A stretch of 64,000 nucleotides of DNA from Thiotrichaceae bacterium. GTDB lineage: Bacteria; Pseudomonadota; Gammaproteobacteria; Thiotrichales; Thiotrichaceae. Below the pieces are notes generated by a model. It searched no databases, had not been told where the DNA came from, and was given only the letters and a program-made list of their open reading frames with translations. Of this stretch, positions 1 through 64,000 are shown one piece after another. Both the position numbers and the translations under genes were made by a program. The first letter of the stretch is position 1. The number at the start of each line of letters is the position of its first letter. The stretch covers positions 1 through 64,000 of the forward strand of contig JALXAX010000087.1 in NCBI GenBank assembly GCA_026991755.1, written 5' to 3'.

Positions 1-87
1 GGTTCTGTGAGAAATTGTGAGCCTACTGGAGTTGTGATGTTGAACCCTGATCGGGATGAAAATACTGTCTTGAAAATGACAGGTTAA
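1..87 (+). CDS. 3' end of an unidentified gene
   Basis: An open frame enters from the left edge and stops at 85-87. It encodes 28 residues ending in VLKMTG. There is no start codon in the window and I recognise no domain. It could be the tail of a real gene or chance open sequence. Confidence 0.25.
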   Translation, partial: GSVRNCEPTGVVMLNPDRDENTVLKMTG

Positions 88-676
88 ATACTAAGCAAAA
101 GGTGACAACTACCTTGAAAAACACCGTTCCCACCAAGGATTGTATTGATATAGTAATGCTTCCATATATTCACTATATGACAGTATCTTTTACTAATCAA
201 TAGTTCTATATGCTGGCATCGTATATGTAAAGATTGTAGTGATGTTTAAATTTTGAAAATCTGATAGTAGTTTGTCAGGTAAGCGTTCACGCACTATATG
301 GAACAGTGCAAAGCATTATTAAAAGGTAACCGCATAGAAACAGTATCTTGTTGCACGCCCTCAGTACAAGCCTGTCGTAATATTTTGGCAGTACTTAGAC
401 CCCAGCACTGTGCTGTCCAATGATGGAGAGAATCATGAGCCTAAACTGATCCCCTTGATGAGATAGTCATTAAGGAAGTTGAATAACCTAGTACTCCAAC
501 AAGTTAGGTTTGATGAATACGCGAGTCAGGAAGCGGTTAGCCGCTAGGTGCGTCTTGCAGGGAATGGTTGTTCCCTTCACAAAAGGTGCAACAACGCGGA
601 TGACCGCTTCCTGGCTCGCCCGAAGGGAGCAACCCAAAGCACTCAATACTGCGTTATGGGTCTTGCCAAGGTCTCT
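88..676. other. Gene-free stretch with structured DNA
   Basis: I see no convincing gene in these roughly 590 bases. The right half is less AT-rich and contains a long inverted repeat (521-619) with a small hairpin in its loop (GGGAA/TTCCC near 560-576). An open minus-strand frame of about 55 codons covers the same part but has no start codon. The segment GTGCG at 549-553 followed by a structured GC-richer run faintly recalls a group II intron 5' end. No intron-encoded protein and no domain V are visible, so this stays unassigned. Confidence 0.4.
521..619. repeat. 17-nt inverted repeat enclosing a small hairpin
   Basis: Arms at 521-537 (GCGAGTCAGGAAGCGGT) and 603-619 (ACCGCTTCCTGGCTCGC) are complementary with one G-T type mismatch. 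The 65-nt interval holds a second short stem. The strong pairing suggests a structured RNA or a mobile-element remnant. Its identity is unknown. Confidence 0.5.
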
Positions 677-973
677 CTAAATTTCACTATGCATTTTTGG
701 TGTTACATCACACAAGCTGCCTGATATATATTTGTGAAGTATGCTTGATACCAATGTTTGATATGGCATGCCTTCTCTTAATGCTCTTCTCTGTATAGCA
801 ATAAGATCACGGCTTGATATTCGTATATTAATACGCTTATCTTTTTTTGATGTTTCTGCTGCTGATTGCTCAATAAAACTTCTTCTATCGGCAGATAATA
901 CTGATTGAAGCTTTCCAGACTCAAATGCCTCTACAAAGCCTTTTTCTTCATCATTTAATTGGCTTTTATTCAT
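677..973 (-). CDS. Ribbon-helix-helix type antitoxin
   Basis: This 98-residue protein is the likely antitoxin of a type II toxin-antitoxin pair. Its C-terminal half contains KDKRINIRISSRDLIAIQRR followed by a helix ending in SSILHKYISG. That is the pattern of CopG/ribbon-helix-helix antitoxins in which the strand KRINIRIS contacts operator DNA. The N-terminal acidic half (about residues 1-45) probably wraps the toxin. Its start overlaps the upstream toxin stop in an ATGA (970-973), so the pair is translationally coupled in the order toxin then antitoxin. By family behaviour the RHH domain should autorepress the operon. Identification is from motif and context; the exact family name is uncertain. 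Confidence 0.75.
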   Translation of the reverse strand: MNKSQLNDEEKGFVEAFESGKLQSVLSADRRSFIEQSAAETSKKDKRINIRISSRDLIAIQRRALREGMPYQTLVSSILHKYISGSLCDVTPKMHSEI

Positions 974-1248
974 ACTTTACCTCTAAGATAATGCTTGGTT
1001 GCTTTTCTATTTGGGATAATCGCTTTCAAGAAAATTTCCTCCTCATTTTCAACGTAAGGAACAAGGCAAGCATATTGCTCTATTTCTATAATAAACATCC
1101 GTTGATGTGGATATTGTTCAGCATTGGGGTGAGCTATTTCATCTAGCAAACCACCATTATTTAGATAAAAAACAACATCTTCAAATGAAACCCCACGACT
1201 CTCAATAAGCTGTTGATTCTTTTCTGGGTTCCAGTTAATAGGTTTCAT
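970..1248 (-). CDS. BrnT-like toxin of type II TA system
   Basis: A 92-residue protein beginning MKPINWNPEKNQQL, with the segment SRGVSFEDVVFYL. This resembles BrnT-type (DUF497-like) small ribonuclease toxins, which start with a W-[ND]-xxK-N-xxL motif and a GxxFE segment. A later part, EEEIFLKAIIPNRKATKHY, keeps the Arg/Lys-rich C-terminal strand of such toxins. The next gene on the same strand is an RHH antitoxin overlapping by four bases, which strongly supports a toxin-antitoxin operon. Predicted action is RNA cleavage that slows growth when the antitoxin is lost. The RNase assignment is by family resemblance only. Confidence 0.75.
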   Translation of the reverse strand: MKPINWNPEKNQQLIESRGVSFEDVVFYLNNGGLLDEIAHPNAEQYPHQRMFIIEIEQYACLVPYVENEEEIFLKAIIPNRKATKHYLRGKV

Positions 1249-1473
1249 AAACGCGAGTATAACTTAAATGTGTGCCTTTTGTCATTTATGAAATTTTATT
1301 ACTTTTTAAGATAATGGAATAGCTCAACAAAACCATCGCATATAACAATAATTTTTTACTCAAAATACCTCCAGAGACTTGAGATGAATAGGGAGTGAAA
1401 ATAGCATGATACGTAGTTGGTCGTTGAGAAGGTGTTGCAATGAATAGTCTGGGTAAGTGCTGTTGGTTTCTAC

Positions 1474-1529
1474 CGGATAAAAATGGCTTGAATTTTTCTC
1501 TCGCCATCCCTTCATACAAAGGTCTCTTA
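1474..1529. repeat. Family 1 palindromic repeat, right-end fragment
   Basis: The sequence GGATAAAAATGGCTTGAA and the following terminus ending in CAAAGGTCTCT match the right part of the longer family 1 copies at 8270-8481, 12717-12874 and 37676-37793. The left half is missing. A 77-codon minus-strand open frame over this region is probably not a gene. Confidence 0.6.
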
Positions 1530-1558
1530 GTAACTATTATCTGGGTTCAATTAAGTTA

Positions 1559-2137
1559 TTATTTAGTACCCTTAGCCATTTCTTGTGAAAGTTTATAAAT
1601 AGCACGGCTTTGTGCTGCCACGTAACTATTGTAACCAGCCCCTTTAGTTTTCACTTTGATGAGTGATTTGTGAGCTAATAAGTCTACTTTGGAGTGGGGT
1701 GTGCCGAGCCACCAGCGTGCTTTTAAAGTGACTACTTTGCCTAGCTCGCCATCTAGCTGTTCGATGAGTACGCGGATGCGGTAGTCGGGTTTATAGTGTC
1801 GTTTCCACGGGTATTTTTCTATTTGCTCTGTGCCTACTAAGGTGGATAGGTTATCGGTCAGTACTTGTGTAATCTCTTCTTTTAAGGAGCCTGCCCATTG
1901 ATGTGGTTCTGCTACTTTTAATTCATTATGATTAATGCGTGTGACTATTTGCGGGCGCTTTAGATAATTAGGCAGTCTAACGGGGCCTATGCCTAGTTTG
2001 AGTTTGCCGATTACTATTGTTTTAGATTCGTCGATGGATGATAACGAATAGAAGTGAGTCGTATCGGAAGAACCACCACCTATTGATGAACACGCGGTGA
2101 GTAGCAATAGTAGGGGTAGAAGTAATAATGATTTCAT
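1559..2137 (-). CDS. pqiC: PqiC/YmbA-like ABC-type transport auxiliary lipoprotein
   Basis: This 192-residue lipoprotein is the last gene of the PqiABC-like envelope operon. A leucine-rich signal ends in a lipobox with the lipidated cysteine at about residue 16 (LLTAC). The mature part opens with THFYSLSS and contains IGPVRLPNYLKRPQIVTR, the typical core of the PqiC/YmbA (DUF330) family. Family members sit in the outer membrane and cap the PqiB tunnel that moves lipids between the two membranes. It starts 9 bp after the pqiB stop, so the genes are co-transcribed. Length is normal for the family. Confidence 0.85.
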   Translation of the reverse strand: MKSLLLLPLLLLLTACSSIGGGSSDTTHFYSLSSIDESKTIVIGKLKLGIGPVRLPNYLKRPQIVTRINHNELKVAEPHQWAGSLKEEITQVLTDNLSTLVGTEQIEKYPWKRHYKPDYRIRVLIEQLDGELGKVVTLKARWWLGTPHSKVDLLAHKSLIKVKTKGAGYNSYVAAQSRAIYKLSQEMAKGTK

Positions 2138-2146
2138 GGGACTTTT

Positions 2147-3865
2147 CTATTTTCCAAAGATGACGGAATTAGGTTTACGTTGTAGCGTGTTGGCTAATAC
2201 GGTGAAGGAATTGGCGGCTTCGCTAACTTCTTCGATTAATAGGCGCAATTCGTATTGTAGTCCAGAATCTTCATTGAGTACGGTGTCTGCGCTTGCGAGT
2301 GTTTTTTGGGCTTCTGCTAATGCACCATCTAACCGTTTTAGTGTGGAATTTAGTTGTTTAGCCAACGGCATGGCTTGTTGATTAAATTTGCCTGAAATAG
2401 CATCGGCATTTTTAAGTGTGCCCGATAAGCTGTCCATTGAGGCTACAATATCGGGTTTGATGTCTTTTAGCAGGTCGCTTACGTTTTCTAGGATTAGTGC
2501 AATGTCTTTAGTGGATGATTGAATTTCTGGTGAGCTAATGAGTTTGCGAGCATCTTTTATGCCACCATGGATTTCGCTGATTATCTCGGTTGCACTTTGA
2601 GCAAGCATGGAGGTTAGCCCCGATGTGGTCGGTAGTTCTTGATAGGCTAAACCACTTTCACTGCGTGCTTTTATTATGCCTGGGTTAGTTGTCGAATCTT
2701 CTGGATAGACGAGGGAGATAAACTGCGCGCCAGTGAGTAGGTTGGAGGTGGTTAATTGCCCTCGAATTCCTTTTTCGACCAGATGCTTGATGATGCTTGT
2801 GGCGTCGTCTACATCTCCATCTAAAGATAGCTTTTCAGCATAAATAGAGATCAGCACAGGGATTTTTATTTCATCGTTAATTTCTTCAATTTTTAATTGA
2901 ATATCTTCTATTTTTCCAATGGGGATACCTCGGTATTCAACAGGTGCTCCGATACTTAAACCTCGTAAGCTTTCATCAAAGTACATCACGTAGAAGAGTT
3001 GTTCACCTATATATTTTTCTTTAGCGGCTTCTTTATTAGCATAAAGTGGGAAAACTACATCATCATCAACCACTGAAGAGCGGCTGAGTGTTTGTGGGGT
3101 CTCAAAGGTAACACCACCGATTAATAGCGAGGTTAAAGATTCCATCCTCGCTTTTACGCCCCCCGATGCGGATAGTTCAACATCAAGGCCACTGATATTC
3201 CAGAATAATGAGTTTTTGCGTACAATTTTGTTATACGGTTCTTTTACAAATACGCTGATACCTACCGTATCGTTATCATTATTTAATTCATACTTGATGA
3301 CTTCACCGACGTTTATTTGGCGGTAATAAACCGGTGAACCTACATCTAGAGAGCCAAGTTTATCAGCTTGTAAAATGAAGGTGCTACCATGTGTGTAGGA
3401 GGTGACTCTGGGTGGCGTGTCTAATCCTTCATAAACCGTTTTTGCTTTACCATCCATCCCCGGGTCCATTCCAATATAGATGCCAGATAATAGAGTTGAT
3501 AGTCCACTGATGCCTTGCACAGAGACTCTTGGTCTGACTGTCCAGAAGCGGGTTTCAGGCCCTAAGTGGCTAGCCATGAAAGGCTCTATCTCTACTTTGA
3601 TTTGAACTTTTTCGAGGTTATGGTCTAACTGGATATCAATGACTTTGCCGACGGTGACATCTTTGTAGCGTACGGGTGTTTTCTTGATTTCTATGCCTTC
3701 TGCGCTATTGAAGGTCAAAATGACAATATCGCCTTTTTCGCTATAGACCTTATAGACAAGCCAACCACCGACAAACAGTGCAACTAGCGGAATAATCCAG
3801 ATAAGAGAAAAACGTGATTTGTTTTCAATCTGAGCTAAGGGCAATTCATCATATGAGTCGCTCAT
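2147..3865 (-). CDS. pqiB: PqiB-like intermembrane lipid transport protein with three MCE domains
   Basis: A 572-residue protein with one N-terminal membrane helix (about residues 21-41, WIIPLVALFVGGWLVY). Three MCE modules follow, recognisable from GIEIKKTPVRYKDVTVGKV (about 57-75), GSPVYYRQINVGEV (about 176-190) and GAPVEYRGIPIGKI (about 304-318). The C-terminus after about residue 430 is helical and repetitive, fitting the needle that spans the periplasm. In the characterised family, hexamers form a channel between inner and outer membrane. It overlaps the upstream PqiA-half gene by 4 bp and is followed by pqiC. Confidence 0.9.
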   Translation of the reverse strand: MSDSYDELPLAQIENKSRFSLIWIIPLVALFVGGWLVYKVYSEKGDIVILTFNSAEGIEIKKTPVRYKDVTVGKVIDIQLDHNLEKVQIKVEIEPFMASHLGPETRFWTVRPRVSVQGISGLSTLLSGIYIGMDPGMDGKAKTVYEGLDTPPRVTSYTHGSTFILQADKLGSLDVGSPVYYRQINVGEVIKYELNNDNDTVGISVFVKEPYNKIVRKNSLFWNISGLDVELSASGGVKARMESLTSLLIGGVTFETPQTLSRSSVVDDDVVFPLYANKEAAKEKYIGEQLFYVMYFDESLRGLSIGAPVEYRGIPIGKIEDIQLKIEEINDEIKIPVLISIYAEKLSLDGDVDDATSIIKHLVEKGIRGQLTTSNLLTGAQFISLVYPEDSTTNPGIIKARSESGLAYQELPTTSGLTSMLAQSATEIISEIHGGIKDARKLISSPEIQSSTKDIALILENVSDLLKDIKPDIVASMDSLSGTLKNADAISGKFNQQAMPLAKQLNSTLKRLDGALAEAQKTLASADTVLNEDSGLQYELRLLIEEVSEAANSFTVLANTLQRKPNSVIFGK

Positions 3866-4662
3866 ACGTCATCTCCCTTATTACCTTTAGTACCATTTTC
3901 ATGCATATTATTCTTTGTAGGCTGTTTATTAAGGCTTTCGTTTTTAGTGGTTAATTTGTTGTTATTGTCATCTATGACATCCCAGATTAAACGGGGATCA
4001 AATGTATGAGCTGCAAACATGGTAAGTATAACCACCATGGCAAATGATAATGCGCCTAACCCTGCATCAACAGAGGCTAAGTTACCAAATTGTACTAACG
4101 CTACTAGGATGGCAAGTACAAAAATGTCGACCATCGACCATCGGCCAATAAATTCAGTTACGTGGAATAGGTGAGTACGTTGAGCAGGTCGCCAGTTTGA
4201 ATGCAGCTTTACGCTGATGAGCAAACCACCCATCACTAGGAGCTTTAAGAGAGGCACGATGATACTAGCTACAAATACAATCAAAGCTAGCGGCCACATG
4301 CCTTCTTCTAAAAGATGAAGCGTGCCACCTATAATAGTATCTGCTTGACCTGACCCTAAGTAAGTTACATTCATAATGGGTAAAATATTAGCAGGAATAT
4401 ACATAAAAGCGGCAGCAAAGACTAGTGCTGTAGTTTTGCCCAAACTATTAGGAATACGGCTATGTAGCACGGCATCACAACGTGGGCAGGTGATTCTTTT
4501 AGCGGTCTTTTCAGCGTTAACTTTTGAAGTTAAGTTATCCTTATTGTTAAGCGCTGGAACACGACTTATCAAGTCACAATGTGGGCATGAGATGAGCCCT
4601 GCTTCTATCCCTGTGGTTAGTTTATGCTTCACGAATTTTCTCCTGATGTTGCCATACATCAT
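3862..4662 (-). CDS. PqiA domain protein, C-terminal half equivalent
   Basis: A 266-residue inner-membrane protein corresponding to the second half of a full-length PqiA. A zinc-ribbon-like pair of CxxC motifs (CPHC at 26-29 and CPRC near 59-62) precedes about four hydrophobic helices between residues 75 and 225. The tail is hydrophilic and Asn/Lys-rich. PqiA is the inner-membrane partner of the PqiB tunnel. Here the protein is encoded as two separate half genes, this being the second. Its start lies 41 bp inside the end of the first half, which implies coupled translation. Confidence 0.85.
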   Translation of the reverse strand: MMYGNIRRKFVKHKLTTGIEAGLISCPHCDLISRVPALNNKDNLTSKVNAEKTAKRITCPRCDAVLHSRIPNSLGKTTALVFAAAFMYIPANILPIMNVTYLGSGQADTIIGGTLHLLEEGMWPLALIVFVASIIVPLLKLLVMGGLLISVKLHSNWRPAQRTHLFHVTEFIGRWSMVDIFVLAILVALVQFGNLASVDAGLGALSFAMVVILTMFAAHTFDPRLIWDVIDDNNNKLTTKNESLNKQPTKNNMHENGTKGNKGDDV

Positions 4663-5413
4663 CGGGGTCGAGCGTTGAGCTTAATAGTGCAAGGATGATG
4701 ATTAAGCTGAAAAAAGAGTATAACGATATGCCAGGAATTACTTCAGCAAGGTCGCCTAGTTTGACGCCTGCGACAATGATGGCTAACAGGAAAACTTCAA
4801 GCATGCCCCATATTTCTGTGCTACGTAAAAACCTAAAAATAGGGCCTATTTTGTGGCTTTTATGGCCTATTTTGACGGAGCCTAGCACATACACCATGCC
4901 TACCAAGCTTAGAGCGGGAAAGATAACGGTGGTCAGGAATACGAGGATGGACAAGAAAGGTCTATCAATACGAAATAGCTCTACACTAGTTGAAAATAAA
5001 GTGGAGTCTAGTATAAGCCCGCCTGCTTTTATCGATAGCAGTGGGAAAAGATTGGATAGAAAAAACAGGATAATCCCTGTCATCGCTAATGCAAGACTGC
5101 GATTCAGTGAATTGGTTCGGCGCTTTTTGAGTATAGAATGGCAACGTAAACAGCGTGCTGTTTCACCTATGTCGAGCGTTGGGGTTTCTTGAACTAGGTC
5201 ACAGTCGTGACAGACTTTTAGAAAACGGTCATTATTGGTAATAGCCTTGGCATCAATAGTGCCATCTACAGTAACAGGACTATTTACAGCAATAGGGCTA
5301 TCTACAGCGTTATTTGTGACGCTGCCAGTGCTGCTGTGATATTCGTTAGTCTTCGCGCCGTGCATATGAAACGGTGTAACCTGGCCCTTGTTTAAGTTTT
5401 TTATAATTACCAA
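4622..5413 (-). CDS. PqiA domain protein, N-terminal half equivalent
   Basis: A 263-residue inner-membrane protein matching the first half of PqiA. Two CxxC pairs (CHDC and CLRC, near residues 68 and 88) are followed by LFFLSNLFPLLSI and three further hydrophobic helices. The C-terminus DPDDVWQ is the usual end of the PqiA domain. The frame can start at TTG 5413 or at ATG 5365; the ATG would remove a 16-residue extension and lies just inside the end of the methyltransferase gene. The first 60 residues are Val/Asn/Thr-rich and look like a linker. Function is inferred from the co-directional pqiB and pqiC. Confidence 0.85.
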   Translation of the reverse strand: MVIIKNLNKGQVTPFHMHGAKTNEYHSSTGSVTNNAVDSPIAVNSPVTVDGTIDAKAITNNDRFLKVCHDCDLVQETPTLDIGETARCLRCHSILKKRRTNSLNRSLALAMTGIILFFLSNLFPLLSIKAGGLILDSTLFSTSVELFRIDRPFLSILVFLTTVIFPALSLVGMVYVLGSVKIGHKSHKIGPIFRFLRSTEIWGMLEVFLLAIIVAGVKLGDLAEVIPGISLYSFFSLIIILALLSSTLDPDDVWQHQEKIREA

Positions 5414-5930
5414 AGATTTCTTTCAAGTTGCGTTTCATATATTGACGTAAACCATTGATCGTTACAAGATATATCTCTCCGCCAGGTTTTAGGTGCATTT
5501 TGGCATCGTGCAAGAGTAGACTCATCATTTCTTTGCCCACTTTGGCGGGTACATTAGAGGCAATAATATCGAAGCGTTGTTGTGCATCTATATGCTGAAA
5601 ACCATTACTTAGCATGGCTTTAGCGTTATTGGCTTTGTTTGAAGTAGCATTTTTATTGGCATATTCAACCGCCATAAAATCCTTGTCGACCATTAGTGTT
5701 TTGCCTTGGGGGGCAAGTTTAGCCATGGTAATACCTATCACGCCATAACCACAACCCAGATCAAAGCAGTCATCAGTAGGTTTTATTTTTAAGTATTTTA
5801 ATAATAGTTTGGTTCCACCATCAATTTGTTTGGGTGAGAAAATTCCCCAGGTGCTCTTAAATGTGAGTTTTTTCTCACAAAGTGTGTCTGTAAATACAAT
5901 GTCTTTTCGTAGCTGATCAAGTTCGTTCAT
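5346..5930 (-). CDS. Class I SAM-dependent methyltransferase, RsmC-like
   Basis: The glycine-rich SAM-binding motif DLGCGYGVIGI is followed by an acidic residue in MVDKD and a post-I strand. The motif IV region reads ASNVPAKVG where RsmC-type guanine methyltransferases have NPPFHxG, so substrate choice may differ. RsmC-like enzymes methylate guanine N2 of 16S rRNA; this protein has only the catalytic half. The frame is open to an ATG at 5999, but the extra 23 codons are read from the terminus of a family 3 palindrome. ATG 5930 (MNELDQLRKD) is therefore taken as the start. It is the first gene of the pqi-like operon. Confidence 0.75.
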   Translation of the reverse strand: MNELDQLRKDIVFTDTLCEKKLTFKSTWGIFSPKQIDGGTKLLLKYLKIKPTDDCFDLGCGYGVIGITMAKLAPQGKTLMVDKDFMAVEYANKNATSNKANNAKAMLSNGFQHIDAQQRFDIIASNVPAKVGKEMMSLLLHDAKMHLKPGGEIYLVTINGLRQYMKRNLKEIFGNYKKLKQGPGYTVSYARRED

Positions 5931-5950
5931 TCTAGTGATTCTTATTAATA

Positions 5951-6112
5951 CCTGAATCAGTGACTTCACTACGGCATAGGGAATAAGATATTGATTCATC
6001 GCGGGTTTAAAAAATGCCCGCTTAACCTACGGGTGAAGCTAAGATTTTTTAAAATCCCGTGCTAAACCAATCTCTTATCCCCTGTTATCCGCATTGAAGT
6101 CACGGATTCAGG
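5951..6112. repeat. Family 3 palindromic repeat, full copy
   Basis: A 162-bp imperfect palindrome with termini CCTGAATCAGTGACTTCA and TGAAGTCACGGATTCAGG. It is nearly identical to the copy at 46413-46574, and a left-end fragment lies at 38628-38665. It fills the gap between the SirB-family gene and the methyltransferase. The flanking TAATA/TATTA sequence extends the symmetry. No transposase is associated, so it behaves like a MITE. Confidence 0.85.
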
Positions 6113-6117
6113 TAATA

Positions 6118-6483
6118 TTAATGGGCTTTAGAGGCAATAATCAAACCGATAAAAATAATAAAAGCGGTTAGTAAGAGCAATAAAGCGGTTGGTTTTTTTC
6201 TATTAGGCATAAATGCCATGACTGCGAAAGCGACGAATACGAGTAAACCGATAATTTTGGTCAGTACAAAGCCATCATTAAAGGGCATTTTTAGTAGATA
6301 GGCTAAGGTGATGCCTGTTGCAAACAAAATGATCGTCATAATGGATGTGGCGGCTTGCAGTTTTTTACCGAGTTCTTTTTTTGAATTACAAATGGTGAAT
6401 AAAGTGCGTAGTAAATAGAAGCCCATTAATAATAAAACGGAGGCTATATGTAGGTAGGGCAAGGCACTTATTAGATAATTCAT
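6118..6483 (-). CDS. SirB family integral membrane protein
   Basis: A 121-residue protein with four hydrophobic helices (roughly residues 4-26, 43-65, 71-91 and 98-117) and short polar loops. Length, spacing and the opening YLHIASVLLLMGFYLLR fit the SirB family, named from a Salmonella invasion regulator but of unknown biochemical role. It lies 69 bp downstream of purK on the same strand. A family 3 palindrome begins only 5 bp after its stop codon. Confidence 0.75.
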   Translation of the reverse strand: MNYLISALPYLHIASVLLLMGFYLLRTLFTICNSKKELGKKLQAATSIMTIILFATGITLAYLLKMPFNDGFVLTKIIGLLVFVAFAVMAFMPNRKKPTALLLLLTAFIIFIGLIIASKAH

Positions 6484-6552
6484 AGTTTCTGTATTGTCGG
6501 GTAAATAGAGTTATTGATGTTAGCTTGGTTTACTCGTTTAAGGGTTTGGCTT

Positions 6553-7713
6553 TTAGCACTTAGATTCGGAACAAAGCGTTTGGAAAATAGCGTCAGCGGT
6601 ATTGCTTGCTGTTTCAATGTCTTTATCCAAAATGCAGAAATGGCCCATTTTTCTTCCCACTCTTGCTTCTTTTTTACCATACAAATGTAATTTGCTAGCA
6701 GGGTTAGAAAAGACTGACGACCAGTTAGGGTGATCTTCCCCCCACAAATCGCCCAGCATATTTACCATAACCACAGGGCTTAATAATTGCGTGTCACCAA
6801 AGGGTAGGTTGCATACCATTCTTACTTGTTGTTCAAATTGTGAGGTAACACAGGCATCTAGCGAATAATGACCGCTGTTGTGTGTGCGTGGTGCGATTTC
6901 ATTAACGAGTAGCTCGCCTTGTTTACTAACAAAGAATTCAACGGCAAGTACACCAATGTAGTCTAGTTTATCTGCCATGCGAATAGCGGCGGCTTGAGCG
7001 GCTTTGCTGATGGATTCATCGACATTAGCGGGCACGATGCTTTTATGCAAAATGCCATCCACATGAATATTTTCAGCCACGGGGTGGCAATGTGCCTCGC
7101 CTGCACTGTTTCTGGCAAGTACCACTGATATTTCGATATCAAGGTCTATACGTTGTTCTAGTACACAGTCTGCACTATTAAAATGAGCATAACCGTCTTT
7201 TACTTCATCTGCCGAATGAACGGTGATTTGCCCTTTGCCATCGTAACCAAAACGCGCAGTTTTCAGAATGCAGGGAAATTCGACTTCTTCAATGGCTGTG
7301 GCGATTTCTGAGCTGGTAGTGATAACGCCATAAGGTGCGGTTAGCAGTCCACATTCACGAATAAAAGCCTTTTCTACGATGCGGTTTTGAGCTTTCTCTA
7401 TGGCTTCCGCTCTAGGCCGTACTAGAGTTTTTTCTGCAAGTGATTGCAGTGCGGGGGCTGAGATATTCTCAAACTCTGTGGTCACTACCGCACAGTTATC
7501 CGCTAAATAGTGTAAGGCGGATTCGTCATCATAGGCTGCGATGATATGCTCATCCGCTATTTGCCCCGCAGGGCTGTGTTCATCAGGTTCAACGACGCAG
7601 ACGCGATAGCCTAGTTCATTAGCGGCGGAAGTAAACATTCTGCCTAGTTGTCCACCGCCTAGCATGCCGATCATTGCCCCAGGTAGGATGATGTTGTTTT
7701 CTGTCTTACTCAT
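6553..7713 (-). CDS. purK: N5-carboxyaminoimidazole ribonucleotide synthase
   Basis: PurK uses ATP and bicarbonate to carboxylate aminoimidazole ribonucleotide in purine biosynthesis. The protein has 386 residues. It opens with the dinucleotide-like motif GMLGGGQLGRM (about 17-27), then the ATP-grasp core with CILKTARFGYDGKGQ and the metal-binding segment VNEIAPRTHNSGHY. Length is normal. It starts 5 bp after purE ends, and purE supplies the next enzyme (mutase). The two form a minus-strand operon divergent from purC. Confidence 0.95.
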   Translation of the reverse strand: MSKTENNIILPGAMIGMLGGGQLGRMFTSAANELGYRVCVVEPDEHSPAGQIADEHIIAAYDDESALHYLADNCAVVTTEFENISAPALQSLAEKTLVRPRAEAIEKAQNRIVEKAFIRECGLLTAPYGVITTSSEIATAIEEVEFPCILKTARFGYDGKGQITVHSADEVKDGYAHFNSADCVLEQRIDLDIEISVVLARNSAGEAHCHPVAENIHVDGILHKSIVPANVDESISKAAQAAAIRMADKLDYIGVLAVEFFVSKQGELLVNEIAPRTHNSGHYSLDACVTSQFEQQVRMVCNLPFGDTQLLSPVVMVNMLGDLWGEDHPNWSSVFSNPASKLHLYGKKEARVGRKMGHFCILDKDIETASNTADAIFQTLCSESKC

Positions 7714-7718
7714 GCCTT

Positions 7719-8210
7719 TTACTCAGGAGGAAGTGGCATGTTCATTGCCACTTGTCGTTGTTGTTCACGGAAATCATCAAGCTTGCTAGCCAGTTCTGAA
7801 TCGTTGCTTGCCAACATTGAAATGGCAAACAGCGCCGCATTGCCAGCGCCCGCTTCACCAATTGCAAAGGTAGCAACAGGGATGCCTTTGGGCATTTGTA
7901 CGATGGATAGTAGCGAATCTTGCCCCTTTAAATAGCGAGAGGGTACAGGCACGCCCAATACGGGCACGGTGGTTTTCGCTGCTAGCATGCCAGGTAAGTG
8001 GGCCGCGCCACCTGCACCTGCGATGATGCATTGGATACCACGTTGCTTGGCGCTACTGGCATATTCGAAGAGTAGATCAGGTGTGCGGTGCGCAGAAACG
8101 ACTTTGTACTCGTGGGCGATATCGAAGGACTTTAGAAACTCAACGGCGTGTGACATAACATGCCAATCGCTATTGCTTCCCATGACTACCCCTACTAAAG
8201 GCTTGGACAT
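7719..8210 (-). CDS. purE: N5-carboxyaminoimidazole ribonucleotide mutase
   Basis: A 163-residue class I PurE, which moves the carboxylate of N5-CAIR to C4. Diagnostic segments are [11 protein letters not shown] near the N-terminus, [13 protein letters not shown] (about 40-52), the glycine-rich [17 protein letters not shown], and [19 protein letters not shown]. It is the first gene of purEK. The promoter must lie in 8211-8509, most of which is a family 1 palindrome shared with divergent purC. Confidence 0.95.
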
Positions 8211-8269
8211 AATTGATTATATGTTTTACAAAAGATGATATTATACGCGAATTGGCTTATTCATTCACT

Positions 8270-8481
8270 GAGATCTTTGCACGAAAGGATGGCGAGAGAA
8301 AAATGAGCGTAATTTTCTCTATTTTTGCTAAAAAAGAGGGTAATAGCCGAGCTATTGGCCGAAGTTTTAGCAGAAATAGAGGAAATTCAAGCCATTTTTT
8401 AGTGAGCTTGCCGTTTTATTAAAACGGTCAACTCAATTATAAAGCTTGCTAAATCCGTCATATCTTTCATGCAAAGATCTC
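8270..8481. repeat. Family 1 palindromic repeat, longest copy
   Basis: A 212-bp imperfect palindrome between GAGATCTTTGCACGAAAG and the terminus ending GCAAAGATCTC. It contains the internal module AATAGCCGAGCTATTGGCC near 8342-8360 and an extra right arm not seen in other copies. It occupies nearly the whole purE-purC intergenic region and could affect both promoters or 5' leaders. Confidence 0.85.
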
Positions 8482-8509
8482 ACTATCAGCTTTTAAGAAA
8501 GGACTTAGT

Positions 8510-9409
8510 TTGAACAACACTGCCAGCGCTACCGCTGTATTTGATACCCAATTGAAAAACCTGCCTCTTCGACATCGAGGAAAAGTACGCGATATTTATG
8601 ATGTAGATGATAAACATATGCTTATCATTACGACCGATAGACTATCTGCCTTCGACGTGGTGTTGCCTGACCCGATTCCCGAGAAGGGAAAAATCCTTAC
8701 AGAAGTCTCTGATTTCTGGTTTAACAAGCTTGAACATGTTGTGCCGAATCAGTTAAGTACGATGACTTTGGAGGATCTAGATGTCAGTCATCAGGAAAAA
8801 CAGATGCTTGAGGGTAGAAGCATTATAGTTAAAAAATTGAATGCATTGCCCGTTGAGGCGATTGTTAGAGGATATTTGATTGGTTCGGGTTGGAAGGATT
8901 ACCAGCGTACCGGTGCGGTTTGCGGTATTCAATTACCCGCAGATTTGCAGCTAGCTAGCCAATTACCCGAAGCTATCTATACGCCATCAACCAAAGCGGA
9001 TGTAGGTGGGCATGATGAAAATATTGCCTATGAGCAAACGATTGATTTGTTGGGTGAAGAGATGGCAAAGCAGGTTAAGGACACCAGTTTACAGCTCTAC
9101 AAAGTAGCCGCAGAGTTTGCTTTAGAAAAAGGTATTATTATTGCAGATACCAAGTTTGAATTTGGACTAGATAATGATGGGAAATTAGTACTTATCGATG
9201 AGGCTTTAACGCCAGACTCGTCGCGTTTTTGGCCTGTATCAGACTATCAGCAAGGGATAAGTCCTCCCTCTTTTGATAAACAGTTTATACGTGACTACTT
9301 GGAAACATTGGATTGGGATAAAACATCACCTGGGCCAAGCCTTCCAAAAGAAGTTATTGATAAAAGTGCTGCTAAATATAAAGAGATAGCTAATCTATTA
9401 ATGAACTAA
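8510..9409 (+). CDS. purC: SAICAR synthase (phosphoribosylaminoimidazole-succinocarboxamide synthase)
   Basis: PurC ligates aspartate to CAIR using ATP. The protein has 299 residues, the longer bacterial/yeast-like form rather than the roughly 240-residue E. coli type. Visible motifs are HRGKVRDIYDVDD (about 22-34), TDRLSAFDVVLPDPIPEKG, PVEAIVRGYLIGSGWKDY, and LIDEALTPDSSRFW near residue 245. The start is TTG at 8510, preceded by AAGGAC at a suitable distance. It is transcribed away from purEK, so three purine genes cluster here. Confidence 0.95.
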   Translation: MNNTASATAVFDTQLKNLPLRHRGKVRDIYDVDDKHMLIITTDRLSAFDVVLPDPIPEKGKILTEVSDFWFNKLEHVVPNQLSTMTLEDLDVSHQEKQMLEGRSIIVKKLNALPVEAIVRGYLIGSGWKDYQRTGAVCGIQLPADLQLASQLPEAIYTPSTKADVGGHDENIAYEQTIDLLGEEMAKQVKDTSLQLYKVAAEFALEKGIIIADTKFEFGLDNDGKLVLIDEALTPDSSRFWPVSDYQQGISPPSFDKQFIRDYLETLDWDKTSPGPSLPKEVIDKSAAKYKEIANLLMN

Positions 9410-9457
9410 AGGAATCTCAGCCATCCCTCCATGCAGAGATCACATAAAATAAAAAGA

Positions 9458-9599
9458 GTAACTACTCAGCGTAATCCGTAACTGCTCAGATTGCCCTCTA
9501 TTTTGCTCAAAAGCAAGGCGAAAGCGCGCAGTTTATAAGTATAAATGAGCACTTTCAACGCAGCTATTGGGGAAAATAGAGGGTAAGCTGAGTAGGTAC
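9458..9599. repeat. Family 5 palindromic repeat
   Basis: Outer arms GTAACTACTCAGC and GCTGAGTAGGTAC and inner arms CCCTCTATTTTG and GGAAAATAGAGGG form a nested 142-bp palindrome. I find only one copy in the window. A short piece just upstream (CATGCAGAGATCAC at 9430-9443) resembles the right end of family 1. No gene is visible between purC and the epimerase apart from these repeats. Confidence 0.65.
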
Positions 9600-9635
9600 C
9601 AAAAAGAATTATAAAAGAATAAAGGTATTAGAATC

Positions 9636-10649
9636 ATGAAAGTATTAATAACAGGTGCAGCAGGTTTTATCGGAATGCACGCAGCGATTGTATTGCTTAA
9701 GCGTGGCGACGATGTAATCGGCATTGATGTAATGAATGATTATTACGACGTGTCTTTAAAAGAAGATCGTTTAAAGCACATTGAGGAAACGGATAAAAAA
9801 GGCACGTTTACTTTCAAGAAAATAGATATGGCAGATCGTGCTGCAATGGAAGCGTTATTTGCAACCGAAAAGCCCGATGCAGTGATTAACTTGGCGGCTC
9901 AGGCAGGGGTTCGTTATTCTATTGATAACCCACTGGCTTATGTAGATAGCAATCTTGTTGGTTTTGCGCATGTGCTAGAAGGCTGTCGTCATAATGATGT
10001 AAAGCATTTAGTCTATGCTTCTTCTAGCTCGGTTTATGGTGCCAATGAGTCTATGCCCTTCTCAGTGCATGATAATGTAGATCATCCTGTTTCGTTGTAT
10101 GCCGCTTCAAAGAAAGCTAATGAATTAATGGCACATACTTATTCACACCTTTATGGCTTGTCAACAACAGGGCTGCGTTTCTTTACGGTTTATGGCCCAT
10201 GGGGACGACCTGATATGTCGCCCATAAAGTTTACTAAAGCGATTACAGAAGGTAAGCCGATAGATGTGTATAACTACGGAAAACATCAGCGTGACTTCAC
10301 TTATATTGATGATATCGTTGAAGGACTAATTGCTGTATTAGACAAGCCTGCGCAACCGGATCCGAACTGGAATGGTAAAGAGCCAAGCCCTGCTAGCAGT
10401 AAAGCGCCTTGGAAGGTTTATAATATCGGTAATAATGATACAGTAGAGTTGTTAGACTATATCAATTGTATCGAAAAGCACTTAGGTATGAAGGCTGAAA
10501 TGAACCTGTTGCCTCTACAGGACGGGGATGTAGTTGCGACCTATGCTGATGTGGATGCCTTAATTGAAGATGTGGGCTATAAGCCAGGCACTGACCTTGA
10601 TGAGGGTATCGCCAAATTTGTAAGCTGGTATAAAGAATATTATTCATGA
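9636..10649 (+). CDS. NAD-dependent epimerase, UDP-glucuronate 4-epimerase-like
   Basis: A 337-residue extended short-chain dehydrogenase. The Rossmann motif GAAGFIGMH is at residues 7-15, the serine-rich strand YASSSSVYG near 129, and the catalytic YAASK near 151. FFTVYGPWGRPDMSPIKF is characteristic of the UDP-glucuronate/GalE-like subfamily that makes UDP-galacturonate for surface polysaccharides. No glycosyltransferase cluster is adjacent. The stop overlaps the start of a gspC-like gene by 4 bp, an unexpected pairing. Confidence 0.88.
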   Translation: MKVLITGAAGFIGMHAAIVLLKRGDDVIGIDVMNDYYDVSLKEDRLKHIEETDKKGTFTFKKIDMADRAAMEALFATEKPDAVINLAAQAGVRYSIDNPLAYVDSNLVGFAHVLEGCRHNDVKHLVYASSSSVYGANESMPFSVHDNVDHPVSLYAASKKANELMAHTYSHLYGLSTTGLRFFTVYGPWGRPDMSPIKFTKAITEGKPIDVYNYGKHQRDFTYIDDIVEGLIAVLDKPAQPDPNWNGKEPSPASSKAPWKVYNIGNNDTVELLDYINCIEKHLGMKAEMNLLPLQDGDVVATYADVDALIEDVGYKPGTDLDEGIAKFVSWYKEYYS

Positions 10650-11560
10650 ATGCATTGATACATAATGAAAATGTAGAAAGAGTATTAAAGTTATTACCGA
10701 AAGGTATTACGATAATATTGGCGGTCATTTTGGCCGTCATGCTGGCTTCGCTTTTCTGGCTCTTAGTCACTCCTAAGGAAGAGCAGCCAACGCCTGCTAT
10801 TACTCAAACTCCTGAAAATGTTCCACCTGTAACGGCTACTCATTATGGTCAAATGATTGCAAACCAACATATCTTTGGGAAAGTAGATAAAGCGAAGCCT
10901 GTTGTGCCTAAAAAAGTTACGCCACCCGTTACGCGATTAAATCTCGTGTTACACGGAATCGTTGCAAGAAAGGGGCGCAAGAGTTATGCCATTATCGCTA
11001 ATGGCAAAGCAAAACAAGGCATTTATGCGGTGGGTGAAGAGCCTCAATCGGGTGTTAAAATAGACAGTATTCTGCCCAGAAAAGTTATCTTAAGACATGG
11101 TGGCAAGCTGGAAGAACTTGCATTGCCTGAAAAAGTAAAAGCCTCACGTTCAAATAACCATCTGCCGCCCGTTAACACTATAGCTTCACCTCATTTAAAC
11201 CCAGTTGGTATGTCTCCGTCTGAGGTGTCTGGCGGGAATAAATTGCCTGAAAATGATTTAGGCGCTCTGCGTGATGCGTTGACCAATAATCCAGATAAAA
11301 TTCTTGAAATTGCGAGTATTACGGAGTCTAAAGATCAGGATGGGAACTTAATAGGCTTCCGTCTATCTCCAGGAAAAAACCGTAAGTTATTTCGTAAACT
11401 TGGACTTAGGCCTGGAGATATCGTGACAGAAGTCAATGGTGTGGTGTTGGATAGCCCTGCAAAAGGCCTCATGATCATGAATGAGCTGTCCTCAGCGGCT
11501 TCGATTTCTATTACGGTTAAACGGGGCGACCAAGAAGTCTCTATTCAAAAACCTTTTTAA
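10646..11560 (+). CDS. gspC: Type II secretion system protein C (GspC-like)
   Basis: A 304-residue inner-membrane protein with a short cytoplasmic N-terminus and one membrane helix (about 21-43). The homology region LNLVLHGIVARKGRKSYAII lies at about 98-117. A C-terminal PDZ domain contains GFRLSPGKNRKLFRKLGL and RPGDIVTEVNGV. GspC couples the outer-membrane secretin to the inner-membrane platform. No gspD or other gsp gene follows, so this is an orphan placed after a sugar epimerase and overlapping it by ATGA. The rest of the system must be elsewhere, or the protein serves another complex. Confidence 0.85.
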   Translation: MNALIHNENVERVLKLLPKGITIILAVILAVMLASLFWLLVTPKEEQPTPAITQTPENVPPVTATHYGQMIANQHIFGKVDKAKPVVPKKVTPPVTRLNLVLHGIVARKGRKSYAIIANGKAKQGIYAVGEEPQSGVKIDSILPRKVILRHGGKLEELALPEKVKASRSNNHLPPVNTIASPHLNPVGMSPSEVSGGNKLPENDLGALRDALTNNPDKILEIASITESKDQDGNLIGFRLSPGKNRKLFRKLGLRPGDIVTEVNGVVLDSPAKGLMIMNELSSAASISITVKRGDQEVSIQKPF

Positions 11561-11562
11561 TA

Positions 11563-11640
11563 GAGGCCTTTGCATGAAAGGATGGCGAGAGAAAAATGAG
11601 CGTAATTTTCATTCGTCATATCTTTCGTGCAAAGGTCTCT
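11563..11640. repeat. Family 1 palindromic repeat, short copy
   Basis: A 78-bp copy beginning GAGGCCTTTGCATGAAAG and ending CGTGCAAAGGTCTCT, starting 2 bp after the gspC stop codon. It keeps both termini and lacks the middle present in the 8270 and 12717 copies, a typical deletion derivative. As a near-perfect hairpin after a stop codon it could serve as a 3' RNA end structure. Confidence 0.85.
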
Positions 11641-11766
11641 AATAGAGGTACCCTTAAGTCATTTTCTAAAAAGCAATCCCTGAAAAAATCACGTACACGA
11701 CCTATACTATTCTTAATATTTGTGTTTTTCCCTTAAAAACCACCCTGTTTTTAGTAAATTCCGCTA

Positions 11767-12696
11767 TTGGATCGAAAACTGTTTCATGGAAATGCTGTGT
11801 TCAATAACCCTTTTAAATACATTCCTGATATTTCTTCTGAGTCGTTGTCGGGGCTTCATCCGAATACCATGAGCGATCTTGAATACGCATTAGAAATGTA
11901 TCCTATTTCCCTGCCTGGGTGGACAATAACGGGGCTGTTACATATGACCGACCATGCGGTTCTTTATTTAGCAACTAACAAAAAGCATAAGCGCGCTGTT
12001 ATCAAGCGTTTTAACTATAGTATTACCCACCTTAAAGACAAACATATTCATGACTTTATAGAAACGGTAGATGCTATCCGCGCAATTGGTTTTGGTGGCC
12101 TGGTCGATATTTATCATACAGGGTTATCTGATGATGCTTTCTATCTATTAATGGAATATTTGGGTAATGGCGATTTAGCACAAATTATTCAAATAGTTCC
12201 TGACTGTATCAACCCACAACAGAAACTGGATTGGTTTCAAGATATCGTTATTTCAGTCGGTACTTTGCATGGAGCAGGGTTATTGCATCGTGATTTAAAG
12301 CCCTCTAATATCATGTTTCGTGATAATAACGAAGTTGTTCTAGTTGATTGTGGTATTGAGTCTGACTGGCTTATTAAGACGGGTTATTTGACCGAGGGAG
12401 AAGTATATTGCACCCCCAATTATGTCAGCCCAGAACGCGCTGCGGGTAAACCTTGCGATGTCCAAACAGAGATTTATAGCCTAGGTGCCATGTTTTATGA
12501 GCTGATCACAGGTCGAAAGCCCTATGAAGCCAGTAGTATGCTGGAACTTATGAAGCGACATGCTTTATCTCCGGTTCCAAAGCTACCTAGAGAAGCTTGT
12601 CAGTATCAAAAACCGTTGGAAAAAATGTTGGCTAAGCACCCAGATGAGCGCTATCGTTCTATTGATGAGTTATTAGATGATTTGTATTTTGCATAG
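11767..12696 (+). CDS. Serine/threonine protein kinase with DCG in place of DFG
   Basis: A 309-residue soluble Hanks-type kinase. The ATP-anchoring lysine is in RAVIKRF (about 79), the catalytic loop is HRDLKPSNIMF (about 173-183), and the activation segment ends YVSPERAAGKPCDVQTEIYSLG. The magnesium-binding motif reads VDCGIES where DFG is usual. The catalytic Asp and the metal Asp are kept, so activity is plausible. A glycine-rich loop is poorly conserved. No membrane helix or sensor domain is present. The start is uncertain: TTG 11767 gives the longest frame, ATG 11869 is the next, and neither has a clear ribosome-binding site. Confidence 0.82.
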   Translation: MDRKLFHGNAVFNNPFKYIPDISSESLSGLHPNTMSDLEYALEMYPISLPGWTITGLLHMTDHAVLYLATNKKHKRAVIKRFNYSITHLKDKHIHDFIETVDAIRAIGFGGLVDIYHTGLSDDAFYLLMEYLGNGDLAQIIQIVPDCINPQQKLDWFQDIVISVGTLHGAGLLHRDLKPSNIMFRDNNEVVLVDCGIESDWLIKTGYLTEGEVYCTPNYVSPERAAGKPCDVQTEIYSLGAMFYELITGRKPYEASSMLELMKRHALSPVPKLPREACQYQKPLEKMLAKHPDERYRSIDELLDDLYFA

Positions 12697-12716
12697 GGCA
12701 ATATCTTGATAGGTAT

Positions 12717-12874
12717 GAGACCTTCGCACGAAAGATATGACGGATAAAAATGGCTTGAATTCCCTCTAGTTCTGCTAAAAATTCGGCCAATAGCTCGGCT
12801 ATTACCCTCTTTTTAGCAGAGATAGATGAAATTACGCTCATTTCTCTCTCGTCATTCTTTCATGCAAAGGTCTC
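12717..12874. repeat. Family 1 palindromic repeat
   Basis: A 158-bp palindrome with termini GAGACCTTCGCACGAAAG and CATGCAAAGGTCTC. Relative to 8270-8481 it lies in the opposite orientation. The central module CCAATAGCTCGGCTATTAC is complementary to the one in the 8270 copy. The remaining DNA up to 13105 is AT-rich and probably contains the promoter of the next gene (TATACT near 13065). Confidence 0.85.
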
Positions 12875-13105
12875 AAGGTATTATTTTCTTTGGATCAAAA
12901 TAAGTTAATCTCCTGTTCATCAGACAAATGTTTAATATTTTTTTTACCCTCTTCCAGTGTAATAATTACACATTACTGATAACTAGCTGAATTGGTGTAT
13001 AAAAACATCTAATTACTATCTTTGGTATTTTTTTGATAATTTCTAGTCATTCGACTCTTTAAGCGCTATACTTGTAGCAGTATACTAACAATCAGGTGTA
13101 ACTCT

Positions 13106-13918
13106 ATGGATATCAAAGCAAAAACGTTATTAATTATTTCTTTCTCAGCATTATTTGTTGCGAGTTGTTCTAGTACAAATGGCCGTTATGCATTTGGGCA
13201 GCAAAGTGCGTCTAAAGACATTAAGCATAGCCATAGTGGTGTTGAGCATTCCCATCCACTACCTGCTGGTCATACAGATATAAGGACTCATTCTCACCCT
13301 GCTACTGGCACAACGAATGTTAATACAAGTGGAACTTGTACTCCTTGTACGGGCGGAGCCACAAGAGCGGTTGTAACGACTCCTGTTAATACAGGTGTTC
13401 AGAATAATGGCAATAGCCATGTTCACAATGGTCGTAGACACAGCCATCCATTACCAGCATCTGGCACAAATCATACTCACCGTGTCGGTCAAGGCCAAGC
13501 CCAGGTAGTAGCACCAGCACAGCCTGCCCAGCAAAGTAATACCACTTATTATGATTATTCTAGTGGGTCTACGGCAACATCTGCGGGTGTTGGTTATTAC
13601 AATGGTGGTTCTAAAGGTAATGCAAGCGGTAATGGTCAGACGCATAGCCATGGTTCAAAAACACATACTCATGCTTTACCAGCATCAGGTCTAAACCATT
13701 CACACAATCAGGGCACAACGAGTATCGGTAATACATACGGTAATACTCAATCACAGCCTCAAACTGGAAATGGAAACACCTATACCGTTCAACCAAAAGA
13801 TACGGTATTCCAAGTCATGCGTAATACAGGTGTTTATTGGAAAACAATCATTAAGCTGAATAACCTACAGGCTCCTGATTATACAATCAGACCAGGACAA
13901 TCTTTAAGATTGCGTTAA
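13106..13918 (+). CDS. Histidine-rich lipoprotein with C-terminal LysM domain
   Basis: A 270-residue lipoprotein; the lipobox FVASC places the lipidated cysteine at residue 21. Three His-rich repeats follow, around HSHPLPAGHTDIRTHSHP (about 48-66), RRHSHPLPASGTNHTH (about 112-127) and KTHTHALPASGLNHSH (about 184-199), separated by Gly/Asn/Thr/Gln linkers. The end, NTYTVQPKDTVFQVMRNTG to IRPGQSLRLR, is a LysM peptidoglycan-binding domain. The His clusters could bind zinc, nickel or copper in the periplasm; that is inference. It is monocistronic, with a strong terminator about 40 bp after the stop. Confidence 0.75.
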   Translation: MDIKAKTLLIISFSALFVASCSSTNGRYAFGQQSASKDIKHSHSGVEHSHPLPAGHTDIRTHSHPATGTTNVNTSGTCTPCTGGATRAVVTTPVNTGVQNNGNSHVHNGRRHSHPLPASGTNHTHRVGQGQAQVVAPAQPAQQSNTTYYDYSSGSTATSAGVGYYNGGSKGNASGNGQTHSHGSKTHTHALPASGLNHSHNQGTTSIGNTYGNTQSQPQTGNGNTYTVQPKDTVFQVMRNTGVYWKTIIKLNNLQAPDYTIRPGQSLRLR

Positions 13919-13956
13919 TAAAGATCTATTGATTTACTGATAGAGCATTAGCAATT

Positions 13957-13987
13957 AAATAGGCTACACAAGTAGCCTATTTTTTTG
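13957..13987 (+). terminator. Rho-independent terminator
   Basis: The stem AAATAGGCTAC/GTAGCCTATTT has a four-base loop and is followed by an uninterrupted T run. It ends the transcript of the His-rich LysM lipoprotein gene. Confidence 0.9.
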
Positions 13988-13996
13988 TCTGCTGGT

Positions 13997-14184
13997 TTAA
14001 GGAACCTGATCAAGTCATGTATTATTTTTCTGAGACTATAATTTGCCAGCTTTTCGCTATAAAAGTTACCAATAGATAACTTTTCTATCAAGATATGACA
14101 CATTCTATCTGCTGAAGCTTCTAAGTTTCACTAAAGCTCGCAAAGTCACAGAAATTCCGATCAGACTTATCAGAGTTTCCTTAA
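13997..14184. repeat. Family 2 palindromic repeat
   Basis: A 188-bp element with inverted termini TTAAGGAACCTGATCAAGTC and GATCAGACTTATCAGAGT..CCTTAA. It is related to 16813-16980 and 38293-38497. It contains the hairpin cassette GCTGAAGCTTCTAAGTTTC (from about 14112) but lacks the AATAGCTACGGCTATT module of the other copies. The rest of the gap to 14297 shows nothing else clear. Confidence 0.85.
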
Positions 14185-14297
14185 GAATAATCTCATTGCT
14201 TTGGATTGAGAACTTTCTTAAAAACTGTACAATCGCATGGATATTTTATTCTTGTCTATCTTCATCCCTACTCGGCTTTAAAGAACAACCTTAATCT

Positions 14298-14936
14298 ATG
14301 TCACTCATCCTATTTAGCGTAGCAAGTATCGGTGCTGTTATTTTTATAGTAGCCTTTTTTCGTATTGTTATCGCATCGTTTCGACATCATATGGTAACAG
14401 GCCTTATCTCGCTTATTCCTGGAATAAACCTGGTTGTTTTACCAACAGTCTTGAATAAAACGGGGAAAGCTTTCCCTTTGAGTATTCTGGGTTTAGGCAT
14501 TGCACTAGTCGCTTGGTATGCTGGTGGTAGTCAGTTTGTTGATGATTATTTGCAAAAAAAGACGCTATCTACTGAAGCAGTGAAAACGTCTGAAGTATCA
14601 GTTGAAGGAAAGGTGGCTACTGATGATAATTCTGCTGTAGCTAGAGAGAAAACAGCCACAGTTACTGTGGAAAGTCACAAAACCAAAGAAATAGCACTGC
14701 CACCAAAACCACTCTATTATATTTTTTATAAGTCAGTCGAATACAGTGAGTTAGCCCAATTGGCTAATGAACATATTCGCATTACATTAGTAGATGGTCG
14801 TATATTTGAAGGTAAGAATGTACAGACGTCCCCTGAATCCTTATTGCTTGATGTTTTTCGTGATGGTCAGAGCCAAGTCATTAAAATCATGTCAAAGCAC
14901 ATTGAGCGTATCGAAAAGCTAGCTCGCAGAGATTAG
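14298..14936 (+). CDS. Conserved-looking membrane protein of unknown function
   Basis: I do not recognise this 212-residue protein. It starts with hydrophobic helices at about 3-24, 33-50 and 58-76. A Thr/Lys/Glu-rich linker of about 60 residues follows, then a soluble C-terminal domain (about 135-212). That domain contains RITLVDGRIFEGKNVQTSPE and LLLDVFRDGQSQVIKIM, which reads like a small Sm-like beta-barrel fold. It is followed 19 bp later by a YcgL-domain gene and then an FMN reductase gene on the same strand, a probable three-gene operon. Confidence 0.6.
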   Translation: MSLILFSVASIGAVIFIVAFFRIVIASFRHHMVTGLISLIPGINLVVLPTVLNKTGKAFPLSILGLGIALVAWYAGGSQFVDDYLQKKTLSTEAVKTSEVSVEGKVATDDNSAVAREKTATVTVESHKTKEIALPPKPLYYIFYKSVEYSELAQLANEHIRITLVDGRIFEGKNVQTSPESLLLDVFRDGQSQVIKIMSKHIERIEKLARRD

Positions 14937-14955
14937 AAAAGAATAGGCCAATACT

Positions 14956-15228
14956 ATGCAACGTGTATTTATTTATAGGTGCGAGCACAAAAAAGGAACA
15001 TATCTTTATCTCCCCGAAAAAGATAATTTTGAGGAGGTACCGGAGTCTCTGATTACGCTGTTAGGTGAATTTAGTTTTTCATTTGATTTTGATTTAGACA
15101 AAGATCGTACATTGTTGAGAGCTAGTGCCGAAGAAGTACTTAGCAGTATTAAAAAAGAAGGCTATTATTTGCAGATTGCACCTTCAAAGTATCAAAATGA
15201 GCTAGACCTTAAAAACCCAACACGATAA
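14956..15228 (+). CDS. YcgL domain-containing protein
   Basis: A 90-residue protein. MQRVFIYRCEHKKGTYLYLP followed by FEEVPESLITLLGEF matches the conserved start of the YcgL family. Family members begin with a small strand-helix domain and are common in gammaproteobacteria, with no established biochemical activity. Length is typical. It lies 19 bp after the preceding membrane-protein gene and 8 bp before the flavin reductase gene. Confidence 0.75.
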   Translation: MQRVFIYRCEHKKGTYLYLPEKDNFEEVPESLITLLGEFSFSFDFDLDKDRTLLRASAEEVLSSIKKEGYYLQIAPSKYQNELDLKNPTR

Positions 15229-15236
15229 CCGATCTT

Positions 15237-15857
15237 ATGAAAATCACCCTCATTAATGGCAGTCAACGCCACGCTAAGCATTCTCAAAGCCTGAAAGTTG
15301 CAAAATATATCGAAGCTGAGTTAATTAAGCTAAAAGTGTGTGATGAGACTCATCTCATTAGTATGATGGATAAACCGTATCCTCTTTGGGATGAAGGTAT
15401 ATGGGATGGGGATGCGCAATGGAAAGAGCTGTTGGAGCCTATTGCAAACGAACTTACATCAAGCGATGCCTTCGTTATTATTGTGCCGGAATATCATGGT
15501 ATGGCTCCTGCTGCACTAAAAAATTTTTTGCTTATGCATAACAAGCATCAAATAGGCCATAAACCCGCGCTATTGGTAGGTGTATCGTCAGCTGACGGTG
15601 GTGCTTACTCCGTCGCAGAGATGCGCATGAATAGCGCTAAGAATAATCGCTTATGCTATATACCCGAACAGCTTATTATTAGAAATGTTGAGTCGGTTCT
15701 TAATGAAGATAAGGCCGATAATAATAAGGATGCGGACAGCTATTTTAAAGAGCGCATCGCCTTTGCTTTAGATATTTTGGGGGAATATGCAGTGGCTTTA
15801 AAGAAAGTCAGAGCAAGTGGTAAAACACATGATGATAAGTTTAACAATGGAATGTAG
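15237..15857 (+). CDS. NAD(P)H-dependent FMN reductase family protein
   Basis: A 206-residue flavodoxin-like protein. The phosphate-binding loop near the start reads INGSQRHAKHSQS. The family signature VPEYHGMAPAALKNFLL lies at about 83-99, and VGVSSADGGAYSV forms the third flavin contact. Family members bind FMN and reduce quinones, azo compounds or flavins with NAD(P)H; the substrate here cannot be told. The 3' end is Lys/Asp-rich and polar. It is the last gene of a short operon. Confidence 0.85.
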   Translation: MKITLINGSQRHAKHSQSLKVAKYIEAELIKLKVCDETHLISMMDKPYPLWDEGIWDGDAQWKELLEPIANELTSSDAFVIIVPEYHGMAPAALKNFLLMHNKHQIGHKPALLVGVSSADGGAYSVAEMRMNSAKNNRLCYIPEQLIIRNVESVLNEDKADNNKDADSYFKERIAFALDILGEYAVALKKVRASGKTHDDKFNNGM

Positions 15858-15964
15858 TGCTGTTTGTTGATTTTTTGAGATGTTCTTAGTCCACTGGTAA
15901 GACTTATTCAATAAGAATTCCAGTATATGCTAGAATCATTATATACCTAGCATTAGAGTTACTC

Positions 15965-16807
15965 ATGAGTAAGTCACAGCCACATGTCCATCAAAGAATA
16001 TTAAACAGGATTGGCAAACATCCTTATTTTCACGACGATCTACATTCTACTCGCAAGAATGAGATGCGTTGGCTTACTGTCGAAAGAACAGCTGTTCCTA
16101 TTAAAAACCTCCCCGAAGCATTGGAAGGCTTGACCATAGTTCAACTTACAGATCTTCACCTGCGCCCTTTTACACAGATTGAACATATCCACAGGGCTGT
16201 CTACTTAGCGAATTCATTAAAACCTGATATAACCGTCTTGACGGGTGATTATGTGTGGCATGATGCTCAAGATATTCTTGAGCTAGCGCCCGCACTTTCA
16301 AAGCTTGATGCAAAGTATGGTGTGTTTTCTGTATTGGGCAATCATGAACATAAAACGGACCCTGTACTTATCAAAGAAACCTTTGAAAGTGTTGATATCC
16401 CCGTATTTATTAATCAATCCATTGACTTGGGGATAGGTAAGAAGATTCTCTATCTAGCAGGTATTGATGATGGCTGGTTAGGTAATCCTGATATCAAACA
16501 AACTATGAGCAAACACCGTGGAGATGCACCTGTAGTCTTGATGGCGCATGAGCCAGATATGATTGATTGGTACGCTGATGATGCGCGTATTAATTTACAG
16601 CTATCTGGACATACTCATGGTGGGCAAATACAAAGCTCAGCCAACAAGCCTTTGGTAAGACCTTACCTTGGACGTAAGTATGTTCAAGGTTTGCATCGTG
16701 TTAATGAAAGCTGGGTTTATACGAGTAGGGGGATTGGCACAACAGGAATACCGCTACGTAGAAATTGTTCGCCTGAGGTGACGCATATTACTTTGGTTAG
16801 AGCATAG
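15965..16807 (+). CDS. Metallophosphoesterase, YaeI-like
   Basis: A 280-residue calcineurin-like phosphoesterase with all metal-binding blocks: QLTDLHL (about 59-65), TGDYVW (about 94-99), LGNHEH (about 122-127), a histidine in LMAHEP, and SGHTHGGQ (about 215-222). In the YaeI/YkuE-like group these residues bind two metals and cleave phosphodiesters. YkuE-like members usually carry an N-terminal export signal or membrane anchor; none is visible here. A family 2 palindrome starts 5 bp after the stop. Confidence 0.85.
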   Translation: MSKSQPHVHQRILNRIGKHPYFHDDLHSTRKNEMRWLTVERTAVPIKNLPEALEGLTIVQLTDLHLRPFTQIEHIHRAVYLANSLKPDITVLTGDYVWHDAQDILELAPALSKLDAKYGVFSVLGNHEHKTDPVLIKETFESVDIPVFINQSIDLGIGKKILYLAGIDDGWLGNPDIKQTMSKHRGDAPVVLMAHEPDMIDWYADDARINLQLSGHTHGGQIQSSANKPLVRPYLGRKYVQGLHRVNESWVYTSRGIGTTGIPLRRNCSPEVTHITLVRA

Positions 16808-16812
16808 TTTCC

Positions 16813-16980
16813 TTAAGGAAACTCTGATCAACTCATGATTCGTTTTTCTGAGGCTAGAATCCGCCAGCTTTTCGCTATAAAAGTGACCAATAGCTACGGC
16901 TATTGCTAATTATCTATCAAAAAACTGACAAATTCTATCTCACAGAAATTCCGATCAGAGTTAATCAGAGGTTCCTTAAG
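16813..16980. repeat. Family 2 palindromic repeat between convergent genes
   Basis: A 168-bp copy that fills the whole gap between the metallophosphoesterase stop (16807) and the truB stop (16981). It has the module CCAATAGCTACGGCTATTGC and lacks the 36-bp GCTGAAGCTT cassette found in the 13997 and 38293 copies. It may act as a bidirectional 3' structure for the two convergent genes. Confidence 0.85.
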
Positions 16981-17883
16981 CTATTGATATTGCATAATCC
17001 GTTTGGGTTTTAATACATTGTCACCATCAGGTATTCCCATGCCTAAAAAGACACGCTTTTGATTATAAATACGGATATAACTTGCATCAGGCACGGCGAT
17101 TTGTATCGCTTGTCCATGTAGTAAAGCAACGCTTTGCTTGTCATCTAATGTGATTTCTGGAAATTGGCTTAACCCTGAATCAATGGGTAACAATAAGTTA
17201 TCTAAGTCATTTCCTTCTAAAGTTTCAACCGCGTCCCAGCTGATCATATCCTTATTGTCAAAAGGGTTTACTTGTGTGCGATGTAGCATAGATACAAAAG
17301 CACCACAGCCTAGGCTATTTCCAATATCTTCAACCAGTGTACGAATATAAGTTCCCTTGGAGCATTCTACTTTTAGCTCTAGCGTAGTATCAGTAAAGCT
17401 GAGTAACTCAAGTTGGTGAATGGTTACATGGCGTTGTTTACGTTCGATCTCAATGCCTTGCCTAGCCAGCTCATATAAAGGTTTACCTTGATGCTTAAGT
17501 GCAGAGTACATTGGTGGTATTTGGGTTATAGAGCCTCTATAATGGCTCAGAATAGACTCAATCTTTGCCTCATCTAACGGAGGGACGGCTTTTTCAGCTA
17601 GCACTTCGCCTTCCGCATCGCCCGTAGTCGTTGTTTTACCTAATGTAGCAGTGGTTAGGTAGGTCTTATCGGAATCGAGCAGAAAGGAAGAAATCTTGGT
17701 GGCTTCACCGAAGCAAATAGGCAGCATGCCTGTAGCTAAGGGATCTAAGCTGCCTGTATGGCCTGCTTTTTGGGCTTGGTATTGGTGTTTAGCATTTTGT
17801 AAGGCTCGATTTGAGCTAATGCCTAATGGTTTATCTAATAAAAGAATGCCGCTGATAGCGCGGCCTTTTCTGCGTCGAGCCAT
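16981..17883 (-). CDS. truB: tRNA pseudouridine-55 synthase
   Basis: TruB makes pseudouridine 55 in the T-loop of tRNAs. The protein has 300 residues. The catalytic block GHTGSLDPLATGMLP places the nucleophilic Asp at residue 47. Other family segments are PPMYSALKHQGKPLYELAR and CSKGTYIRTLVEDIG (the Arg near 182 is structural). A C-terminal PUA-like domain follows. It is the last gene of rimP-nusA-infB-rbfA-truB and lies 14 bp after rbfA. The rpsO-pnp genes that often follow are absent; instead a family 2 palindrome abuts the stop codon. Confidence 0.95.
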   Translation of the reverse strand: MARRRKGRAISGILLLDKPLGISSNRALQNAKHQYQAQKAGHTGSLDPLATGMLPICFGEATKISSFLLDSDKTYLTTATLGKTTTTGDAEGEVLAEKAVPPLDEAKIESILSHYRGSITQIPPMYSALKHQGKPLYELARQGIEIERKQRHVTIHQLELLSFTDTTLELKVECSKGTYIRTLVEDIGNSLGCGAFVSMLHRTQVNPFDNKDMISWDAVETLEGNDLDNLLLPIDSGLSQFPEITLDDKQSVALLHGQAIQIAVPDASYIRIYNQKRVFLGMGIPDGDNVLKPKRIMQYQ

Positions 17884-17897
17884 AAGATTATAGCTTC

Positions 17898-18251
17898 CTA
17901 TCTGTCGCTATTAATCGCTTTATCAATAAGAATACTTAAAGCATCCGCTTTAACTTCAGTATCATCGTAGAAAAATTTCAGTTCAGGAGTAGTGCGCAAG
18001 CTCAAGTTTCTAGCAAGCTCTCTACGTAAAAAACCTGCTGCTCGATTAAGCCCTTCTTCTGTTTCTTTTGCGATATCTTCCTGCAAAATATCAAAATAGA
18101 CTTTAGCCAGCTTGAGGTCTTTAGCAACCTTTACATCCATAATAGACACCATGCCTACTCTAGGGTCTTTCACCTTGTCGCGAATAATCTGAGCAAGCTC
18201 GCGCTTTATTTGCTCGGCTATTCGGTCTGTTCTGGAGTAATCAAATGGCAT
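17898..18251 (-). CDS. rbfA: 30S ribosome-binding factor A
   Basis: RbfA assists late 30S maturation near the 16S rRNA 5' helix and is needed at low temperature. The protein has 117 residues. It opens RTDRIAEQIKRELAQIIRD and contains DPRVGMVSIMDVKVAKDLKLA, the KH-type core, then LRTTPELKFFYDDT. Length and order are standard. It follows infB by 30 bp and precedes truB by 14 bp. Confidence 0.95.
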   Translation of the reverse strand: MPFDYSRTDRIAEQIKRELAQIIRDKVKDPRVGMVSIMDVKVAKDLKLAKVYFDILQEDIAKETEEGLNRAAGFLRRELARNLSLRTTPELKFFYDDTEVKADALSILIDKAINSDR

Positions 18252-18281
18252 GGTTTAAATTTTCTACTTTCCGTCAATAAT

Positions 18282-21020
18282 TTAAAGCTTACGAGCAACT
18301 TCGGTACGCTTAAAGCACTCTATCTTATCGCCAGGTTGAACGTCATTGTAGTCCTTAATCGCGATACCACACTCAGTACCAGTACGAACTTCTTTAACAT
18401 CATCTTTATGGCGACGTAGAGATTCTAGCTCTCCTTCATAAACCACTACATCATCACGTAATACGCGAATCGGTAGTCCTTTAGATACATGACCATCAAT
18501 GATGAGACAGCCCGCAACTGCACCCATGGCAGATGAGCGGAATACGTCTTTAACTTCTGCAATGCCGATAAACTCTTCACGAAGTTCAGGAGCTAATAAG
18601 CCACTCATTGCATCTCTAACATCATCAATAGCTTCATAAATAATGCTGTAATAACGAATCTCAACACCACTTTCTGAGGCATGACGCTTTGAAGCGGAAT
18701 CCGCACGTACGTTAAAGGCAATCATAATAGCGTCAGAAGCTTGTGCTAGTGTCACGTCACTTTCGTTGATTCCACCCACACCCGAAGAGACGATATTGAC
18801 CTTCACTTCATCGGTTGAAAGCTGGTTCAATGAATGTTTAAGCGCTTCTACACTACCTTGTACATCGGCTTTAATAATGATGTTAACTTGTTCTACATTG
18901 TTACCTGTCCCCAAGTTAGCAAACAGTGCTTCTAGTTTAGAAGTCTGCTGGGAAGTAAGGCGTGAGTCACGCTCTTTATGGCGACGCAGCTCAGCTACTT
19001 CACGTGCTTTACGCTCGTTAGATAGCACCACCATTTCCACACCTGCATCAGGCGCACCTGATAGGCCTAGAATAGAAACAGGGATCGATGGACCTGCGCT
19101 CTCAATAGGTTTACCTTGATCATCCAGCATGGCACGAATACGTCCATACTCTTGGCCACACAGTACCATGTCACCTTTGTGTAAAGTACCTGATTGAACC
19201 AGTACCGTTGCAACAGCTCCACGACCTTTTTCAATACTTGCTTCAATCACAAGACCACTTGCTGCACCTTCAGTAGGTGCTTGCAGATCTTGCATTTCTG
19301 AAACTAGCAGGATTGAGTCTAATAAATCATCAACGCCTTTTCCGGTGATCGCAGAAACTTCTACAAATACATCGTCACCACCCCAATCTTCTGGGATAAC
19401 TTCAAGCGCACTTAAGTCACTTTTTACTCTTTCAGGATCCGCGTTTTCTTTATCCATCTTGTTGATGGCGACAATCAAGGGTACGCCCGCAGCACGTGTG
19501 TGCTCAATGGCTTCCTTGGTCTGTGGCATCACGCTGTCATCAGCCGCCACGACTACGATAACAATATCTGTAGCGTTTGCACCACGAGAACGCATAGCGG
19601 TAAACGCAGCGTGACCGGGTGTATCTAAGAATGAGATAATTCCGTTCGGTGTATTAACGTGATACGCACCAATATGCTGGGTAATTCCACCCGCTTCGCC
19701 AGCTGTTACGCGGCTATCACGGATATAATCCAACAATGATGTTTTACCATGGTCAACATGACCCATAATGGTTACAACAGGAGGACGTGAGTGTTGTTCA
19801 AAACCACTAGTATCTTCGATGAGTGACGCTAATATGGTCTCATCTTCATCCGCCACTGTTACCGGGATTGCGGTATGACCTAATTCTTCCGTAACCAGAA
19901 TCGCAGTATCCTGATCTAGTGATTGGTTGATGGTCGCCATAACGCCCATGCCCATCATCTGCTTAATAACATCAGTAGAAGATACACTTAACATCTTAGC
20001 TAAGTCAGACAATACAATAGTCTGTGGAATCTCTATTTCTTTAACAACAGGGGCAGTTGGCTTCTCAAAACCGTGCTTTCCATCACGCTCAATAGTAACT
20101 TGTCTTTGCTGCTGACGTCCTCTCCCCTTTTTGCGACGACGACCTACACCTTTCTCCATATGCAGCTGGCTGCCTCGACCTTGGAAGGGCTTCTTTGCTT
20201 TACTTTTGTTTTTGTTGGTATTAGCCGTTGATGTCGTATCTTTTGCAACAGGCGTGGTGATTTTAGGTTTACGAGAAGGGCGCTTTTTGAGTAATGACGC
20301 TGCTTCTTCTTTAGCTCTGTTTGCACCTTCTGCTTTATGCTTTCTCGCTGCCGCAAAGAAATCTAGATTAGGTGCTTCTGCCACTGGTTCGGCAGGTTTT
20401 TCTTCAGCAGCAGGCGCTGGCTCTTCTTGAGCAACTTCAGTTTCTTTTGCCTTTGTTGCATCAGCAACTTCTTCAGTGTTCTCTACTGTTTCAGCAACGA
20501 TTTCTTGAGTTGTTTTGGTTGCCTCCACTTCTGCAACCTCCTCTACAACACTTTCTTCTTCAACTGGCTCAGTAGTGACTTTATCTGCTTTAACTTCATC
20601 AGAGCCACGCTTGCTGTCTTGTAGTGCTTGACGTTCAGCGGCCAACTTTTTGGTTAGCGCTTCAGACTTACTGACAGGTGTATCACCGGTAGTCGTTGCG
20701 CTAGCAGCTGGTTTGCGTAAAGGACGTTTTTTGCGGCGCACTTCAACATTTACCGTGTTGTTGCTATGAGCGCTAGTAATTTTCCGCTCGGAAACATTAC
20801 GACGGCTCATAGAAAGTTTTGGCTTAGCCGCTGTTGTGCTTGCTGTTGTCTGGCCAGCACTACCGCTACGGATAAATTCTAGTAGTTTAAGCTTTTGCTC
20901 ATCTGTGATGGAGTCATTTTCACTGGATACGGGTACTCCTGCATCCTGAAGCTGCTTCAGCATCACATCTATAGAAGTGCCAACTATCTGGGCCAGCTGT
21001 TTTACAATTATTTCTGACAT
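18282..21020 (-). CDS. infB: Translation initiation factor IF-2
   Basis: IF-2 delivers initiator tRNA to the 30S subunit and promotes subunit joining with GTP. The protein has 912 residues. The N-terminal IF2 domain is at about 1-50. A long charged Glu/Ala/Thr/Lys linker with [11 protein letters not shown] runs to about 310, and a second IF2_N-type domain spans about 335-385. The G domain has GHVDHGKT (near 418), DTPGHAAF and NKMD. Domains II to C2 carry the fMet-tRNA-binding end. It lies 17 bp after nusA. The initiator tRNA it binds is encoded upstream of the same cluster. Confidence 0.97.
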
Positions 21021-21037
21021 TCGTGTTGTCTCCTACC

Positions 21038-22561
21038 TTATCCATTCTCGGCTTCTGTATCTGCTGAAGTCTCTTTTTTATCTTCTTCATCTGCAAACCA
21101 GGGTGCTCGGGCGATCATTATCAACTCACCAGCGCGCTCCTCTGTCATTTCTTCAATATCTAGCAACTCATCGGTTGCTTGCTCTGCCAAATCTTCCATT
21201 GTATAGATGCCTTTTGCGGCTAGCTTGTAAGCTAATGCGTTGTCCATGGTATCCATTCCTAGCAGATCTTCAGCAGGGCTACCACTATTACCAGAAATTG
21301 CTTGTGTTAACAGTGCATTCTGAGCACGAGTGCGTAGTTCTTCAGCTAGTTCTTCATTAAATTCTTCGATTTCACAGACATCATCAAAGTAATATACTAA
21401 GTCATCCAGCGTTGTAAAGCCTTCTTCAACTAGGATGTTAGCGATATCTTCATCAATATCCAACTTTTCGATAAACTTGTCTTGAATCAGGGCTCGTTCT
21501 TTGGCTGATTCTTCTTCTGCTTCCACATCAGACATGATGTCTAACTGCCAACCCGTTAGCTCACTCGCCAGGCGTACATTCTGACCACCTTTACCAATGG
21601 CTTGCGATAGTTGCTCTTCATCAACACCAATGCGCATCACTTTCTTTTCTTCATCAACCACGATGGATAGCACTTCAGCAGGCTTCATCGCATTGATAAC
21701 AAAAGTAGCAATATCGTCATCCCAAGGAATGATATCAACACGCTCATCATTTAATTCGTTAGTAACTGTCTGGATGCGTGAACCACGCATACCCACACAA
21801 GCTCCAACAGGATCAAGGTTGGGCATATTAGCGCGAACAGCGATTTTAGCGCGTGATCCAGGATCACGAGCTGCTGCCATAATATCGATCATCTCTTGAC
21901 CAATCTCTGGCACTTCTAGTTTGAGTAGCTCGATCAGCAGATTAGAGTCGGTACGGCTAATGATAATCTGTGGACCACGACCACCGTCAATAATTTCTTT
22001 AAGGTAGCCACGCATACGATCACCAGGGCGAACCATGTCTTTTGGAAGCATCTCTTCGCGCGGTATTAATGCTTCAGCATTATCACCCATGTCCAGAACG
22101 ATACCGCGACGGTCAATCCGTTTTACCGTCCCTAAAACTAATGTCCCAATACGATCACGGAAACCCTCAACAATACGCTCTCGTTCTGCTTGGCGTACTT
22201 TTTGCACAATGACTTGCTTGGCTGTTTGTGCCGCGATACGACCAAACCCGATAGATTCCATCGGCTCGCGTACGAAATCACCTACTTCAAGGCTTGGGTC
22301 TTTTTTGATAGCGTAGCTGTATAATATTTGACGTTCAGTCGATTCAAACTCTTCAGACTCGTCGTCTAATATTTCCCATACACGAAAAGTTTCGTAGTCA
22401 CCTGTTTCACGGTCAATATCAACCTTCACTTCTATATCTGGATTGTTTTTCTTGCGGGTTGCAGTGGCTAGTGCAATTTCTACGGCCTCAAAGATGATCT
22501 CACGATCAACATTCTTCTCGTTGGAAATAGCATCAACTACATATAAAATTTCTTTACTCAT
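21038..22561 (-). CDS. nusA: Transcription termination/antitermination protein NusA
   Basis: NusA binds RNA polymerase and modulates pausing, termination and antitermination. The protein has 507 residues. The N-terminal polymerase-binding domain (about 1-125) is followed by an S1 domain (LVLGTVKRIDRRGIVLDMG), two KH domains (VGACVGMRGSRIQ and QAIGKGGQNVRLASELTGW), and two acidic repeats at the C-terminus (about 360-495). The acidic repeats are the gammaproteobacterial form that contacts the polymerase alpha subunit. It sits between rimP and infB. Confidence 0.97.
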   Translation of the reverse strand: MSKEILYVVDAISNEKNVDREIIFEAVEIALATATRKKNNPDIEVKVDIDRETGDYETFRVWEILDDESEEFESTERQILYSYAIKKDPSLEVGDFVREPMESIGFGRIAAQTAKQVIVQKVRQAERERIVEGFRDRIGTLVLGTVKRIDRRGIVLDMGDNAEALIPREEMLPKDMVRPGDRMRGYLKEIIDGGRGPQIIISRTDSNLLIELLKLEVPEIGQEMIDIMAAARDPGSRAKIAVRANMPNLDPVGACVGMRGSRIQTVTNELNDERVDIIPWDDDIATFVINAMKPAEVLSIVVDEEKKVMRIGVDEEQLSQAIGKGGQNVRLASELTGWQLDIMSDVEAEEESAKERALIQDKFIEKLDIDEDIANILVEEGFTTLDDLVYYFDDVCEIEEFNEELAEELRTRAQNALLTQAISGNSGSPAEDLLGMDTMDNALAYKLAAKGIYTMEDLAEQATDELLDIEEMTEERAGELIMIARAPWFADEEDKKETSADTEAENG

Positions 22562-22599
22562 AATTTCTAACCTTTAAACCAGCTACAATTGCTTGCAAA

Positions 22600-23064
22600 C
22601 TATCTGCCTTGTTTCGTTCCGCTTTGTAAACGTGCGCTATCAATCGCATCGAACGGGATATCATAGTATTCATTGTCTACCTTTAAAGTCACTTCTTGCT
22701 CGGTAAGCTCTTCGATGGTTCCTTTAAAGTTTCTTCTATTGTTTTCAAGTGGAATACGGGTTCTAATTTTTACTGTTTTTCCGATATAAGCTTTATATTG
22801 CTTACCTGTGAACAGCAGTCTATCCATCCCGGGAGATGAAATTTCTAATGTATACGCAGAAGGAATGGGGTCTTCTACGTCAAATACTGCGCTAATCTGA
22901 TGACTAACCGCTACACAATCATCAACCGTAATGCCTTTTTCTGACTCTATATAGATACATAACAGGCCATTTTCGCTATGTGGGCGATAATCATAGCCCC
23001 ATAGCTCATAACCCAGCCCTTCAACGGTGGATTGTATTAGTGTGTCTAATGTATCTTGGGACAT
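22600..23064 (-). CDS. rimP: Ribosome maturation factor RimP
   Basis: RimP is needed for 30S subunit assembly. The protein has 154 residues. The N-terminal domain has VEGLGYELWGYDYRP. VDDCVAVSHQISAVFDVEDPI, shown here by its core DCVAVSHQISAV, is followed by YTLEISSPGMDRLL, the family signature. A C-terminal SH3-like barrel completes it. It is the first protein gene of the nusA-infB operon, with tRNA-fMet further upstream as in E. coli. Confidence 0.95.
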   Translation of the reverse strand: MSQDTLDTLIQSTVEGLGYELWGYDYRPHSENGLLCIYIESEKGITVDDCVAVSHQISAVFDVEDPIPSAYTLEISSPGMDRLLFTGKQYKAYIGKTVKIRTRIPLENNRRNFKGTIEELTEQEVTLKVDNEYYDIPFDAIDSARLQSGTKQGR

Positions 23065-23152
23065 GTTTATGTGTATCTATATTAACTGGTTACCGTTCTT
23101 TTGTAAGCGTTGTGATAAGGCATCTATCATACGTTTCACAAATTTAAGGTAA

Positions 23153-23182
23153 TAAAAAAGCCCCGATTAACGGGGCTTTTTA
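23153..23182 (-). terminator. Rho-independent terminator after tRNA-fMet
   Basis: AGCCCC/GGGGCT with a GATTAAC loop is flanked by an A run on one side and a T run on the other, so it can work in both directions. It lies 7 bp downstream of the tRNA gene on the minus strand and may separate it from rimP. Confidence 0.85.
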
Positions 23183-23189
23183 TAATATT

Positions 23190-23266
<77 letters not shown>

Positions 23267-23355
23267 TCAGCGAGGGCACATAATAAATAGATGCTGCTAC
23301 GATTACAAGTCCTTTATTGTTTTTTTATAGTTATTGCCCCATGTATGCAGTAGAA

Positions 23356-23449
23356 AGGTGCTAAACCTTGTTAAACCTGGATTCCCCAGTTGACCGCTAG
23401 CAGTCATCATGGTGAGGTTTTTACAGGCTTGCTGTAAAAGTTAGCACCT
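23356..23449. repeat. Nested palindrome of unknown type
   Basis: Outer arms AGGTGCTAA and TTAGCACCT flank inner inverted pairs AAACCT/AGGTTT, TGAC/GTCA and TTACAG/CTGTAA. The element does not match the five dispersed families. Its shape recalls integron attC sites, but the required GTTRRRY core is not satisfied. It lies between the tRNA gene and an AbrB-Doc toxin-antitoxin pair, at the edge of the accessory block. Confidence 0.5.
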
Positions 23450-23535
23450 GCTTTTTCTCCAGCTACCTTCATTGTAATACTTCTGTAAATTTTATATTGT
23501 AACATTTGTTATAACGACACTTTCAGGAAACTATC

Positions 23536-23760
23536 ATGCTAAAAGTTAAGCTAACCTCAATTGGTAACTCAGTAGGCATTATTCTACCCAAAGAATCACT
23601 TGCTAAAATGAAGGTCAGCAAGGGGGATACCTTATTTCTTGCCGAAGAACCAGAAGGGTATTCACTAAGCCCTTATGAAAAAGATTTTGACCAACAGGTA
23701 AAAATTGCAGAAAGCGTGATGAATAAATACCGCAATGCACTACATGAGCTGGCTAAATGA
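23536..23760 (+). CDS. AbrB/MazE-type antitoxin
   Basis: A 74-residue protein starting MLKVKLTSIGNSVGIILPKE, the swapped-hairpin AbrB/SpoVT fold used by MazE-like antitoxins to bind DNA. The C-terminal half (about 50-74) is helical and probably docks on the toxin. The stop overlaps the start of a Doc toxin in ATGA. By family behaviour it should autorepress the pair. The combination of an AbrB-type antitoxin with Doc is common in chromosomes. Confidence 0.85.
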   Translation: MLKVKLTSIGNSVGIILPKESLAKMKVSKGDTLFLAEEPEGYSLSPYEKDFDQQVKIAESVMNKYRNALHELAK

Positions 23761-24137
23761 CAGCCCCCATTTGGGTCACCGAAAAACTGGTACTGATGGT
23801 ACACGATATGCTTCTTGCGGAGCACGGCGGCCTAACGGGTATTCGTGATCAAGGTTTACTTCAACCAGCCTTAGCAAAACCACAGCAACTTTACCGTTAT
23901 AAACCAGAAACCTCCTTTTATGAATTAGCCACAGCCTATAGCTTTGGTTTAGCTAAAAATCATCCTTTTATTGATGGCAATAAACGCATAGCCTTTACTG
24001 TTACTGCTGTATTTTTACAGCTAAATGGTAAAGTGCTAAATGCACCAGAAGCAGAAGTGGTGGTATTTTATGAAGCCTTGGCAGGGGGAAAGGTCAGTGA
24101 AGAAGCATTGGCGAAATGGTTAGAGGATAATTGCTGA
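23757..24137 (+). CDS. doc: Death-on-curing (Doc) family toxin
   Basis: A 126-residue Fic-fold toxin. The catalytic motif HPFIDGNKRIAF lies at about residues 70-81 with the required His, Asp, Asn, Lys and Arg. The N-terminus includes AEHGGLTGIRDQGLLQPAL, also typical of Doc. Characterised Doc phosphorylates elongation factor Tu and halts translation. It is coupled by a 4-bp overlap to the AbrB-type antitoxin gene. The length matches the family, so it looks intact. Confidence 0.9.
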   Translation: MTAPIWVTEKLVLMVHDMLLAEHGGLTGIRDQGLLQPALAKPQQLYRYKPETSFYELATAYSFGLAKNHPFIDGNKRIAFTVTAVFLQLNGKVLNAPEAEVVVFYEALAGGKVSEEALAKWLEDNC

Positions 24138-24221
24138 AAATAATTTGACCCAAGTGCAAGTATTCGGCAGTACCCTGCTAATTATTCGGTTACGTCCCTT
24201 TATCAAGGAATATATGAAAGC

Positions 24222-24434
24222 TTGAAACAGGAAAGCCAAAAGCGTGATCCAATCTGGACAAGCATTGCGACGGGTAGTGAAAAATATGTTCATGACATGG
24301 CTGATCTATTGAGGGGCAGGGCAGTGGGAAAGAAAGTAATAAAGACGGGAAATGATTATTCCATCTGTGAACCACATGAAGCTTCTTATAGTGTCAATTC
24401 TTACCCTGAAAACAGGAGTCTAAGGTGTAAATAA
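24222..24434 (+). pseudogene. C-terminal remnant of a REP-associated (Y1-type) transposase
   Basis: The 70 codons read KRDPIWTSIATGSEKYV, then LRGRAVGKKVI and YSICEPHEASYS. This is the arrangement at the C-terminus of REP-associated tyrosine transposases (a WT-x-IAVGS block, a GRA-GR-VI block, then EP.xSY). The HUH and catalytic tyrosine parts are missing, so the gene is decayed. The upstream frame toward 24180 may belong to the same relic. Identification is from remembered family pattern only. Confidence 0.5.
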
Positions 24435-24756
24435 GGCAATAAATGGAAACTATTTTCTATTATAACAATATCTTAGATTGGTCTGACCCCTCTATCCCTA
24501 ACTTGAAAAATCTAATCAAGGAAAGGTTGCAGAAAGCGTGGCGGCAATATGATTGACTTGTTATTAGGAATAAGCTAAAACCTCCAAAGGTTATAATAAT
24601 TCCCGCCGCCTCCACCATACATGCAATCTAAATACGAGTATTGGCTAGCTTTAATTTTTCTCATACATATTTATTAAGTTACCAACAAATACAGATAAAA
24701 GTTTCGTATACTTCCTCCAGTTAGTTTTTCTATAAAATCACGTAAAAGGTCGCCTT
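24435..24756. other. Gene-free stretch upstream of hsdR
   Basis: No gene is visible here. It contains the ssrA-3'-like fragment at 24599-24617 and, just before hsdR, an AT-rich segment suitable for a promoter, with an AAAGG ribosome-binding site at 24744-24748. Confidence 0.5.
24599..24617 (+). other. ssrA (tmRNA) 3'-end-like fragment, possible att site
   Basis: The sequence ATTCCCGCCGCCTCCACCA equals the usual 3' end of gammaproteobacterial tmRNA genes, including the terminal CCA. No other part of a tmRNA gene is present. Many integrases target this site, so the fragment could be an attachment-site copy left by an island. It lies 140 bp upstream of the type I restriction locus. Confidence 0.5.
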
Positions 24757-27756
24757 TTGATTAAAGAAAGTCAAATAGAACAGAGTTTGATAGCCAAGTT
24801 CAAAGAACTTAAATATAGCTATCGTGAAGACATTCGTGACAAGTCAACGCTTGAACAAAATTTTCGCCAGAAATTTGAAGCACTCAACCGGGTCAATCTG
24901 ACAGATGCCGAATTCGCCCGTTTGCGTGATGAGATCATCACTCCCGATGTGTTTGCAGCTTCGCAGGCTTTGCGTGAAAAAGGCAAGTTCGACCGCGAAG
25001 ATGGCACACCACTGGAATATATGCTGGTTGATATCCGCGACTGGTGCAAGAATGAATTTGAAGTCATTAACCAGCTTCGTATCAACACGGATGAGAGCTT
25101 TCATCGTTATGATGTGATACTGCTAGTCAATGGTCTGCCGCTGGTTCAGATAGAGCTGAAAACCCTGCAAATCAGCCCACGCCGGGCGATGGAGCAGATA
25201 GTCAACTACAAAAACGACCCCGGCAATGGTTATGGCAATACACTGCTTTGTTTTATGCAGTTGTTTATTGTCAGTAATGAAAACGATACCCTGTACTTTT
25301 CCAATAATCGTAATCGGCATTTCAGCTTTAATGCTGATGAGAGTTTTTTGCCAATCTATCGCCACGCTGATAAAGAAAACAACAAAATCACCCATCTACA
25401 CGAATTTGCAGACGACTTTCTGGAAAAATGCAGACTGGGACAGCTTATCAGTCGCTATATGGTTCTGGTGCAGAGTGAGCAAAAAATTCTGATTATGCGC
25501 CCCTACCAGATTTATGCGGTCAAGGCGATAGTAGATAGCATTGAACAAAATCGCGGCAATGGTTATATCTGGCATACCACCGGCAGCGGTAAAACACTAA
25601 CCTCATTCAAGGCTTCAACCTTATTAAAAGATAATGACGACATCCACAAATGCCTGTTTGTGGTGGATCGCAAAGACCTCGACCGGCAGACCCGCGAAGA
25701 ATTCAATAAATTCCAGGAAGGCTGTGTCGAACACAATACCAATACCGAAATGCTTGTGCGCCGGATGCTATCAGACGACTATGCCGATAAGGTCATCGTC
25801 ACCACCATCCAGAAGCTGGGGCTGGCACTGGATGAAAACAGCAGGCGCAACAAGGCAAAACAAAAAAAGGGCGTACAAACCTATAAACAGCGACTGGCTC
25901 CTCTAAGCGATAAGCGTGTGGTCTTTATCTTCGATGAATGTCACCGCTCCCAGTTTGGTGAAAATCACAAAGCAATTAAATCCTTCTTCCCCAAATCACA
26001 ATTATTCGGTTTTACCGGCACACCGATTTTTGATGACAATGCCACCTACCAACAAATTGAAGGGAATGTCGGCAGCTATAAAACAACCGAAGACATTTTT
26101 GAAAATAGACTACCCGCCTACACCATCACCCATGCGATTGAAGATAAAAACGTATTAAGTTTTCATATTGATTACTTTGGCAAGGACGGCAACAAAAAAC
26201 CCAAAAAAGGGCAAACCTACCCACCTGAAGCGGTGATCAACGCGATACTGGAAAAGCACGCCAGTGCAACCGACCTGCGCCGTTTTAATGCGCTTCTGGC
26301 AACGGCTTCGATTAATAACGCCATAGAATACTATCAGCAGTTTAAAGCCATACAGGCACAAAAACAGGCAGAAGATGAAAGCTTTGAGCCGCTGAATATC
26401 GCCTGTGTGTTCTCGCCACCGGCGGAAGGCAACAAGGACGTGAAGCAGCTACAGGAAGACCTGGCACAAGAAAAGCAAGATAACCAGCAAGAGCCAGAAA
26501 AAAAGAAAGCTGCACTAAAAGCCATTATTGCCGATTACAATCAGCAATACAGCACCAACCACACCATAAACGAATTCGATCTTTATTATCAGGACGTACA
26601 GCAACGCATCAAGGATCAGCAATACAGCAATACCGACTACCCCCGAAAAAACAAAATCGACATTACCATTGTGGTCGATATGCTACTCACCGGCTTTGAC
26701 TCCAAATACCTGAATACGCTCTACGTAGATAAAAACCTCAAGCATCACGGTTTGATTCAAGCCTTCTCGCGCACCAATCGCGTTTTGAATGACACCAAAC
26801 CCTGGGGCAATATCCTCGATTTCCGCTACCAGGAAAGCGATGTGGATGCCGCCATCAAACTCTTCTCCGGTGAAGACAAAAACAAGGCACGGGAAATATG
26901 GCTGGTCGATCCCGCGCCCGAAGTAATAGAAAAATACACACAAGCCGTCGATCAACTGGAAACCTTTATGCAATCCAAAGGGCTAGACTGCGAACCCTCG
27001 CAAGTGCTAAACCTAAAGGGCGACACGGCAAAAGCGGAATTCATTACCCACTTCAGGGAAGTACAAAAACTCAAGACCCAACTGGAGCAATACACCGACC
27101 TCGATGAGCAGAGCAAGGAAACCATAGAAAAACAATTACCTACCGATACCCTGCGCAGTTTCAAGGCGGTTTACCTCGATACCGCACTGGACTTTAAACG
27201 CAGGCAAGGCAAAAACGGCCAAACCAGCCCTGAAATAGAACAACTGGAACTTAATCTGGTGCTATTCGCCTCCACCCTGATTGACTATGACTATATAATG
27301 GGGCTGATTGCCAAATCCACCCAAACAACAGGCAAGCAGAAAATGACGCTGGATCAAATTATCGAGATGATCAGCGCACATTCCAATTTGCAAGAAGAAA
27401 AAGACGATATAAAAGCCTACCTCGAAGCCAACCGCGAAAAACTTAGTAGTAATAGCTTTACCGACAAGGAAATCAAACAAGGCTATCAACAATACAAGGC
27501 GCAAAAAGCCGCCAGTGATCTGGCTAACATTGCCGAAAAACATCAACTGGCAAGTGAAGCACTGCAAGCCTTTGTTGATGATATTCTAGGTCGCATGATT
27601 TTCGATGGCGAACAACTAACCGATTTAATGGCGCCGCTGGATTTGGGCTGGAAGCAGAGGCGCGTAGCCGAACTGGCATTAATGGAAGATCTGCTACCTT
27701 ACCTGCAAAAGCAAGCTGGAGAGCGTGAAATTTCGGGGTTAAATGCGTATGAGTAG
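24757..27756 (+). CDS. hsdR: Type I restriction enzyme, R subunit
   Basis: HsdR is the DNA-translocating and cleaving subunit of a type I restriction-modification complex. The protein has 999 residues. The N-terminal endonuclease domain shows HRYDVILLVNG followed by QIELKT (about 130), the D and E-x-K residues of a PD-(D/E)xK nuclease. The SF2 motor has a Walker A TGSGKT (about 275), DECHRSQFG (about 392) and FTGTPIF. Helical C-terminal segments end GEREISGLNAYE. The start is TTG with AAAGG upstream. It opens an hsdR-dinD-hsdS-ATPase-hsdM array, the reverse of the common M-S-R order. Confidence 0.95.
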   Translation: MIKESQIEQSLIAKFKELKYSYREDIRDKSTLEQNFRQKFEALNRVNLTDAEFARLRDEIITPDVFAASQALREKGKFDREDGTPLEYMLVDIRDWCKNEFEVINQLRINTDESFHRYDVILLVNGLPLVQIELKTLQISPRRAMEQIVNYKNDPGNGYGNTLLCFMQLFIVSNENDTLYFSNNRNRHFSFNADESFLPIYRHADKENNKITHLHEFADDFLEKCRLGQLISRYMVLVQSEQKILIMRPYQIYAVKAIVDSIEQNRGNGYIWHTTGSGKTLTSFKASTLLKDNDDIHKCLFVVDRKDLDRQTREEFNKFQEGCVEHNTNTEMLVRRMLSDDYADKVIVTTIQKLGLALDENSRRNKAKQKKGVQTYKQRLAPLSDKRVVFIFDECHRSQFGENHKAIKSFFPKSQLFGFTGTPIFDDNATYQQIEGNVGSYKTTEDIFENRLPAYTITHAIEDKNVLSFHIDYFGKDGNKKPKKGQTYPPEAVINAILEKHASATDLRRFNALLATASINNAIEYYQQFKAIQAQKQAEDESFEPLNIACVFSPPAEGNKDVKQLQEDLAQEKQDNQQEPEKKKAALKAIIADYNQQYSTNHTINEFDLYYQDVQQRIKDQQYSNTDYPRKNKIDITIVVDMLLTGFDSKYLNTLYVDKNLKHHGLIQAFSRTNRVLNDTKPWGNILDFRYQESDVDAAIKLFSGEDKNKAREIWLVDPAPEVIEKYTQAVDQLETFMQSKGLDCEPSQVLNLKGDTAKAEFITHFREVQKLKTQLEQYTDLDEQSKETIEKQLPTDTLRSFKAVYLDTALDFKRRQGKNGQTSPEIEQLELNLVLFASTLIDYDYIMGLIAKSTQTTGKQKMTLDQIIEMISAHSNLQEEKDDIKAYLEANREKLSSNSFTDKEIKQGYQQYKAQKAASDLANIAEKHQLASEALQAFVDDILGRMIFDGEQLTDLMAPLDLGWKQRRVAELALMEDLLPYLQKQAGEREISGLNAYE

Positions 27757-27777
27757 GGGTTTAGGGGGTGTGAAAGC

Positions 27778-28623
27778 ATGAAATATGAATTGATTGGAAA
27801 TATGACTGAGTCTTTTGAAGGTCATGCACAAGAAACGGAAAGTGGTGTTGAGTACTGGTTAGCGCGTGATTTACAGCACTTGCTGGGTTATACCAAATGG
27901 GATAATTTCCTGAATGTGATTTCCAAGGCAAAAACAGCCTGTGAGTTGTCTGATCATTCAATCTCAAACCATTTTGCCGATGTCGGGAAAATGGTTGAGC
28001 TCGGCTCCGGTAGCCAACGTGAAATCAGTGATATCATGCTAACTCGCTATGCCTGCTACCTGATTGCCCAGAATGGTGACCCAGGTAAAAAGGAAATTGC
28101 CTTTGCACAAACCTACTTTGCCATGCAAACTCGCAAAGCGGAATTAATAGAGCAACGTTTGCTAGAGACGGAGCGTATTAGTGCCCGTAAAAAATTAACC
28201 GATACAGAGAAAGAACTTTCAGGTGTCATTTACGAGCAAACCGGAGGTAATCAAAACTTTGCACTGATACGCAGTAAAGGTGATCAAGCTTTGTTCGGTA
28301 AAAACACCCAGTCAATGAAAGCTGTCTGGAAAGTCCCTGCCAAACGTCCGTTGGCAGATTTTGCTCCAACCATTATTTTAAAAGCCAAGGATTTTGCGAC
28401 TGAAATCACTATCCATAATGCACGTGAGAAAAACATGCAAAGTGAGCCGCAAATATCCAGTGAACATATCACGAATAATAAGGCGGTTCGGGAAACCCTG
28501 TTAAACAGGGGAATACGTCCGGAAAGTCTACCACCCGCAGAAGATGTTAAAAAAGTAGAGCGACGTCTGGCCTCGGCAGAAAAAAAAGCATTAAAAAATC
28601 CAGATAGCCTGGAGGATACATGA
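27778..28623 (+). CDS. dinD: DinD-like DNA damage-inducible protein
   Basis: A 281-residue protein with an N-terminal BRO/DinD domain. Visible are VEYWLARDLQHLLGYTKWDN (about 24-43), a GSGSQREISDIMLTRYACYL segment, and QNGDPGKKEIAFAQTYFA. The C-terminal half is charged. E. coli DinD is LexA-regulated and inhibits RecA filaments in vitro. dinD genes are often found inside type I loci, as here, and no clear LexA box is seen upstream. It is flanked on both sides by copies of the hsdR 3' end, which suggests how it entered the operon. Confidence 0.85.
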   Translation: MKYELIGNMTESFEGHAQETESGVEYWLARDLQHLLGYTKWDNFLNVISKAKTACELSDHSISNHFADVGKMVELGSGSQREISDIMLTRYACYLIAQNGDPGKKEIAFAQTYFAMQTRKAELIEQRLLETERISARKKLTDTEKELSGVIYEQTGGNQNFALIRSKGDQALFGKNTQSMKAVWKVPAKRPLADFAPTIILKAKDFATEITIHNAREKNMQSEPQISSEHITNNKAVRETLLNRGIRPESLPPAEDVKKVERRLASAEKKALKNPDSLEDT

Positions 28624-28628
28624 ACCGC

Positions 28629-28790
28629 ATGACCCTTAAAGGAGAATGGCTTACTAATCTATTGGCGCTACGTGAATCAGGCTGGAAGGCAAGGTGCATG
28701 GCTGAATTAGCATTAATAGACGATCTGTTACCTTACTTGCAAAAGCAAGCCGGAGAGCGTGAAATATCAGGGTTAAATGCGTATGGGTAG
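28629..28790 (+). pseudogene. Remnant of a second hsdR 3' end
   Basis: A 53-codon frame ends LLPYLQKQAGEREISGLNAY plus a stop. It aligns without gaps to the last 50 or so residues of the intact hsdR (TLKGEWLTNLLALRESGW versus FDGEQLTDLMAPLDLGW). The best-conserved DNA is 28681-28785 against 27647-27751. The two have diverged, so the relic came from a different hsdR allele. It sits between dinD and hsdS. Confidence 0.85.
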
Positions 28791-28809
28791 ACAGGAGAAA
28801 AAGAGGCTG

Positions 28810-30126
28810 ATGCCTGAATTGCGGTTTCCTGAGTTTCAGGATAAGGGGGAGTGGGAATGTAAACGATTTGATAAGGTTTATATCTTTAAAGTTACTAACT
28901 CACTTTCTAGGGATAAGCTCAACTATCAACAAGGTGTTGTTAAAAATATCCACTATGGCGATATTCATACAAAATTCTCTACACTCTTTGATATTCAGAA
29001 AGAAATTGTTCCATACATAAACTCGAATGAATCATTAAAAAAGATTAGACCAGAATCATATTGTGTAGAAGGAGATATTATTTTTGCTGATGCGTCTGAA
29101 GATGTTGATGACGTTGGGAAAAGTATCGAAATAGTTTCTCTTCATGACGAAAAGTTACTTTCTGGGCTACATACACTTTTAGCGAGACAAAAGAAGAAAA
29201 AGCTTATAACTGGTTTTGGTGGCTATTTGTTTAAGTCAAATGCAATACGTCAACAGATAAAGAGAGAATCTCAAGGAGCAAAAGTCTTAGGCATATCTGC
29301 AGGAAGGCTTTCATCAATTAATGTTACTTACCCAATTAATAAAAAAGAACAACAAAAAATCGCCGATTGTTTATCTTCTCTGGATCAATTAATTGCCGCG
29401 CACACCAAAAAACACGAAGCACTGCAACGCTATAAAAAAGGCTTGCTGCAAAACCTCTTCCCCGCCGAAGGTGAAAGCGTACCCAAACTGCGTTTTCCTG
29501 AGTTTCGGGGTAAGGGGGAGTGGGATACAGTAAAACTTGGTGATAAAACAAATAAAATTGGAAGTGGAAAAACTCCAAAAGGTGGTAATAAAAATTACAA
29601 AGTTACAGGGCGCCCCTTTGTGAGAAGTCAAAATATAGGCTGGGGGTGTCTTATTTTAGACGATGTTGCTTATATTGATGAAGAAACACATTCATCTTTT
29701 TTAGCTACAGAAATTAAAAAAGATGATGTTCTTCTGAATATTACAGGAGCATCAATTGGTCGTAGCGCTGTGGCGAACCAATTAATTGCAGGTGGAAATG
29801 TTAACCAACATGTTTGCATTATTAGAGCTAAAGAAAAAAAACTAAATCCTTTCTTTTTAAATCTGTTTCTCATGTCACAAAGGGGTCAAAATCAAATTGA
29901 TGGTTTTCAAGCTGGAGGTAATAGACAGGGGCTTAATTTTGGGCAAATTCATTCATTTTCAATCCCTATACCTCCGAAACTTGGTGAACAACAAAAAATC
30001 GCCGATTGCCTAAGCTCCATTGACAAACTCATCACCACTCAATCCCAAAAAATCAAAGCCCTAAAAGCCCATAAAAAAGGTCTAATGCAACGGCTTTTTC
30101 CGTCTATGGATGAGGTGAAGATATGA
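28810..30126 (+). CDS. hsdS: Type I restriction enzyme, specificity subunit
   Basis: HsdS determines the bipartite DNA target of the complex. There are two target-recognition domains, each followed by a conserved helical spacer. The first spacer has EQQKIADCLSSLDQLIAAHT and KKGLLQNLFPAEGE, the second has EQQKIADCLSSIDKLITTQ and KKGLMQRLFPS. Each recognition domain opens with an LRFPEF box. The frame is open from ATG 28777, but those codons lie in the hsdR relic; ATG 28810 (MPELRFPEF) has GGAG/AGAGG upstream and is preferred. The recognition domains are AT-rich against a more GC-rich spacer, as expected for exchanged modules. Confidence 0.92.
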   Translation: MPELRFPEFQDKGEWECKRFDKVYIFKVTNSLSRDKLNYQQGVVKNIHYGDIHTKFSTLFDIQKEIVPYINSNESLKKIRPESYCVEGDIIFADASEDVDDVGKSIEIVSLHDEKLLSGLHTLLARQKKKKLITGFGGYLFKSNAIRQQIKRESQGAKVLGISAGRLSSINVTYPINKKEQQKIADCLSSLDQLIAAHTKKHEALQRYKKGLLQNLFPAEGESVPKLRFPEFRGKGEWDTVKLGDKTNKIGSGKTPKGGNKNYKVTGRPFVRSQNIGWGCLILDDVAYIDEETHSSFLATEIKKDDVLLNITGASIGRSAVANQLIAGGNVNQHVCIIRAKEKKLNPFFLNLFLMSQRGQNQIDGFQAGGNRQGLNFGQIHSFSIPIPPKLGEQQKIADCLSSIDKLITTQSQKIKALKAHKKGLMQRLFPSMDEVKI

Positions 30127-31190
30127 GTTTGGAAGATATTGCCAATCAACTCAAAGATATGGATGAAAATATTATCCTTATTTTTGCTTTTAATGCTACG
30201 GGTAAAACGCGATTGTCTGTTGCCTATAAAGATGTGACTAAAGATGCTAATGGTAAGCATACAGGAGTTTATTACAATGCTTTTAGTGAAGACCTGTTTG
30301 TTTGGGATAATGATGAAGACAATGATGGTGCAAATATTAAACTAAATATTCTGCCTAGCAGTTTAAATCAGTTTCATAGTTTTCTATATGAAAATCCAGA
30401 ATTAATAATGGAGAAGCTTGCACGGTATGCTCCAAGCTACCGTTTTCACCTTAATCAATATGATGATATTGAAGCTGGAATTGAATCTGTCAGATTCTTT
30501 AAAGAGGGTGAAGAGGAAACAGCAATCAAAATATCACGAGGAGAGGAGCGTATTTTTGTCTGGTGTTTTTACTTGGCTCTATTAGAAGTAGATGGTTGGG
30601 CGGATGAGCAAGATGCTCATATATTTATTGATGACCCTGTTTCTAGCTTAGATGAGCATAATATATTTATAACAGCCGACACGATATTTCAGCAAATTGA
30701 ATCCCATTATGAGAGAAAGACAATCATCATTACCACACATCATATAGGTCTTTTTTCCAATTTGGCAAGACGGCTTACTCAAGGTGGACAAAGTGATAGG
30801 TATAGAAACCTGACTGCTTTAAGAGTTTTAAAGAAAGTCGATGATGGGTTGGTTCTTGAAACTCCTTTACGAAATGTCTTTCTTTATCATTTGCATCTTC
30901 TACAAGTATTGGATGAGGCGAGAAATGGACAGCTTTATACCTATCACTTTGCCTTGCTACGACAATTACTTGAGGGAATTACCTCATTTTTAGGGACAAG
31001 TAGAATAGGGCGTACTTTGGAAAAGATTGGTATTCAGGCTGAAAGTATTGATGATGTTATGCATGTAATAAATACTCATTCGCATAAAAATGTTTATTAC
31101 GATCAAACAGAAATGATGAATGAAGCAGAACAAGGTTATTTTAACGATATATTTAGAAAACTCGTTGAAAAATACCAGTTTGTATTTTAG
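30123..31190 (+). CDS. AAA/ABC-type ATPase with anticodon-nuclease-like C-terminus
   Basis: A 355-residue protein inserted between hsdS and hsdM. An ABC-like ATPase core is clear: FAFNATGKT (21-29; the first Walker A Gly is Ala), signature-like ISRGEER (137-143), Walker B and D-loop HIFIDDPVSSLDEHN (166-180), and a switch histidine in IIITTHH. The C-terminus carries Arg280, Glu284 (RQLLE) and His314/His319/His321. The order and spacing resemble the Arg-Glu-His active site of the PrrC anticodon nuclease, which is held inactive by a type I enzyme. RloA-type ATPase is the alternative label. It overlaps hsdS by ATGA. Nuclease function is inference. Confidence 0.7.
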   Translation: MSLEDIANQLKDMDENIILIFAFNATGKTRLSVAYKDVTKDANGKHTGVYYNAFSEDLFVWDNDEDNDGANIKLNILPSSLNQFHSFLYENPELIMEKLARYAPSYRFHLNQYDDIEAGIESVRFFKEGEEETAIKISRGEERIFVWCFYLALLEVDGWADEQDAHIFIDDPVSSLDEHNIFITADTIFQQIESHYERKTIIITTHHIGLFSNLARRLTQGGQSDRYRNLTALRVLKKVDDGLVLETPLRNVFLYHLHLLQVLDEARNGQLYTYHFALLRQLLEGITSFLGTSRIGRTLEKIGIQAESIDDVMHVINTHSHKNVYYDQTEMMNEAEQGYFNDIFRKLVEKYQFVF

Positions 31191-31201
31191 GTAAACTAAT
31201 A

Positions 31202-32827
31202 ATGACTCAAGAAGAACTCAATCAACTCGGTAAAACCCTCTGGAATATCGCTGACCAGTTACGCGGCGCCATGAATGCCGATGATTTCCGCGATTATATG
31301 CTGTCATTTTTATTTTTGCGTTATCTCTCGGATAACTATGAAGCATCCGCCAAAAAAGAGCTGGGGCGGGATTATCCTGTGCCTGATGAGGACGATAACC
31401 GTGCGCCTCTGGCAATCTGGTATGAGGAAAATGCCGAAGATATTGCGGATTTCGAGCAACAGATGCGCCTCAAGGTGCATTATGTGATCGAGCCGCAATA
31501 CCTGTGGAGCAGCATTTATGAAATGGCGCGCACCCAGCATAATGATTTATTGATAACACTTGATAATGGTTTTAAATATATCGAGGAACGCTCTTTTGAT
31601 AGCAGTTTTCAGGGCTTGTTCTCTGAAATTAACCTCTATTCTGAAAAGCTGGGTAAAACACAAAAAGCCCGCAATGAAAAACTGTGCACAATTATTAAAA
31701 AGATTGGTGATGGTATTGCTAAGTTCAGCACCGATACCGATATTCTTGGAGATGCCTACGAATACCTGATTGGGCAGTTTGCCGCAGGTTCGGGCAAAAA
31801 AGCGGGCGAGTTTTATACGCCGCAGCAAATCTCCACGATTTTATCCCGCATTGTAACGCTGGATTCTCAGGAGCCAAAAACAGGACCAAAGAAAAAGCTG
31901 AACAAGGTGCTGGATTTTGCTTGCGGTTCTGGCTCGTTGTTATTGAATGTACGCAAGCAAATCGGTGCACACGGCATTAGCCAGATATACGGGCAGGAGA
32001 AAAATATTACTACCTATAACCTAGCGCGTATGAATATGCTGTTGCACGGTTTAAAAGATAGTGAATTTGAAATTTACCACGGTGATTCATTAAAAAATGA
32101 CTGGGATATTCTCAATGAAATGAATCCAGCCAAAAAAATGCAATTCGATGCCGTGGTCGCCAATCCACCGTTTAGTTATCGCTGGCAACCGTCAGAAGTT
32201 ATGGGCGAAGATTTCCGCTTTAAAAACTACGGCCTTGCGCCCAAGTCCGCCGCCGATTTTGCTTTTCTGTTGCATGGTTTTCATTTTTTGAGTGACAGCG
32301 GCGTGATGGCGATTATCCTGCCTCACGGTGTATTGTTCCGTGGTGGCGCAGAAGCACGTATCCGTACCAAACTGTTAAAAGACGGACATATCGACACCGT
32401 CATTGGCTTACCTGCAAATCTGTTTTTCTCAACAGGTATTCCTGTCTGTATTCTGGTTTTAAAACGTTGTAAAAAGCCGGATGATGTTTTATTCATCAAC
32501 GCCAGTGATAAAGAAAATTTTGAAAAAGGAAAGCGTCAAAATCGCCTTTTACCTGAGCATATCGACAAGATTGTCGATACATACCAATACCGTAAAGAAG
32601 AAGAGCGTTATGCCAGGCGGGTTTCAATGGAAGAAATTGAGAAGAATGACTACAACCTCAATATCTCCCGCTATGTCAGCACCGCCAAGCCAGAGCCAAG
32701 GATAGATATACAGCAGGTGAATCAAAATTTACATGATCTTGAAGAAGATATTATTAAAGCCACCCAAACGCATAATGCCTTTTTAAAAGAGCTTGGCTTG
32801 CCAGCTTTACCGATTGGAAAGGGTTAA
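31202..32827 (+). CDS. hsdM: Type I restriction enzyme, N6-adenine methyltransferase subunit
   Basis: HsdM methylates adenine in the site chosen by HsdS. The protein has 541 residues. An N-terminal helical domain starts LNQLGKTLWNIADQLRG. The SAM-binding motif is FACGSGSLLL (near 239), and the catalytic N6-methyltransferase motif is NPPFSY (near 321), preceded by FDAVVA. The C-terminal tail is helical. Length is typical. It starts 11 bp after the ATPase gene and ends the locus. Three bases after its stop, a new reading frame begins but is cut short (32830-32868). Confidence 0.95.
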   Translation: MTQEELNQLGKTLWNIADQLRGAMNADDFRDYMLSFLFLRYLSDNYEASAKKELGRDYPVPDEDDNRAPLAIWYEENAEDIADFEQQMRLKVHYVIEPQYLWSSIYEMARTQHNDLLITLDNGFKYIEERSFDSSFQGLFSEINLYSEKLGKTQKARNEKLCTIIKKIGDGIAKFSTDTDILGDAYEYLIGQFAAGSGKKAGEFYTPQQISTILSRIVTLDSQEPKTGPKKKLNKVLDFACGSGSLLLNVRKQIGAHGISQIYGQEKNITTYNLARMNMLLHGLKDSEFEIYHGDSLKNDWDILNEMNPAKKMQFDAVVANPPFSYRWQPSEVMGEDFRFKNYGLAPKSAADFAFLLHGFHFLSDSGVMAIILPHGVLFRGGAEARIRTKLLKDGHIDTVIGLPANLFFSTGIPVCILVLKRCKKPDDVLFINASDKENFEKGKRQNRLLPEHIDKIVDTYQYRKEEERYARRVSMEEIEKNDYNLNISRYVSTAKPEPRIDIQQVNQNLHDLEEDIIKATQTHNAFLKELGLPALPIGKG

Positions 32828-32829
32828 TA

Positions 32830-32868
32830 ATGAGCACAAAACCGCAAAAAAAGAGTTTCCTTAGGTGA
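32830..32868 (+). pseudogene. Truncated first codons of a further gene
   Basis: ATG 32830 follows the hsdM stop by two bases and reads MSTKPQKKSFLR before a stop. The start position is ideal for a coupled operon gene. The frame ends where the sequence AGAGTTTCCTTAGG begins, which resembles the terminus of family 2 palindromes (AGAGTTTCCTTAAG). This probably marks the right edge of the acquired restriction locus. Confidence 0.4.
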
Positions 32869-32985
32869 TTTGAATCAATTTAATATTTTATCGGTAAAGT
32901 CGGTTGGGCTATCTAGAGAGTGCTTAAAAACAGCAAGATCATTATGGCTTAATAAACGCTTCATTTAGGAGTGTTTAATTAAACC

Positions 32986-33375
32986 ATGTCCCAACCTTAT
33001 AAGACCATTATTGCTGTGACTTTTGGTTCGCTATGGGGGCTACTCATTGCAACGCTGGCAGTCATGCTTAGTGAGGTTGGTTATGGTTGGAATGCGGCTA
33101 TTCTTTATGGAGTGGTTGCTATGATCATGTCGCCTGTGGCTTGCGTGTTCTGGGTTAAGCGAGAGTCCCTTTCCTTCAATGTTTTCATGATCTCATTAAT
33201 TATTGCGGTTACTTCGGATATTGGGCTTTTCCAAGCCTCATTTAATGAGGGATTGTATGCTTTTCAGCGAGTTGCTGATCAAGCTATTCCTTGGTTAATG
33301 CTTTGGTTATCATGGCAATTCTTGTTGTTTTTTAGTTTTCTAGGGAAGTGCGATGTAGGATGGGTTAAGCGATAG
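32986..33375 (+). CDS. Small integral membrane protein of unknown function
   Basis: I do not recognise this 129-residue protein. It has four predicted helices at about 7-28, 35-54, 64-82 and 98-119, separated by short loops. There are charged residues KRESL after helix 2 and a C-terminal GKCDVGWVKR. There are no metal or catalytic motifs. It stands alone between the restriction locus and malate dehydrogenase. Confidence 0.55.
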   Translation: MSQPYKTIIAVTFGSLWGLLIATLAVMLSEVGYGWNAAILYGVVAMIMSPVACVFWVKRESLSFNVFMISLIIAVTSDIGLFQASFNEGLYAFQRVADQAIPWLMLWLSWQFLLFFSFLGKCDVGWVKR

Positions 33376-33564
33376 TATACGCATCCGAGTCTTAGTATTT
33401 TCCACCTCCATTTTTCAATTAATATTACTTTCTTTCTTCCTCTGCGATTGAAGTCATGCTTGCTGATTTTGCTGAATGAACATCCCACTTTTTTACTTCT
33501 TTTTGCCTATACTTACCGTATAGAGAAAAAATCAGAGCAACATTAAAAAAGCTGGGAGCAGTCT

Positions 33565-34488
33565 ATGGATAAAATCACTATTGTAGGTGCGGGTAGAGTA
33601 GGCGAGTCAACGGCTCAAATCTTGGCGCAGCGTAGTTTATGTAAGGTATTGGCGTTATTGGACGTTAAGGAAGGTGCGGCTGCAGGTGCTGCGTTAGATA
33701 TTCAAGAAGCGGCGCCTTTGTTTGGCTACGATACGCGGGTTATTGGTGGTACTAAAGCTGAAATTATGGCGGATTCAGGCTTAGTGATTATTACTGCGGG
33801 TATACCCCGAAAGCCTGGAATGTCGCGTTCTGATGTAGTGGACACTAACATGGGTATTTTAGATGTCATTATGGATGAGGTGATGGAGTATGCACCTGAT
33901 AGCAAGGTGATTATTGTATCCAACCCGGTTGATTTTTTGACGTATTACGCATGGAAGAAAACAGGCTGGCATCGTTCACGTGTGCTAGGTCAAGCAGGCG
34001 TGTTGGATTCCTCCCGTATGGCTGCCTTTGTAGCACTTGAAACCACTTTTTCTGTTAAAGATATTAATGCAATGGTGCTGGGTGGTCACGGTGATGCGAT
34101 GGTTCCTATGACTCGGTTTACGACTATTTCAGGTATTCCCATTGAGCACTTTCTGGATCAAGAAGCGATTGATCGCATTGTTGAGCGTTCTCGTTTTGGG
34201 GGCGCTGAAATTTTAGCGTTGAAGAGAAATAGTAGCGCTTATGATGCTCCCGCAGCAGCTATTGCTGAGATGGTTGAGGCGATTGTGTTAGACCGCCGTC
34301 AGGTATTGCCTGCTGTAGCTATTTTGGAAGGTGAATATGGTCAGAAAGATTTAGCGATGGGGGTTCCCTGTGTGTTAAGTGAAGAGGGAATGAATAACGT
34401 GGTTGAGCTTCCTCTAAACGATTCTGAAAAAGCCATGTTTGATGAAACGATTGTTAATATTAAGAATGACTTGAAACGGTTGAAATAA
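33565..34488 (+). CDS. mdh: Malate dehydrogenase, LDH-like type
   Basis: This enzyme interconverts malate and oxaloacetate with NAD. The protein has 307 residues. The Rossmann motif is GAGRVGESTA (about 8-17), and an Asp in LLDVKEG favours NAD. The substrate-loop segment IPRKPGMSRSD has the arginine typical of malate rather than lactate specificity. Catalytic residues lie in VSNPVDFLTYYAWK and the histidine of VLGGHGDAMVPM. It belongs to the LDH-like (type 3) class rather than the E. coli type. GGGAG lies at a good distance before ATG 33565. Confidence 0.93.
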   Translation: MDKITIVGAGRVGESTAQILAQRSLCKVLALLDVKEGAAAGAALDIQEAAPLFGYDTRVIGGTKAEIMADSGLVIITAGIPRKPGMSRSDVVDTNMGILDVIMDEVMEYAPDSKVIIVSNPVDFLTYYAWKKTGWHRSRVLGQAGVLDSSRMAAFVALETTFSVKDINAMVLGGHGDAMVPMTRFTTISGIPIEHFLDQEAIDRIVERSRFGGAEILALKRNSSAYDAPAAAIAEMVEAIVLDRRQVLPAVAILEGEYGQKDLAMGVPCVLSEEGMNNVVELPLNDSEKAMFDETIVNIKNDLKRLK

Positions 34489-34669
34489 TAGTGAAAGAGA
34501 ACTAGTCTTACCTTGAGGTGCTTGTGCGAAAGGATATGATGGGTAAGAAAAGTTTTAACCTGTCATGGCTTGGCAATTAACTGGTGAAATAGAAGGTTGC
34601 ATGATAACTCTTTACACAGCCTCATCTTTGTATTCTATTTTGGTGTACAAATAAATTAAGGAGATCACA

Positions 34670-35107
34670 ATGAAGGGAATAACAAAAAAACTAATTCAAC
34701 TTATTGGACTTGTAGCTGTTTTCGGTCTGGTGTCATGTTCGACTCCCGTTGATGAAGGTTCTACAGATGCTGGAACAGGAAGTGGAGCTGGAACGGGTGA
34801 CACCAATACAGGCGGTGGAGATACAACGGGTGGAAGTACCGGTGGAGGCACTACGGTTGGAGAAGCTTATGTTGTACAGCTTATTGCTAGTAAAAGTGCT
34901 GCTAAAGCAGAATCTATTAAGAACGAGTTTGTTGCAGAAGGTTATGCTAAAGCTCATGTTAGCGTTAAAGGTGACGTTCATCGTGTACAGATTGGCCCTT
35001 ACGGAACACAAGCAGATGCACAGCGTGTTTTAGATCAAATGCATCGTCGTTACAAAAAGAACCAGCATGTAAATAATGCTGTAGTTAAAACGGTTAACGG
35101 CATTTAA
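34670..35107 (+). CDS. SPOR-domain lipoprotein
   Basis: A 145-residue lipoprotein with signal and lipobox GLVSC, Cys at residue 23. A Gly/Thr/Ser/Asp-rich low-complexity linker spans about 28-63. A SPOR domain follows (about 66-142), with YVVQLIASKSAAKAESIK and HRVQIGPYGTQADAQRVLDQ. SPOR domains bind denuded glycan strands at the division septum. It may anchor the outer membrane near the septum or process peptidoglycan indirectly. A strong AAGGAG ribosome-binding site precedes ATG. Confidence 0.85.
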   Translation: MKGITKKLIQLIGLVAVFGLVSCSTPVDEGSTDAGTGSGAGTGDTNTGGGDTTGGSTGGGTTVGEAYVVQLIASKSAAKAESIKNEFVAEGYAKAHVSVKGDVHRVQIGPYGTQADAQRVLDQMHRRYKKNQHVNNAVVKTVNGI

Positions 35108-35110
35108 TGG

Positions 35111-35163
35111 TTTTATTCTCCTCGTTGCCCGCTAGTATTTCGTAGCGGTAGGCGAGGAGCTTA
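35111..35163. terminator. Hairpin between convergent genes
   Basis: CTCCTCG..GCCCGCTA and TAGCGG..GCGAGGAG pair to form a long imperfect stem between the SPOR lipoprotein and ilvA 3' ends. There is no good T run on either side, so it may work as a factor-dependent or processed 3' end. Confidence 0.45.
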
Positions 35164-35175
35164 GCACTCCTACAA

Positions 35176-36690
35176 TCACACAAGAAATAACTGATAGGCT
35201 GGGTTCTCGGTCTCATCCTTCCATTCATATCCCAGTTGGTCTAAGAAACTACAGAAGTCTTTGCGATCTTCTGGCGGTACTTGAATCCCCACCAAGACTC
35301 TTCCAAAATCTGACCCATGATTGCGGTAATGAAACAGGCTGATATTCCACTTAGCCCCTAAATTGGTCAGGAAGTGTAATAGTGCGCCAGGCCTTTCAGG
35401 GAATATAAAGCGATACAGCACTTCATTTTTTGCACCTTGGCCGTGACCACCTACCATAAAACGAAGATGCACTTTTGAAAGTTCGTTATCGCTTAAGTCT
35501 AAGACAGGGTATTTTGCATCATCTAGTGATTGAATGAGCTGCTGCTTTTCTTCGATACCTTCGGTGAGCTTTACCCCTGCAAAAACTTGTGCAGATGTAG
35601 AGTCAGAATAGCGATAATTAAACTCAGTAATCGGACGGTTTCCGATGGTTTTACAAAACTGCTTAAAGCTTCCGGGTTGTTCGGGAATAGTAACGGCTAA
35701 TAATACTTCGCGGCCTTCACCTAGTTCAGAGCGTTCGGTAACATGACGCAATCGATCAAAATTTATATTAGCACCACTGGTGATGGCTATTAGGTGTTTG
35801 TCCGTTATAGTGTTTTTTGCAATATATTTTTTTAGTCCAGCCGTTGCTAACGCCCCTGCGGGTTCAAGCATGGTGCGAGTATCTTCGAATACATCTTTTA
35901 TGGCCGCACAGGTCTCATCGGTTGAGACTAAAAGCATCTCGTCGATAACGTCTTTGGCAATAGTAAACGTATTTTCACCTACCAGCTTAACGGCTGCGCC
36001 ATCGGCGAATACGCCGACTTGATCCAGCGTGACACGCTTTCCCTGTTTGAGTGCTTCGTACATGCTGGGTGCTTCTTCGTGTTCCACGCCGATAATACGG
36101 GTATTTGGGCTAAGGTATTTAAGATAGCTTGCTAAGCCCGCGATAAGTCCACCACCGCCAACAGGAATAAATACAGCATCAATAGGGTCTGGATGTTGGC
36201 GTAATAACTCCATACCGATAGTGCCCTGGCCTGCAATCACATCAAGATTGTCGAAGGGATGAACAAAAGTCAGGTTTTTGGATTCAACTAGCTCCATCGC
36301 ATAGGCATATGCTTCATCGTAAGAGCTACCATGAAGTACAGCATTACCACCAAAAGCTTTGACGGCATCTACTTTAATAGCAGGCGTGGTTTTCGGCATA
36401 ACAATAGTAGTTTTAATACCTAGTTTTGTTCCTGCTAGTGCAACGCCTTGAGCGTGGTTGCCCGCAGAAGCAGCTACTACACCACATGCCTTTTCTTCAT
36501 CAGACAGCTGATACATGCAATTAAAAGCCCCTCGTAGCTTAAAAGAGAAAACTTTTTGCAAATCTTCACGCTTTAGATACACCTGATTACTAAGGCGTAA
36601 TGAAAGTGAGGGTGCTATCTCTAAGGGTGTATTTTTTGCTACATCATAGACGCGTGCGGTGAGTATTTTTTCTATTAATGTCTTATCCAT
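35176..36690 (-). CDS. ilvA: Threonine ammonia-lyase, biosynthetic
   Basis: IlvA converts threonine to 2-oxobutanoate, the first step to isoleucine. The PLP lysine is in SFKLRGAF (near 51 from the chosen start). The glycine-rich phosphate cup is VGGGGLIAGLA. Two ACT-like regulatory domains follow (about 330-500), so the long feedback-inhibited form is expected. The frame extends to ATG 36747, but those 19 codons lie partly in a family 4 palindrome. ATG 36690 (MDKTLIEKILTARVYDV) agrees with the family N-terminus. It is monocistronic and convergent with the SPOR lipoprotein gene. Confidence 0.93.
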   Translation of the reverse strand: MDKTLIEKILTARVYDVAKNTPLEIAPSLSLRLSNQVYLKREDLQKVFSFKLRGAFNCMYQLSDEEKACGVVAASAGNHAQGVALAGTKLGIKTTIVMPKTTPAIKVDAVKAFGGNAVLHGSSYDEAYAYAMELVESKNLTFVHPFDNLDVIAGQGTIGMELLRQHPDPIDAVFIPVGGGGLIAGLASYLKYLSPNTRIIGVEHEEAPSMYEALKQGKRVTLDQVGVFADGAAVKLVGENTFTIAKDVIDEMLLVSTDETCAAIKDVFEDTRTMLEPAGALATAGLKKYIAKNTITDKHLIAITSGANINFDRLRHVTERSELGEGREVLLAVTIPEQPGSFKQFCKTIGNRPITEFNYRYSDSTSAQVFAGVKLTEGIEEKQQLIQSLDDAKYPVLDLSDNELSKVHLRFMVGGHGQGAKNEVLYRFIFPERPGALLHFLTNLGAKWNISLFHYRNHGSDFGRVLVGIQVPPEDRKDFCSFLDQLGYEWKDETENPAYQLFLV

Positions 36691-36735
36691 GCTCAGAAGA
36701 TACGCTGAGACGAATTGATGTGCAAGAAGGAGGTT

Positions 36736-36935
36736 AGGAACGTGCATGAAATAACTTTGATACTCTAACTTGCCTTATTGCCCCATATTGAATGATCTAA
36801 AATCGTTGCGTAGAGTGACTATGCGCCTGCTAAAGCTTCTAAGTTTCGCTAAAGCTCAGCTAAGTTTTTAGATCATCCAATCTGGAACAATAATTCTTCG
36901 TTATAGTTGTCGAAGTTATTTTATGCACGTTCCTT
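36736..36935. repeat. Family 4 palindromic repeat with inserted cassette
   Basis: Termini AGGAACGTGCATGAAATAAC and GTTATTTTATGCACGTTCCT enclose a second palindrome around GAATGATCTAAA/TTTAGATCATCC. Compared with the copy at 41661-41820 it carries an extra hairpin cassette GCTAAAGCTTCTAAGTTTC ending AAGCTCAGCTAAG, the same cassette found in two family 2 copies. Confidence 0.85.
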
Positions 36936-36956
36936 GGTTTTGTGGCTAAATGCGAT

Positions 36957-36975
36957 TATTAATGATAATTATTAC
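36957..36975. promoter_or_regulatory. Possible Fur-type palindrome
   Basis: TATTAATGATAATTATTAC is close to the Fur consensus, whose core is AATGATAATCATT. It lies about 220 bp upstream of the YeeE/YedE gene, in the AT-rich gap after the family 4 repeat. The rest of 36936-37193 shows no gene. AT-rich sequence gives such matches by chance. Confidence 0.25.
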
Positions 36976-37193
36976 TAATCGTAGTCCACTACTGTTTTTC
37001 GGTCTATATTACTACCTCCTAATTCTTATAAAAAATAAAACTCTATATAATTAGCAATATAGTAGGGTATCTACTTTTGTATATATAAGTAAATTTTATT
37101 TGCACAAGAAAGCAAACTAATGTTTAATGAGTGTGGTTGCTAGTTTTTTAGTCATTTAGCAAGTCGGTAATTTCAAAACAGGGGTGGTTCGAA

Positions 37194-37667
37194 ATGGATA
37201 GTTTTATAATAGCAGCATGGTTGGGTGGATTGTTAATGGGGTGGGTTGTAGTGCTCCATTTTCTAGTAGTGGGTAAAGGAGCCGGCTGCTCAACTGCCTA
37301 TGCATGTGTAGTGGACTTGGTTCATAAGGATTTAAATTGGTTTGGTCGCTTAGACCCTTTCAAGTTCTTTTTTGTCATTGGTTTGCCAATGGGTGGCTTT
37401 ATTCATGCAGTAGTCTACCAAACGGGCTGGGATATGAGCTTTGATATGGGAGTTTATAATGAAGTCCTTCCTGTTAGTACAGGTCTAAAAATACTGGTGC
37501 TCTTTATTGGTGGAATATTATTAGGCTTTGGCGCGCGTTTAGCAGGTGGTTGTACAACAGGGCACGCTTTAGTGGGTGGTGCGATGTTGAGCTGGGCTAG
37601 CATGTTTGCAGCCGTTATGTTTTTTGTAGTTGCGACCATAACCACTTGGTTATTGTTTATGTTTTAA
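37194..37667 (+). CDS. YeeE/YedE family sulfur-compound transporter, first half
   Basis: A 157-residue membrane protein with four or five helices. The conserved cysteine blocks of the YeeE/YedE (TsuA-like) family are present: VGKGAGCSTAYAC (about 27-39) and ARLAGGCTTGHALVGG (about 117-132). In the structurally known thiosulfate transporter such cysteines line the transport path. Here the protein is split into two half-length genes, the second starting at 37848. GGTGG..GG upstream serves as ribosome-binding site. Confidence 0.85.
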   Translation: MDSFIIAAWLGGLLMGWVVVLHFLVVGKGAGCSTAYACVVDLVHKDLNWFGRLDPFKFFFVIGLPMGGFIHAVVYQTGWDMSFDMGVYNEVLPVSTGLKILVLFIGGILLGFGARLAGGCTTGHALVGGAMLSWASMFAAVMFFVVATITTWLLFMF

Positions 37668-37675
37668 GCTATTGA

Positions 37676-37793
37676 GAGACCTTTGTACGGAAGGTATGAC
37701 GGATTAAAATGGCTTAAATTTCCTCTTTTTTAGCAAAAATAGAGAAGATTACACTCATTTTTCTCTCGACATCCTTATCATGCAAAGGTCCCA
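37676..37793. repeat. Family 1 palindromic repeat between transporter halves
   Basis: A 118-bp copy from GAGACCTTTGTACGGAAGG to CATGCAAAGGTCC, beginning 8 bp after the first YeeE/YedE stop. It lacks the AATAGC..GCTATT module. It lies inside a probable two-gene operon, so its RNA hairpin may lower expression of the second gene or stabilise the first. Confidence 0.85.
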
Positions 37794-37847
37794 CTGAGTA
37801 TATTTAGCAAAAAAGTAGAATTTAAAACAGGGGATAGGGGATTAGTA

Positions 37848-38291
37848 ATGCAAGTTAAAGTAACTTCAGTAGCAGCAATAGGGTTAGGTACGGCCTTTGG
37901 TTTTTTATTAGTATCTGTCGGAGCTACTAGCTTTGATGTGATGGCAGAGATGTTTTTATTCAAAAATTTCCAATTACCTATCGTATTAGCGATGGCTATG
38001 ATGACAGGTGTAGTCGGTGTTTGGATGATACAGCGTATGAAAGCGTCGAGTATTATTTCGCAAGAAGCGATTGAGTATAAGAAAATAAAGTATTCACCTC
38101 GTTTAATTATGGGGGCACTTTTCTTTGGTATAGGCTGGGCATTAACGGCTTCATGCCCTGGCACGGCTGTTGCGATGTTGGGTGAAGGTAAATTGATTGG
38201 TTTACCTGTTGTGGCAGGCATTATCGCAGGGACTTGGGCATTCGGCTTATATCATAGAAGTCATCCTGAAGAGTCAGATTGTCAAGTCTAG
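37848..38291 (+). CDS. YeeE/YedE family sulfur-compound transporter, second half
   Basis: A 147-residue membrane protein with helices at about 6-25, 42-62, 86-104 and 116-134. The motif GWALTASCPGTAVAMLGEG (about 99-117) holds the conserved cysteine of the second half of the family. The C-terminal tail is short and hydrophilic, ending SDCQV. It partners the gene at 37194. A ribosome-binding site GGGGAT precedes the ATG. A family 2 palindrome starts one base after the stop codon. Confidence 0.85.
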   Translation: MQVKVTSVAAIGLGTAFGFLLVSVGATSFDVMAEMFLFKNFQLPIVLAMAMMTGVVGVWMIQRMKASSIISQEAIEYKKIKYSPRLIMGALFFGIGWALTASCPGTAVAMLGEGKLIGLPVVAGIIAGTWAFGLYHRSHPEESDCQV

Positions 38292-38292
38292 T

Positions 38293-38497
38293 TTAGGAGC
38301 CTCTGAACAAGTCATGTATCGTTTTTCTGAGGCTAGAATCCGCCAGGTTTTAGCTATAAAAGTGACCAATAGCTATGGCTATTGCTAACTTTTCTATCAA
38401 AAACCTGACAAATTCTATCTGCTGAAGCTTCTAAGTTTCGCTAAAGCTCAGCTAAGTCACAGAAATTCCGACCAGACTTATTCAGAGGCTCCTTTAG
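38293..38497. repeat. Family 2 palindromic repeat, longest copy
   Basis: A 205-bp copy with both internal modules: CCAATAGCTATGGCTATTGC and the hairpin cassette GCTGAAGCTTCTAAGTTTC to AAGCTCAGCTAAG. Termini are TTAGGAGCCTCTGAACAAG and TTATTCAGAGGCTCCTTTAG. The rest of the gap to 38700 holds only a family 3 end fragment. Confidence 0.85.
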
Positions 38498-38627
38498 TGA
38501 TAGGGTGGAATTGAATCATTATTCTTTGTTATTATTGCTAGCATAATGTTGTAAAAGTCGTGTAAGCCTTGCTTTTAAACACAATAGTGGGCAGTCTCCT
38601 CGGTTACAACAGATAGATTTCTAAAAA

Positions 38628-38665
38628 CCTGAATCCGTGACTTCACTACGGCACAGAGAATAAGA
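38628..38665. repeat. Family 3 palindromic repeat, left-end fragment
   Basis: CCTGAATCCGTGACTTCACT and the following bases match the left end of the full copies at 5951 and 46413, then the match stops. It lies just upstream of rpiA. Confidence 0.7.
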
Positions 38666-38700
38666 GAAAGAATAACCAACAGCTAATATAGGTAATAAAG

Positions 38701-39357
38701 ATGAATCAAGATGAGATGAAAAGAGCAGCAGCAGAAGCAGCCTTAGAATACGTTGAACCAGGTATGATTGTAGGTATAGGTACAGGTTCAACAGCCAATC
38801 ACTTCATTGATTTACTAGCAACGGTTAAAGGCAAGATTGATGGTACAGTAGCAAGTTCTGTAGCCAGTGAAGATCGTTTAAAAAGTCACGGTATTCCTGT
38901 GATGGACTTCAATACAGCGGGTGAGTTATCCCTTTATGTAGATGGTGCAGACGAATCAACCAAGTTTCTACACTTGATTAAAGGGGGTGGTGGTGCATTA
39001 ACCCGTGAGAAGATCGTAGCAGCAGGCAGTGAAAAGTTTGTATGTATCGCGGATGATACCAAGCTAGTAGACGTACTAGGTGAGTTCCCTCTACCGATTG
39101 AAGTGATTCCTATGGCACAAAGCATGGTTGCTCGTGAGATCGTAAAGCTAGGTGGTACGCCAGAGCTAAGAACAGGCTTTACTACGGATAATGGCAACAT
39201 TATTTTAGACGTAAGAAATATGGAAATACTTAATCCTGTTGAAATGGAAACGACTATTAATCAAATCGCAGGTGTAGTGACTGTTGGTATTTTTGCTCAT
39301 CGTCCTGCCGATGTATTGATTCTTGGCAGTGAAAGCGGCGTTAAGGTGCTTACTTAA
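38701..39357 (+). CDS. rpiA: Ribose-5-phosphate isomerase A
   Basis: RpiA interconverts ribose 5-phosphate and ribulose 5-phosphate. The protein has 218 residues. The phosphate-binding motif [13 protein letters not shown] lies at about 24-36. The active-site segments are DGADE (about 82-86) and [16 protein letters not shown] (about 92-107). Length and motifs are standard. The family 3 fragment lies 36 bp upstream; a stem with GAGC/GCTC arms follows the stop. Confidence 0.95.
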
Positions 39358-39391
39358 CAGTTAATACATCAAACAGTCTAGAATAGTAGAA

Positions 39392-39444
39392 AAAGAGCTT
39401 GGAAATAATGATCATTTTCTGGTAGTATTCCCGCTCTTTAAATT
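39392..39444 (+). terminator. Terminator-like stem after rpiA
   Basis: AAAGAGC and GCTCTTT pair around a 34-nt interior that also contains the 10-bp palindrome AATGATCATT. Short T stretches follow. It could end the rpiA transcript. The inner palindrome lies about 75 bp upstream of the L31B start and could alternatively be an operator. Confidence 0.5.
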
Positions 39445-39476
39445 TCGTCAAACAGAATAATATAGAGGATCTTCCC

Positions 39477-39725
39477 ATGAAGGCCGACATTCACCCAAAT
39501 TATAGAGAAGTAGTATTTCAAGACTTGAGCGCTGATTTCGCATTTTTGACACGCTCAACAGTCAATACAAAAGATACCATTCAATGGGAAGATGGCAACG
39601 AGTACCCGCTAATTAAAGTGGAAACTTCGAGTCACTCTCACCCTTTCTACACCGGTAAGCAGAATCTTAATAAATCTGCGGGTCAGGTTGATAAGTTCAA
39701 CCAGCGCTACGGTAGAAAGAAATAG
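39477..39725 (+). CDS. rpmE2: Type B 50S ribosomal protein L31
   Basis: An 82-residue L31 of the YkgM (C-minus) type. [20 protein letters not shown] and [13 protein letters not shown] are family signatures. The zinc-binding CxxC of standard L31 is absent. In many bacteria this form is made under zinc limitation and controlled by Zur. Whether a second, zinc-containing L31 exists elsewhere cannot be seen. GAGGA lies before the ATG. A strong terminator follows within 40 bp. Confidence 0.93.
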
Positions 39726-39739
39726 AATAGTTAGACTTA

Positions 39740-40612
39740 ATGCATTCTCTAATGTATGTGAAAAAGGTGCTCAATTTGAGCACCTTTTTTGTTTCTGCAT
39801 TTTATTTATTATTACTCTCAACGCCATCTCATGCGTTAAATGATTCATCTGCCAACTGTTCGACAGGCTTAACTAAGCACCACCAACCCACGGCTCACTC
39901 ACGAAAAAAGGCTCACGTTAAATGGGTTTATGATGGCGATACCTTAAAGCTAAGTGGCTCTACAAAGAAAAACTCAAACAATACAAAGCTTCGCATTATC
40001 GGCATTGATACGCCTGAAAAAGCATACAAACCTAATTACAAAAAATCAGAACCTTTTGCGGGTCAAGCAACAGAAGCGCTGCGTGAGTTATTATTCAAGT
40101 ACGGCAATACGATCTACTTTGAAGAAGGCAGACAGAATAAAGACAAGTACGGGAGGTTGTTAGCTTATGTCTTCACTCCCGATGGCATTGATGTGTCGCA
40201 ATGGCTGTTACAACAGGGTTTAGCGACCCTTCTAATCATTCCACCCAATAACCGATATATCGATTGTTATCGCAAGGCAGAAAAACAGGCGCAAGAAAAA
40301 GCGTTGAATATTTGGAGCCTGACAGAGAATAAAGTGACTAATGTTGCTGATTTAGGCAGTAAAACCCGTGGTTATGTCCGACTAAAGGGAACTGTTAAGC
40401 GAATTAAACGTCGAAAAAACAAGATCAGTATTACGCTAGATCATCACATTTATATTACAATTAAAAAGCCCGACCTTGGCTTGTTTACAAACTTGGATGT
40501 TGCTAATTTAAAAGGCAAGTCTATCCAAGTGGCAGGTATTTTGTACCGACATGGTAAAAAAGGCTATATCAGGGTTAGGCATCCTGTATATATAGAAACG
40601 ATTAACGACTAA
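39740..40612 (+). CDS. Exported thermonuclease-family (SNase) protein
   Basis: A 290-residue protein with a probable signal peptide (hydrophobic stretch about 12-30, cleavage after THA-type SHA near 32). The SNase domain spans about 55-195: VYDGDTLKL, IIGIDTPEK and QNKDKYGRLLAYVF hold the acidic and Arg residues of staphylococcal nuclease. A basic OB-like C-terminal domain (about 210-288) contains VKRIKRRKNKISITLD. Predicted role is periplasmic or extracellular DNA/RNA cleavage. The first codons overlap the L31B terminator hairpin. ATG 39740 or 39752 are both possible starts; neither has a clear ribosome-binding site. Confidence 0.8.
   Translation: MHSLMYVKKVLNLSTFFVSAFYLLLLSTPSHALNDSSANCSTGLTKHHQPTAHSRKKAHVKWVYDGDTLKLSGSTKKNSNNTKLRIIGIDTPEKAYKPNYKKSEPFAGQATEALRELLFKYGNTIYFEEGRQNKDKYGRLLAYVFTPDGIDVSQWLLQQGLATLLIIPPNNRYIDCYRKAEKQAQEKALNIWSLTENKVTNVADLGSKTRGYVRLKGTVKRIKRRKNKISITLDHHIYITIKKPDLGLFTNLDVANLKGKSIQVAGILYRHGKKGYIRVRHPVYIETIND
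39761..39790 (+). terminator. Rho-independent terminator inside a signal-peptide region
   Basis: AAAAAGGTGCTC/GAGCACCTTTTTT with an AATTT loop is a near-perfect terminator 35 bp after the L31B stop. It overlaps codons 8-17 of the following SNase frame, which read KKVLNLSTFF. Confidence 0.85.
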
Positions 40613-40631
40613 TTTAGGAATGGAGCTACGC

Positions 40632-41660
40632 ATGATAAGCATGAATGTTCGACGCTGGTTAACCTTATCCATTATGACTTCTTATCTGTTGCTAACAACA
40701 ACGGGTTGCTCGGTAAATCCTGTGAGCGGTAAAAAAGAATTTGTCATGATGTCTGAGCAACAAGAAATTTCCATGGGTGCAGGGCTTCATAAACAAGTGC
40801 TAAAACAATATAAGCCTTATAACAATGCAGCGTTACAGGCCTATGTTAATGGCATTGGTCAATCATTGGCACGCCATAGTCATCGTAATAATATTCGTTA
40901 CCATTTTACAGTGGTTGATGATCCAAGTATTAACGCCTTCGCTTTACCTGGTGGCTATATTTACATCACTAGAGGCTTAATGGCTTACTTAAATTCTGAG
41001 GCTGAGCTAGCGGGTGTGTTGTCGCATGAGATTGGTCATGTCACGGCACGCCATAGTGCAAGGCAACAAACAAGAGGTACATTGACTAATGTTTTAGCGA
41101 GTGTCATTGCTAAACAAGCCGGTGCGGGAAGTAGACAGCTTATCAACAATGTTGCTGTAGCTTCAGTACGTGGTTTTGGGCGAAAGCATGAGCTTCAAGC
41201 TGATCAACTAGGTGCGGAGTATTTAGCACGAGTAGGTTACGATCCACATAATATGATTAAAGTTATTGAGGTGTTGAAGGCACAAGAAGAATTCAGTACC
41301 TTCTTAGCGCGTTCAGAAGGTCGTCAACCCCCTTCATATCATGGTACGTTTTCAACTCACCCAAGTAATGACAAACGTCTTCAGCAAGTGGTGGGTGCAG
41401 CAAACTCGGTAAGATCATCAAGAACACGGCCTGATAATCGTCGTGGTTATTTAAACCGTATTTCTGGTTTGAAATATAATAAAACCAAAAAGAGCTTAGG
41501 TCAGATAAGACTCGTCACAGCACGGCCTGGTGATACCTTTGCATCATTGGCAAGAAGATCAGGTATTCCAAAATATGCGGCACAGAAGCTTCGTTTATTG
41601 AATGGTATGTTTCCTAAAGGCGAGCCAAGACCTGGCCAGTTAATTAAAGTCGTACAATAA
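40632..41660 (+). CDS. M48-family metalloprotease lipoprotein with C-terminal LysM-like domain
   Basis: The signal ends in a lipobox TTTGC, Cys about residue 26. The catalytic HEIGHVTARH lies at about 133-142, and the third zinc ligand is in HELQADQLGAEYL (about 194). After a His-containing YHGTFSTHPSNDKRL block, the protein ends in a domain with ARPGDTFASLARRSG and RPGQLIKVV, a LysM-like peptidoglycan contact. It resembles LoiP/YggG-type or BepA-type proteases for outer-membrane quality control. The frame is open from 40620; ATG 40632 has GGAG seven bases upstream and is preferred. Confidence 0.88.
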   Translation: MISMNVRRWLTLSIMTSYLLLTTTGCSVNPVSGKKEFVMMSEQQEISMGAGLHKQVLKQYKPYNNAALQAYVNGIGQSLARHSHRNNIRYHFTVVDDPSINAFALPGGYIYITRGLMAYLNSEAELAGVLSHEIGHVTARHSARQQTRGTLTNVLASVIAKQAGAGSRQLINNVAVASVRGFGRKHELQADQLGAEYLARVGYDPHNMIKVIEVLKAQEEFSTFLARSEGRQPPSYHGTFSTHPSNDKRLQQVVGAANSVRSSRTRPDNRRGYLNRISGLKYNKTKKSLGQIRLVTARPGDTFASLARRSGIPKYAAQKLRLLNGMFPKGEPRPGQLIKVVQ

Positions 41661-41820
41661 GGACTCAGGATTGAATAAAATGCGGAACTTGGCGTAGAAT
41701 TTTTTGTCCCAGATTGGATGATCTCAATAGGCGCATAGTTGCGCTATGCAACGACTTGAGATCATTCAATCTGGGGCAGAAAAGGCAAGTTAAGTTCAAG
41801 TTATTTACTCCTGAGTCCTA
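41661..41820. repeat. Family 4 palindromic repeat, compact copy
   Basis: A 160-bp copy with termini AGGACTCAGGATTGAATAAA and TTATTTACTCCTGAGTCCT. The inner palindrome is CAGATTGGATGATCTCAA/TTGAGATCATTCAATCTG, with a TTGCGCTATGCAA-like tip. A left-end fragment also occurs at 50734-50790. Confidence 0.85.
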
Positions 41821-41915
41821 AGTCTCATCTCTGCACAATTGCAATGTGTACATTGTGCAGAGTATTATCTATAAATTCCCTCTAAAAGTAATACCCTATT
41901 TAAAGTACAAACCCT

Positions 41916-43145
41916 ATGACATATACCTATAAAGAAGATGCGTTGAAGTATCACGCAGAACCCCGTCCTGGAAAAATTGCCACTGCAATTACTAAGTCAA
42001 CTGAGACACAATACGACTTATCGTTGGCTTATACACCAGGTGTAGCAGAGCCAGTAATGGAGATCCATCATGACCCCGCTAAAGCTTATCTCTATACAGC
42101 TAAAAGCAATCTGGTGGGGGTGATCACTGACGGCACAGCCGTCTTAGGGCTTGGTAATGTAGGTGCACTTGCAGGCAAGCCTGTAATGGAAGGCAAAGGT
42201 GTCTTGTTTAAAAAGTTTGCTGATATTGATGTATTTGATATTGAAGTAACGACTACCGATACGGAAGAGTTTATTAAAACGGTTGAAAATATTGCCTGTA
42301 CTTTTGGTGGGATCAATTTAGAAGATATAGCTGCACCTGCTTGTTTTGAGATAGAGCGTCGCTTGCAAGAATCACTAGATATCCCCGTGTTTCATGATGA
42401 CCAGCATGGCACTGCCATCATCATCGCAGCAGGGCTTATCAATGCACTGAAGATTCAAGAAAAGACACTAGAAGATGCCAAAATAGTATGTCTGGGTGCT
42501 GGCGCTGCGGGAATAGCATCAATGAATCTTCTCATTGCTCTTGGTGCTTCGCCAGAAAATATTTATATGATAGACAGAAAGGGTGTTATTCATGATGGTC
42601 GTAATGATCTTAATGAATATAAGCAAGCGTTTGCTAATACCACGGATAAGCGCACCCTGGATGATGCTTGTACCGATGCTGATGTGTTTATTGGTGTATC
42701 AGGGCCTGATCTCTTAAGCGAAGCCTCATTAATGAAAATGTCAGCAAAGCCAATCGTGTTTGCCTTGTCGAATCCCGACCCTGAAATTGCACCGCGCCTA
42801 GCCAATGAAGCAAGGTCAGATCTTATTATGGCGACAGGACGTAGTGATTTTCCTAACCAGGTGAATAATGTATTAGGCTTCCCGTTTATTTTCCGTGGTG
42901 CGTTGGATGTTCATGCGACTACTATCAATCAGGAAATGCAGATGGCTGCGGTACATGCACTAGCTGAGTTGGCTCACAAGCCTGTTCCTAAAAGTATATT
43001 GAAAGCTTATAAGTTAGATAGTCTGGAGTTTGGAGTGGACTATATTATCCCAAAACCATTAGACCCTCGATTAAAAGATACTATTCCACAAGCGATTTCA
43101 AAAGCAGCAATTGAGTCCAATGTGGCAAGAAAACCGTTAATCTAA
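41916..43145 (+). CDS. NAD(P)-dependent malic enzyme
   Basis: This enzyme decarboxylates malate to pyruvate. The protein has 409 residues, lacking the phosphotransacetylase domain of MaeB. Conserved parts are SLAYTPGVAEPV (about 36-47), ITDGTAVLGLGNVGALAGKP (about 69-88), the metal site FHDDQHGTA (about 158-166), and the Rossmann motif CLGAGAAGIA (about 190-199). The segment FALSNPDPEI is the family C-terminal marker. It lies alone between repeats and may feed pyruvate alongside mdh upstream. Confidence 0.93.
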   Translation: MTYTYKEDALKYHAEPRPGKIATAITKSTETQYDLSLAYTPGVAEPVMEIHHDPAKAYLYTAKSNLVGVITDGTAVLGLGNVGALAGKPVMEGKGVLFKKFADIDVFDIEVTTTDTEEFIKTVENIACTFGGINLEDIAAPACFEIERRLQESLDIPVFHDDQHGTAIIIAAGLINALKIQEKTLEDAKIVCLGAGAAGIASMNLLIALGASPENIYMIDRKGVIHDGRNDLNEYKQAFANTTDKRTLDDACTDADVFIGVSGPDLLSEASLMKMSAKPIVFALSNPDPEIAPRLANEARSDLIMATGRSDFPNQVNNVLGFPFIFRGALDVHATTINQEMQMAAVHALAELAHKPVPKSILKAYKLDSLEFGVDYIIPKPLDPRLKDTIPQAISKAAIESNVARKPLI

Positions 43146-43166
43146 TGAGTCTGTGAGCCAACTACT

Positions 43167-43212
43167 TAAGGAACTCCTAACAAGTCATGAGCGGTTTTAG
43201 TGCTTCCTTAAA
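43167..43212. repeat. Family 2-related short palindrome
   Basis: TTAAGGAACTCCTAACAAG at the left and GCTTCCTTAA at the right reproduce the family 2 termini around a 46-bp core, a strongly deleted derivative. It lies 22 bp after the malic enzyme stop. Confidence 0.6.
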
Positions 43213-43318
43213 AGAGTGACTGGTTTGCTTTGTAAAGAGATATAGCAATCAAAGATAGGGTTTATGAATTCTTAGTATGTTAGCCTTATCTCATTAGAAT
43301 AATACTAGGACATTCGAT

Positions 43319-44092
43319 ATGTTTGATCATATCCGCGAAGATGTGAAGTGTGTATTTGATCGTGACCCTGCGGCGCGTAATATCTTCGAGATACTAACCA
43401 CTTATCCTGGCGTTCATGCCATTATTTTTCATCGTATCAGTCATGCGTTATGGCAACGCAAGCTTAAATACCTTGCACGCATGTTATCGACAACCTCTCG
43501 TTTTTTAACTGGTATCGAGATTCATCCTGGTGCGATCATTGGCAGGCGCTTCTTTATCGACCATGGGATGGGCGTGGTCATTGGTGAAACAGCTACTATT
43601 GGTGACGACTGTACGCTCTATCATGGTGTGACGTTAGGGGGAACTTCGTGGCAAGAAGGTCAGCGACACCCATCATTGAAAAATAATGTGGTAGTAGGCG
43701 CGGGTGCAAAAATTCTTGGCCCTATCACCCTTAACGATGAAGTGAGAGTGGGTTCTAATGCCGTTGTGGTGAAAGATGTCGCTGAAGGCACAACCGTCAT
43801 AGGTGTGCCAGGTAGAGATGTCATTAGGCGCACTCAACAAGAAACTAAACGCCACGAAATTGCCGAGAAAATGGGCTTTGATGCCTATGGTTCTACCGAA
43901 GATATGCCAGATCCTGTCGCAAATACCATGAACCGAATATTGGATCACATCCATCTAATGGATGAGCGTATGGATAGCTTATGCGCGCAAGTAACCCGTC
44001 TCGGTGGAGAGATAGAAGGTGAGCCTTTACCTTCTATCGAAGATGAGTGTTTTAGTACTTCCAATAATGCTGAAAAAGAAACGTCAAAATAA
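43319..44092 (+). CDS. cysE: Serine O-acetyltransferase
   Basis: CysE acetylates serine for cysteine synthesis. The protein has 257 residues. An N-terminal helical part with [20 protein letters not shown] is followed by left-handed beta-helix hexapeptide repeats (about 65-165). The active-site stretch is [16 protein letters not shown], then [11 protein letters not shown] and [18 protein letters not shown]. The C-terminal tail is longer than in short CysE forms and Glu-rich. It is placed directly upstream of iscR, so cysteine supply and cluster assembly are neighbours. Confidence 0.93.
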
Positions 44093-44124
44093 GGCTATAA
44101 CTAAATCCCACTATACCATTGTGA

Positions 44125-44149
44125 ATACTTGATCATTTTGGTCAGGTAT
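44125..44149. promoter_or_regulatory. IscR type 1 operator over the isc promoter
   Basis: ATACTTGATCATTTTGGTCAGGTAT is a 25-bp near-palindrome matching the [2Fe-2S]-IscR type 1 site pattern (ATASYTGAC...GTCARSTAT). It overlaps a promoter with -35 TTGATC (44129-44134) and -10 TAGTAT (44152-44157), 17 bp apart. Bound IscR would cover the -35 box. This predicts the usual negative autoregulation. Confidence 0.8.
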
Positions 44150-44185
44150 TCTAGTATGCGTGTAAATTAGACGTGAGAGTGTTTT

Positions 44186-44656
44186 ATGAAGTTGACCACA
44201 AAAGGTCGATACGCAGTGACAGCCATGCTGGATCTTTCCTTGCACGGCGACGATGGCCCCGTATCGTTAGCTGAAATTTCGGATCGACAAGATATATCAC
44301 TATCTTATCTAGAGCAGTTATTTTCCAAGTTACGTAAAAATAGCTTAGTGGAAAGTATGCGTGGCCCAGGCGGTGGATATCGTCTAGGACGTGAGCCTGA
44401 AAAGGTCTCTATTTCAGATATTATCGCGGCGGTTGATGAGAATGTAGATGTTACTCGCTGTCGAGGTGAAAGTAATTGTGACGGAAGAGATAAGCGTTGT
44501 TTGACCCATGATTTATGGATGGACTTAAGCAAGCAGATACAGGACTTCCTATCAGACATTTCACTGCAAGATATGAAAGAACGTGGTGATGTATTGCAGT
44601 TAGCAATGCTTCAAGACCAACAAAAAGAGCAAAAAATTATTACAACTAATCTTTAG
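44186..44656 (+). CDS. iscR: Iron-sulfur cluster assembly regulator IscR
   Basis: A 156-residue Rrf2-family repressor. The winged helix begins [17 protein letters not shown] and includes [14 protein letters not shown] (about 39-52). The three [2Fe-2S] cysteines are in [22 protein letters not shown], seen as C92, C98 and C104, followed by the His ligand. It should sense cluster status and repress the isc operon through the site at 44125-44149. It is first in the operon iscR-iscS-iscU-iscA-hscB-hscA-fdx-iscX. Confidence 0.96.
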
Positions 44657-44723
44657 TTTCGTTGAATGGATTGACAAAAGAACCCAGAAGACAAACCCAA
44701 AGAAGTACTAAGGCAATAAAAGA

Positions 44724-45944
44724 ATGACTATTAAAACCCCCATTTATTTTGATTATTCTGCAACCACTCCCGTTGATGAGCGAGTTGCTGAGAAAATGAG
44801 TCAATTCCTTACCAAAGATGGCGTGTTCGGAAACCCCGCATCTAATAGCCACCAGTTTGGTTGGGATTCTGGCGATGCAGTTGATAACGCACGTCAGCAA
44901 GTAGCTGATCTAGTCAATGCAGATTCTCGTGAAATCGTTTGGACTAGCGGTGCTACCGAGTCGGATAATTTGGCAATAAAAGGTGCGGCACATTTTAATC
45001 AACGTCGTGGTAAGCACATTATTACCATGAAAACTGAGCACAAAGCGGTACTGGATACCTGTCGCCAGTTAGAGCGTGAAGGCTATGAAGTGACGTATCT
45101 TGATCCTATGGATAACGGTTTACTGGATATTAAAACCCTGGAAGACGCTATCCGTGAAGATACAACTGTCGTGTCTATCATGCATGTAAACAATGAAATT
45201 GGGGTGATTCAAGATATAGCAGCTATCGGCGAGCTATGTCGTAGCAAGAAGATTATCTTCCATGTGGATGCAGCACAAAGTGCAGGCAAAGTCCCCATCG
45301 ATTTGGCAGAACTAAAAGTAGATCTAATGAGCTTCTCGGCACATAAAATTTACGGCCCAAAAGGAATCGGAGCGCTTTATGTACAACGTAAGCCTCGTGT
45401 AAGAATCGAAGCAGAAATGCACGGTGGTGGACATGAGCGCGGGATGCGTTCGGGCACATTACCCACACACCAGATTGTAGGCATGGGTGAAGCTTTCCGT
45501 ATTGCAAAAGAAGAAATGGTTGCAGAAAATGCGCGTTTATTAACCCTTCGCACACGACTGTACGAAGGTTTTAAAGACATGGAAGAAGTCTACGTCAATG
45601 GTGATTTAGAGCAACGTGTAGCGGGCAACCTCAATATTAGCTTTAACTATGTTGAAGGTGAGAGCTTGATGATGGCTGTTAAAGAACTAGCGGTTTCATC
45701 AGGTTCTGCCTGTACTAGCTCTAGCTTAGAGCCTAGCTATGTACTTCGCGCGATTGGACGTGATGATGAACTAGCACATAGCTCGTTGCGTTTCACTATC
45801 GGTCGTTATACAACGGCGGAAGAAGTGGATTACGCGATTGATAAAACACGCGAAGCAGTAGAAAAATTAAGAGAATTATCACCACTTTGGGATATGTTCA
45901 AAGATGGCATTGATCTGAGCCAGGTAGAGTGGGCAGCACACTAA
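44724..45944 (+). CDS. iscS: Cysteine desulfurase IscS
   Basis: IscS takes sulfur from cysteine for Fe-S clusters, thiolated tRNAs and cofactors. The protein has 406 residues. The start [19 protein letters not shown] is standard. The PLP lysine is in [12 protein letters not shown] (about 206). The catalytic cysteine is in [14 protein letters not shown] (about 329). The C-terminus ends [10 protein letters not shown], the IscU-binding end of the housekeeping form. It lies 67 bp after iscR. Confidence 0.97.
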
Positions 45945-46006
45945 TAACCTAATAACTTACACGCCTTTAAATAAGGTCGTAACAGAAAATTAAAGAGGAA
46001 TGAATC

Positions 46007-46384
46007 ATGGCTTATAGCGAAAAAGTAGTAGATCACTACGAGAATCCACGTAATGTTGGATCAATGGACAAAGATGGTAGCAATGTTGGAACAGGCATGG
46101 TGGGTGCGCCCGCATGCGGAGACGTAATGAGATTACAAATCCAAGTAAGTGACGAAGGTGTTATTGAAGATGCCAAGTTCAAAACTTACGGCTGTGGTTC
46201 TGCGATTGCATCCTCAAGCTTATTAACCGAGTGGGTTAAAGGCAAAACATTAGATGAAGCTTCTGAAATCAAGAACACCGATATTGCTGAAGAGCTAGAG
46301 CTTCCGCCTGTTAAGGTGCATTGTTCAGTGTTAGCTGAAGATGCTATCCGCTCAGCAATTGAAGATTTCAAAAGCAAGCAGTAA
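46007..46384 (+). CDS. iscU: Iron-sulfur cluster scaffold IscU
   Basis: IscU builds [2Fe-2S] and [4Fe-4S] clusters on three cysteines. The protein has 125 residues. All ligands are present: GAPACGDVM (Cys37), YGCGSAIASSS (Cys63) and LPPVKVHCS (Cys106), the last also containing the HscA-recognition LPPVK. Length is normal. It is followed by a family 3 palindrome that separates it from iscA, which is unusual for an isc operon. Confidence 0.97.
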   Translation: MAYSEKVVDHYENPRNVGSMDKDGSNVGTGMVGAPACGDVMRLQIQVSDEGVIEDAKFKTYGCGSAIASSSLLTEWVKGKTLDEASEIKNTDIAEELELPPVKVHCSVLAEDAIRSAIEDFKSKQ

Positions 46385-46412
46385 TGACGGAAGCTAGTTC
46401 TAGGTAGTTAGA

Positions 46413-46574
46413 CCTGAATCCGTGACTTCACTACGGCACAGTGAATAAGCTATTGATTCATCACGGGTTTAAAAAATACCCGCTTAACCTAAGGGCGGAG
46501 CTAAGATTTTTTAAATTTCCGTGCTAAACCAATATCTTATCCCCTGTTATCCGCATTGAAGTCACGGATTCAGG
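46413..46574. repeat. Family 3 palindromic repeat inside the isc operon
   Basis: A full 162-bp copy with termini CCTGAATCCGTGACTTCA and TGAAGTCACGGATTCAGG, nearly identical to 5951-6112. It occupies most of the 242-bp gap between iscU and iscA. As RNA it would form a long hairpin that could attenuate or process the downstream message. Confidence 0.9.
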
Positions 46575-46626
46575 TTAGAGCTAGCGATATAAGTAACAAG
46601 TACAAAACGTAATCAAGAGATAAGTC

Positions 46627-46950
46627 ATGGCAATTTCAATGACAGAGGCAGCAGCCGAACGAGTAAAAAAATTTCTAGAGCAGCGTGGTAAAGGCGTAGG
46701 CTTACGCCTTGGTGTAAAAACCATGGGGTGCTCTGGCATGGGCTATGTCATTGAGTTTGCAGATGAAGTAGATGAGACGGATGAGGTTTTTGAACAACAT
46801 GATGTGAAAGTTATCATCGATGCAAAAAGCTTGGTTTATCTTGATGGCACGGAAGTTGATTATACAAAGGAAGGTTTAAACGAAGGTTTCAAGTTTATCA
46901 ACCCCAATGAGAAAGACTCTTGTGGTTGCGGTGAAAGTTTCACCGTTTAA
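46627..46950 (+). CDS. iscA: Iron-sulfur assembly protein IscA
   Basis: An A-type cluster carrier of 107 residues. The conserved cysteines are in [11 protein letters not shown] (Cys35) and SCGCGESF (Cys99, Cys101). The start [20 protein letters not shown] is typical. It delivers clusters, especially [4Fe-4S], from the scaffold to targets. It follows the inserted palindrome and is 24 bp before hscB. Confidence 0.96.
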
Positions 46951-46974
46951 ATATTAGCAATCTTCTTATTTATT

Positions 46975-47511
46975 ATGTCTGTTGATCTTACAAAAAACTT
47001 CTTCGAAGTCTTCGGCCTACCTCAGCAGTATGAAGTTGATCGTGATGCGCTTGCATCCAGCTTTAGAGCGTTACAAGCCCAAGTTCACCCTGATAGATTT
47101 GTGAATGGCACGGATGAAGAACGCCGTATTGCCATGCAAAGCACTGCTTTTCTGAATGAAGCCAATGATACGCTACAAAATGAGCGTTTAAGGGCGCGTT
47201 ATTTATTAGAGCTACAAGGTGTGGAGTTTTCGGATGAAACGGGTACAACCAATGATCAAGATTTCCTCATGCAGCAACTGGAAATTCGCGGTCTCATTGA
47301 AGATGCCGAAAATGCCACGGATCCTTTTGAAGAACTTGATCAGCTGCGTAAGATGATCAAATCACGCAAGCTGGATGTGGAAAACAATTTCCAAACAAGC
47401 TACGATCAAGGCGATTTTATCGTTGCTAAGCAAGCCGCTATCAAGCTACGCTTTTGTGAAAGAATATTTGGTGAAATTCAGGCTATTGAAGAACGTCTGG
47501 AAGACCTCTAG
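46975..47511 (+). CDS. hscB: Fe-S co-chaperone HscB
   Basis: A 178-residue J-protein that brings IscU to HscA. The J-domain starts [19 protein letters not shown] and holds the invariant HPD in QVHPDRFV (about 37-44). The C-terminal three-helix bundle (about 90-170) forms the IscU contact. Length is typical. It is followed 53 bp later by hscA. Confidence 0.95.
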
Positions 47512-47564
47512 ATAATAGGCAAGTACATCATTACCCCAATCCCAACCTCAACGAACGGTTAACT

Positions 47565-49424
47565 ATGGCACTTCTGCAAATCTCAGAACCAGGAATGACG
47601 ACGGCTCCCCATCAACATAGGTTGGCAGCGGGTATCGACTTGGGCACAACAAATTCCCTTATAGCTACTGTTAGAAGTGGTTCTGCGGATACGTTGGCAG
47701 ATGAAAAAGGTGAACACTTACTGCCATCTATCATACATTATGCAGAAAACGATATCGTAGAAGTAGGCGAGTCAGCCAAGGAAAAAGCGCTCGAAGATCC
47801 AATGAATACGCTTGCATCCGTAAAGCGATTAATGGGTCGAGGCACTGAAGACTTAACGACTTTAGGCGGGCATCTGCCTTATGACTTTGCAGATACAGAA
47901 TCCTCTGTTCCAAGAATAAAAACTCGTGCGGGTGAAGTCAGCGCTATCGAAGCGTCAGCAGAAATACTTAGAGTACTCAAAGCGCGTGCAGAAAAAACAC
48001 TAGGTGATGATTTATCTGGCGTTGTCATAACCGTCCCCGCTTATTTTGACGATGCTCAGCGCGAAGCCACTCGTGATGCAGCAAAGCTTGCTAACCTTAA
48101 TGTGTATAGATTGATTAATGAGCCTACGGCAGCTGCTATTGCCTATGGTCTTGATCAAAAGGCTGAAGGCGTTATTGCTGTTTATGATTTAGGTGGTGGC
48201 ACTTTTGATGTCTCCATTTTACGTCTCAGTAAAGGTGTTTTTGAGGTGTTAGCAACAGGTGGAAACTCGGCATTGGGAGGTGATGACTTTGATCATGCCA
48301 TTGCTCAATGGGTTTTAGAGCAAGCTCAGCTAGAAAACACCAATGACCAAAAGTTGTTACGTCGTGCCTTAACTACAGCGCGGGAAGCAAAAGAAGCATT
48401 GACGGGTCAAGAGCAAGTAAAAATAAATTTAGGTGGCTGGGAAGGGGAGCTTAGTAGGACAACCTTTAACCAGTTAATAGACTCGTTAGTTAAGAAAACC
48501 TTAATGGCGTGTCGTCGCTCTTTGCGCGATGCATCACTCGAAAAAGATCAAATCATTAATGTAGTGATGGTGGGTGGTTCTACGCGTGTACCGTATGTAC
48601 GCGAGAAAGTGGCGGAGTTTTTTGAAAAAGAGCCTTTAGTCAATATAGACCCTGATCGCGTAGTAGCTATAGGTGCAGCACAGCAAGCGGACGTATTAGC
48701 AGGTAATAAGCCTGATGATGAGATGCTATTGCTGGATGTCATTCCACTGTCTTTGGGTTTGGAGATGATGGGTGGTTTGGTTGAAAAAGTTATATCAAGA
48801 AATACCACTATTCCCATTACACGAGCGCAAGAATTTACTACCTTTAAGGATGGTCAAACAGCTCTATCTATCCATGTTTTACAAGGTGAGCGCGAAACCG
48901 TAGAAAGTAATCGTTCGTTAGGTAAGTTTGTACTTAGAAACATCCCTCCAATGGTAGCGGGTGCGGCGCGTATTAAAGTAATTTTTCAGGTAGATGCGGA
49001 TGGTTTATTAAGCGTTTCAGCAGAAGAAGCGACAACAGGCACCAAATCACAAATTGAAATAAAGCCCTCTTACGGTTTAACTGATGTAGAAATTGAAGGT
49101 ATGTTGCGAGATTCGATTGAAAACGCAAAAGCAGATATGGAAATACGTAGCTTACGAGAGCAACAGGTTGAAGCCGACAGGTCCATGGAAGCATTAGATG
49201 CTGCTATGAAACAAGATGAAAGTACGCTGTTATCTGAAGAAGAGCGTCAGCGGCTACTGGCCGCTCGTGAAAGCTTAGCGGTTGTACGCTCTACCTCTGA
49301 GCATAGCGAAGAAATAAAAGCAGCTATTAAAGCAATGGAGAAAGCCGCTGATTTTTATGTTGAGAGGCGTATGAACAGTAGTGTCCGTGAAGCTATGTCT
49401 GGCCACAATGTAGATGAATTTTAA
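47565..49424 (+). CDS. hscA: Fe-S chaperone HscA
   Basis: A 619-residue Hsp70 specialised for IscU. The nucleotide-binding domain has [12 protein letters not shown] (about 24-35), [12 protein letters not shown] (about 206-217) and [11 protein letters not shown]. The substrate domain includes [13 protein letters not shown] and [20 protein letters not shown]. The lid is shorter than in DnaK. It follows hscB and precedes fdx. Confidence 0.96.
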
Positions 49425-49451
49425 AATAATGAGATTGATAGGAGTGCTTAG

Positions 49452-49790
49452 ATGCCCCAAATAATTATCCTTCCGAATGAAGAACACTGTCCAGATGGAG
49501 CAGCATTTGAGGCCGAGCCTGGTGTTAGCATCTGTGATGCTGCATTGTCACAAGACATCGAAATTGAGCATGCATGTGAGAAATCCTGTGCATGTACGAC
49601 TTGCCATGTTTATGTACGTGAAGGGTTTGACTCTCTGGAAGAAGCAACGGATACAGAAGAAGATTACCTTGATAAAGCTTGGGGAGTTGACCCTGATTCA
49701 CGCCTTAGCTGTCAGGCACTTGTTGGAAAAGAAGATTTAGTGATAGAAATTCCAAAATACACCATTAATATGGTTTCTGAGAATCACTAA
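49452..49790 (+). CDS. fdx: [2Fe-2S] ferredoxin of the isc system
   Basis: A 112-residue adrenodoxin-type ferredoxin that supplies electrons to cluster assembly. Ligand cysteines are in CEKSCACTTCHVYV (about 42, 48 and 51) and RLSCQALVG (about 88). The start PQIIILPNEEHCPDGAAFEA is typical of isc ferredoxins. A good AGGAG precedes ATG. It lies 27 bp after hscA. Confidence 0.96.
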   Translation: MPQIIILPNEEHCPDGAAFEAEPGVSICDAALSQDIEIEHACEKSCACTTCHVYVREGFDSLEEATDTEEDYLDKAWGVDPDSRLSCQALVGKEDLVIEIPKYTINMVSENH

Positions 49791-49816
49791 CTCATTATTC
49801 ACTTAAGGAGATACCT

Positions 49817-50017
49817 ATGGACTTGAAATGGACCGATGTATTAGATATAGCCATCGAATTAGACGACAATCATCCAGATGTTGACCCGAGATATGTAAGA
49901 TTTACTGACTTGCATCAGTGGGTTACTGAGCTAAAAGATTTTTCGGATAATCCCGATAAGTCGAATGAAAAAATATTAGAAGCAATCCAGATGATGTGGA
50001 TTGAAGAGAAAGATTAA
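49817..50017 (+). CDS. iscX: Fe-S assembly protein IscX
   Basis: A 66-residue acidic protein, the last gene of the isc operon. MDLKWTDVLDIAIELDDNHPDVDPRYVRFTDL, recognised from its parts WTDVLDIAIEL and HPDVDPRYVRFTDLH, is the family core. IscX binds IscS and iron and is thought to modulate cluster formation. AAGGAG is upstream. A terminator follows at 50076. Confidence 0.95.
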   Translation: MDLKWTDVLDIAIELDDNHPDVDPRYVRFTDLHQWVTELKDFSDNPDKSNEKILEAIQMMWIEEKD

Positions 50018-50075
50018 GCATCGCACATTAGAATACGTGAGAGCACATTAATAATAAATATATGCTTGCTTATAG

Positions 50076-50116
50076 GGGAAACTTAAAGTAAAGTCTTAAG
50101 AAGTTTCCCGTTTGAT
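50076..50116 (+). terminator. Terminator of the isc operon
   Basis: The stem GGGAAACTT/AAGTTTCCC, with an inner CTTAAG-like extension, is followed by GTTTGATT. It lies 59 bp after the iscX stop. Confidence 0.7.
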
Positions 50117-50147
50117 TCTGTAGCGAAGTGGTAACACTTAAGGCTAT

Positions 50148-50208
50148 AAAAAAGTCCCCACCCGAAGGAGGGGAAAGTACTGAATCGAGGTACGTCAGAG
50201 ATCTTATT
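50148..50208 (-). ncRNA. Putative small RNA, copy 1, with UUCG-capped terminator
   Basis: On the minus strand CCCCTCC-TTCG-GGTGGGG followed by ACTTTTTT forms a strong terminator at 50148-50173. A TATAAT box lies at 50215-50220 in TATAATAATAAAAATAAG, so a transcript of about 60 nt is possible. The same box-to-terminator arrangement is repeated at 50281-50345. No open reading frame of note is present. Transcription is a prediction. Confidence 0.4.
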
Positions 50209-50280
50209 TTTATTATTATATATTTCTGATCGCCGCCTCTAGGGGCTTGCTGGTAAAATCGTTAAAATGTAAGTGTTAAA

Positions 50281-50333
50281 ATAAATCCCCTACCCGAAGG
50301 CAGGGGAAGCGTTGTGTGAGACGTAAACCTTTT
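50281..50333 (-). ncRNA. Putative small RNA, copy 2, with UUCG-capped terminator
   Basis: On the minus strand CCCCTGCC-TTCG-GGTAGGGG followed by ATTTATTTT repeats the terminator of copy 1. CATAATAAAAATAAAAGG upstream (from 50345) repeats its -10-like region. The interior (GGTTTACGTCTCACACAACG) differs more than the ends. Copies are about 133 bp apart. Confidence 0.4.
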
Positions 50334-50345
50334 ATTTTTATTATG

Positions 50346-50733
50346 TGGCTACTATCTCGGTCGGTTTCTACTGTTCCTTCAGCCCATTTCTTATCATTTT
50401 ATTATTATTGTTATTTTCTGTCCTTGTTGTTTATACCTTAGCTTCGAATGCTTCACTCTTATTGGTGTTTGCTATTCGTTACTGTCCTAGTTAAAGCAAT
50501 GGCCGTGCCAATAATACAAAAAATATATGTTCTATATTTTAATCAATAACTTAAGTGTTTTAGTAATATTTTGATGGAAAAATAAACGGTAGGATATTGT
50601 CAGTTTTTTACAAACACTGTCATCTGTGTCGTGACAATATGACAAAAGAGGTCAATCAGACGATGAATTGACAGAAAACCATCATAAGTATGTATAAGCG
50701 CCGACTGTGTCCAAAGTAAGACCACTTGTAGCT
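50346..50733. other. Gene-free AT-rich stretch
   Basis: No gene is visible. It includes runs of TTATTATTATT near 50398-50413 and a GTGACAATATGACA segment near 50632. It may hold the promoter for the minus-strand small RNA copy 2 and upstream signals for purF. Confidence 0.4.
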
Positions 50734-50790
50734 AAGGACTCAGGATTAAATAAAATGTGGAACTTGATGCTGTAGCTTCTTAGTTCTCGG
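50734..50790. repeat. Family 4 palindromic repeat, left-end fragment
   Basis: AAGGACTCAGGATTAAATAA and GGAACTTG match the left end of the copy at 41661. The match then breaks at GCTGTAGCTTCTTAGTT, which resembles the hairpin cassette of families 2 and 4. It lies about 90 bp upstream of purF. Confidence 0.6.
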
Positions 50791-50876
50791 ACAGCCTCCT
50801 AGTAGTTAAAGTCGTAGCTGATTAAAGCATTAAGCTGATATGATACGCTTTCCAGTATTAGTCAATTAGGTTGAAC

Positions 50877-52382
50877 ATGTGTGGATTAGTAGGTGCTATT
50901 AGCCAAGAGCCAGTTAATCAATCAATTTATGATGCATTAACGGTGCTTCAGCATCGTGGGCAAGATGCGGCAGGAATCATTACCAGTGATGGTAAACGAT
51001 TATATATAAGACGTGGTAATGGTTTAGTGCGAGATGTCTTTTATACGAAACATATGAAGCGCTTACAAGGCAATATGGGCGTGGGGCATGTGCGTTATCC
51101 TACCGCTGGTTCTTCATCAGTATCGGAAGCTCAGCCTTTTTATGTGAATTCTCCCTATGGGATATCACTTGCACATAATGGCAATTTAACGAATGCACGA
51201 GAGTTAAAGCATGAGTTATACGAGCAAGACAAGCGTCATATCAATACGGATTCAGACTCAGAAATATTGTTAAATGTTTTTGCTCAAGAGTTATCCAGGC
51301 AAGACTCTTATAAAGTAACTAAAGAAGACATATTTACCGCTGTCACTGGAGTTTTTGATCGATGCAAGGGTGGATATGCCGTTGCTTTAATGATTACTCG
51401 TGATGGTATCGTTGGATTTCGTGATCCAAATGGTATACGACCATTATGTTACGGCGCGAGAGAAACCAAAACAGGCATCGATTATATGATCGCCTCAGAA
51501 AGTGTTGCTCTTGTCACTCAAGGTTATGACCTAATTAGAGATATTGAGCCAGGCGAAGCTATTTATATTACCAAGAAAGGTGATGTTCATACCCAGCAAT
51601 GTTCAGATAAGGCGCGTTACAGCACCTGTATTTTTGAGTATGTGTATTTCTCAAGGCCTGACTCCATTATTGATGATGTTTTTGTGCACAAAGCCAGAAT
51701 GCGCATGGGCCACAAGATGGCAGAAAGAATTCAACGAGAATGGCCTGATAATGATATCGATGTAGTTATAGCAATCCCAGATACCAGTAGGACTTCAGCT
51801 GCAGAGATAGCAGCAACACTGGATATTAAGTATCGAGAAGGCTTTATTAAAAATCGCTATATTGGTCGTACGTTTATCATGCCTGGGCAGAAAGAACGTA
51901 AAAAATCGGTTCGCATGAAGCTTAATCCTATTGATTTAGAATTTGATGGAAAGAATGTGTTACTCGTTGATGATTCAATAGTGCGGGGCACAACATCGAA
52001 AGAAATTGTACAGATGGCTCGCTCCTCAGGTGCCAAAAAAGTCTACTTTGCATCCGCTTCACCTCCCATTAGATACCCCAATATTTATGGTATCGATATG
52101 CCTGCTGCGGATGAACTGATTGCACATGGTAAGACCGAAGAGGAAGTAGCAGAAGCTATTGGTGCAGACCGAATGATTTATCAGACGTTAGAAGATTTGA
52201 TAGATTCTGTAAGAGAAGGCAATAGTAACTTAAAGCAGTTTGATACCTCCGTTTTTACGGGGGATTACATCACAGGTGAAGGGGATGAATACTTTAGCGA
52301 ATTGCAAAAAGAAAGAAATGATAATGCCAAACTGAATCGAGAAAATGAGGCTGCCATTGATCTTTCTGATACGGATAAATGA
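50877..52382 (+). CDS. purF: Amidophosphoribosyltransferase
   Basis: PurF makes phosphoribosylamine from PRPP and glutamine, the first committed step of purine synthesis. The start is taken as ATG 50877 so that after Met removal Cys2 (MCGLVGAI) is the glutaminase nucleophile; a TTG two codons earlier would bury it. The glutaminase domain has [14 protein letters not shown] and AHNGNLTNA. The PRPP loop is [16 protein letters not shown] (about 363-378). There are 501 residues, normal for the family. It overlaps the next gene by 4 bp. Confidence 0.96.
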
Positions 52383-52987
52383 AGTCCAGCCTAAATCCTC
52401 GCCTAAGTATAGAAAAGGCTATTCAGCAGATTGAGGTATTTAGGTCTAAAAGCAAAGAAATTGATGGTATTGAAGTAAGTGCTAGTTATGTTTTTCTGCT
52501 TGTTTCTGTTTCAGAGCAAAACCTTTTATTGATTAAGGGAAATAAAGTCATCGATAAATATCCCATCTCGACAGCGCTTAATGGGGTGGGCAATAAAGAG
52601 AACAGTGGAAAAACACCACTTGGCATACATCGCATTGCCGAAAAAATAGGTGCTGATGCACCATTAGGGACTGTCTTCAAAGCTAGAGTTAGTACGCATG
52701 AAACAACGCCTATCTTGTTGACTAATGAAGAGTATAGTTCTATTGATGCCATCACAACACGAGTCCTATGGTTAGATGGGCTAGAGACAGGAAAGAACAA
52801 AGGCTATAGTGAAGATGGTCAAACCCTTATTGATTCTTATCAGCGTTATATTTATATCCATGGTACAGATGAAGAATGGCGGCTAGGCAAGCCTGTATCA
52901 CATGGCTGTATTCGTATGTCTAATCACGCAATCACAAAATTGTATGATAAAGTGTGGGTTAATACTCTGGTTGTTATCATCGAATAA
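52379..52987 (+). CDS. L,D-transpeptidase (YkuD) domain protein
   Basis: A 202-residue protein with the YkuD catalytic block [20 protein letters not shown]: His about 160, the SHGC cysteine about 176, then Arg. [22 protein letters not shown] segment, split here as ISTALNGVG and SGKTPLGIH, is also typical. These enzymes make or swap 3-3 crosslinks or attach lipoproteins in peptidoglycan. There is no clear signal peptide; the hydrophobic part is internal (about 36-54). It overlaps purF by ATGA, an unusual partner. Confidence 0.85.
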
Positions 52988-53064
52988 CACTTTGTCCTAA
53001 ACTTACTACTTACACCGTAAGTTTGGCAATAATAGAGTGGCTCATTCTTAAAGGCGGTCTGGTA

Positions 53065-53838
53065 ATGAAAAATATACGATATACTAAAACAATGCTTTCT
53101 TCGATGAAAGTAGTTGGAGTTATGGCTTTGATGCTACCTGTAACAGGTTTTTCAAACCCTTCTGCTGGAAGTTTTCCAACAGCACCGCAAATGGCAGCAC
53201 CTGCACAGTTTCCACAAATACAAGCGCCGAGTATGCCCACGATGCAAACGCCTTGGCAACAACAGCCAGTACAACAACCGCAAGTGTACCAAGGTTATCA
53301 GCAAAGCTATCCCTACTACCAGATGCCCTATACGCCTTATACCTCTATGCCATTGATGCAGCAGCCTGCTTATAATTACTACCCCTATCAGCAGAATAAA
53401 ACGTACTCGCAAAACCCAATGAATTTTAATACACCGAATTATCAGTTCTCTAAAATGACACCGTTTGGGAACGGTTTTTCACCGACTTCTGTGTTTAATA
53501 ATAACAATTTCCCGACACCCTGGAGCAACAGCAATAACTGGAACCCATGGAGTAATGGCAATAATCAACAAATGCCTTTTTTCTCTCAGAACAACAATAC
53601 TAATAAGAAACATGCATGGGGTGACGTAAGACACATTTGGCCAGATTTCTACACCGAGTTTACGGATGAATTCTGGGATAAATCAACCAATGGTCCTTAT
53701 GATATGGGACGTATGCCAGGTGGGTGGCGAGCACCATCATTAAGCTCTCCAGACCCAGTAACGGTAGGTGATGCAGTACTTAACCAGTTTCCACCGATGA
53801 TGGAAGAAATGGGAAATATGATGGATTTCACCAACTAG
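53065..53838 (+). CDS. Exported Pro/Gln/Asn/Tyr-rich protein of unknown function
   Basis: I do not recognise the family with certainty. A signal peptide (about 1-30, ALMLPVTGFS) is followed by a low-complexity region (about 35-185) with QQQPVQQPQVYQGYQQSYPY, PYTPYTSMPLM and repeated WSN/NNNW motifs. The C-terminal domain is compact and acidic-aromatic: WGDVRHIWPDFYTEFTDEFW, then RMPGGWRAPSLSSPDPVTVG. The composition recalls sulfur-globule envelope proteins of sulfur oxidisers, but this is only a resemblance. The frame extends upstream to 53023; ATG 53065 begins the signal. Confidence 0.55.
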   Translation: MKNIRYTKTMLSSMKVVGVMALMLPVTGFSNPSAGSFPTAPQMAAPAQFPQIQAPSMPTMQTPWQQQPVQQPQVYQGYQQSYPYYQMPYTPYTSMPLMQQPAYNYYPYQQNKTYSQNPMNFNTPNYQFSKMTPFGNGFSPTSVFNNNNFPTPWSNSNNWNPWSNGNNQQMPFFSQNNNTNKKHAWGDVRHIWPDFYTEFTDEFWDKSTNGPYDMGRMPGGWRAPSLSSPDPVTVGDAVLNQFPPMMEEMGNMMDFTN

Positions 53839-53889
53839 ATGGTGAAAATACAGTTAGCATATAGCTAGAACAAAGGGGAAAAGAAAAAT

Positions 53890-55161
53890 ATGATCATCAA
53901 TAATAAAATAATAATGGGATCTGTTGTGATAATGAGTAGCTTGATTTCGGGCTGCTCATCAAACACGGTGAAGGGAAATAAGCTTGAAAAAGTTAAAGTT
54001 GCTCAGCCATCTAATTTGGATAAAACTTTTAGAGTTAAGGCAGTGCCAATTGCTCAGCCCGCTAAAGAAATAGTTCAGCCTAAAAAGGTGGTTAGGACAG
54101 CACCTCGGAAGCAGGTTAGAAAAATTGTAAGACGTGCAGCTGTTAAGCCAGTACAGAAAGGCTCTTGGGGTAAACAATATGCAAATAACTTGACGGGTGA
54201 TTTTTCAGGTAATCCTCAGACACTAGCATTCATCAATAAAATGTCGAGCAAGCATGGATTTGATCGTCGTTATTTGAATTACCTTTTCTCCAATACTCGT
54301 AAAACAGCTTTCCTAGAGAAAATGGCTTATCAGGATGCATTTCCAATCAAGCGTACCCGCAAGTCGAGAGATGGACGCTGGTCGCGCTACAGAAATAATT
54401 TTCTAAATGATAGGACCATTAATAAAGGCGTGCAATTCTGGCGACAGAACAGGGTAGCATTACAGCAAGCAGAGCGCCGTTTTGGTGTTCCACAAGAATA
54501 CATTTTGGGGATCATTGGAGTTGAAACACGCTATGGCGGCAATGTTGGAACAAATCGCGCCATTGATGCTTTATCAAATATGGGCTTCAACAATCCTCGC
54601 AGAGGAAAGTATTTCCAAAGCGAGTTGGAAAGCTATTTATTGATGACGCGTAGAACAGGTCTCAACCCTTTACAACCCAAGGCATCTTATGCGGGTGCAC
54701 TAGGTTTATGTCAATTTATGCCTAGCAACATTAAGCGTTATGGCGTGGACCACGATCGAAGTGGTTCATGTAACCTGTGGAATCCAGCTGATGCTATAGG
54801 TAGTGTGGCAAATTACTTTCGTAAACATGGTTGGAGAAAAGGGGGTGCAGTGGCGGTAAGGGCCATTACCGAGGGTAATAAGCATCGCAACTTCAAATCA
54901 AGTTATAAAAAGACACATAGCTTATCGAAGATGCAACGAAATGGAATTATGCCTGTTGGTGCGATGGATCAAACCGTGCGGTTACTAAAAATGAACACTT
55001 ATGGGGCAGACGAAGTTTGGCTCGCAGGTCACAACTTTTATGTAATTACCCGATATAATCATAGTAAACGATATGCAATGGCCGTTCACCAGCTGGCTCA
55101 AGCGCTTAAGAAGCGTATGAAAGGTGGTCGATTACCACGAATGGCAAGTTTAGACTTATAA
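53890..55161 (+). CDS. mltB: Lytic murein transglycosylase B-like lipoprotein
   Basis: MltB cleaves peptidoglycan glycan strands to 1,6-anhydro ends. The lipobox LISGC puts Cys at 22. A basic Lys/Arg-rich linker (about 55-95) precedes the SLT domain. The catalytic Glu is in GIIGVETRYGG (about 212), with YAGALGLCQFMPSN (about 264-277) and NLWNPADAIGSVANYF also conserved. The protein has 423 residues, slightly longer than E. coli MltB because of the linker. It follows the low-complexity exported protein gene by 51 bp. Confidence 0.92.
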   Translation: MIINNKIIMGSVVIMSSLISGCSSNTVKGNKLEKVKVAQPSNLDKTFRVKAVPIAQPAKEIVQPKKVVRTAPRKQVRKIVRRAAVKPVQKGSWGKQYANNLTGDFSGNPQTLAFINKMSSKHGFDRRYLNYLFSNTRKTAFLEKMAYQDAFPIKRTRKSRDGRWSRYRNNFLNDRTINKGVQFWRQNRVALQQAERRFGVPQEYILGIIGVETRYGGNVGTNRAIDALSNMGFNNPRRGKYFQSELESYLLMTRRTGLNPLQPKASYAGALGLCQFMPSNIKRYGVDHDRSGSCNLWNPADAIGSVANYFRKHGWRKGGAVAVRAITEGNKHRNFKSSYKKTHSLSKMQRNGIMPVGAMDQTVRLLKMNTYGADEVWLAGHNFYVITRYNHSKRYAMAVHQLAQALKKRMKGGRLPRMASLDL

Positions 55162-55217
55162 GCTAGCTAGCTATTAGCAGCAGCATTAAAGTCCTCTCAA
55201 GTCGCACAGGTCTAATT

Positions 55218-55247
55218 GGAGATAATTAATCAAGTGATTATCTCCTT
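55218..55247 (+). terminator. Terminator overlapping the hisC 3' end
   Basis: GGAGATAAT/ATTATCTCC with a 10-nt loop is followed by TTTAAT. It lies 57 bp after mltB. The right arm is also the last codons of hisC on the other strand, whose stop is at 55230-55232. Confidence 0.6.
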
Positions 55248-56291
55248 TAATGCTCGACTTAAACTACTCATCTCATCATCTGTTCCTATGGTAATTCTCA
55301 AATAACCATCAATACGTGGTGCATTAAAATAACGTACCAAAATGCCCTTATTTTTTAATTGTAGATAAAGAGATTCAGCCTCAAACCCTTGGGGTGGTTT
55401 TGCAAAGACAAAGTTTGCACTAGAAGGAATAACCTCAAAACCCAACGCTTCCAACGCCGTTGTAGCCTTTTCACGAGTGGCAATGATCTTTTGCCGATTC
55501 TTATCAAAGTTGGCGACATCTTTAATTGAAGCGGTCGCTCCCGCAATAGCGTTACGAGCTAATGCATAGGGATGAAATGAATTTTTAACACGTTCCAAGC
55601 CTTCGATAAGGGCACTGTTACCAACCGCAAATCCAACCCGTAAGCCCGCTAAAGAACGTGATTTAGAAAAGGTCTGTACGACTAATAAGTTGTCATATTG
55701 GTTGATGAGTGAGATAGCGCTATCTGCACCAAAATCCACATAGGCCTCATCAATGACGATGACCGAATTAGGATGAGCTTGTAAAAATTGTTCGATCACC
55801 TCAAGAGATAAGGCTTTGCCTGTTGGGGCATTAGGGTTGGGGAAGATAATCCCTCCATTCTCTTTAGGATAATCCTTAATATCAATCTCAAAATTATCCG
55901 TCAACGGAATTTGCATAGACTCGATATCGAATAACTTGCAGTAAACAGGATAAAAGCTATAGCTAATATCGGGGAATAACAGAGGCGCATCATGCTTGAG
56001 CAAAGCAACAAAGGTGTGAGCAAGCACCTCATCGGAGCTGTTGCTGACAAAGACATTAGTTATGTCCACCGAGTAAAACTCAGCAATAGCACTTTTTAGA
56101 TCCGTTGCACTGGGGTCTGAATACAGTCTTAAATCGTCCCCGCTTGCTGCGATAATAGCTTGCTGTACAGCCTCAGAAGGCGGGTAAGGATTCTCATTAG
56201 TATTCAATTTAATATATTGAACATCTTTAGGTTGCTCGCCAGGTGTATAGGGGGTTAGTTGGTGAATGCGATCACTCCAAAATTGGCTCAT
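55230..56291 (-). CDS. hisC: Histidinol-phosphate aminotransferase
   Basis: HisC transaminates imidazole-acetol phosphate in histidine synthesis. The protein has 353 residues, fold type I. It opens SDRIHQLTPYTPGEQP and contains IKLNTNENPYPPS (about 27-39). The PLP lysine is in FSKSRSLAGLRVGF (about 210), and the C-terminal arginine is in GYLRITIG. No other his gene is adjacent. It is convergent with mltB and divergent from the LCIB-like gene. Confidence 0.92.
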   Translation of the reverse strand: MSQFWSDRIHQLTPYTPGEQPKDVQYIKLNTNENPYPPSEAVQQAIIAASGDDLRLYSDPSATDLKSAIAEFYSVDITNVFVSNSSDEVLAHTFVALLKHDAPLLFPDISYSFYPVYCKLFDIESMQIPLTDNFEIDIKDYPKENGGIIFPNPNAPTGKALSLEVIEQFLQAHPNSVIVIDEAYVDFGADSAISLINQYDNLLVVQTFSKSRSLAGLRVGFAVGNSALIEGLERVKNSFHPYALARNAIAGATASIKDVANFDKNRQKIIATREKATTALEALGFEVIPSSANFVFAKPPQGFEAESLYLQLKNKGILVRYFNAPRIDGYLRITIGTDDEMSSLSRALKEIIT

Positions 56292-56358
56292 GCTTAGCTC
56301 TGTGTGTTATCTTTAAAAGTAATTTGAAACGATACTAAAATCACGGCAGGCAAGCAAT

Positions 56359-57465
56359 ATGATTATGAATTTACGGTTAAAGTCGATTCTCGGTAATTTT
56401 AAAATAGAAGACCATACGCTTGAATACGAAGACTTTATAGGACGGTTCTTTAATATGTGTATTGATGAGGGCATGAAGTATGGAAAAATCGTGCCTTCAC
56501 GGGCTTTTTGCTCGGATGAGAGTCAGGGTTTTCCCATTATTTTAATCACCAAACACTTTGGTGCCTTCCCTTTTGATCATGGGCTGGTTGGTGGGATTAT
56601 GGCAAAAGGGCGTAACGTAGCTTACACACATCACGGTAAGGATCTTGCTATCTTTCAGGCAAGTCATGTGGGATATGATGCAGAAACGGGGCATTTTGGA
56701 AAATATCGTAGGTTGCAAACAGCAGATAGTCATATGTCATCAAACTGTGGAAAGGTGCACTCTGTATTAGATTGGTATCAAACAGAGTATGATTTTGCTA
56801 GGGAAAACACCTTATTACAGATTGTTGACAATAAGCATTACATCACCATAGACAATCAGCTATTGGAGCAGGAATATGATGATGGATTGTTTCTTAAACT
56901 AGACTCATTAATTCAACCTCCAAAAGAGGGTGAGAGTAGGGAGCCAGAAAGGATACTAAGTACCTCAAAAGTATTTCGTGCGTCAGATGAGCTGATTGCT
57001 TTTCTAAAAGAGCGTTCATTTATTTGGGTGGAGGAATATGCAAAGCCCTTTGGGCGTTTCTTAAAGCCAGAACTTTTTAAGTTTAAGCACGCGATTGAGG
57101 ATGTTGACCACGTAGGCCACAACTTGCATGAATATATGCCCTGGATAGTAACATCGCGTGAGCCTATGCTAAGTGCGGCAGAAGTTAATGTGCAAATAGA
57201 GTTCGATAAAAGCTATCGTAGGATTGTAAAAGAACCTGCTTATGAAGGAAGAAATCTAATTTACATTGCAGGGTTAAATATTGATTATTCACCTGAGGAA
57301 GGCCAACTCTTTTCCAAAACCCAGTTTGTGCCCTGGGCGTGCTATATACAACATGAAGATGGAACGCACGAAGTGATAGAACAGGATGCACTGTATGAGC
57401 GTCTACTTTCTTGTGATAGCTATAACCCACATACGGCTGATATGAGTGAGGCTTTAGGGCAGTAG
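56359..57465 (+). CDS. LCIB/C-like beta-carbonic anhydrase domain protein (putative)
   Basis: A 368-residue soluble protein. Residues 45-135 show the three metal-ligand blocks of the LCIB-type beta-carbonic anhydrases of algae: SRAFCSDESQGF (Cys51, Asp53), FQASHVGYDAETGHFG (His103) and SSNCGKVHS (Cys130). Canonical beta enzymes use Cys-x-Asp-x-Arg, then His and Cys. The Arg partner is not obvious here. The C-terminal 200 residues have no motif I can name. If correct it interconverts CO2 and bicarbonate, useful for autotrophic CO2 fixation. A recall-based pattern match; a non-catalytic homologue is possible. Confidence 0.6.
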   Translation: MIMNLRLKSILGNFKIEDHTLEYEDFIGRFFNMCIDEGMKYGKIVPSRAFCSDESQGFPIILITKHFGAFPFDHGLVGGIMAKGRNVAYTHHGKDLAIFQASHVGYDAETGHFGKYRRLQTADSHMSSNCGKVHSVLDWYQTEYDFARENTLLQIVDNKHYITIDNQLLEQEYDDGLFLKLDSLIQPPKEGESREPERILSTSKVFRASDELIAFLKERSFIWVEEYAKPFGRFLKPELFKFKHAIEDVDHVGHNLHEYMPWIVTSREPMLSAAEVNVQIEFDKSYRRIVKEPAYEGRNLIYIAGLNIDYSPEEGQLFSKTQFVPWACYIQHEDGTHEVIEQDALYERLLSCDSYNPHTADMSEALGQ

Positions 57466-57563
57466 TATAAGACGCTGAACAAGTCATGTTCTATCAGGTA
57501 GTGTTGAGTATTGATATAGATTGTCAAATCACCTTGGTAATAGGGGAGATTAGGCAAGCTAAG

Positions 57564-58208
57564 CTAGGCAACAGAGCTGCTCTGCATTGAAAAGTTTTTT
57601 AGTGAATCTAAATCTACAATTTTAATGTGGCAGCGGGTTAGTTTGATTAGCCCTTTTGACTCAAGCTTTCTTAGAGAGCGGCTTGCTACTTCTCTGCTTG
57701 TTCCGACCTCATTGGCAATGCACTGATGAGTTGCCTGTACTGTTTCTTGAGCATTGCGCCGACAAAGAAGGTTTGCTATTCGTGAGTCCATGCAGTTAAA
57801 GACTATGTTATCAGTAAGCTTAATCAACTTGGTCAGCTCGTGTGTTAATTGATGAAAAATATAGGATTGCCAAACAATATCTTCTCTCAACCAAATGCGT
57901 ACTTGCTCGGCAGGGATGACATAAGCAGTTGCTTCATTTTCGGCTTCAAGAATAGCGGGAAACTCTGTTTCATTGAGTATGCAAGAAACTGTTAAGCTAC
58001 AGCACTCACCTGAATTAACACGATATAGTGTATACATACGTCCATCGGCAGAAACTTTATAAGCTCTGAGACAGCCAGAGGCTACCACTAATAAATTAGA
58101 GCATAAGCTTTCCATTTCATGGATGGTTTGTCTAGGGGTGAGCCTGATCTCATGAATCTGATCTTTATAGTGTTCAATAAGAACATGTGGTATTTCTAGA
58201 GCGCTCAT
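57564..58208 (-). CDS. Crp/Fnr family transcription regulator
   Basis: A 214-residue regulator with an N-terminal cyclic-nucleotide-binding-like sensor (about 15-120; RAYKVSADGRMYTLYRVNSGE). A C-terminal winged helix has ATHQCIANEVGTSREVASRS and LRKLESKGLI (about 155-185). Five or more cysteines occur in the sensor half (SGECCSLTVSC at about 67-77), but the spacing is not the N-terminal Fnr cluster. A redox or cluster role is possible. It follows, on the same strand, a nine-heme cytochrome gene with a 409-bp gap. Confidence 0.88.
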   Translation of the reverse strand: MSALEIPHVLIEHYKDQIHEIRLTPRQTIHEMESLCSNLLVVASGCLRAYKVSADGRMYTLYRVNSGECCSLTVSCILNETEFPAILEAENEATAYVIPAEQVRIWLREDIVWQSYIFHQLTHELTKLIKLTDNIVFNCMDSRIANLLCRRNAQETVQATHQCIANEVGTSREVASRSLRKLESKGLIKLTRCHIKIVDLDSLKNFSMQSSSVA

Positions 58209-58617
58209 TGTATTAAATAATAGAGATGACGTAGCTTGATCGTTCGATACAGGGTCTCTGGGTGCGCTTTGATATTTATTGGTTTGGTTTAACTGCAGCC
58301 CAGTGGATAATTTGTGATTTTATTCCCAGTTGTTAAGGGTAAGAGTAGTAATATAGCTGTTTACCGTCAAGAGGTTTAGCTCGATTGGCCAATGAACTTT
58401 TTAACCATCCTAATAGTTTTATTTTATAGCTCTTGATTTAAAAAGTGTTTTAGGAGGTCACAATGGTTGGGTGCTCTCAAAGTCGACTTTAATCCCCGTT
58501 GGGCGTGAGAAGGTAAGTAGTAGGTGAGGTGGCTTGCTATGGAGAAGTTTATCGGGTCAAATAATTAGGGGTGGAAATAATTCCACCCCTAAGAGGTTAG
58601 CATACGCTGGAGTCGGA
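58209..58617. other. Intergenic region between cytochrome and Crp/Fnr genes
   Basis: No large gene is present. Visible are a hairpin at 58565-58592 and, on the plus strand, AGGAGG five bases before ATG 58463, opening a 9-codon frame (MVGCSQSRL, stop at 58490-58492). The minus-strand promoter of the regulator gene should lie in its left part. Confidence 0.45.
58565..58592 (-). terminator. Terminator-like hairpin after the multiheme cytochrome gene
   Basis: TTAGGGGTGGAA/TTCCACCCCTAA is a perfect 12-bp stem with a 4-nt loop, 26 bp downstream of the cytochrome stop on the minus strand. The following sequence AATTATTTG is a weak T run. Confidence 0.65.
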
Positions 58618-61107
58618 TTACTTTAATTCATTCTTATGACAAAGAATGCAGCTAACTTGCTCTCCCTTCTTCAAATTAACAGTAAAGTTCTTAACTTCAT
58701 TTCCAGGACATAGTGTGCCCTTTTCACATTCTTCGATGACAAAGCTACGATCAGTTGCAACTTTGGATAAGACGGTGCCCTCTCCATTATTGCCATGGCA
58801 GGAACGACAGCTATCAGCCTGCTTCTCTGCTAGCTTCTCATGTCCACCATCAGCGAAAGAACTACCACCAACAGGGTGCATTCCATGAGGGCCGCCTAGC
58901 GTATTACCTAAAGTACCTTTAGCATGACAACTTTCACACTCAACAATGGAGCCTGTATGTCCCTGAACGGTACTGGCAGTAAGGTTATCATTAGCTAGAG
59001 GATTAGCGTTTGGCCAAATAGCATGTGTGCTACCGTGACAACCTTCACACATAATGCCTTCGTGACCTTTGCCCGAACCGTCATTAGAACCACTTAAGCG
59101 ATATAAACTCTGGTTTTCGGCGAAACGAGAGTTGCTTGATTCAATAGGCGTGGCTGAATTATCAGTATCTAAATAAGCCTGTATAAGACGAATACCATCT
59201 TTAGCAACTATGCTTCCAGCAGGATGTCCCAGATTCAATGCGTCACCTGTATGACATGATTGACACTTAGGTTCTGATGCCCAAGGTACTCTTTTATTGG
59301 GGTCTGTTCCTTGCCCTGTTGCCAAGCCTTCGGAGAAGTCATCACCTACTTGTTTCATACCTCCATGACAATCTTGGCAGACTACGCCGCCAGAGAACAT
59401 TGCGCCTCGTAGACACTGTGTTTTATTGCCAGGATGACATTGATAACAGGTGTTTTGCAATACACTGAGCTCAAAGCCATTAATGGCTGGGCCACTAGTA
59501 CGCCTAGGATCATTAGGTGACGGCATGGTTTGGAATGCAGGGTCACCCAGTGCATTTTTATAGCTCGCATGGTTAAAGTGCATCGCTCTGGACATGCTAA
59601 TATGACGTAACTGTTGACGACCTTTAATTCCTTGAGTTGTTTCATTGATAGGGCCAACCTGAGCTAGGTCCAATGCGGGCGTATAATGGCATTGTGCGCA
59701 TTGAATGGGTGTTTGGTTTGCTAAACAATTAGGGCTAGCAGGATCAACCGATGGGTTACATATTGCGGCTGATGCGTCAACGCTACTGGTGTATTTCAAA
59801 CCGTGTTTTGCATCATGAACTCTCAGAATATTCATTTTAGCGGCATTTTGTAGGCGCTCTGGTCCAGGCGCATTAGCGGCTTTTACAATATCAAAAGGCA
59901 CACTGGCAAAAGTTGTAGCTGCGCCATCACCTGCGTCATCAGGGTCTGCATGGCAGTTTTGACAATCTGCTTCACTTGCCACAGGTAATACCAATGGCAC
60001 GGAATCAAGTTCTGTTCCTGTTGTTTTATCAGTTGCGGCAACTTTCATCAATGGATAAGGATTCGACCTACCTTGATCATCAACGGGTAACAATGGAATA
60101 CCATCAGCCGCAAACCAGTTTACATCGGTAATAACGTTGCCAAAAAAGTGTACGTCTTTATCAAACCGAAGGAAGTCTTGAGGTGTATTAGATGTTCCTG
60201 GCATAGCTTGTTGCTTAGCAATCAATGCAGGTAGTGCTGCGACATCAGGTACAGGTAACCCTAAGCCTACGGGTATAGGCTCAAATATTGAGAGTACGCT
60301 TGATGGATAAAACAAAGCATAAGCTAAACCTGCCAATGTGTTATTCGAACCTGGTGGTGTTTGTTGCCAGAAGTTTGTCTTAAATACACTTGCAGTATTT
60401 TGAGAGGTTGTATTGATTGAATTAGCACCAGCTGGATCGGTAGCGCTAGAGGTAGCGGAATATTCCATTCCTACATCAAGGTTAGAGAGAACTCGAGGTA
60501 AAGATGCATCAGTTCCTTTCAAAATAGCCTGTGCATGAACGACATTAAAGGGAGGTAATATGCTAAGTATTTGATAATCCTTATCGGCACAATGCATGCC
60601 TAGATCATTAGCGGCTAGCACCCTAACTTGTGCATTACTGGAGGGCGGAGGAGGCGGTGGCGTATTATTACCATCATCGCAATCAGCAGGTGCTTTTTTT
60701 ACTTTCTTTTCAGCAAAAGCACCATCGGATTGTTCAACTCTCACTCGACAAGGAACAGAGGTAGGGTTGGCAATCTTAAATTTCCATTTTTTCTTGTTGG
60801 AAGTTTGAGTGGCCAAAACAGCCTGAGTGTCAGCATTACTTAATGTTACGGATAACTTCTTCTTACCCTTGCCTTTAACTTTAAGAGTTGATTTTTCATT
60901 ATCCCACTTAGCGCTACTAATTTTGAATTTTGAATCTGAATCCGAGTCCGAGTCTGCTATTGCTCCACTGACGGGAAGTAATCCTATGACAATGAAGAAT
61001 ACAAAAGTAGTAAAAAGGTGGTTTGAGTGAGAAAGCCTTGAAGGCAATAGGTGGTATCGTTTTATGAATCTGACGATTGCTATAGTTTTTATATGATCTG
61101 TTTTCAT
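58618..61107 (-). CDS. Exported nine-heme c-type cytochrome
   Basis: An 829-residue exported protein. The signal (about 31-51, FFIVIGLLPVSGAIA) is followed by an Asp-Ser run and a beta domain (about 55-130). A PPPPPP linker leads to a domain starting RVLAANDLGMHC. There are nine CxxCH heme sites: CQNCH, CAQCH, CYQCH, CQDCH, CQSCH, CEGCH, CESCH, CRSCH and CILCH, spread over about residues 390-826. The many extra His residues can serve as second ligands. It likely carries electrons across the periplasm or to the cell surface. ATG 61107 has GGGAG upstream; a start at 61131 is less likely. Confidence 0.88.
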   Translation of the reverse strand: MKTDHIKTIAIVRFIKRYHLLPSRLSHSNHLFTTFVFFIVIGLLPVSGAIADSDSDSDSKFKISSAKWDNEKSTLKVKGKGKKKLSVTLSNADTQAVLATQTSNKKKWKFKIANPTSVPCRVRVEQSDGAFAEKKVKKAPADCDDGNNTPPPPPPSSNAQVRVLAANDLGMHCADKDYQILSILPPFNVVHAQAILKGTDASLPRVLSNLDVGMEYSATSSATDPAGANSINTTSQNTASVFKTNFWQQTPPGSNNTLAGLAYALFYPSSVLSIFEPIPVGLGLPVPDVAALPALIAKQQAMPGTSNTPQDFLRFDKDVHFFGNVITDVNWFAADGIPLLPVDDQGRSNPYPLMKVAATDKTTGTELDSVPLVLPVASEADCQNCHADPDDAGDGAATTFASVPFDIVKAANAPGPERLQNAAKMNILRVHDAKHGLKYTSSVDASAAICNPSVDPASPNCLANQTPIQCAQCHYTPALDLAQVGPINETTQGIKGRQQLRHISMSRAMHFNHASYKNALGDPAFQTMPSPNDPRRTSGPAINGFELSVLQNTCYQCHPGNKTQCLRGAMFSGGVVCQDCHGGMKQVGDDFSEGLATGQGTDPNKRVPWASEPKCQSCHTGDALNLGHPAGSIVAKDGIRLIQAYLDTDNSATPIESSNSRFAENQSLYRLSGSNDGSGKGHEGIMCEGCHGSTHAIWPNANPLANDNLTASTVQGHTGSIVECESCHAKGTLGNTLGGPHGMHPVGGSSFADGGHEKLAEKQADSCRSCHGNNGEGTVLSKVATDRSFVIEECEKGTLCPGNEVKNFTVNLKKGEQVSCILCHKNELK

Positions 61108-61232
61108 TTTTATGCTCCCTAGTTTGATCATTAACTAGAGAGTATTTAAAATTAAGCGCTCAATGTATGTAACAATTGTTCCCTTGGCATAAAATATAGT
61201 GTGTTTAAAAGGTCTCTTTTAGTAAAACTCGG

Positions 61233-62078
61233 CTAAACAGAAAACACGATATTATCTAGCAGACGAGCTTTACCAAGCCATGCGGAAGCTACTATCACCA
61301 AGTCGCAATCCTCTGCACTAGGCTCTAGCAAACTGCCTTGTCGGCGAACTTCAATATAATCAGGGCGAAAGCCCTGTTCTGCGATGAGTGCATTAGCTTG
61401 TTCACAAAGCACTTGATAATTAGATGCACCTTCAAGTATCTGTAGCTTGATGTGTTTAATGGCTTTATTCAAATAAGGTGCGACTTTGCGTTCATCTTTA
61501 GTGAGATAGCCATTACGGGAACTCATCGCCAAGCCATCCTTTTCACGCACGATGGGATGCGAAATAATCTCAATATCGTAATTAAGCTCTTGGACCATTT
61601 GCTGGATGATGATGAGTTGTTGGTAGTCTTTTTGTCCGAAGATGGCAAAATCAGGGGTGGTTAGATTAAATAGTTTAGCAACAACAGTAGTGACTCCAGA
61701 GAAATGACCTGAACGAGATGCGCCTTCTAGAATATCACTAAGGTGGGTGACTTCTACGCGGGTTGCGGTTTCTGTTTTACCGTACATGGTTTCAACACTG
61801 GGTGAAAAAACCAAATCACAGTGATGGGATTCTAGTGCAGCAATGTCCGCTTCATAAGTGCGGGGGTAGTCGTCTAAGTCTTTATTTTTATCGAACTGAA
61901 TGGGGTTTACAAACAGAGTAACGATAGCAATATCGGCTATTCGTTTAGCTTCCTTTACCAAGCTCAAATGACCTTGGTGCAAGTTGCCCATAGTCGCCAC
62001 TAAGGCAATGGTTTTACCTTGTTGCTTCCAGCTTTTTATTTGCTGGCGTAGCTGTTGTATATCACTAGTTTCTATCAT
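61233..62078 (-). CDS. panC: Pantothenate synthetase
   Basis: PanC joins pantoate and beta-alanine with ATP. The nucleotidyl-transferase motif MGNLHQGHLSLV lies near the N-terminus. Further family parts are VNPIQFDKNKDLDDYPRT, FGQKDYQQL and AMSSRNGYLT (the KMSKS-like region). The frame is open to 62105, but MIETSDIQQLRQQI at 62078 fits the family start, giving 281 residues and a 19-bp gap to panB. The pcnB-folK-panB-panC order is that of E. coli. Confidence 0.95.
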   Translation of the reverse strand: MIETSDIQQLRQQIKSWKQQGKTIALVATMGNLHQGHLSLVKEAKRIADIAIVTLFVNPIQFDKNKDLDDYPRTYEADIAALESHHCDLVFSPSVETMYGKTETATRVEVTHLSDILEGASRSGHFSGVTTVVAKLFNLTTPDFAIFGQKDYQQLIIIQQMVQELNYDIEIISHPIVREKDGLAMSSRNGYLTKDERKVAPYLNKAIKHIKLQILEGASNYQVLCEQANALIAEQGFRPDYIEVRRQGSLLEPSAEDCDLVIVASAWLGKARLLDNIVFSV

Positions 62079-62097
62079 TATTGTAACTAATCTGTGG

Positions 62098-62907
62098 TTA
62101 TACAAAACAGTGGTTTTCAGTAGGAAAGTCGCTGGACTTTACATCATCAATATAAGCTTTAATTGCTTTGGGGATGGTACCATTTTCGACCATAAAGTCT
62201 TTGCTAAATTTGGGGGCGTTAGGGGTTATACCGATTAAATCCTGTAGCACTAATATTTGCCCATCACAGTCTGTTCCTGCACCAATACCGATAGTAGGGA
62301 CACTTAATTTTTCAGTAATATCTTTTGCTAATTGAACGGGTACACATTCTAGTAAGACCATATCAGCACCTGCATTTTGCAAAGCAACAGCGTCTTCTAA
62401 CATTTGCTGAGCCGCATCTTGCTCCCGGCCTTGTACTCGATAGCCACCTAGCTTATGGACTGATTGGGGTGTTAGCCCGAGGTGGGCGCAAACAGGTACA
62501 CCATGATGAGTGAGCTGTCTTACTGTTTCGATTTGAGGTGCACCACCTTCTAGCTTGATCATGTGTGCGCCACCTTCTTGCATAATACGCGCGGCATTGG
62601 TTAAAGCTTGTTGAGGTGAGGTATAACTCATAAAGGGAAGGTCAGCCATTAGCAAAGCGGTATCACAGCTCGTGGCAACCGCTTTGGTATGGTAAATAAT
62701 ATCGTCAACACTAACGGGAACCGTTGTCTCATGACCTTGAATAACCATGCCCAAAGAGTCGCCTACTAGAATAAAGTCCACCCCTTGATCATCCATTACC
62801 CGTGCAAAACTGGCGTCATAAGCGGTGAGAGAGGCAATTTTCTCGCCCTTCTTTTTCATATTATGTAGGGTAGTTACAGTGACTCTGCGCTTGATGGGTT
62901 TCGTCAT
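62098..62907 (-). CDS. panB: 3-methyl-2-oxobutanoate hydroxymethyltransferase
   Basis: PanB transfers a hydroxymethyl group from methylene-tetrahydrofolate to ketoisovalerate. The protein has 269 residues, a TIM barrel. VTTLHNMKKKGEKIASLTAY at the start, VGDSLGMVIQGHETT, HLGLTPQSVHKLGGYRVQG and IGIGAGTDCDGQILVLQD are all family segments with the metal-binding and product residues. Its folate cofactor links to folK, 17 bp upstream. Confidence 0.96.
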   Translation of the reverse strand: MTKPIKRRVTVTTLHNMKKKGEKIASLTAYDASFARVMDDQGVDFILVGDSLGMVIQGHETTVPVSVDDIIYHTKAVATSCDTALLMADLPFMSYTSPQQALTNAARIMQEGGAHMIKLEGGAPQIETVRQLTHHGVPVCAHLGLTPQSVHKLGGYRVQGREQDAAQQMLEDAVALQNAGADMVLLECVPVQLAKDITEKLSVPTIGIGAGTDCDGQILVLQDLIGITPNAPKFSKDFMVENGTIPKAIKAYIDDVKSSDFPTENHCFV

Positions 62908-62924
62908 GATGGTGGTTTCCCAAG

Positions 62925-63449
62925 TTAGTCTGTATGGCTATCGTTATGTATCTGCTGGTGCGATTCTATAACCCAGAGGTCATTGTCACATTTAGCGAGA
63001 TAGTCCGAAAGTGGCGTTCCATTAGGGAATATAAGCCCATTTGTGATTTCATCAAGGGGGTAGAGTACAAAAGGTCGTTCGGTGATTCTGGGGTGTGGCA
63101 CGATTAAGCGTTCTGATTCAATGAGCTGATCACCATACAAGAGCAGATCAAGATCTAAGGTTCTTGGCCCCCAGTGTTGTCCTGTGCGAATACGATTATG
63201 TGTTTTCTCTATATGCTGTAATGCATCGAGTAATGACAATGGTTGTAATGTTGTTTCAATTTGGGCAACAGCATTCACATAATCAGGTTGGTCTTGCGGG
63301 CCATGTGGTTTGCTACCGTACAGGCTGGAGTGCTTGATGAGATCGATGTTGGCATGATTTTTTAAAGCAGAAAACGCAGAGTGTAGTGTATCGCTAGAGT
63401 CACCAAGATTACTGCCTAAGCCAATATAGCAAATGACGGCTTTAGTCAT
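62925..63449 (-). CDS. folK: 2-amino-4-hydroxy-6-hydroxymethyldihydropteridine diphosphokinase
   Basis: FolK transfers pyrophosphate from ATP to the pterin in folate synthesis. The protein has 174 residues. Motifs are IGLGSNLGDS (about 9-18), YGSKPHGPQDQPDYVNAVAQ, and GPRTLDLDLLLYG with the two metal-binding Asp residues, then PHPRITERPFVLYPL. It overlaps the end of pcnB by 8 bp and is followed by panB. Confidence 0.95.
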   Translation of the reverse strand: MTKAVICYIGLGSNLGDSSDTLHSAFSALKNHANIDLIKHSSLYGSKPHGPQDQPDYVNAVAQIETTLQPLSLLDALQHIEKTHNRIRTGQHWGPRTLDLDLLLYGDQLIESERLIVPHPRITERPFVLYPLDEITNGLIFPNGTPLSDYLAKCDNDLWVIESHQQIHNDSHTD

Positions 63450-64000
63450 GCGTATTTTGATTAGGCTTTTTACGGCGACGACGGCGCTTTTTCTTGGGGC
63501 TTGAGTAAGTCTGACAAATTTCTTCTTGTTCTTCTAATGACAAAAACTGGAAAGTAGTCCACCAGTCACAGGCTTCTTGTGGCAAGTGGCCTGCATTAGC
63601 GCGTAGACAGAAGAAGTCGTAGGCGGCTCTAAAGCGTCGATGCTCTAGAAAGGATAAGGATGAACGACAATCACGACGATTAAAGCGATCCTGTAAAGAC
63701 CAAATCTCACGCGTCATACTGCTGAATCGCTTGGGTACTGACATTGCACGAACTTGTTCAGAGAACACATCACTCGCCGCTTTATGCATGGCTTGATAAG
63801 CAGGTTGGCCTTCTTCAAGGTGATATTGAAAGTGGCTAGTTAAATCGTCCCACAGCATGACTGCAAACAAGAAAGCAGGAGTAGTGCTTTTACCCGAGTT
63901 AATGCGTTTATCGGTATTGTTCAGAGCAAGTTCTACAAAGTCTAGAAACTCAGTACCATCTTCAAGTAGCAGGCTATGCTCCGTAAGTGGAAACAAGTAC
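63442..64000 (-). CDS. pcnB: Poly(A) polymerase I, C-terminal part
   Basis: The frame runs off the right edge, so only the C-terminal 185 residues or so are seen. The segment RFSSMTREIWSLQDRFNRR and the block FLEHRRFRAAYDFFCLRA match the C-terminal RNA-binding part of PcnB. The basic tail KKKRRRRRKKPNQ is typical and contacts RNA. PcnB adds poly(A) to RNA 3' ends to promote decay. It is placed upstream of folK as in E. coli. The nucleotidyltransferase domain lies outside the window. Confidence 0.88.
   Translation of the reverse strand, partial: YLFPLTEHSLLLEDGTEFLDFVELALNNTDKRINSGKSTTPAFLFAVMLWDDLTSHFQYHLEEGQPAYQAMHKAASDVFSEQVRAMSVPKRFSSMTREIWSLQDRFNRRDCRSSLSFLEHRRFRAAYDFFCLRANAGHLPQEACDWWTTFQFLSLEEQEEICQTYSSPKKKRRRRRKKPNQNTHD

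Follow-up and report, generated by a model that had tools for sequence, protein, structure and literature searches.

The window, by which we mean the whole 64,000-nucleotide stretch of a Thiotrichaceae contig analysed here, carries near its end a plus-strand gene for an LCIB-like protein, flanked by two minus-strand genes, an aminotransferase (55230–56291, HisC by eye) and a Crp-type regulator (57564–58208). The Pfam scan found no carbon genes among these flanking genes, no Rfam elements were found around the gene, and plasmid and phage collections gave no match. Elsewhere in the window, a stretch that by eye resembles a type I restriction-modification system with additional genes (24757–32827, plus strand) holds large HsdR-like, two-domain HsdS-like, HsdM-like, DinD-like and ATPase-like open reading frames (ORFs), and 53023–53838 (plus strand) encodes a protein of low complexity with many Pro, Gln, Asn and Tyr residues and no Pfam match. 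Set apart from the LCIB-like gene by the Crp-type regulator is a minus-strand gene (58618–61131) for a multihaem cytochrome-like protein of 837 residues that matches Cytochrome_C7 and, weakly, MtrC/MtrF-type families and is possibly involved in extracellular electron transfer. The features of the LCIB-like gene are as follows.

56359–57465, plus strand: LCIB-like protein gene; open frame of 368 amino acids (aa) with an ATG start, assigned by homologues, fold match and membership of tree clade A
56509–56511, plus strand: Cys51 codon, predicted zinc ligand (CSDE); 82/82, aligned to the Cys of CSDE in PtLCIB4
56515–56517, plus strand: Asp53 codon, predicted acid of an Asp-Arg pair by the zinc-bound water; 82/82, Asp in all four comparators
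56632–56634, plus strand: His92 codon, uncertain candidate for the equivalent of PtLCIB4 His88 (transition-state residue); 82/82
56665–56667, plus strand: His103 codon (SHVG), predicted zinc ligand; 82/82, His in all four comparators
56710–56712, plus strand: Arg118 codon, candidate partner of Asp53; 82/82, Arg in PtLCIB4, 6kfs and 9vzj, Phe in L112
56746–56748, plus strand: Cys130 codon (SSNCG), predicted zinc ligand; 82/82, Cys in all four comparators
56806–57123, plus strand: insertion of about 100 residues (approximately 150–255) relative to short LCIB proteins, seen as a gap block against the 246-aa L112; borders approximate
57124–57399, plus strand: C-terminal segment (approximately 256–347), from the VIA alignment over model residues 15–347 and the sequence alignment with L112, 6kfs and 9vzj

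Conservation was assessed across 82 distinct members of the family, with four LCIB proteins as comparators (PtLCIB4, 6kfs, 9vzj and L112), the last of which bridges the family to the solved structures 6kfs, 9vzj, PtLCIB4, LCIC and LCIB. An earlier note on this DNA had picked out CSDE (Cys51, Asp53), SHVGYD (His103) and SSNCG (Cys130) as an LCIB-type zinc site; these motifs indeed stand at those residues, and go beyond chance: the four residues are invariant in 82/82 sequences and align with their counterparts in PtLCIB4, 6kfs and 9vzj. Judged by sequence, the window protein thus has the Cys-His-Cys order with an Asp two residues past the first Cys, and the zinc-ligand and Asp/Arg/His residues are invariant within clade A too. 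The family motif CSDE is that of PtLCIB4, CRDE occurring in the S47R mutant entry 5b60; CRDE is also what we take to be the motif of algal LCIB/LCIC. His92 aligns with the corresponding His of L112 in one alignment and not in another, and His74 is likewise invariant in 82/82 family sequences; either His74 or His92 could be the counterpart of PtLCIB4 His88.

Sequence profiles reach the family more readily than the window protein itself. Alone, it matched no family in Pfam and NCBIfam at E ≤ 1, PF18599 (LCIB_C_CA) included, and neither PF00484 (Pro_CA) nor PF10070 (DabA) was matched at that threshold. PF18599 was matched at E ≤ 1 by 19 of the 20 members of family alignment A1 (best E 2.9e-7), the window protein being the exception; L002, a paralogue in the same genome, exceeds the cut-off of 25 bits with 25.1 bits, or 25.4 with its neighbours in frame. 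A small four-sequence LCIB profile, with a reporting limit of E ≤ 10, reported 82/82 family members (window protein E 0.0042, best 8.1e-6) against 7 of 1,640 shuffled copies (best E 1.3). For the proposed membership of the LCIB/C domain family, the profile match thus comes through relatives, the window protein itself missing PF18599. Searches against Protein Data Bank (PDB) sequences returned no LCIB match for the window protein, its sole match (E 0.17) being taken as chance, as were Cas9 (E 0.45) for the A1 profile and ComB10 (E 1.4) for the profile of A3, an alignment of the window protein with 64 of the 80 relatives kept for locus analysis. Because the PDB sequence and profile searches gave chance matches, we base the link to LCIB on the Pfam matches of the relatives and on the fold. 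When A3 was compared with L112 as a single sequence, hhalign gave a weak alignment (probability 6.4, E 0.0057) that was nevertheless in register. In a class-level draw, PF18599 matched in 13 of 369 genomes, 7 of them above the cut-off.

The confident AlphaFold2 model, computed from the window protein and 64 homologues (pLDDT 87.8, pTM 0.87), matches LCIB/LCIC and nothing else in Foldseek and VIA-align, in favour of the LCIB-like reading in the earlier note. All of the best eight Foldseek chains were LCIB/LCIC (E 4.5e-6 to 7.2e-3), with an unrelated chain at rank 9 (E 0.31). VIA-align superposed 216/241 residues on PtLCIB4 (5b5y) with Z 18.6 and an r.m.s.d. of 3.1, followed by 6kfs (Z 18.1) and Chlamydomonas LCIB and LCIC (both Z 15.1), the next unrelated structure scoring 4.9, at identities of 10–16% to LCIB chains in these structure alignments. 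Classical beta-class carbonic anhydrase (beta-CA) structures are absent among the fold matches listed, as are beta-CA-type hydrolases; either kind could rank too low to appear. The loop at residues 73–77 is predicted with low confidence, and the secondary structure of the model shows no obvious long hairpin of a membrane-inserting kind.

The match extends over model residues 15–347, with residues of approximately 256–325 aligned to the C-terminal segment of LCIB, which does not support the suggestion that the C-terminal 200 residues are unrelated to the algal domain. Because the aligned range runs to residue 347, the C-terminal half completes the LCIB fold in the model after the insertion; the C-terminal part is thus modelled as the second half of the fold, and the extra length of the window protein (368 aa, compared with 198–248 resolved residues in LCIB chains) as an insertion.

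A scan of Genome Taxonomy Database (GTDB) genomes yielded 308 relatives, of which 80 were kept. By their labels, many of these come from sulfur-oxidizer lineages or symbionts (of Lamellibrachia, Escarpia and Solemya, and Thiodiazotropha, Sedimenticola, Chromatiaceae and Thiotrichaceae); the others are mostly Gammaproteobacteria, plus Contendobacter and two Desulfobacteraceae bins. The family members in the bins labelled Desulfobacteraceae (L088 and L107) are explained either by gene transfer beyond the Gammaproteobacteria or by misbinning of the contigs. The gene was matched in 29 of the order's 63 genomes and, in a draw across the phylum, in 1 of 398, this being its own genome. In a tree of the 82 family sequences and four LCIB comparators, the window protein falls in clade A, nine sequences with support of 100/100, all from its own taxonomic family and on a long stem branch (0.6). 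Its own genome (G000; 3.66 Mb, 207 contigs) holds one paralogue, the above-mentioned L002, which is 49% identical to it and groups with sequences from tubeworm and Solemya symbionts; since the two proteins fall in separate clades, the genome holds two old gene lineages. Locus L074 carries two LCIB-like copies about 1.5 kb apart on opposite strands (3366–4469, minus; 5965–7107, plus).

To describe gene neighbourhoods, ORFs in the 80 loci were clustered and the clusters named from Pfam scans of representatives. Per 80 loci, the clusters comprised SulP (17), Proton_antipo_M (16), two CitMHS-type clusters (11 and 8) and DabA (7), the last thus occurring in the same loci as the LCIB-like gene. At least one of these classes lies within 3 kb of the gene in 33 of 78 loci and directly beside it in 25 (L079 and L097, without a called family ORF, were dropped from the 80), Proton_antipo_M genes being directly adjacent in 12 of the 78 and within 3 kb in 16. 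In L034, DabA, three Proton_antipo_M genes and the LCIB-like gene follow one another on one strand; in L055, a MnhB/MnhC-like and antiporter set precedes the LCIB-like gene, which is followed by SulP. Within the flanks retrieved, carbon-type genes are no denser near the gene than farther out (39 of 278 versus 53 of 403 ORFs); long operons running through the flanks make this a weak control, though its result does not speak for a linkage. Most of the closest orthologues, at the clade A loci, have no carbon-gene neighbours. In five of these loci (L128, L129, L130, L131 and L132), a conserved 430-residue aminotransferase-family protein precedes the gene on the same strand; the window gene also adjoins an aminotransferase, although in divergent orientation, unlike in those five.

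Of the order's 63 genomes, 45 gave a match to RuBisCO, 14 to CsoS2 and 36 to DabA. In 10/10 genomes with both the gene and CsoS2, the gene lies 1.8–12.6 kb from the RuBisCO large-subunit gene, in a table that omits some distant extra copies, by which nearest distances cannot lengthen; it lies 3.5–14.4 kb from CsoS2 in 9 of these 10 and 32 kb away in the remaining one. Four genomes of the order have CsoS2 without the LCIB-like gene. In L136, L140 and L141, the gene is near a LysR-type regulator, CbbL, CbbS and CsoS2, with CsoSCA also present at L141 (confirmed) and L140 (by eye), while L136 also has a BMC-domain protein and, directly beside the gene, a full Mrp-like set. In genome G450, it sits between CbbLS–CsoS2–CsoSCA–CsoS1 and genes for an antiporter subunit and DabA. 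These carboxysome-linked genomes are not independent, because they belong to three genera of one family.

Across the order, 26 of the 29 genomes that carry the gene have RuBisCO, as do 19 of the 34 that lack it (P = 0.003, shared ancestry uncorrected); among high-quality genomes, the association is not significant (P = 0.12), and G418 and G442, which carry the gene and are nearly complete, gave no RuBisCO match. Co-occurrence with DabA is not beyond chance in the 63 genomes (P = 0.32). Among high-quality genomes, the gene is carried by 9 of the 11 that lack Pro_CA and by 14 of the 35 that have it (P = 0.018, shared ancestry uncorrected), an association that is not significant over all 63 genomes (P = 0.15); group A of the Pro_CA test comprises 10 genomes assigned by identity, and clade A of the tree nine sequences. 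A part in inorganic-carbon handling, raised in the earlier note, thus finds backing in relatives near DabA, Mrp/NDH-like antiporters, SulP and alpha-carboxysome/RuBisCO genes, but not at the window locus, which is without a carbon neighbour.

The genome of the window fits the sulfur-oxidizing autotroph that the note had supposed, with a SoxB match (702 bits summed) and a form II RuBisCO that scores 873.5 bits with the PRK13475 model. It also encodes two DabA genes with antiporter-type partners, and gave no CsoS2 match. A carbonic anhydrase (CA) search that covered alpha-CA and Pro_CA found one alpha-CA with an N-terminus resembling a signal peptide by eye and no Pro_CA (PF00484) match at E ≤ 1e-6.

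Taken together, we think it likely that the window gene encodes a cytosolic, zinc-dependent CA of the LCIB type (beta class) that serves carbon supply, within a family spread across sulfur-oxidizing Gammaproteobacteria; its catalysis and physiological role are what we infer from a predicted fold and from observed residues, relatives and neighbourhoods. Zinc would be held by Cys51, His103 and Cys130 with water as the fourth ligand; Asp53, probably paired with Arg118, would help deprotonate this water, a conserved His (His92 or His74) would stabilize the transition state, and CO2 and bicarbonate would be interconverted. Because G000 has DabA and form II RuBisCO, and no detected classical beta-CA or CsoS2, we propose, as the simplest role, equilibration of the pool: the DabA pumps would load bicarbonate, free form II RuBisCO needs CO2, and the window protein, together with its paralogue, would keep the two forms in equilibrium in the cytosol in lieu of a Pro_CA enzyme. 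In relatives with alpha-carboxysomes, the partner gene may instead serve to recover CO2 that has leaked out, a function put forward for algal LCIB.

It is unlikely, on balance, that the protein has kept the LCIB fold and is catalytically silent, with a structural, sensing or partner-dependent function. Such a state would resemble that of Chlamydomonas LCIB and LCIC, which have the zinc site and for which a review (PMC5876011) gives no measured CA activity in vitro, describing an important His162/161 and Arg194/193 as disordered; the long stem of clade A and the lack of carbon-gene neighbours at most of its loci point the same way. Against it, the ligands and the Asp/Arg/His set remain invariant in clade A, no Pro_CA was detected in G000, and the protein has, in place of CRDE, the CSDE of the active PtLCIB4; PMC9614477 calls the diatom proteins PtLCIB3 and PtLCIB4 constitutively active. 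More improbable is a dedicated hydration subunit on a proton-conducting NuoL/Mrp-like membrane module, forming an energy-coupled CO2 trap in the manner of DabA–DabB or CupA–NDH-1. The adjacent or nearby Proton_antipo_M genes counted above, and the full Mrp-like set beside the gene in L136 and the partial one in L055, would suit such a subunit, yet the window gene has no antiporter neighbour, its protein no evident long membrane-inserting hairpin, and the role would be partly duplicated by DabA, which is present in many such genomes and beside the gene in 7 loci. The precedent is DabA itself, a cytoplasmic subunit of beta-CA-like type whose partner is NuoL-like (PMC13144422); according to the same paper, DabA2 has a Cys-His-Cys zinc site and an Asp-Arg dyad, has lost the usual Gln/His and shows no spontaneous hydration.

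COS and CS2 are hydrolysed by some beta-CA relatives, and the host, with its SoxB, is a sulfur oxidizer; a beta-CA-fold hydrolase for such a small molecule nevertheless seems very improbable, given the Ci pumps, RuBisCO and carboxysome genes among the relatives' neighbours and fold matches that, among those listed, are to LCIB and not to beta-CA-type hydrolases. Returning to the preferred reading of a cytosolic LCIB-type CA, it is possible, if doubtful, that in sulfur-oxidizing Gammaproteobacteria, including animal symbionts, this LCIB lineage is a dedicated partner of DAB/Mrp pumps and alpha-carboxysomes that recaptures leaked CO2, in the way suggested for algal LCIB around the pyrenoid. A free cytosolic CA is expected to short-circuit the carboxysome by leaking CO2, and for this reason regulation, localization or coupling to a membrane module has to be assumed in carboxysome-bearing relatives.

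LCIB is known from carbon concentration in algae, diatoms and hornworts. PF18599 recognizes some of the relatives as LCIB-like, so membership itself is not new. What appears to be new is a bacterial lineage with the long insertion and its linkage to carbon genes: among the titles and abstracts that searches of the open-licence literature listed, none describes LCIB proteins of bacteria as a family adjoining DAB or carboxysome genes. This bacterial branch, which the Pfam and NCBIfam libraries leave nameless or barely recognize as LCIB-like, would be a further element of CO2 concentration in chemolithoautotrophs, offers bacterial systems for testing an LCIB function still debated in algae, and poses the puzzle of how carboxysomes and a cytosolic CA can coexist. 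Were the dedicated-partner reading true, bacteria and algae would share an LCIB strategy for concentrating CO2, one that may be older than the algal mechanism.

Among known systems, classical beta-CA (PF00484) is the class to which LCIB is assigned in PMC5876011; the window protein differs in having no PF00484 match, and G000 has none at E ≤ 1e-6. DabA (PF10070) shares the beta-CA-like character, the Cys-His-Cys zinc site and the Asp-Arg dyad (PMC13144422), but is about 1,100 aa long in the genomes examined, contains a pair of beta-CA-like domains and acts together with DabB, and no sequence relation to it was found. A genuine short LCIB_C_CA protein from another gammaproteobacterial genome (L112, 1459–2199, minus strand; PF18599 254.9 bits), by which LCIB proper occurs in bacteria too, has the motifs CSDD, PHIG and CCG; it differs in its 246-aa length without the insertion and in neighbours that, by eye, are not carbon genes. 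Chlamydomonas LCIB and LCIC (5k5w, 5b5x) have the fold in common with the window protein (Z 15.1) and a conserved site of the Cys-His-Cys type, and differ in the lack of measured in vitro activity reported in PMC5876011. Phaeodactylum tricornutum PtLCIB4 (5b5y) and 6kfs, a chain with an LCIB_C_CA domain, share with the window protein the fold, the CSDE/HVG/CG ligand motifs and the Arg after the His strand. The window protein departs from them in its roughly 100-residue insertion and in the sequence that runs from Cys51 to His103.
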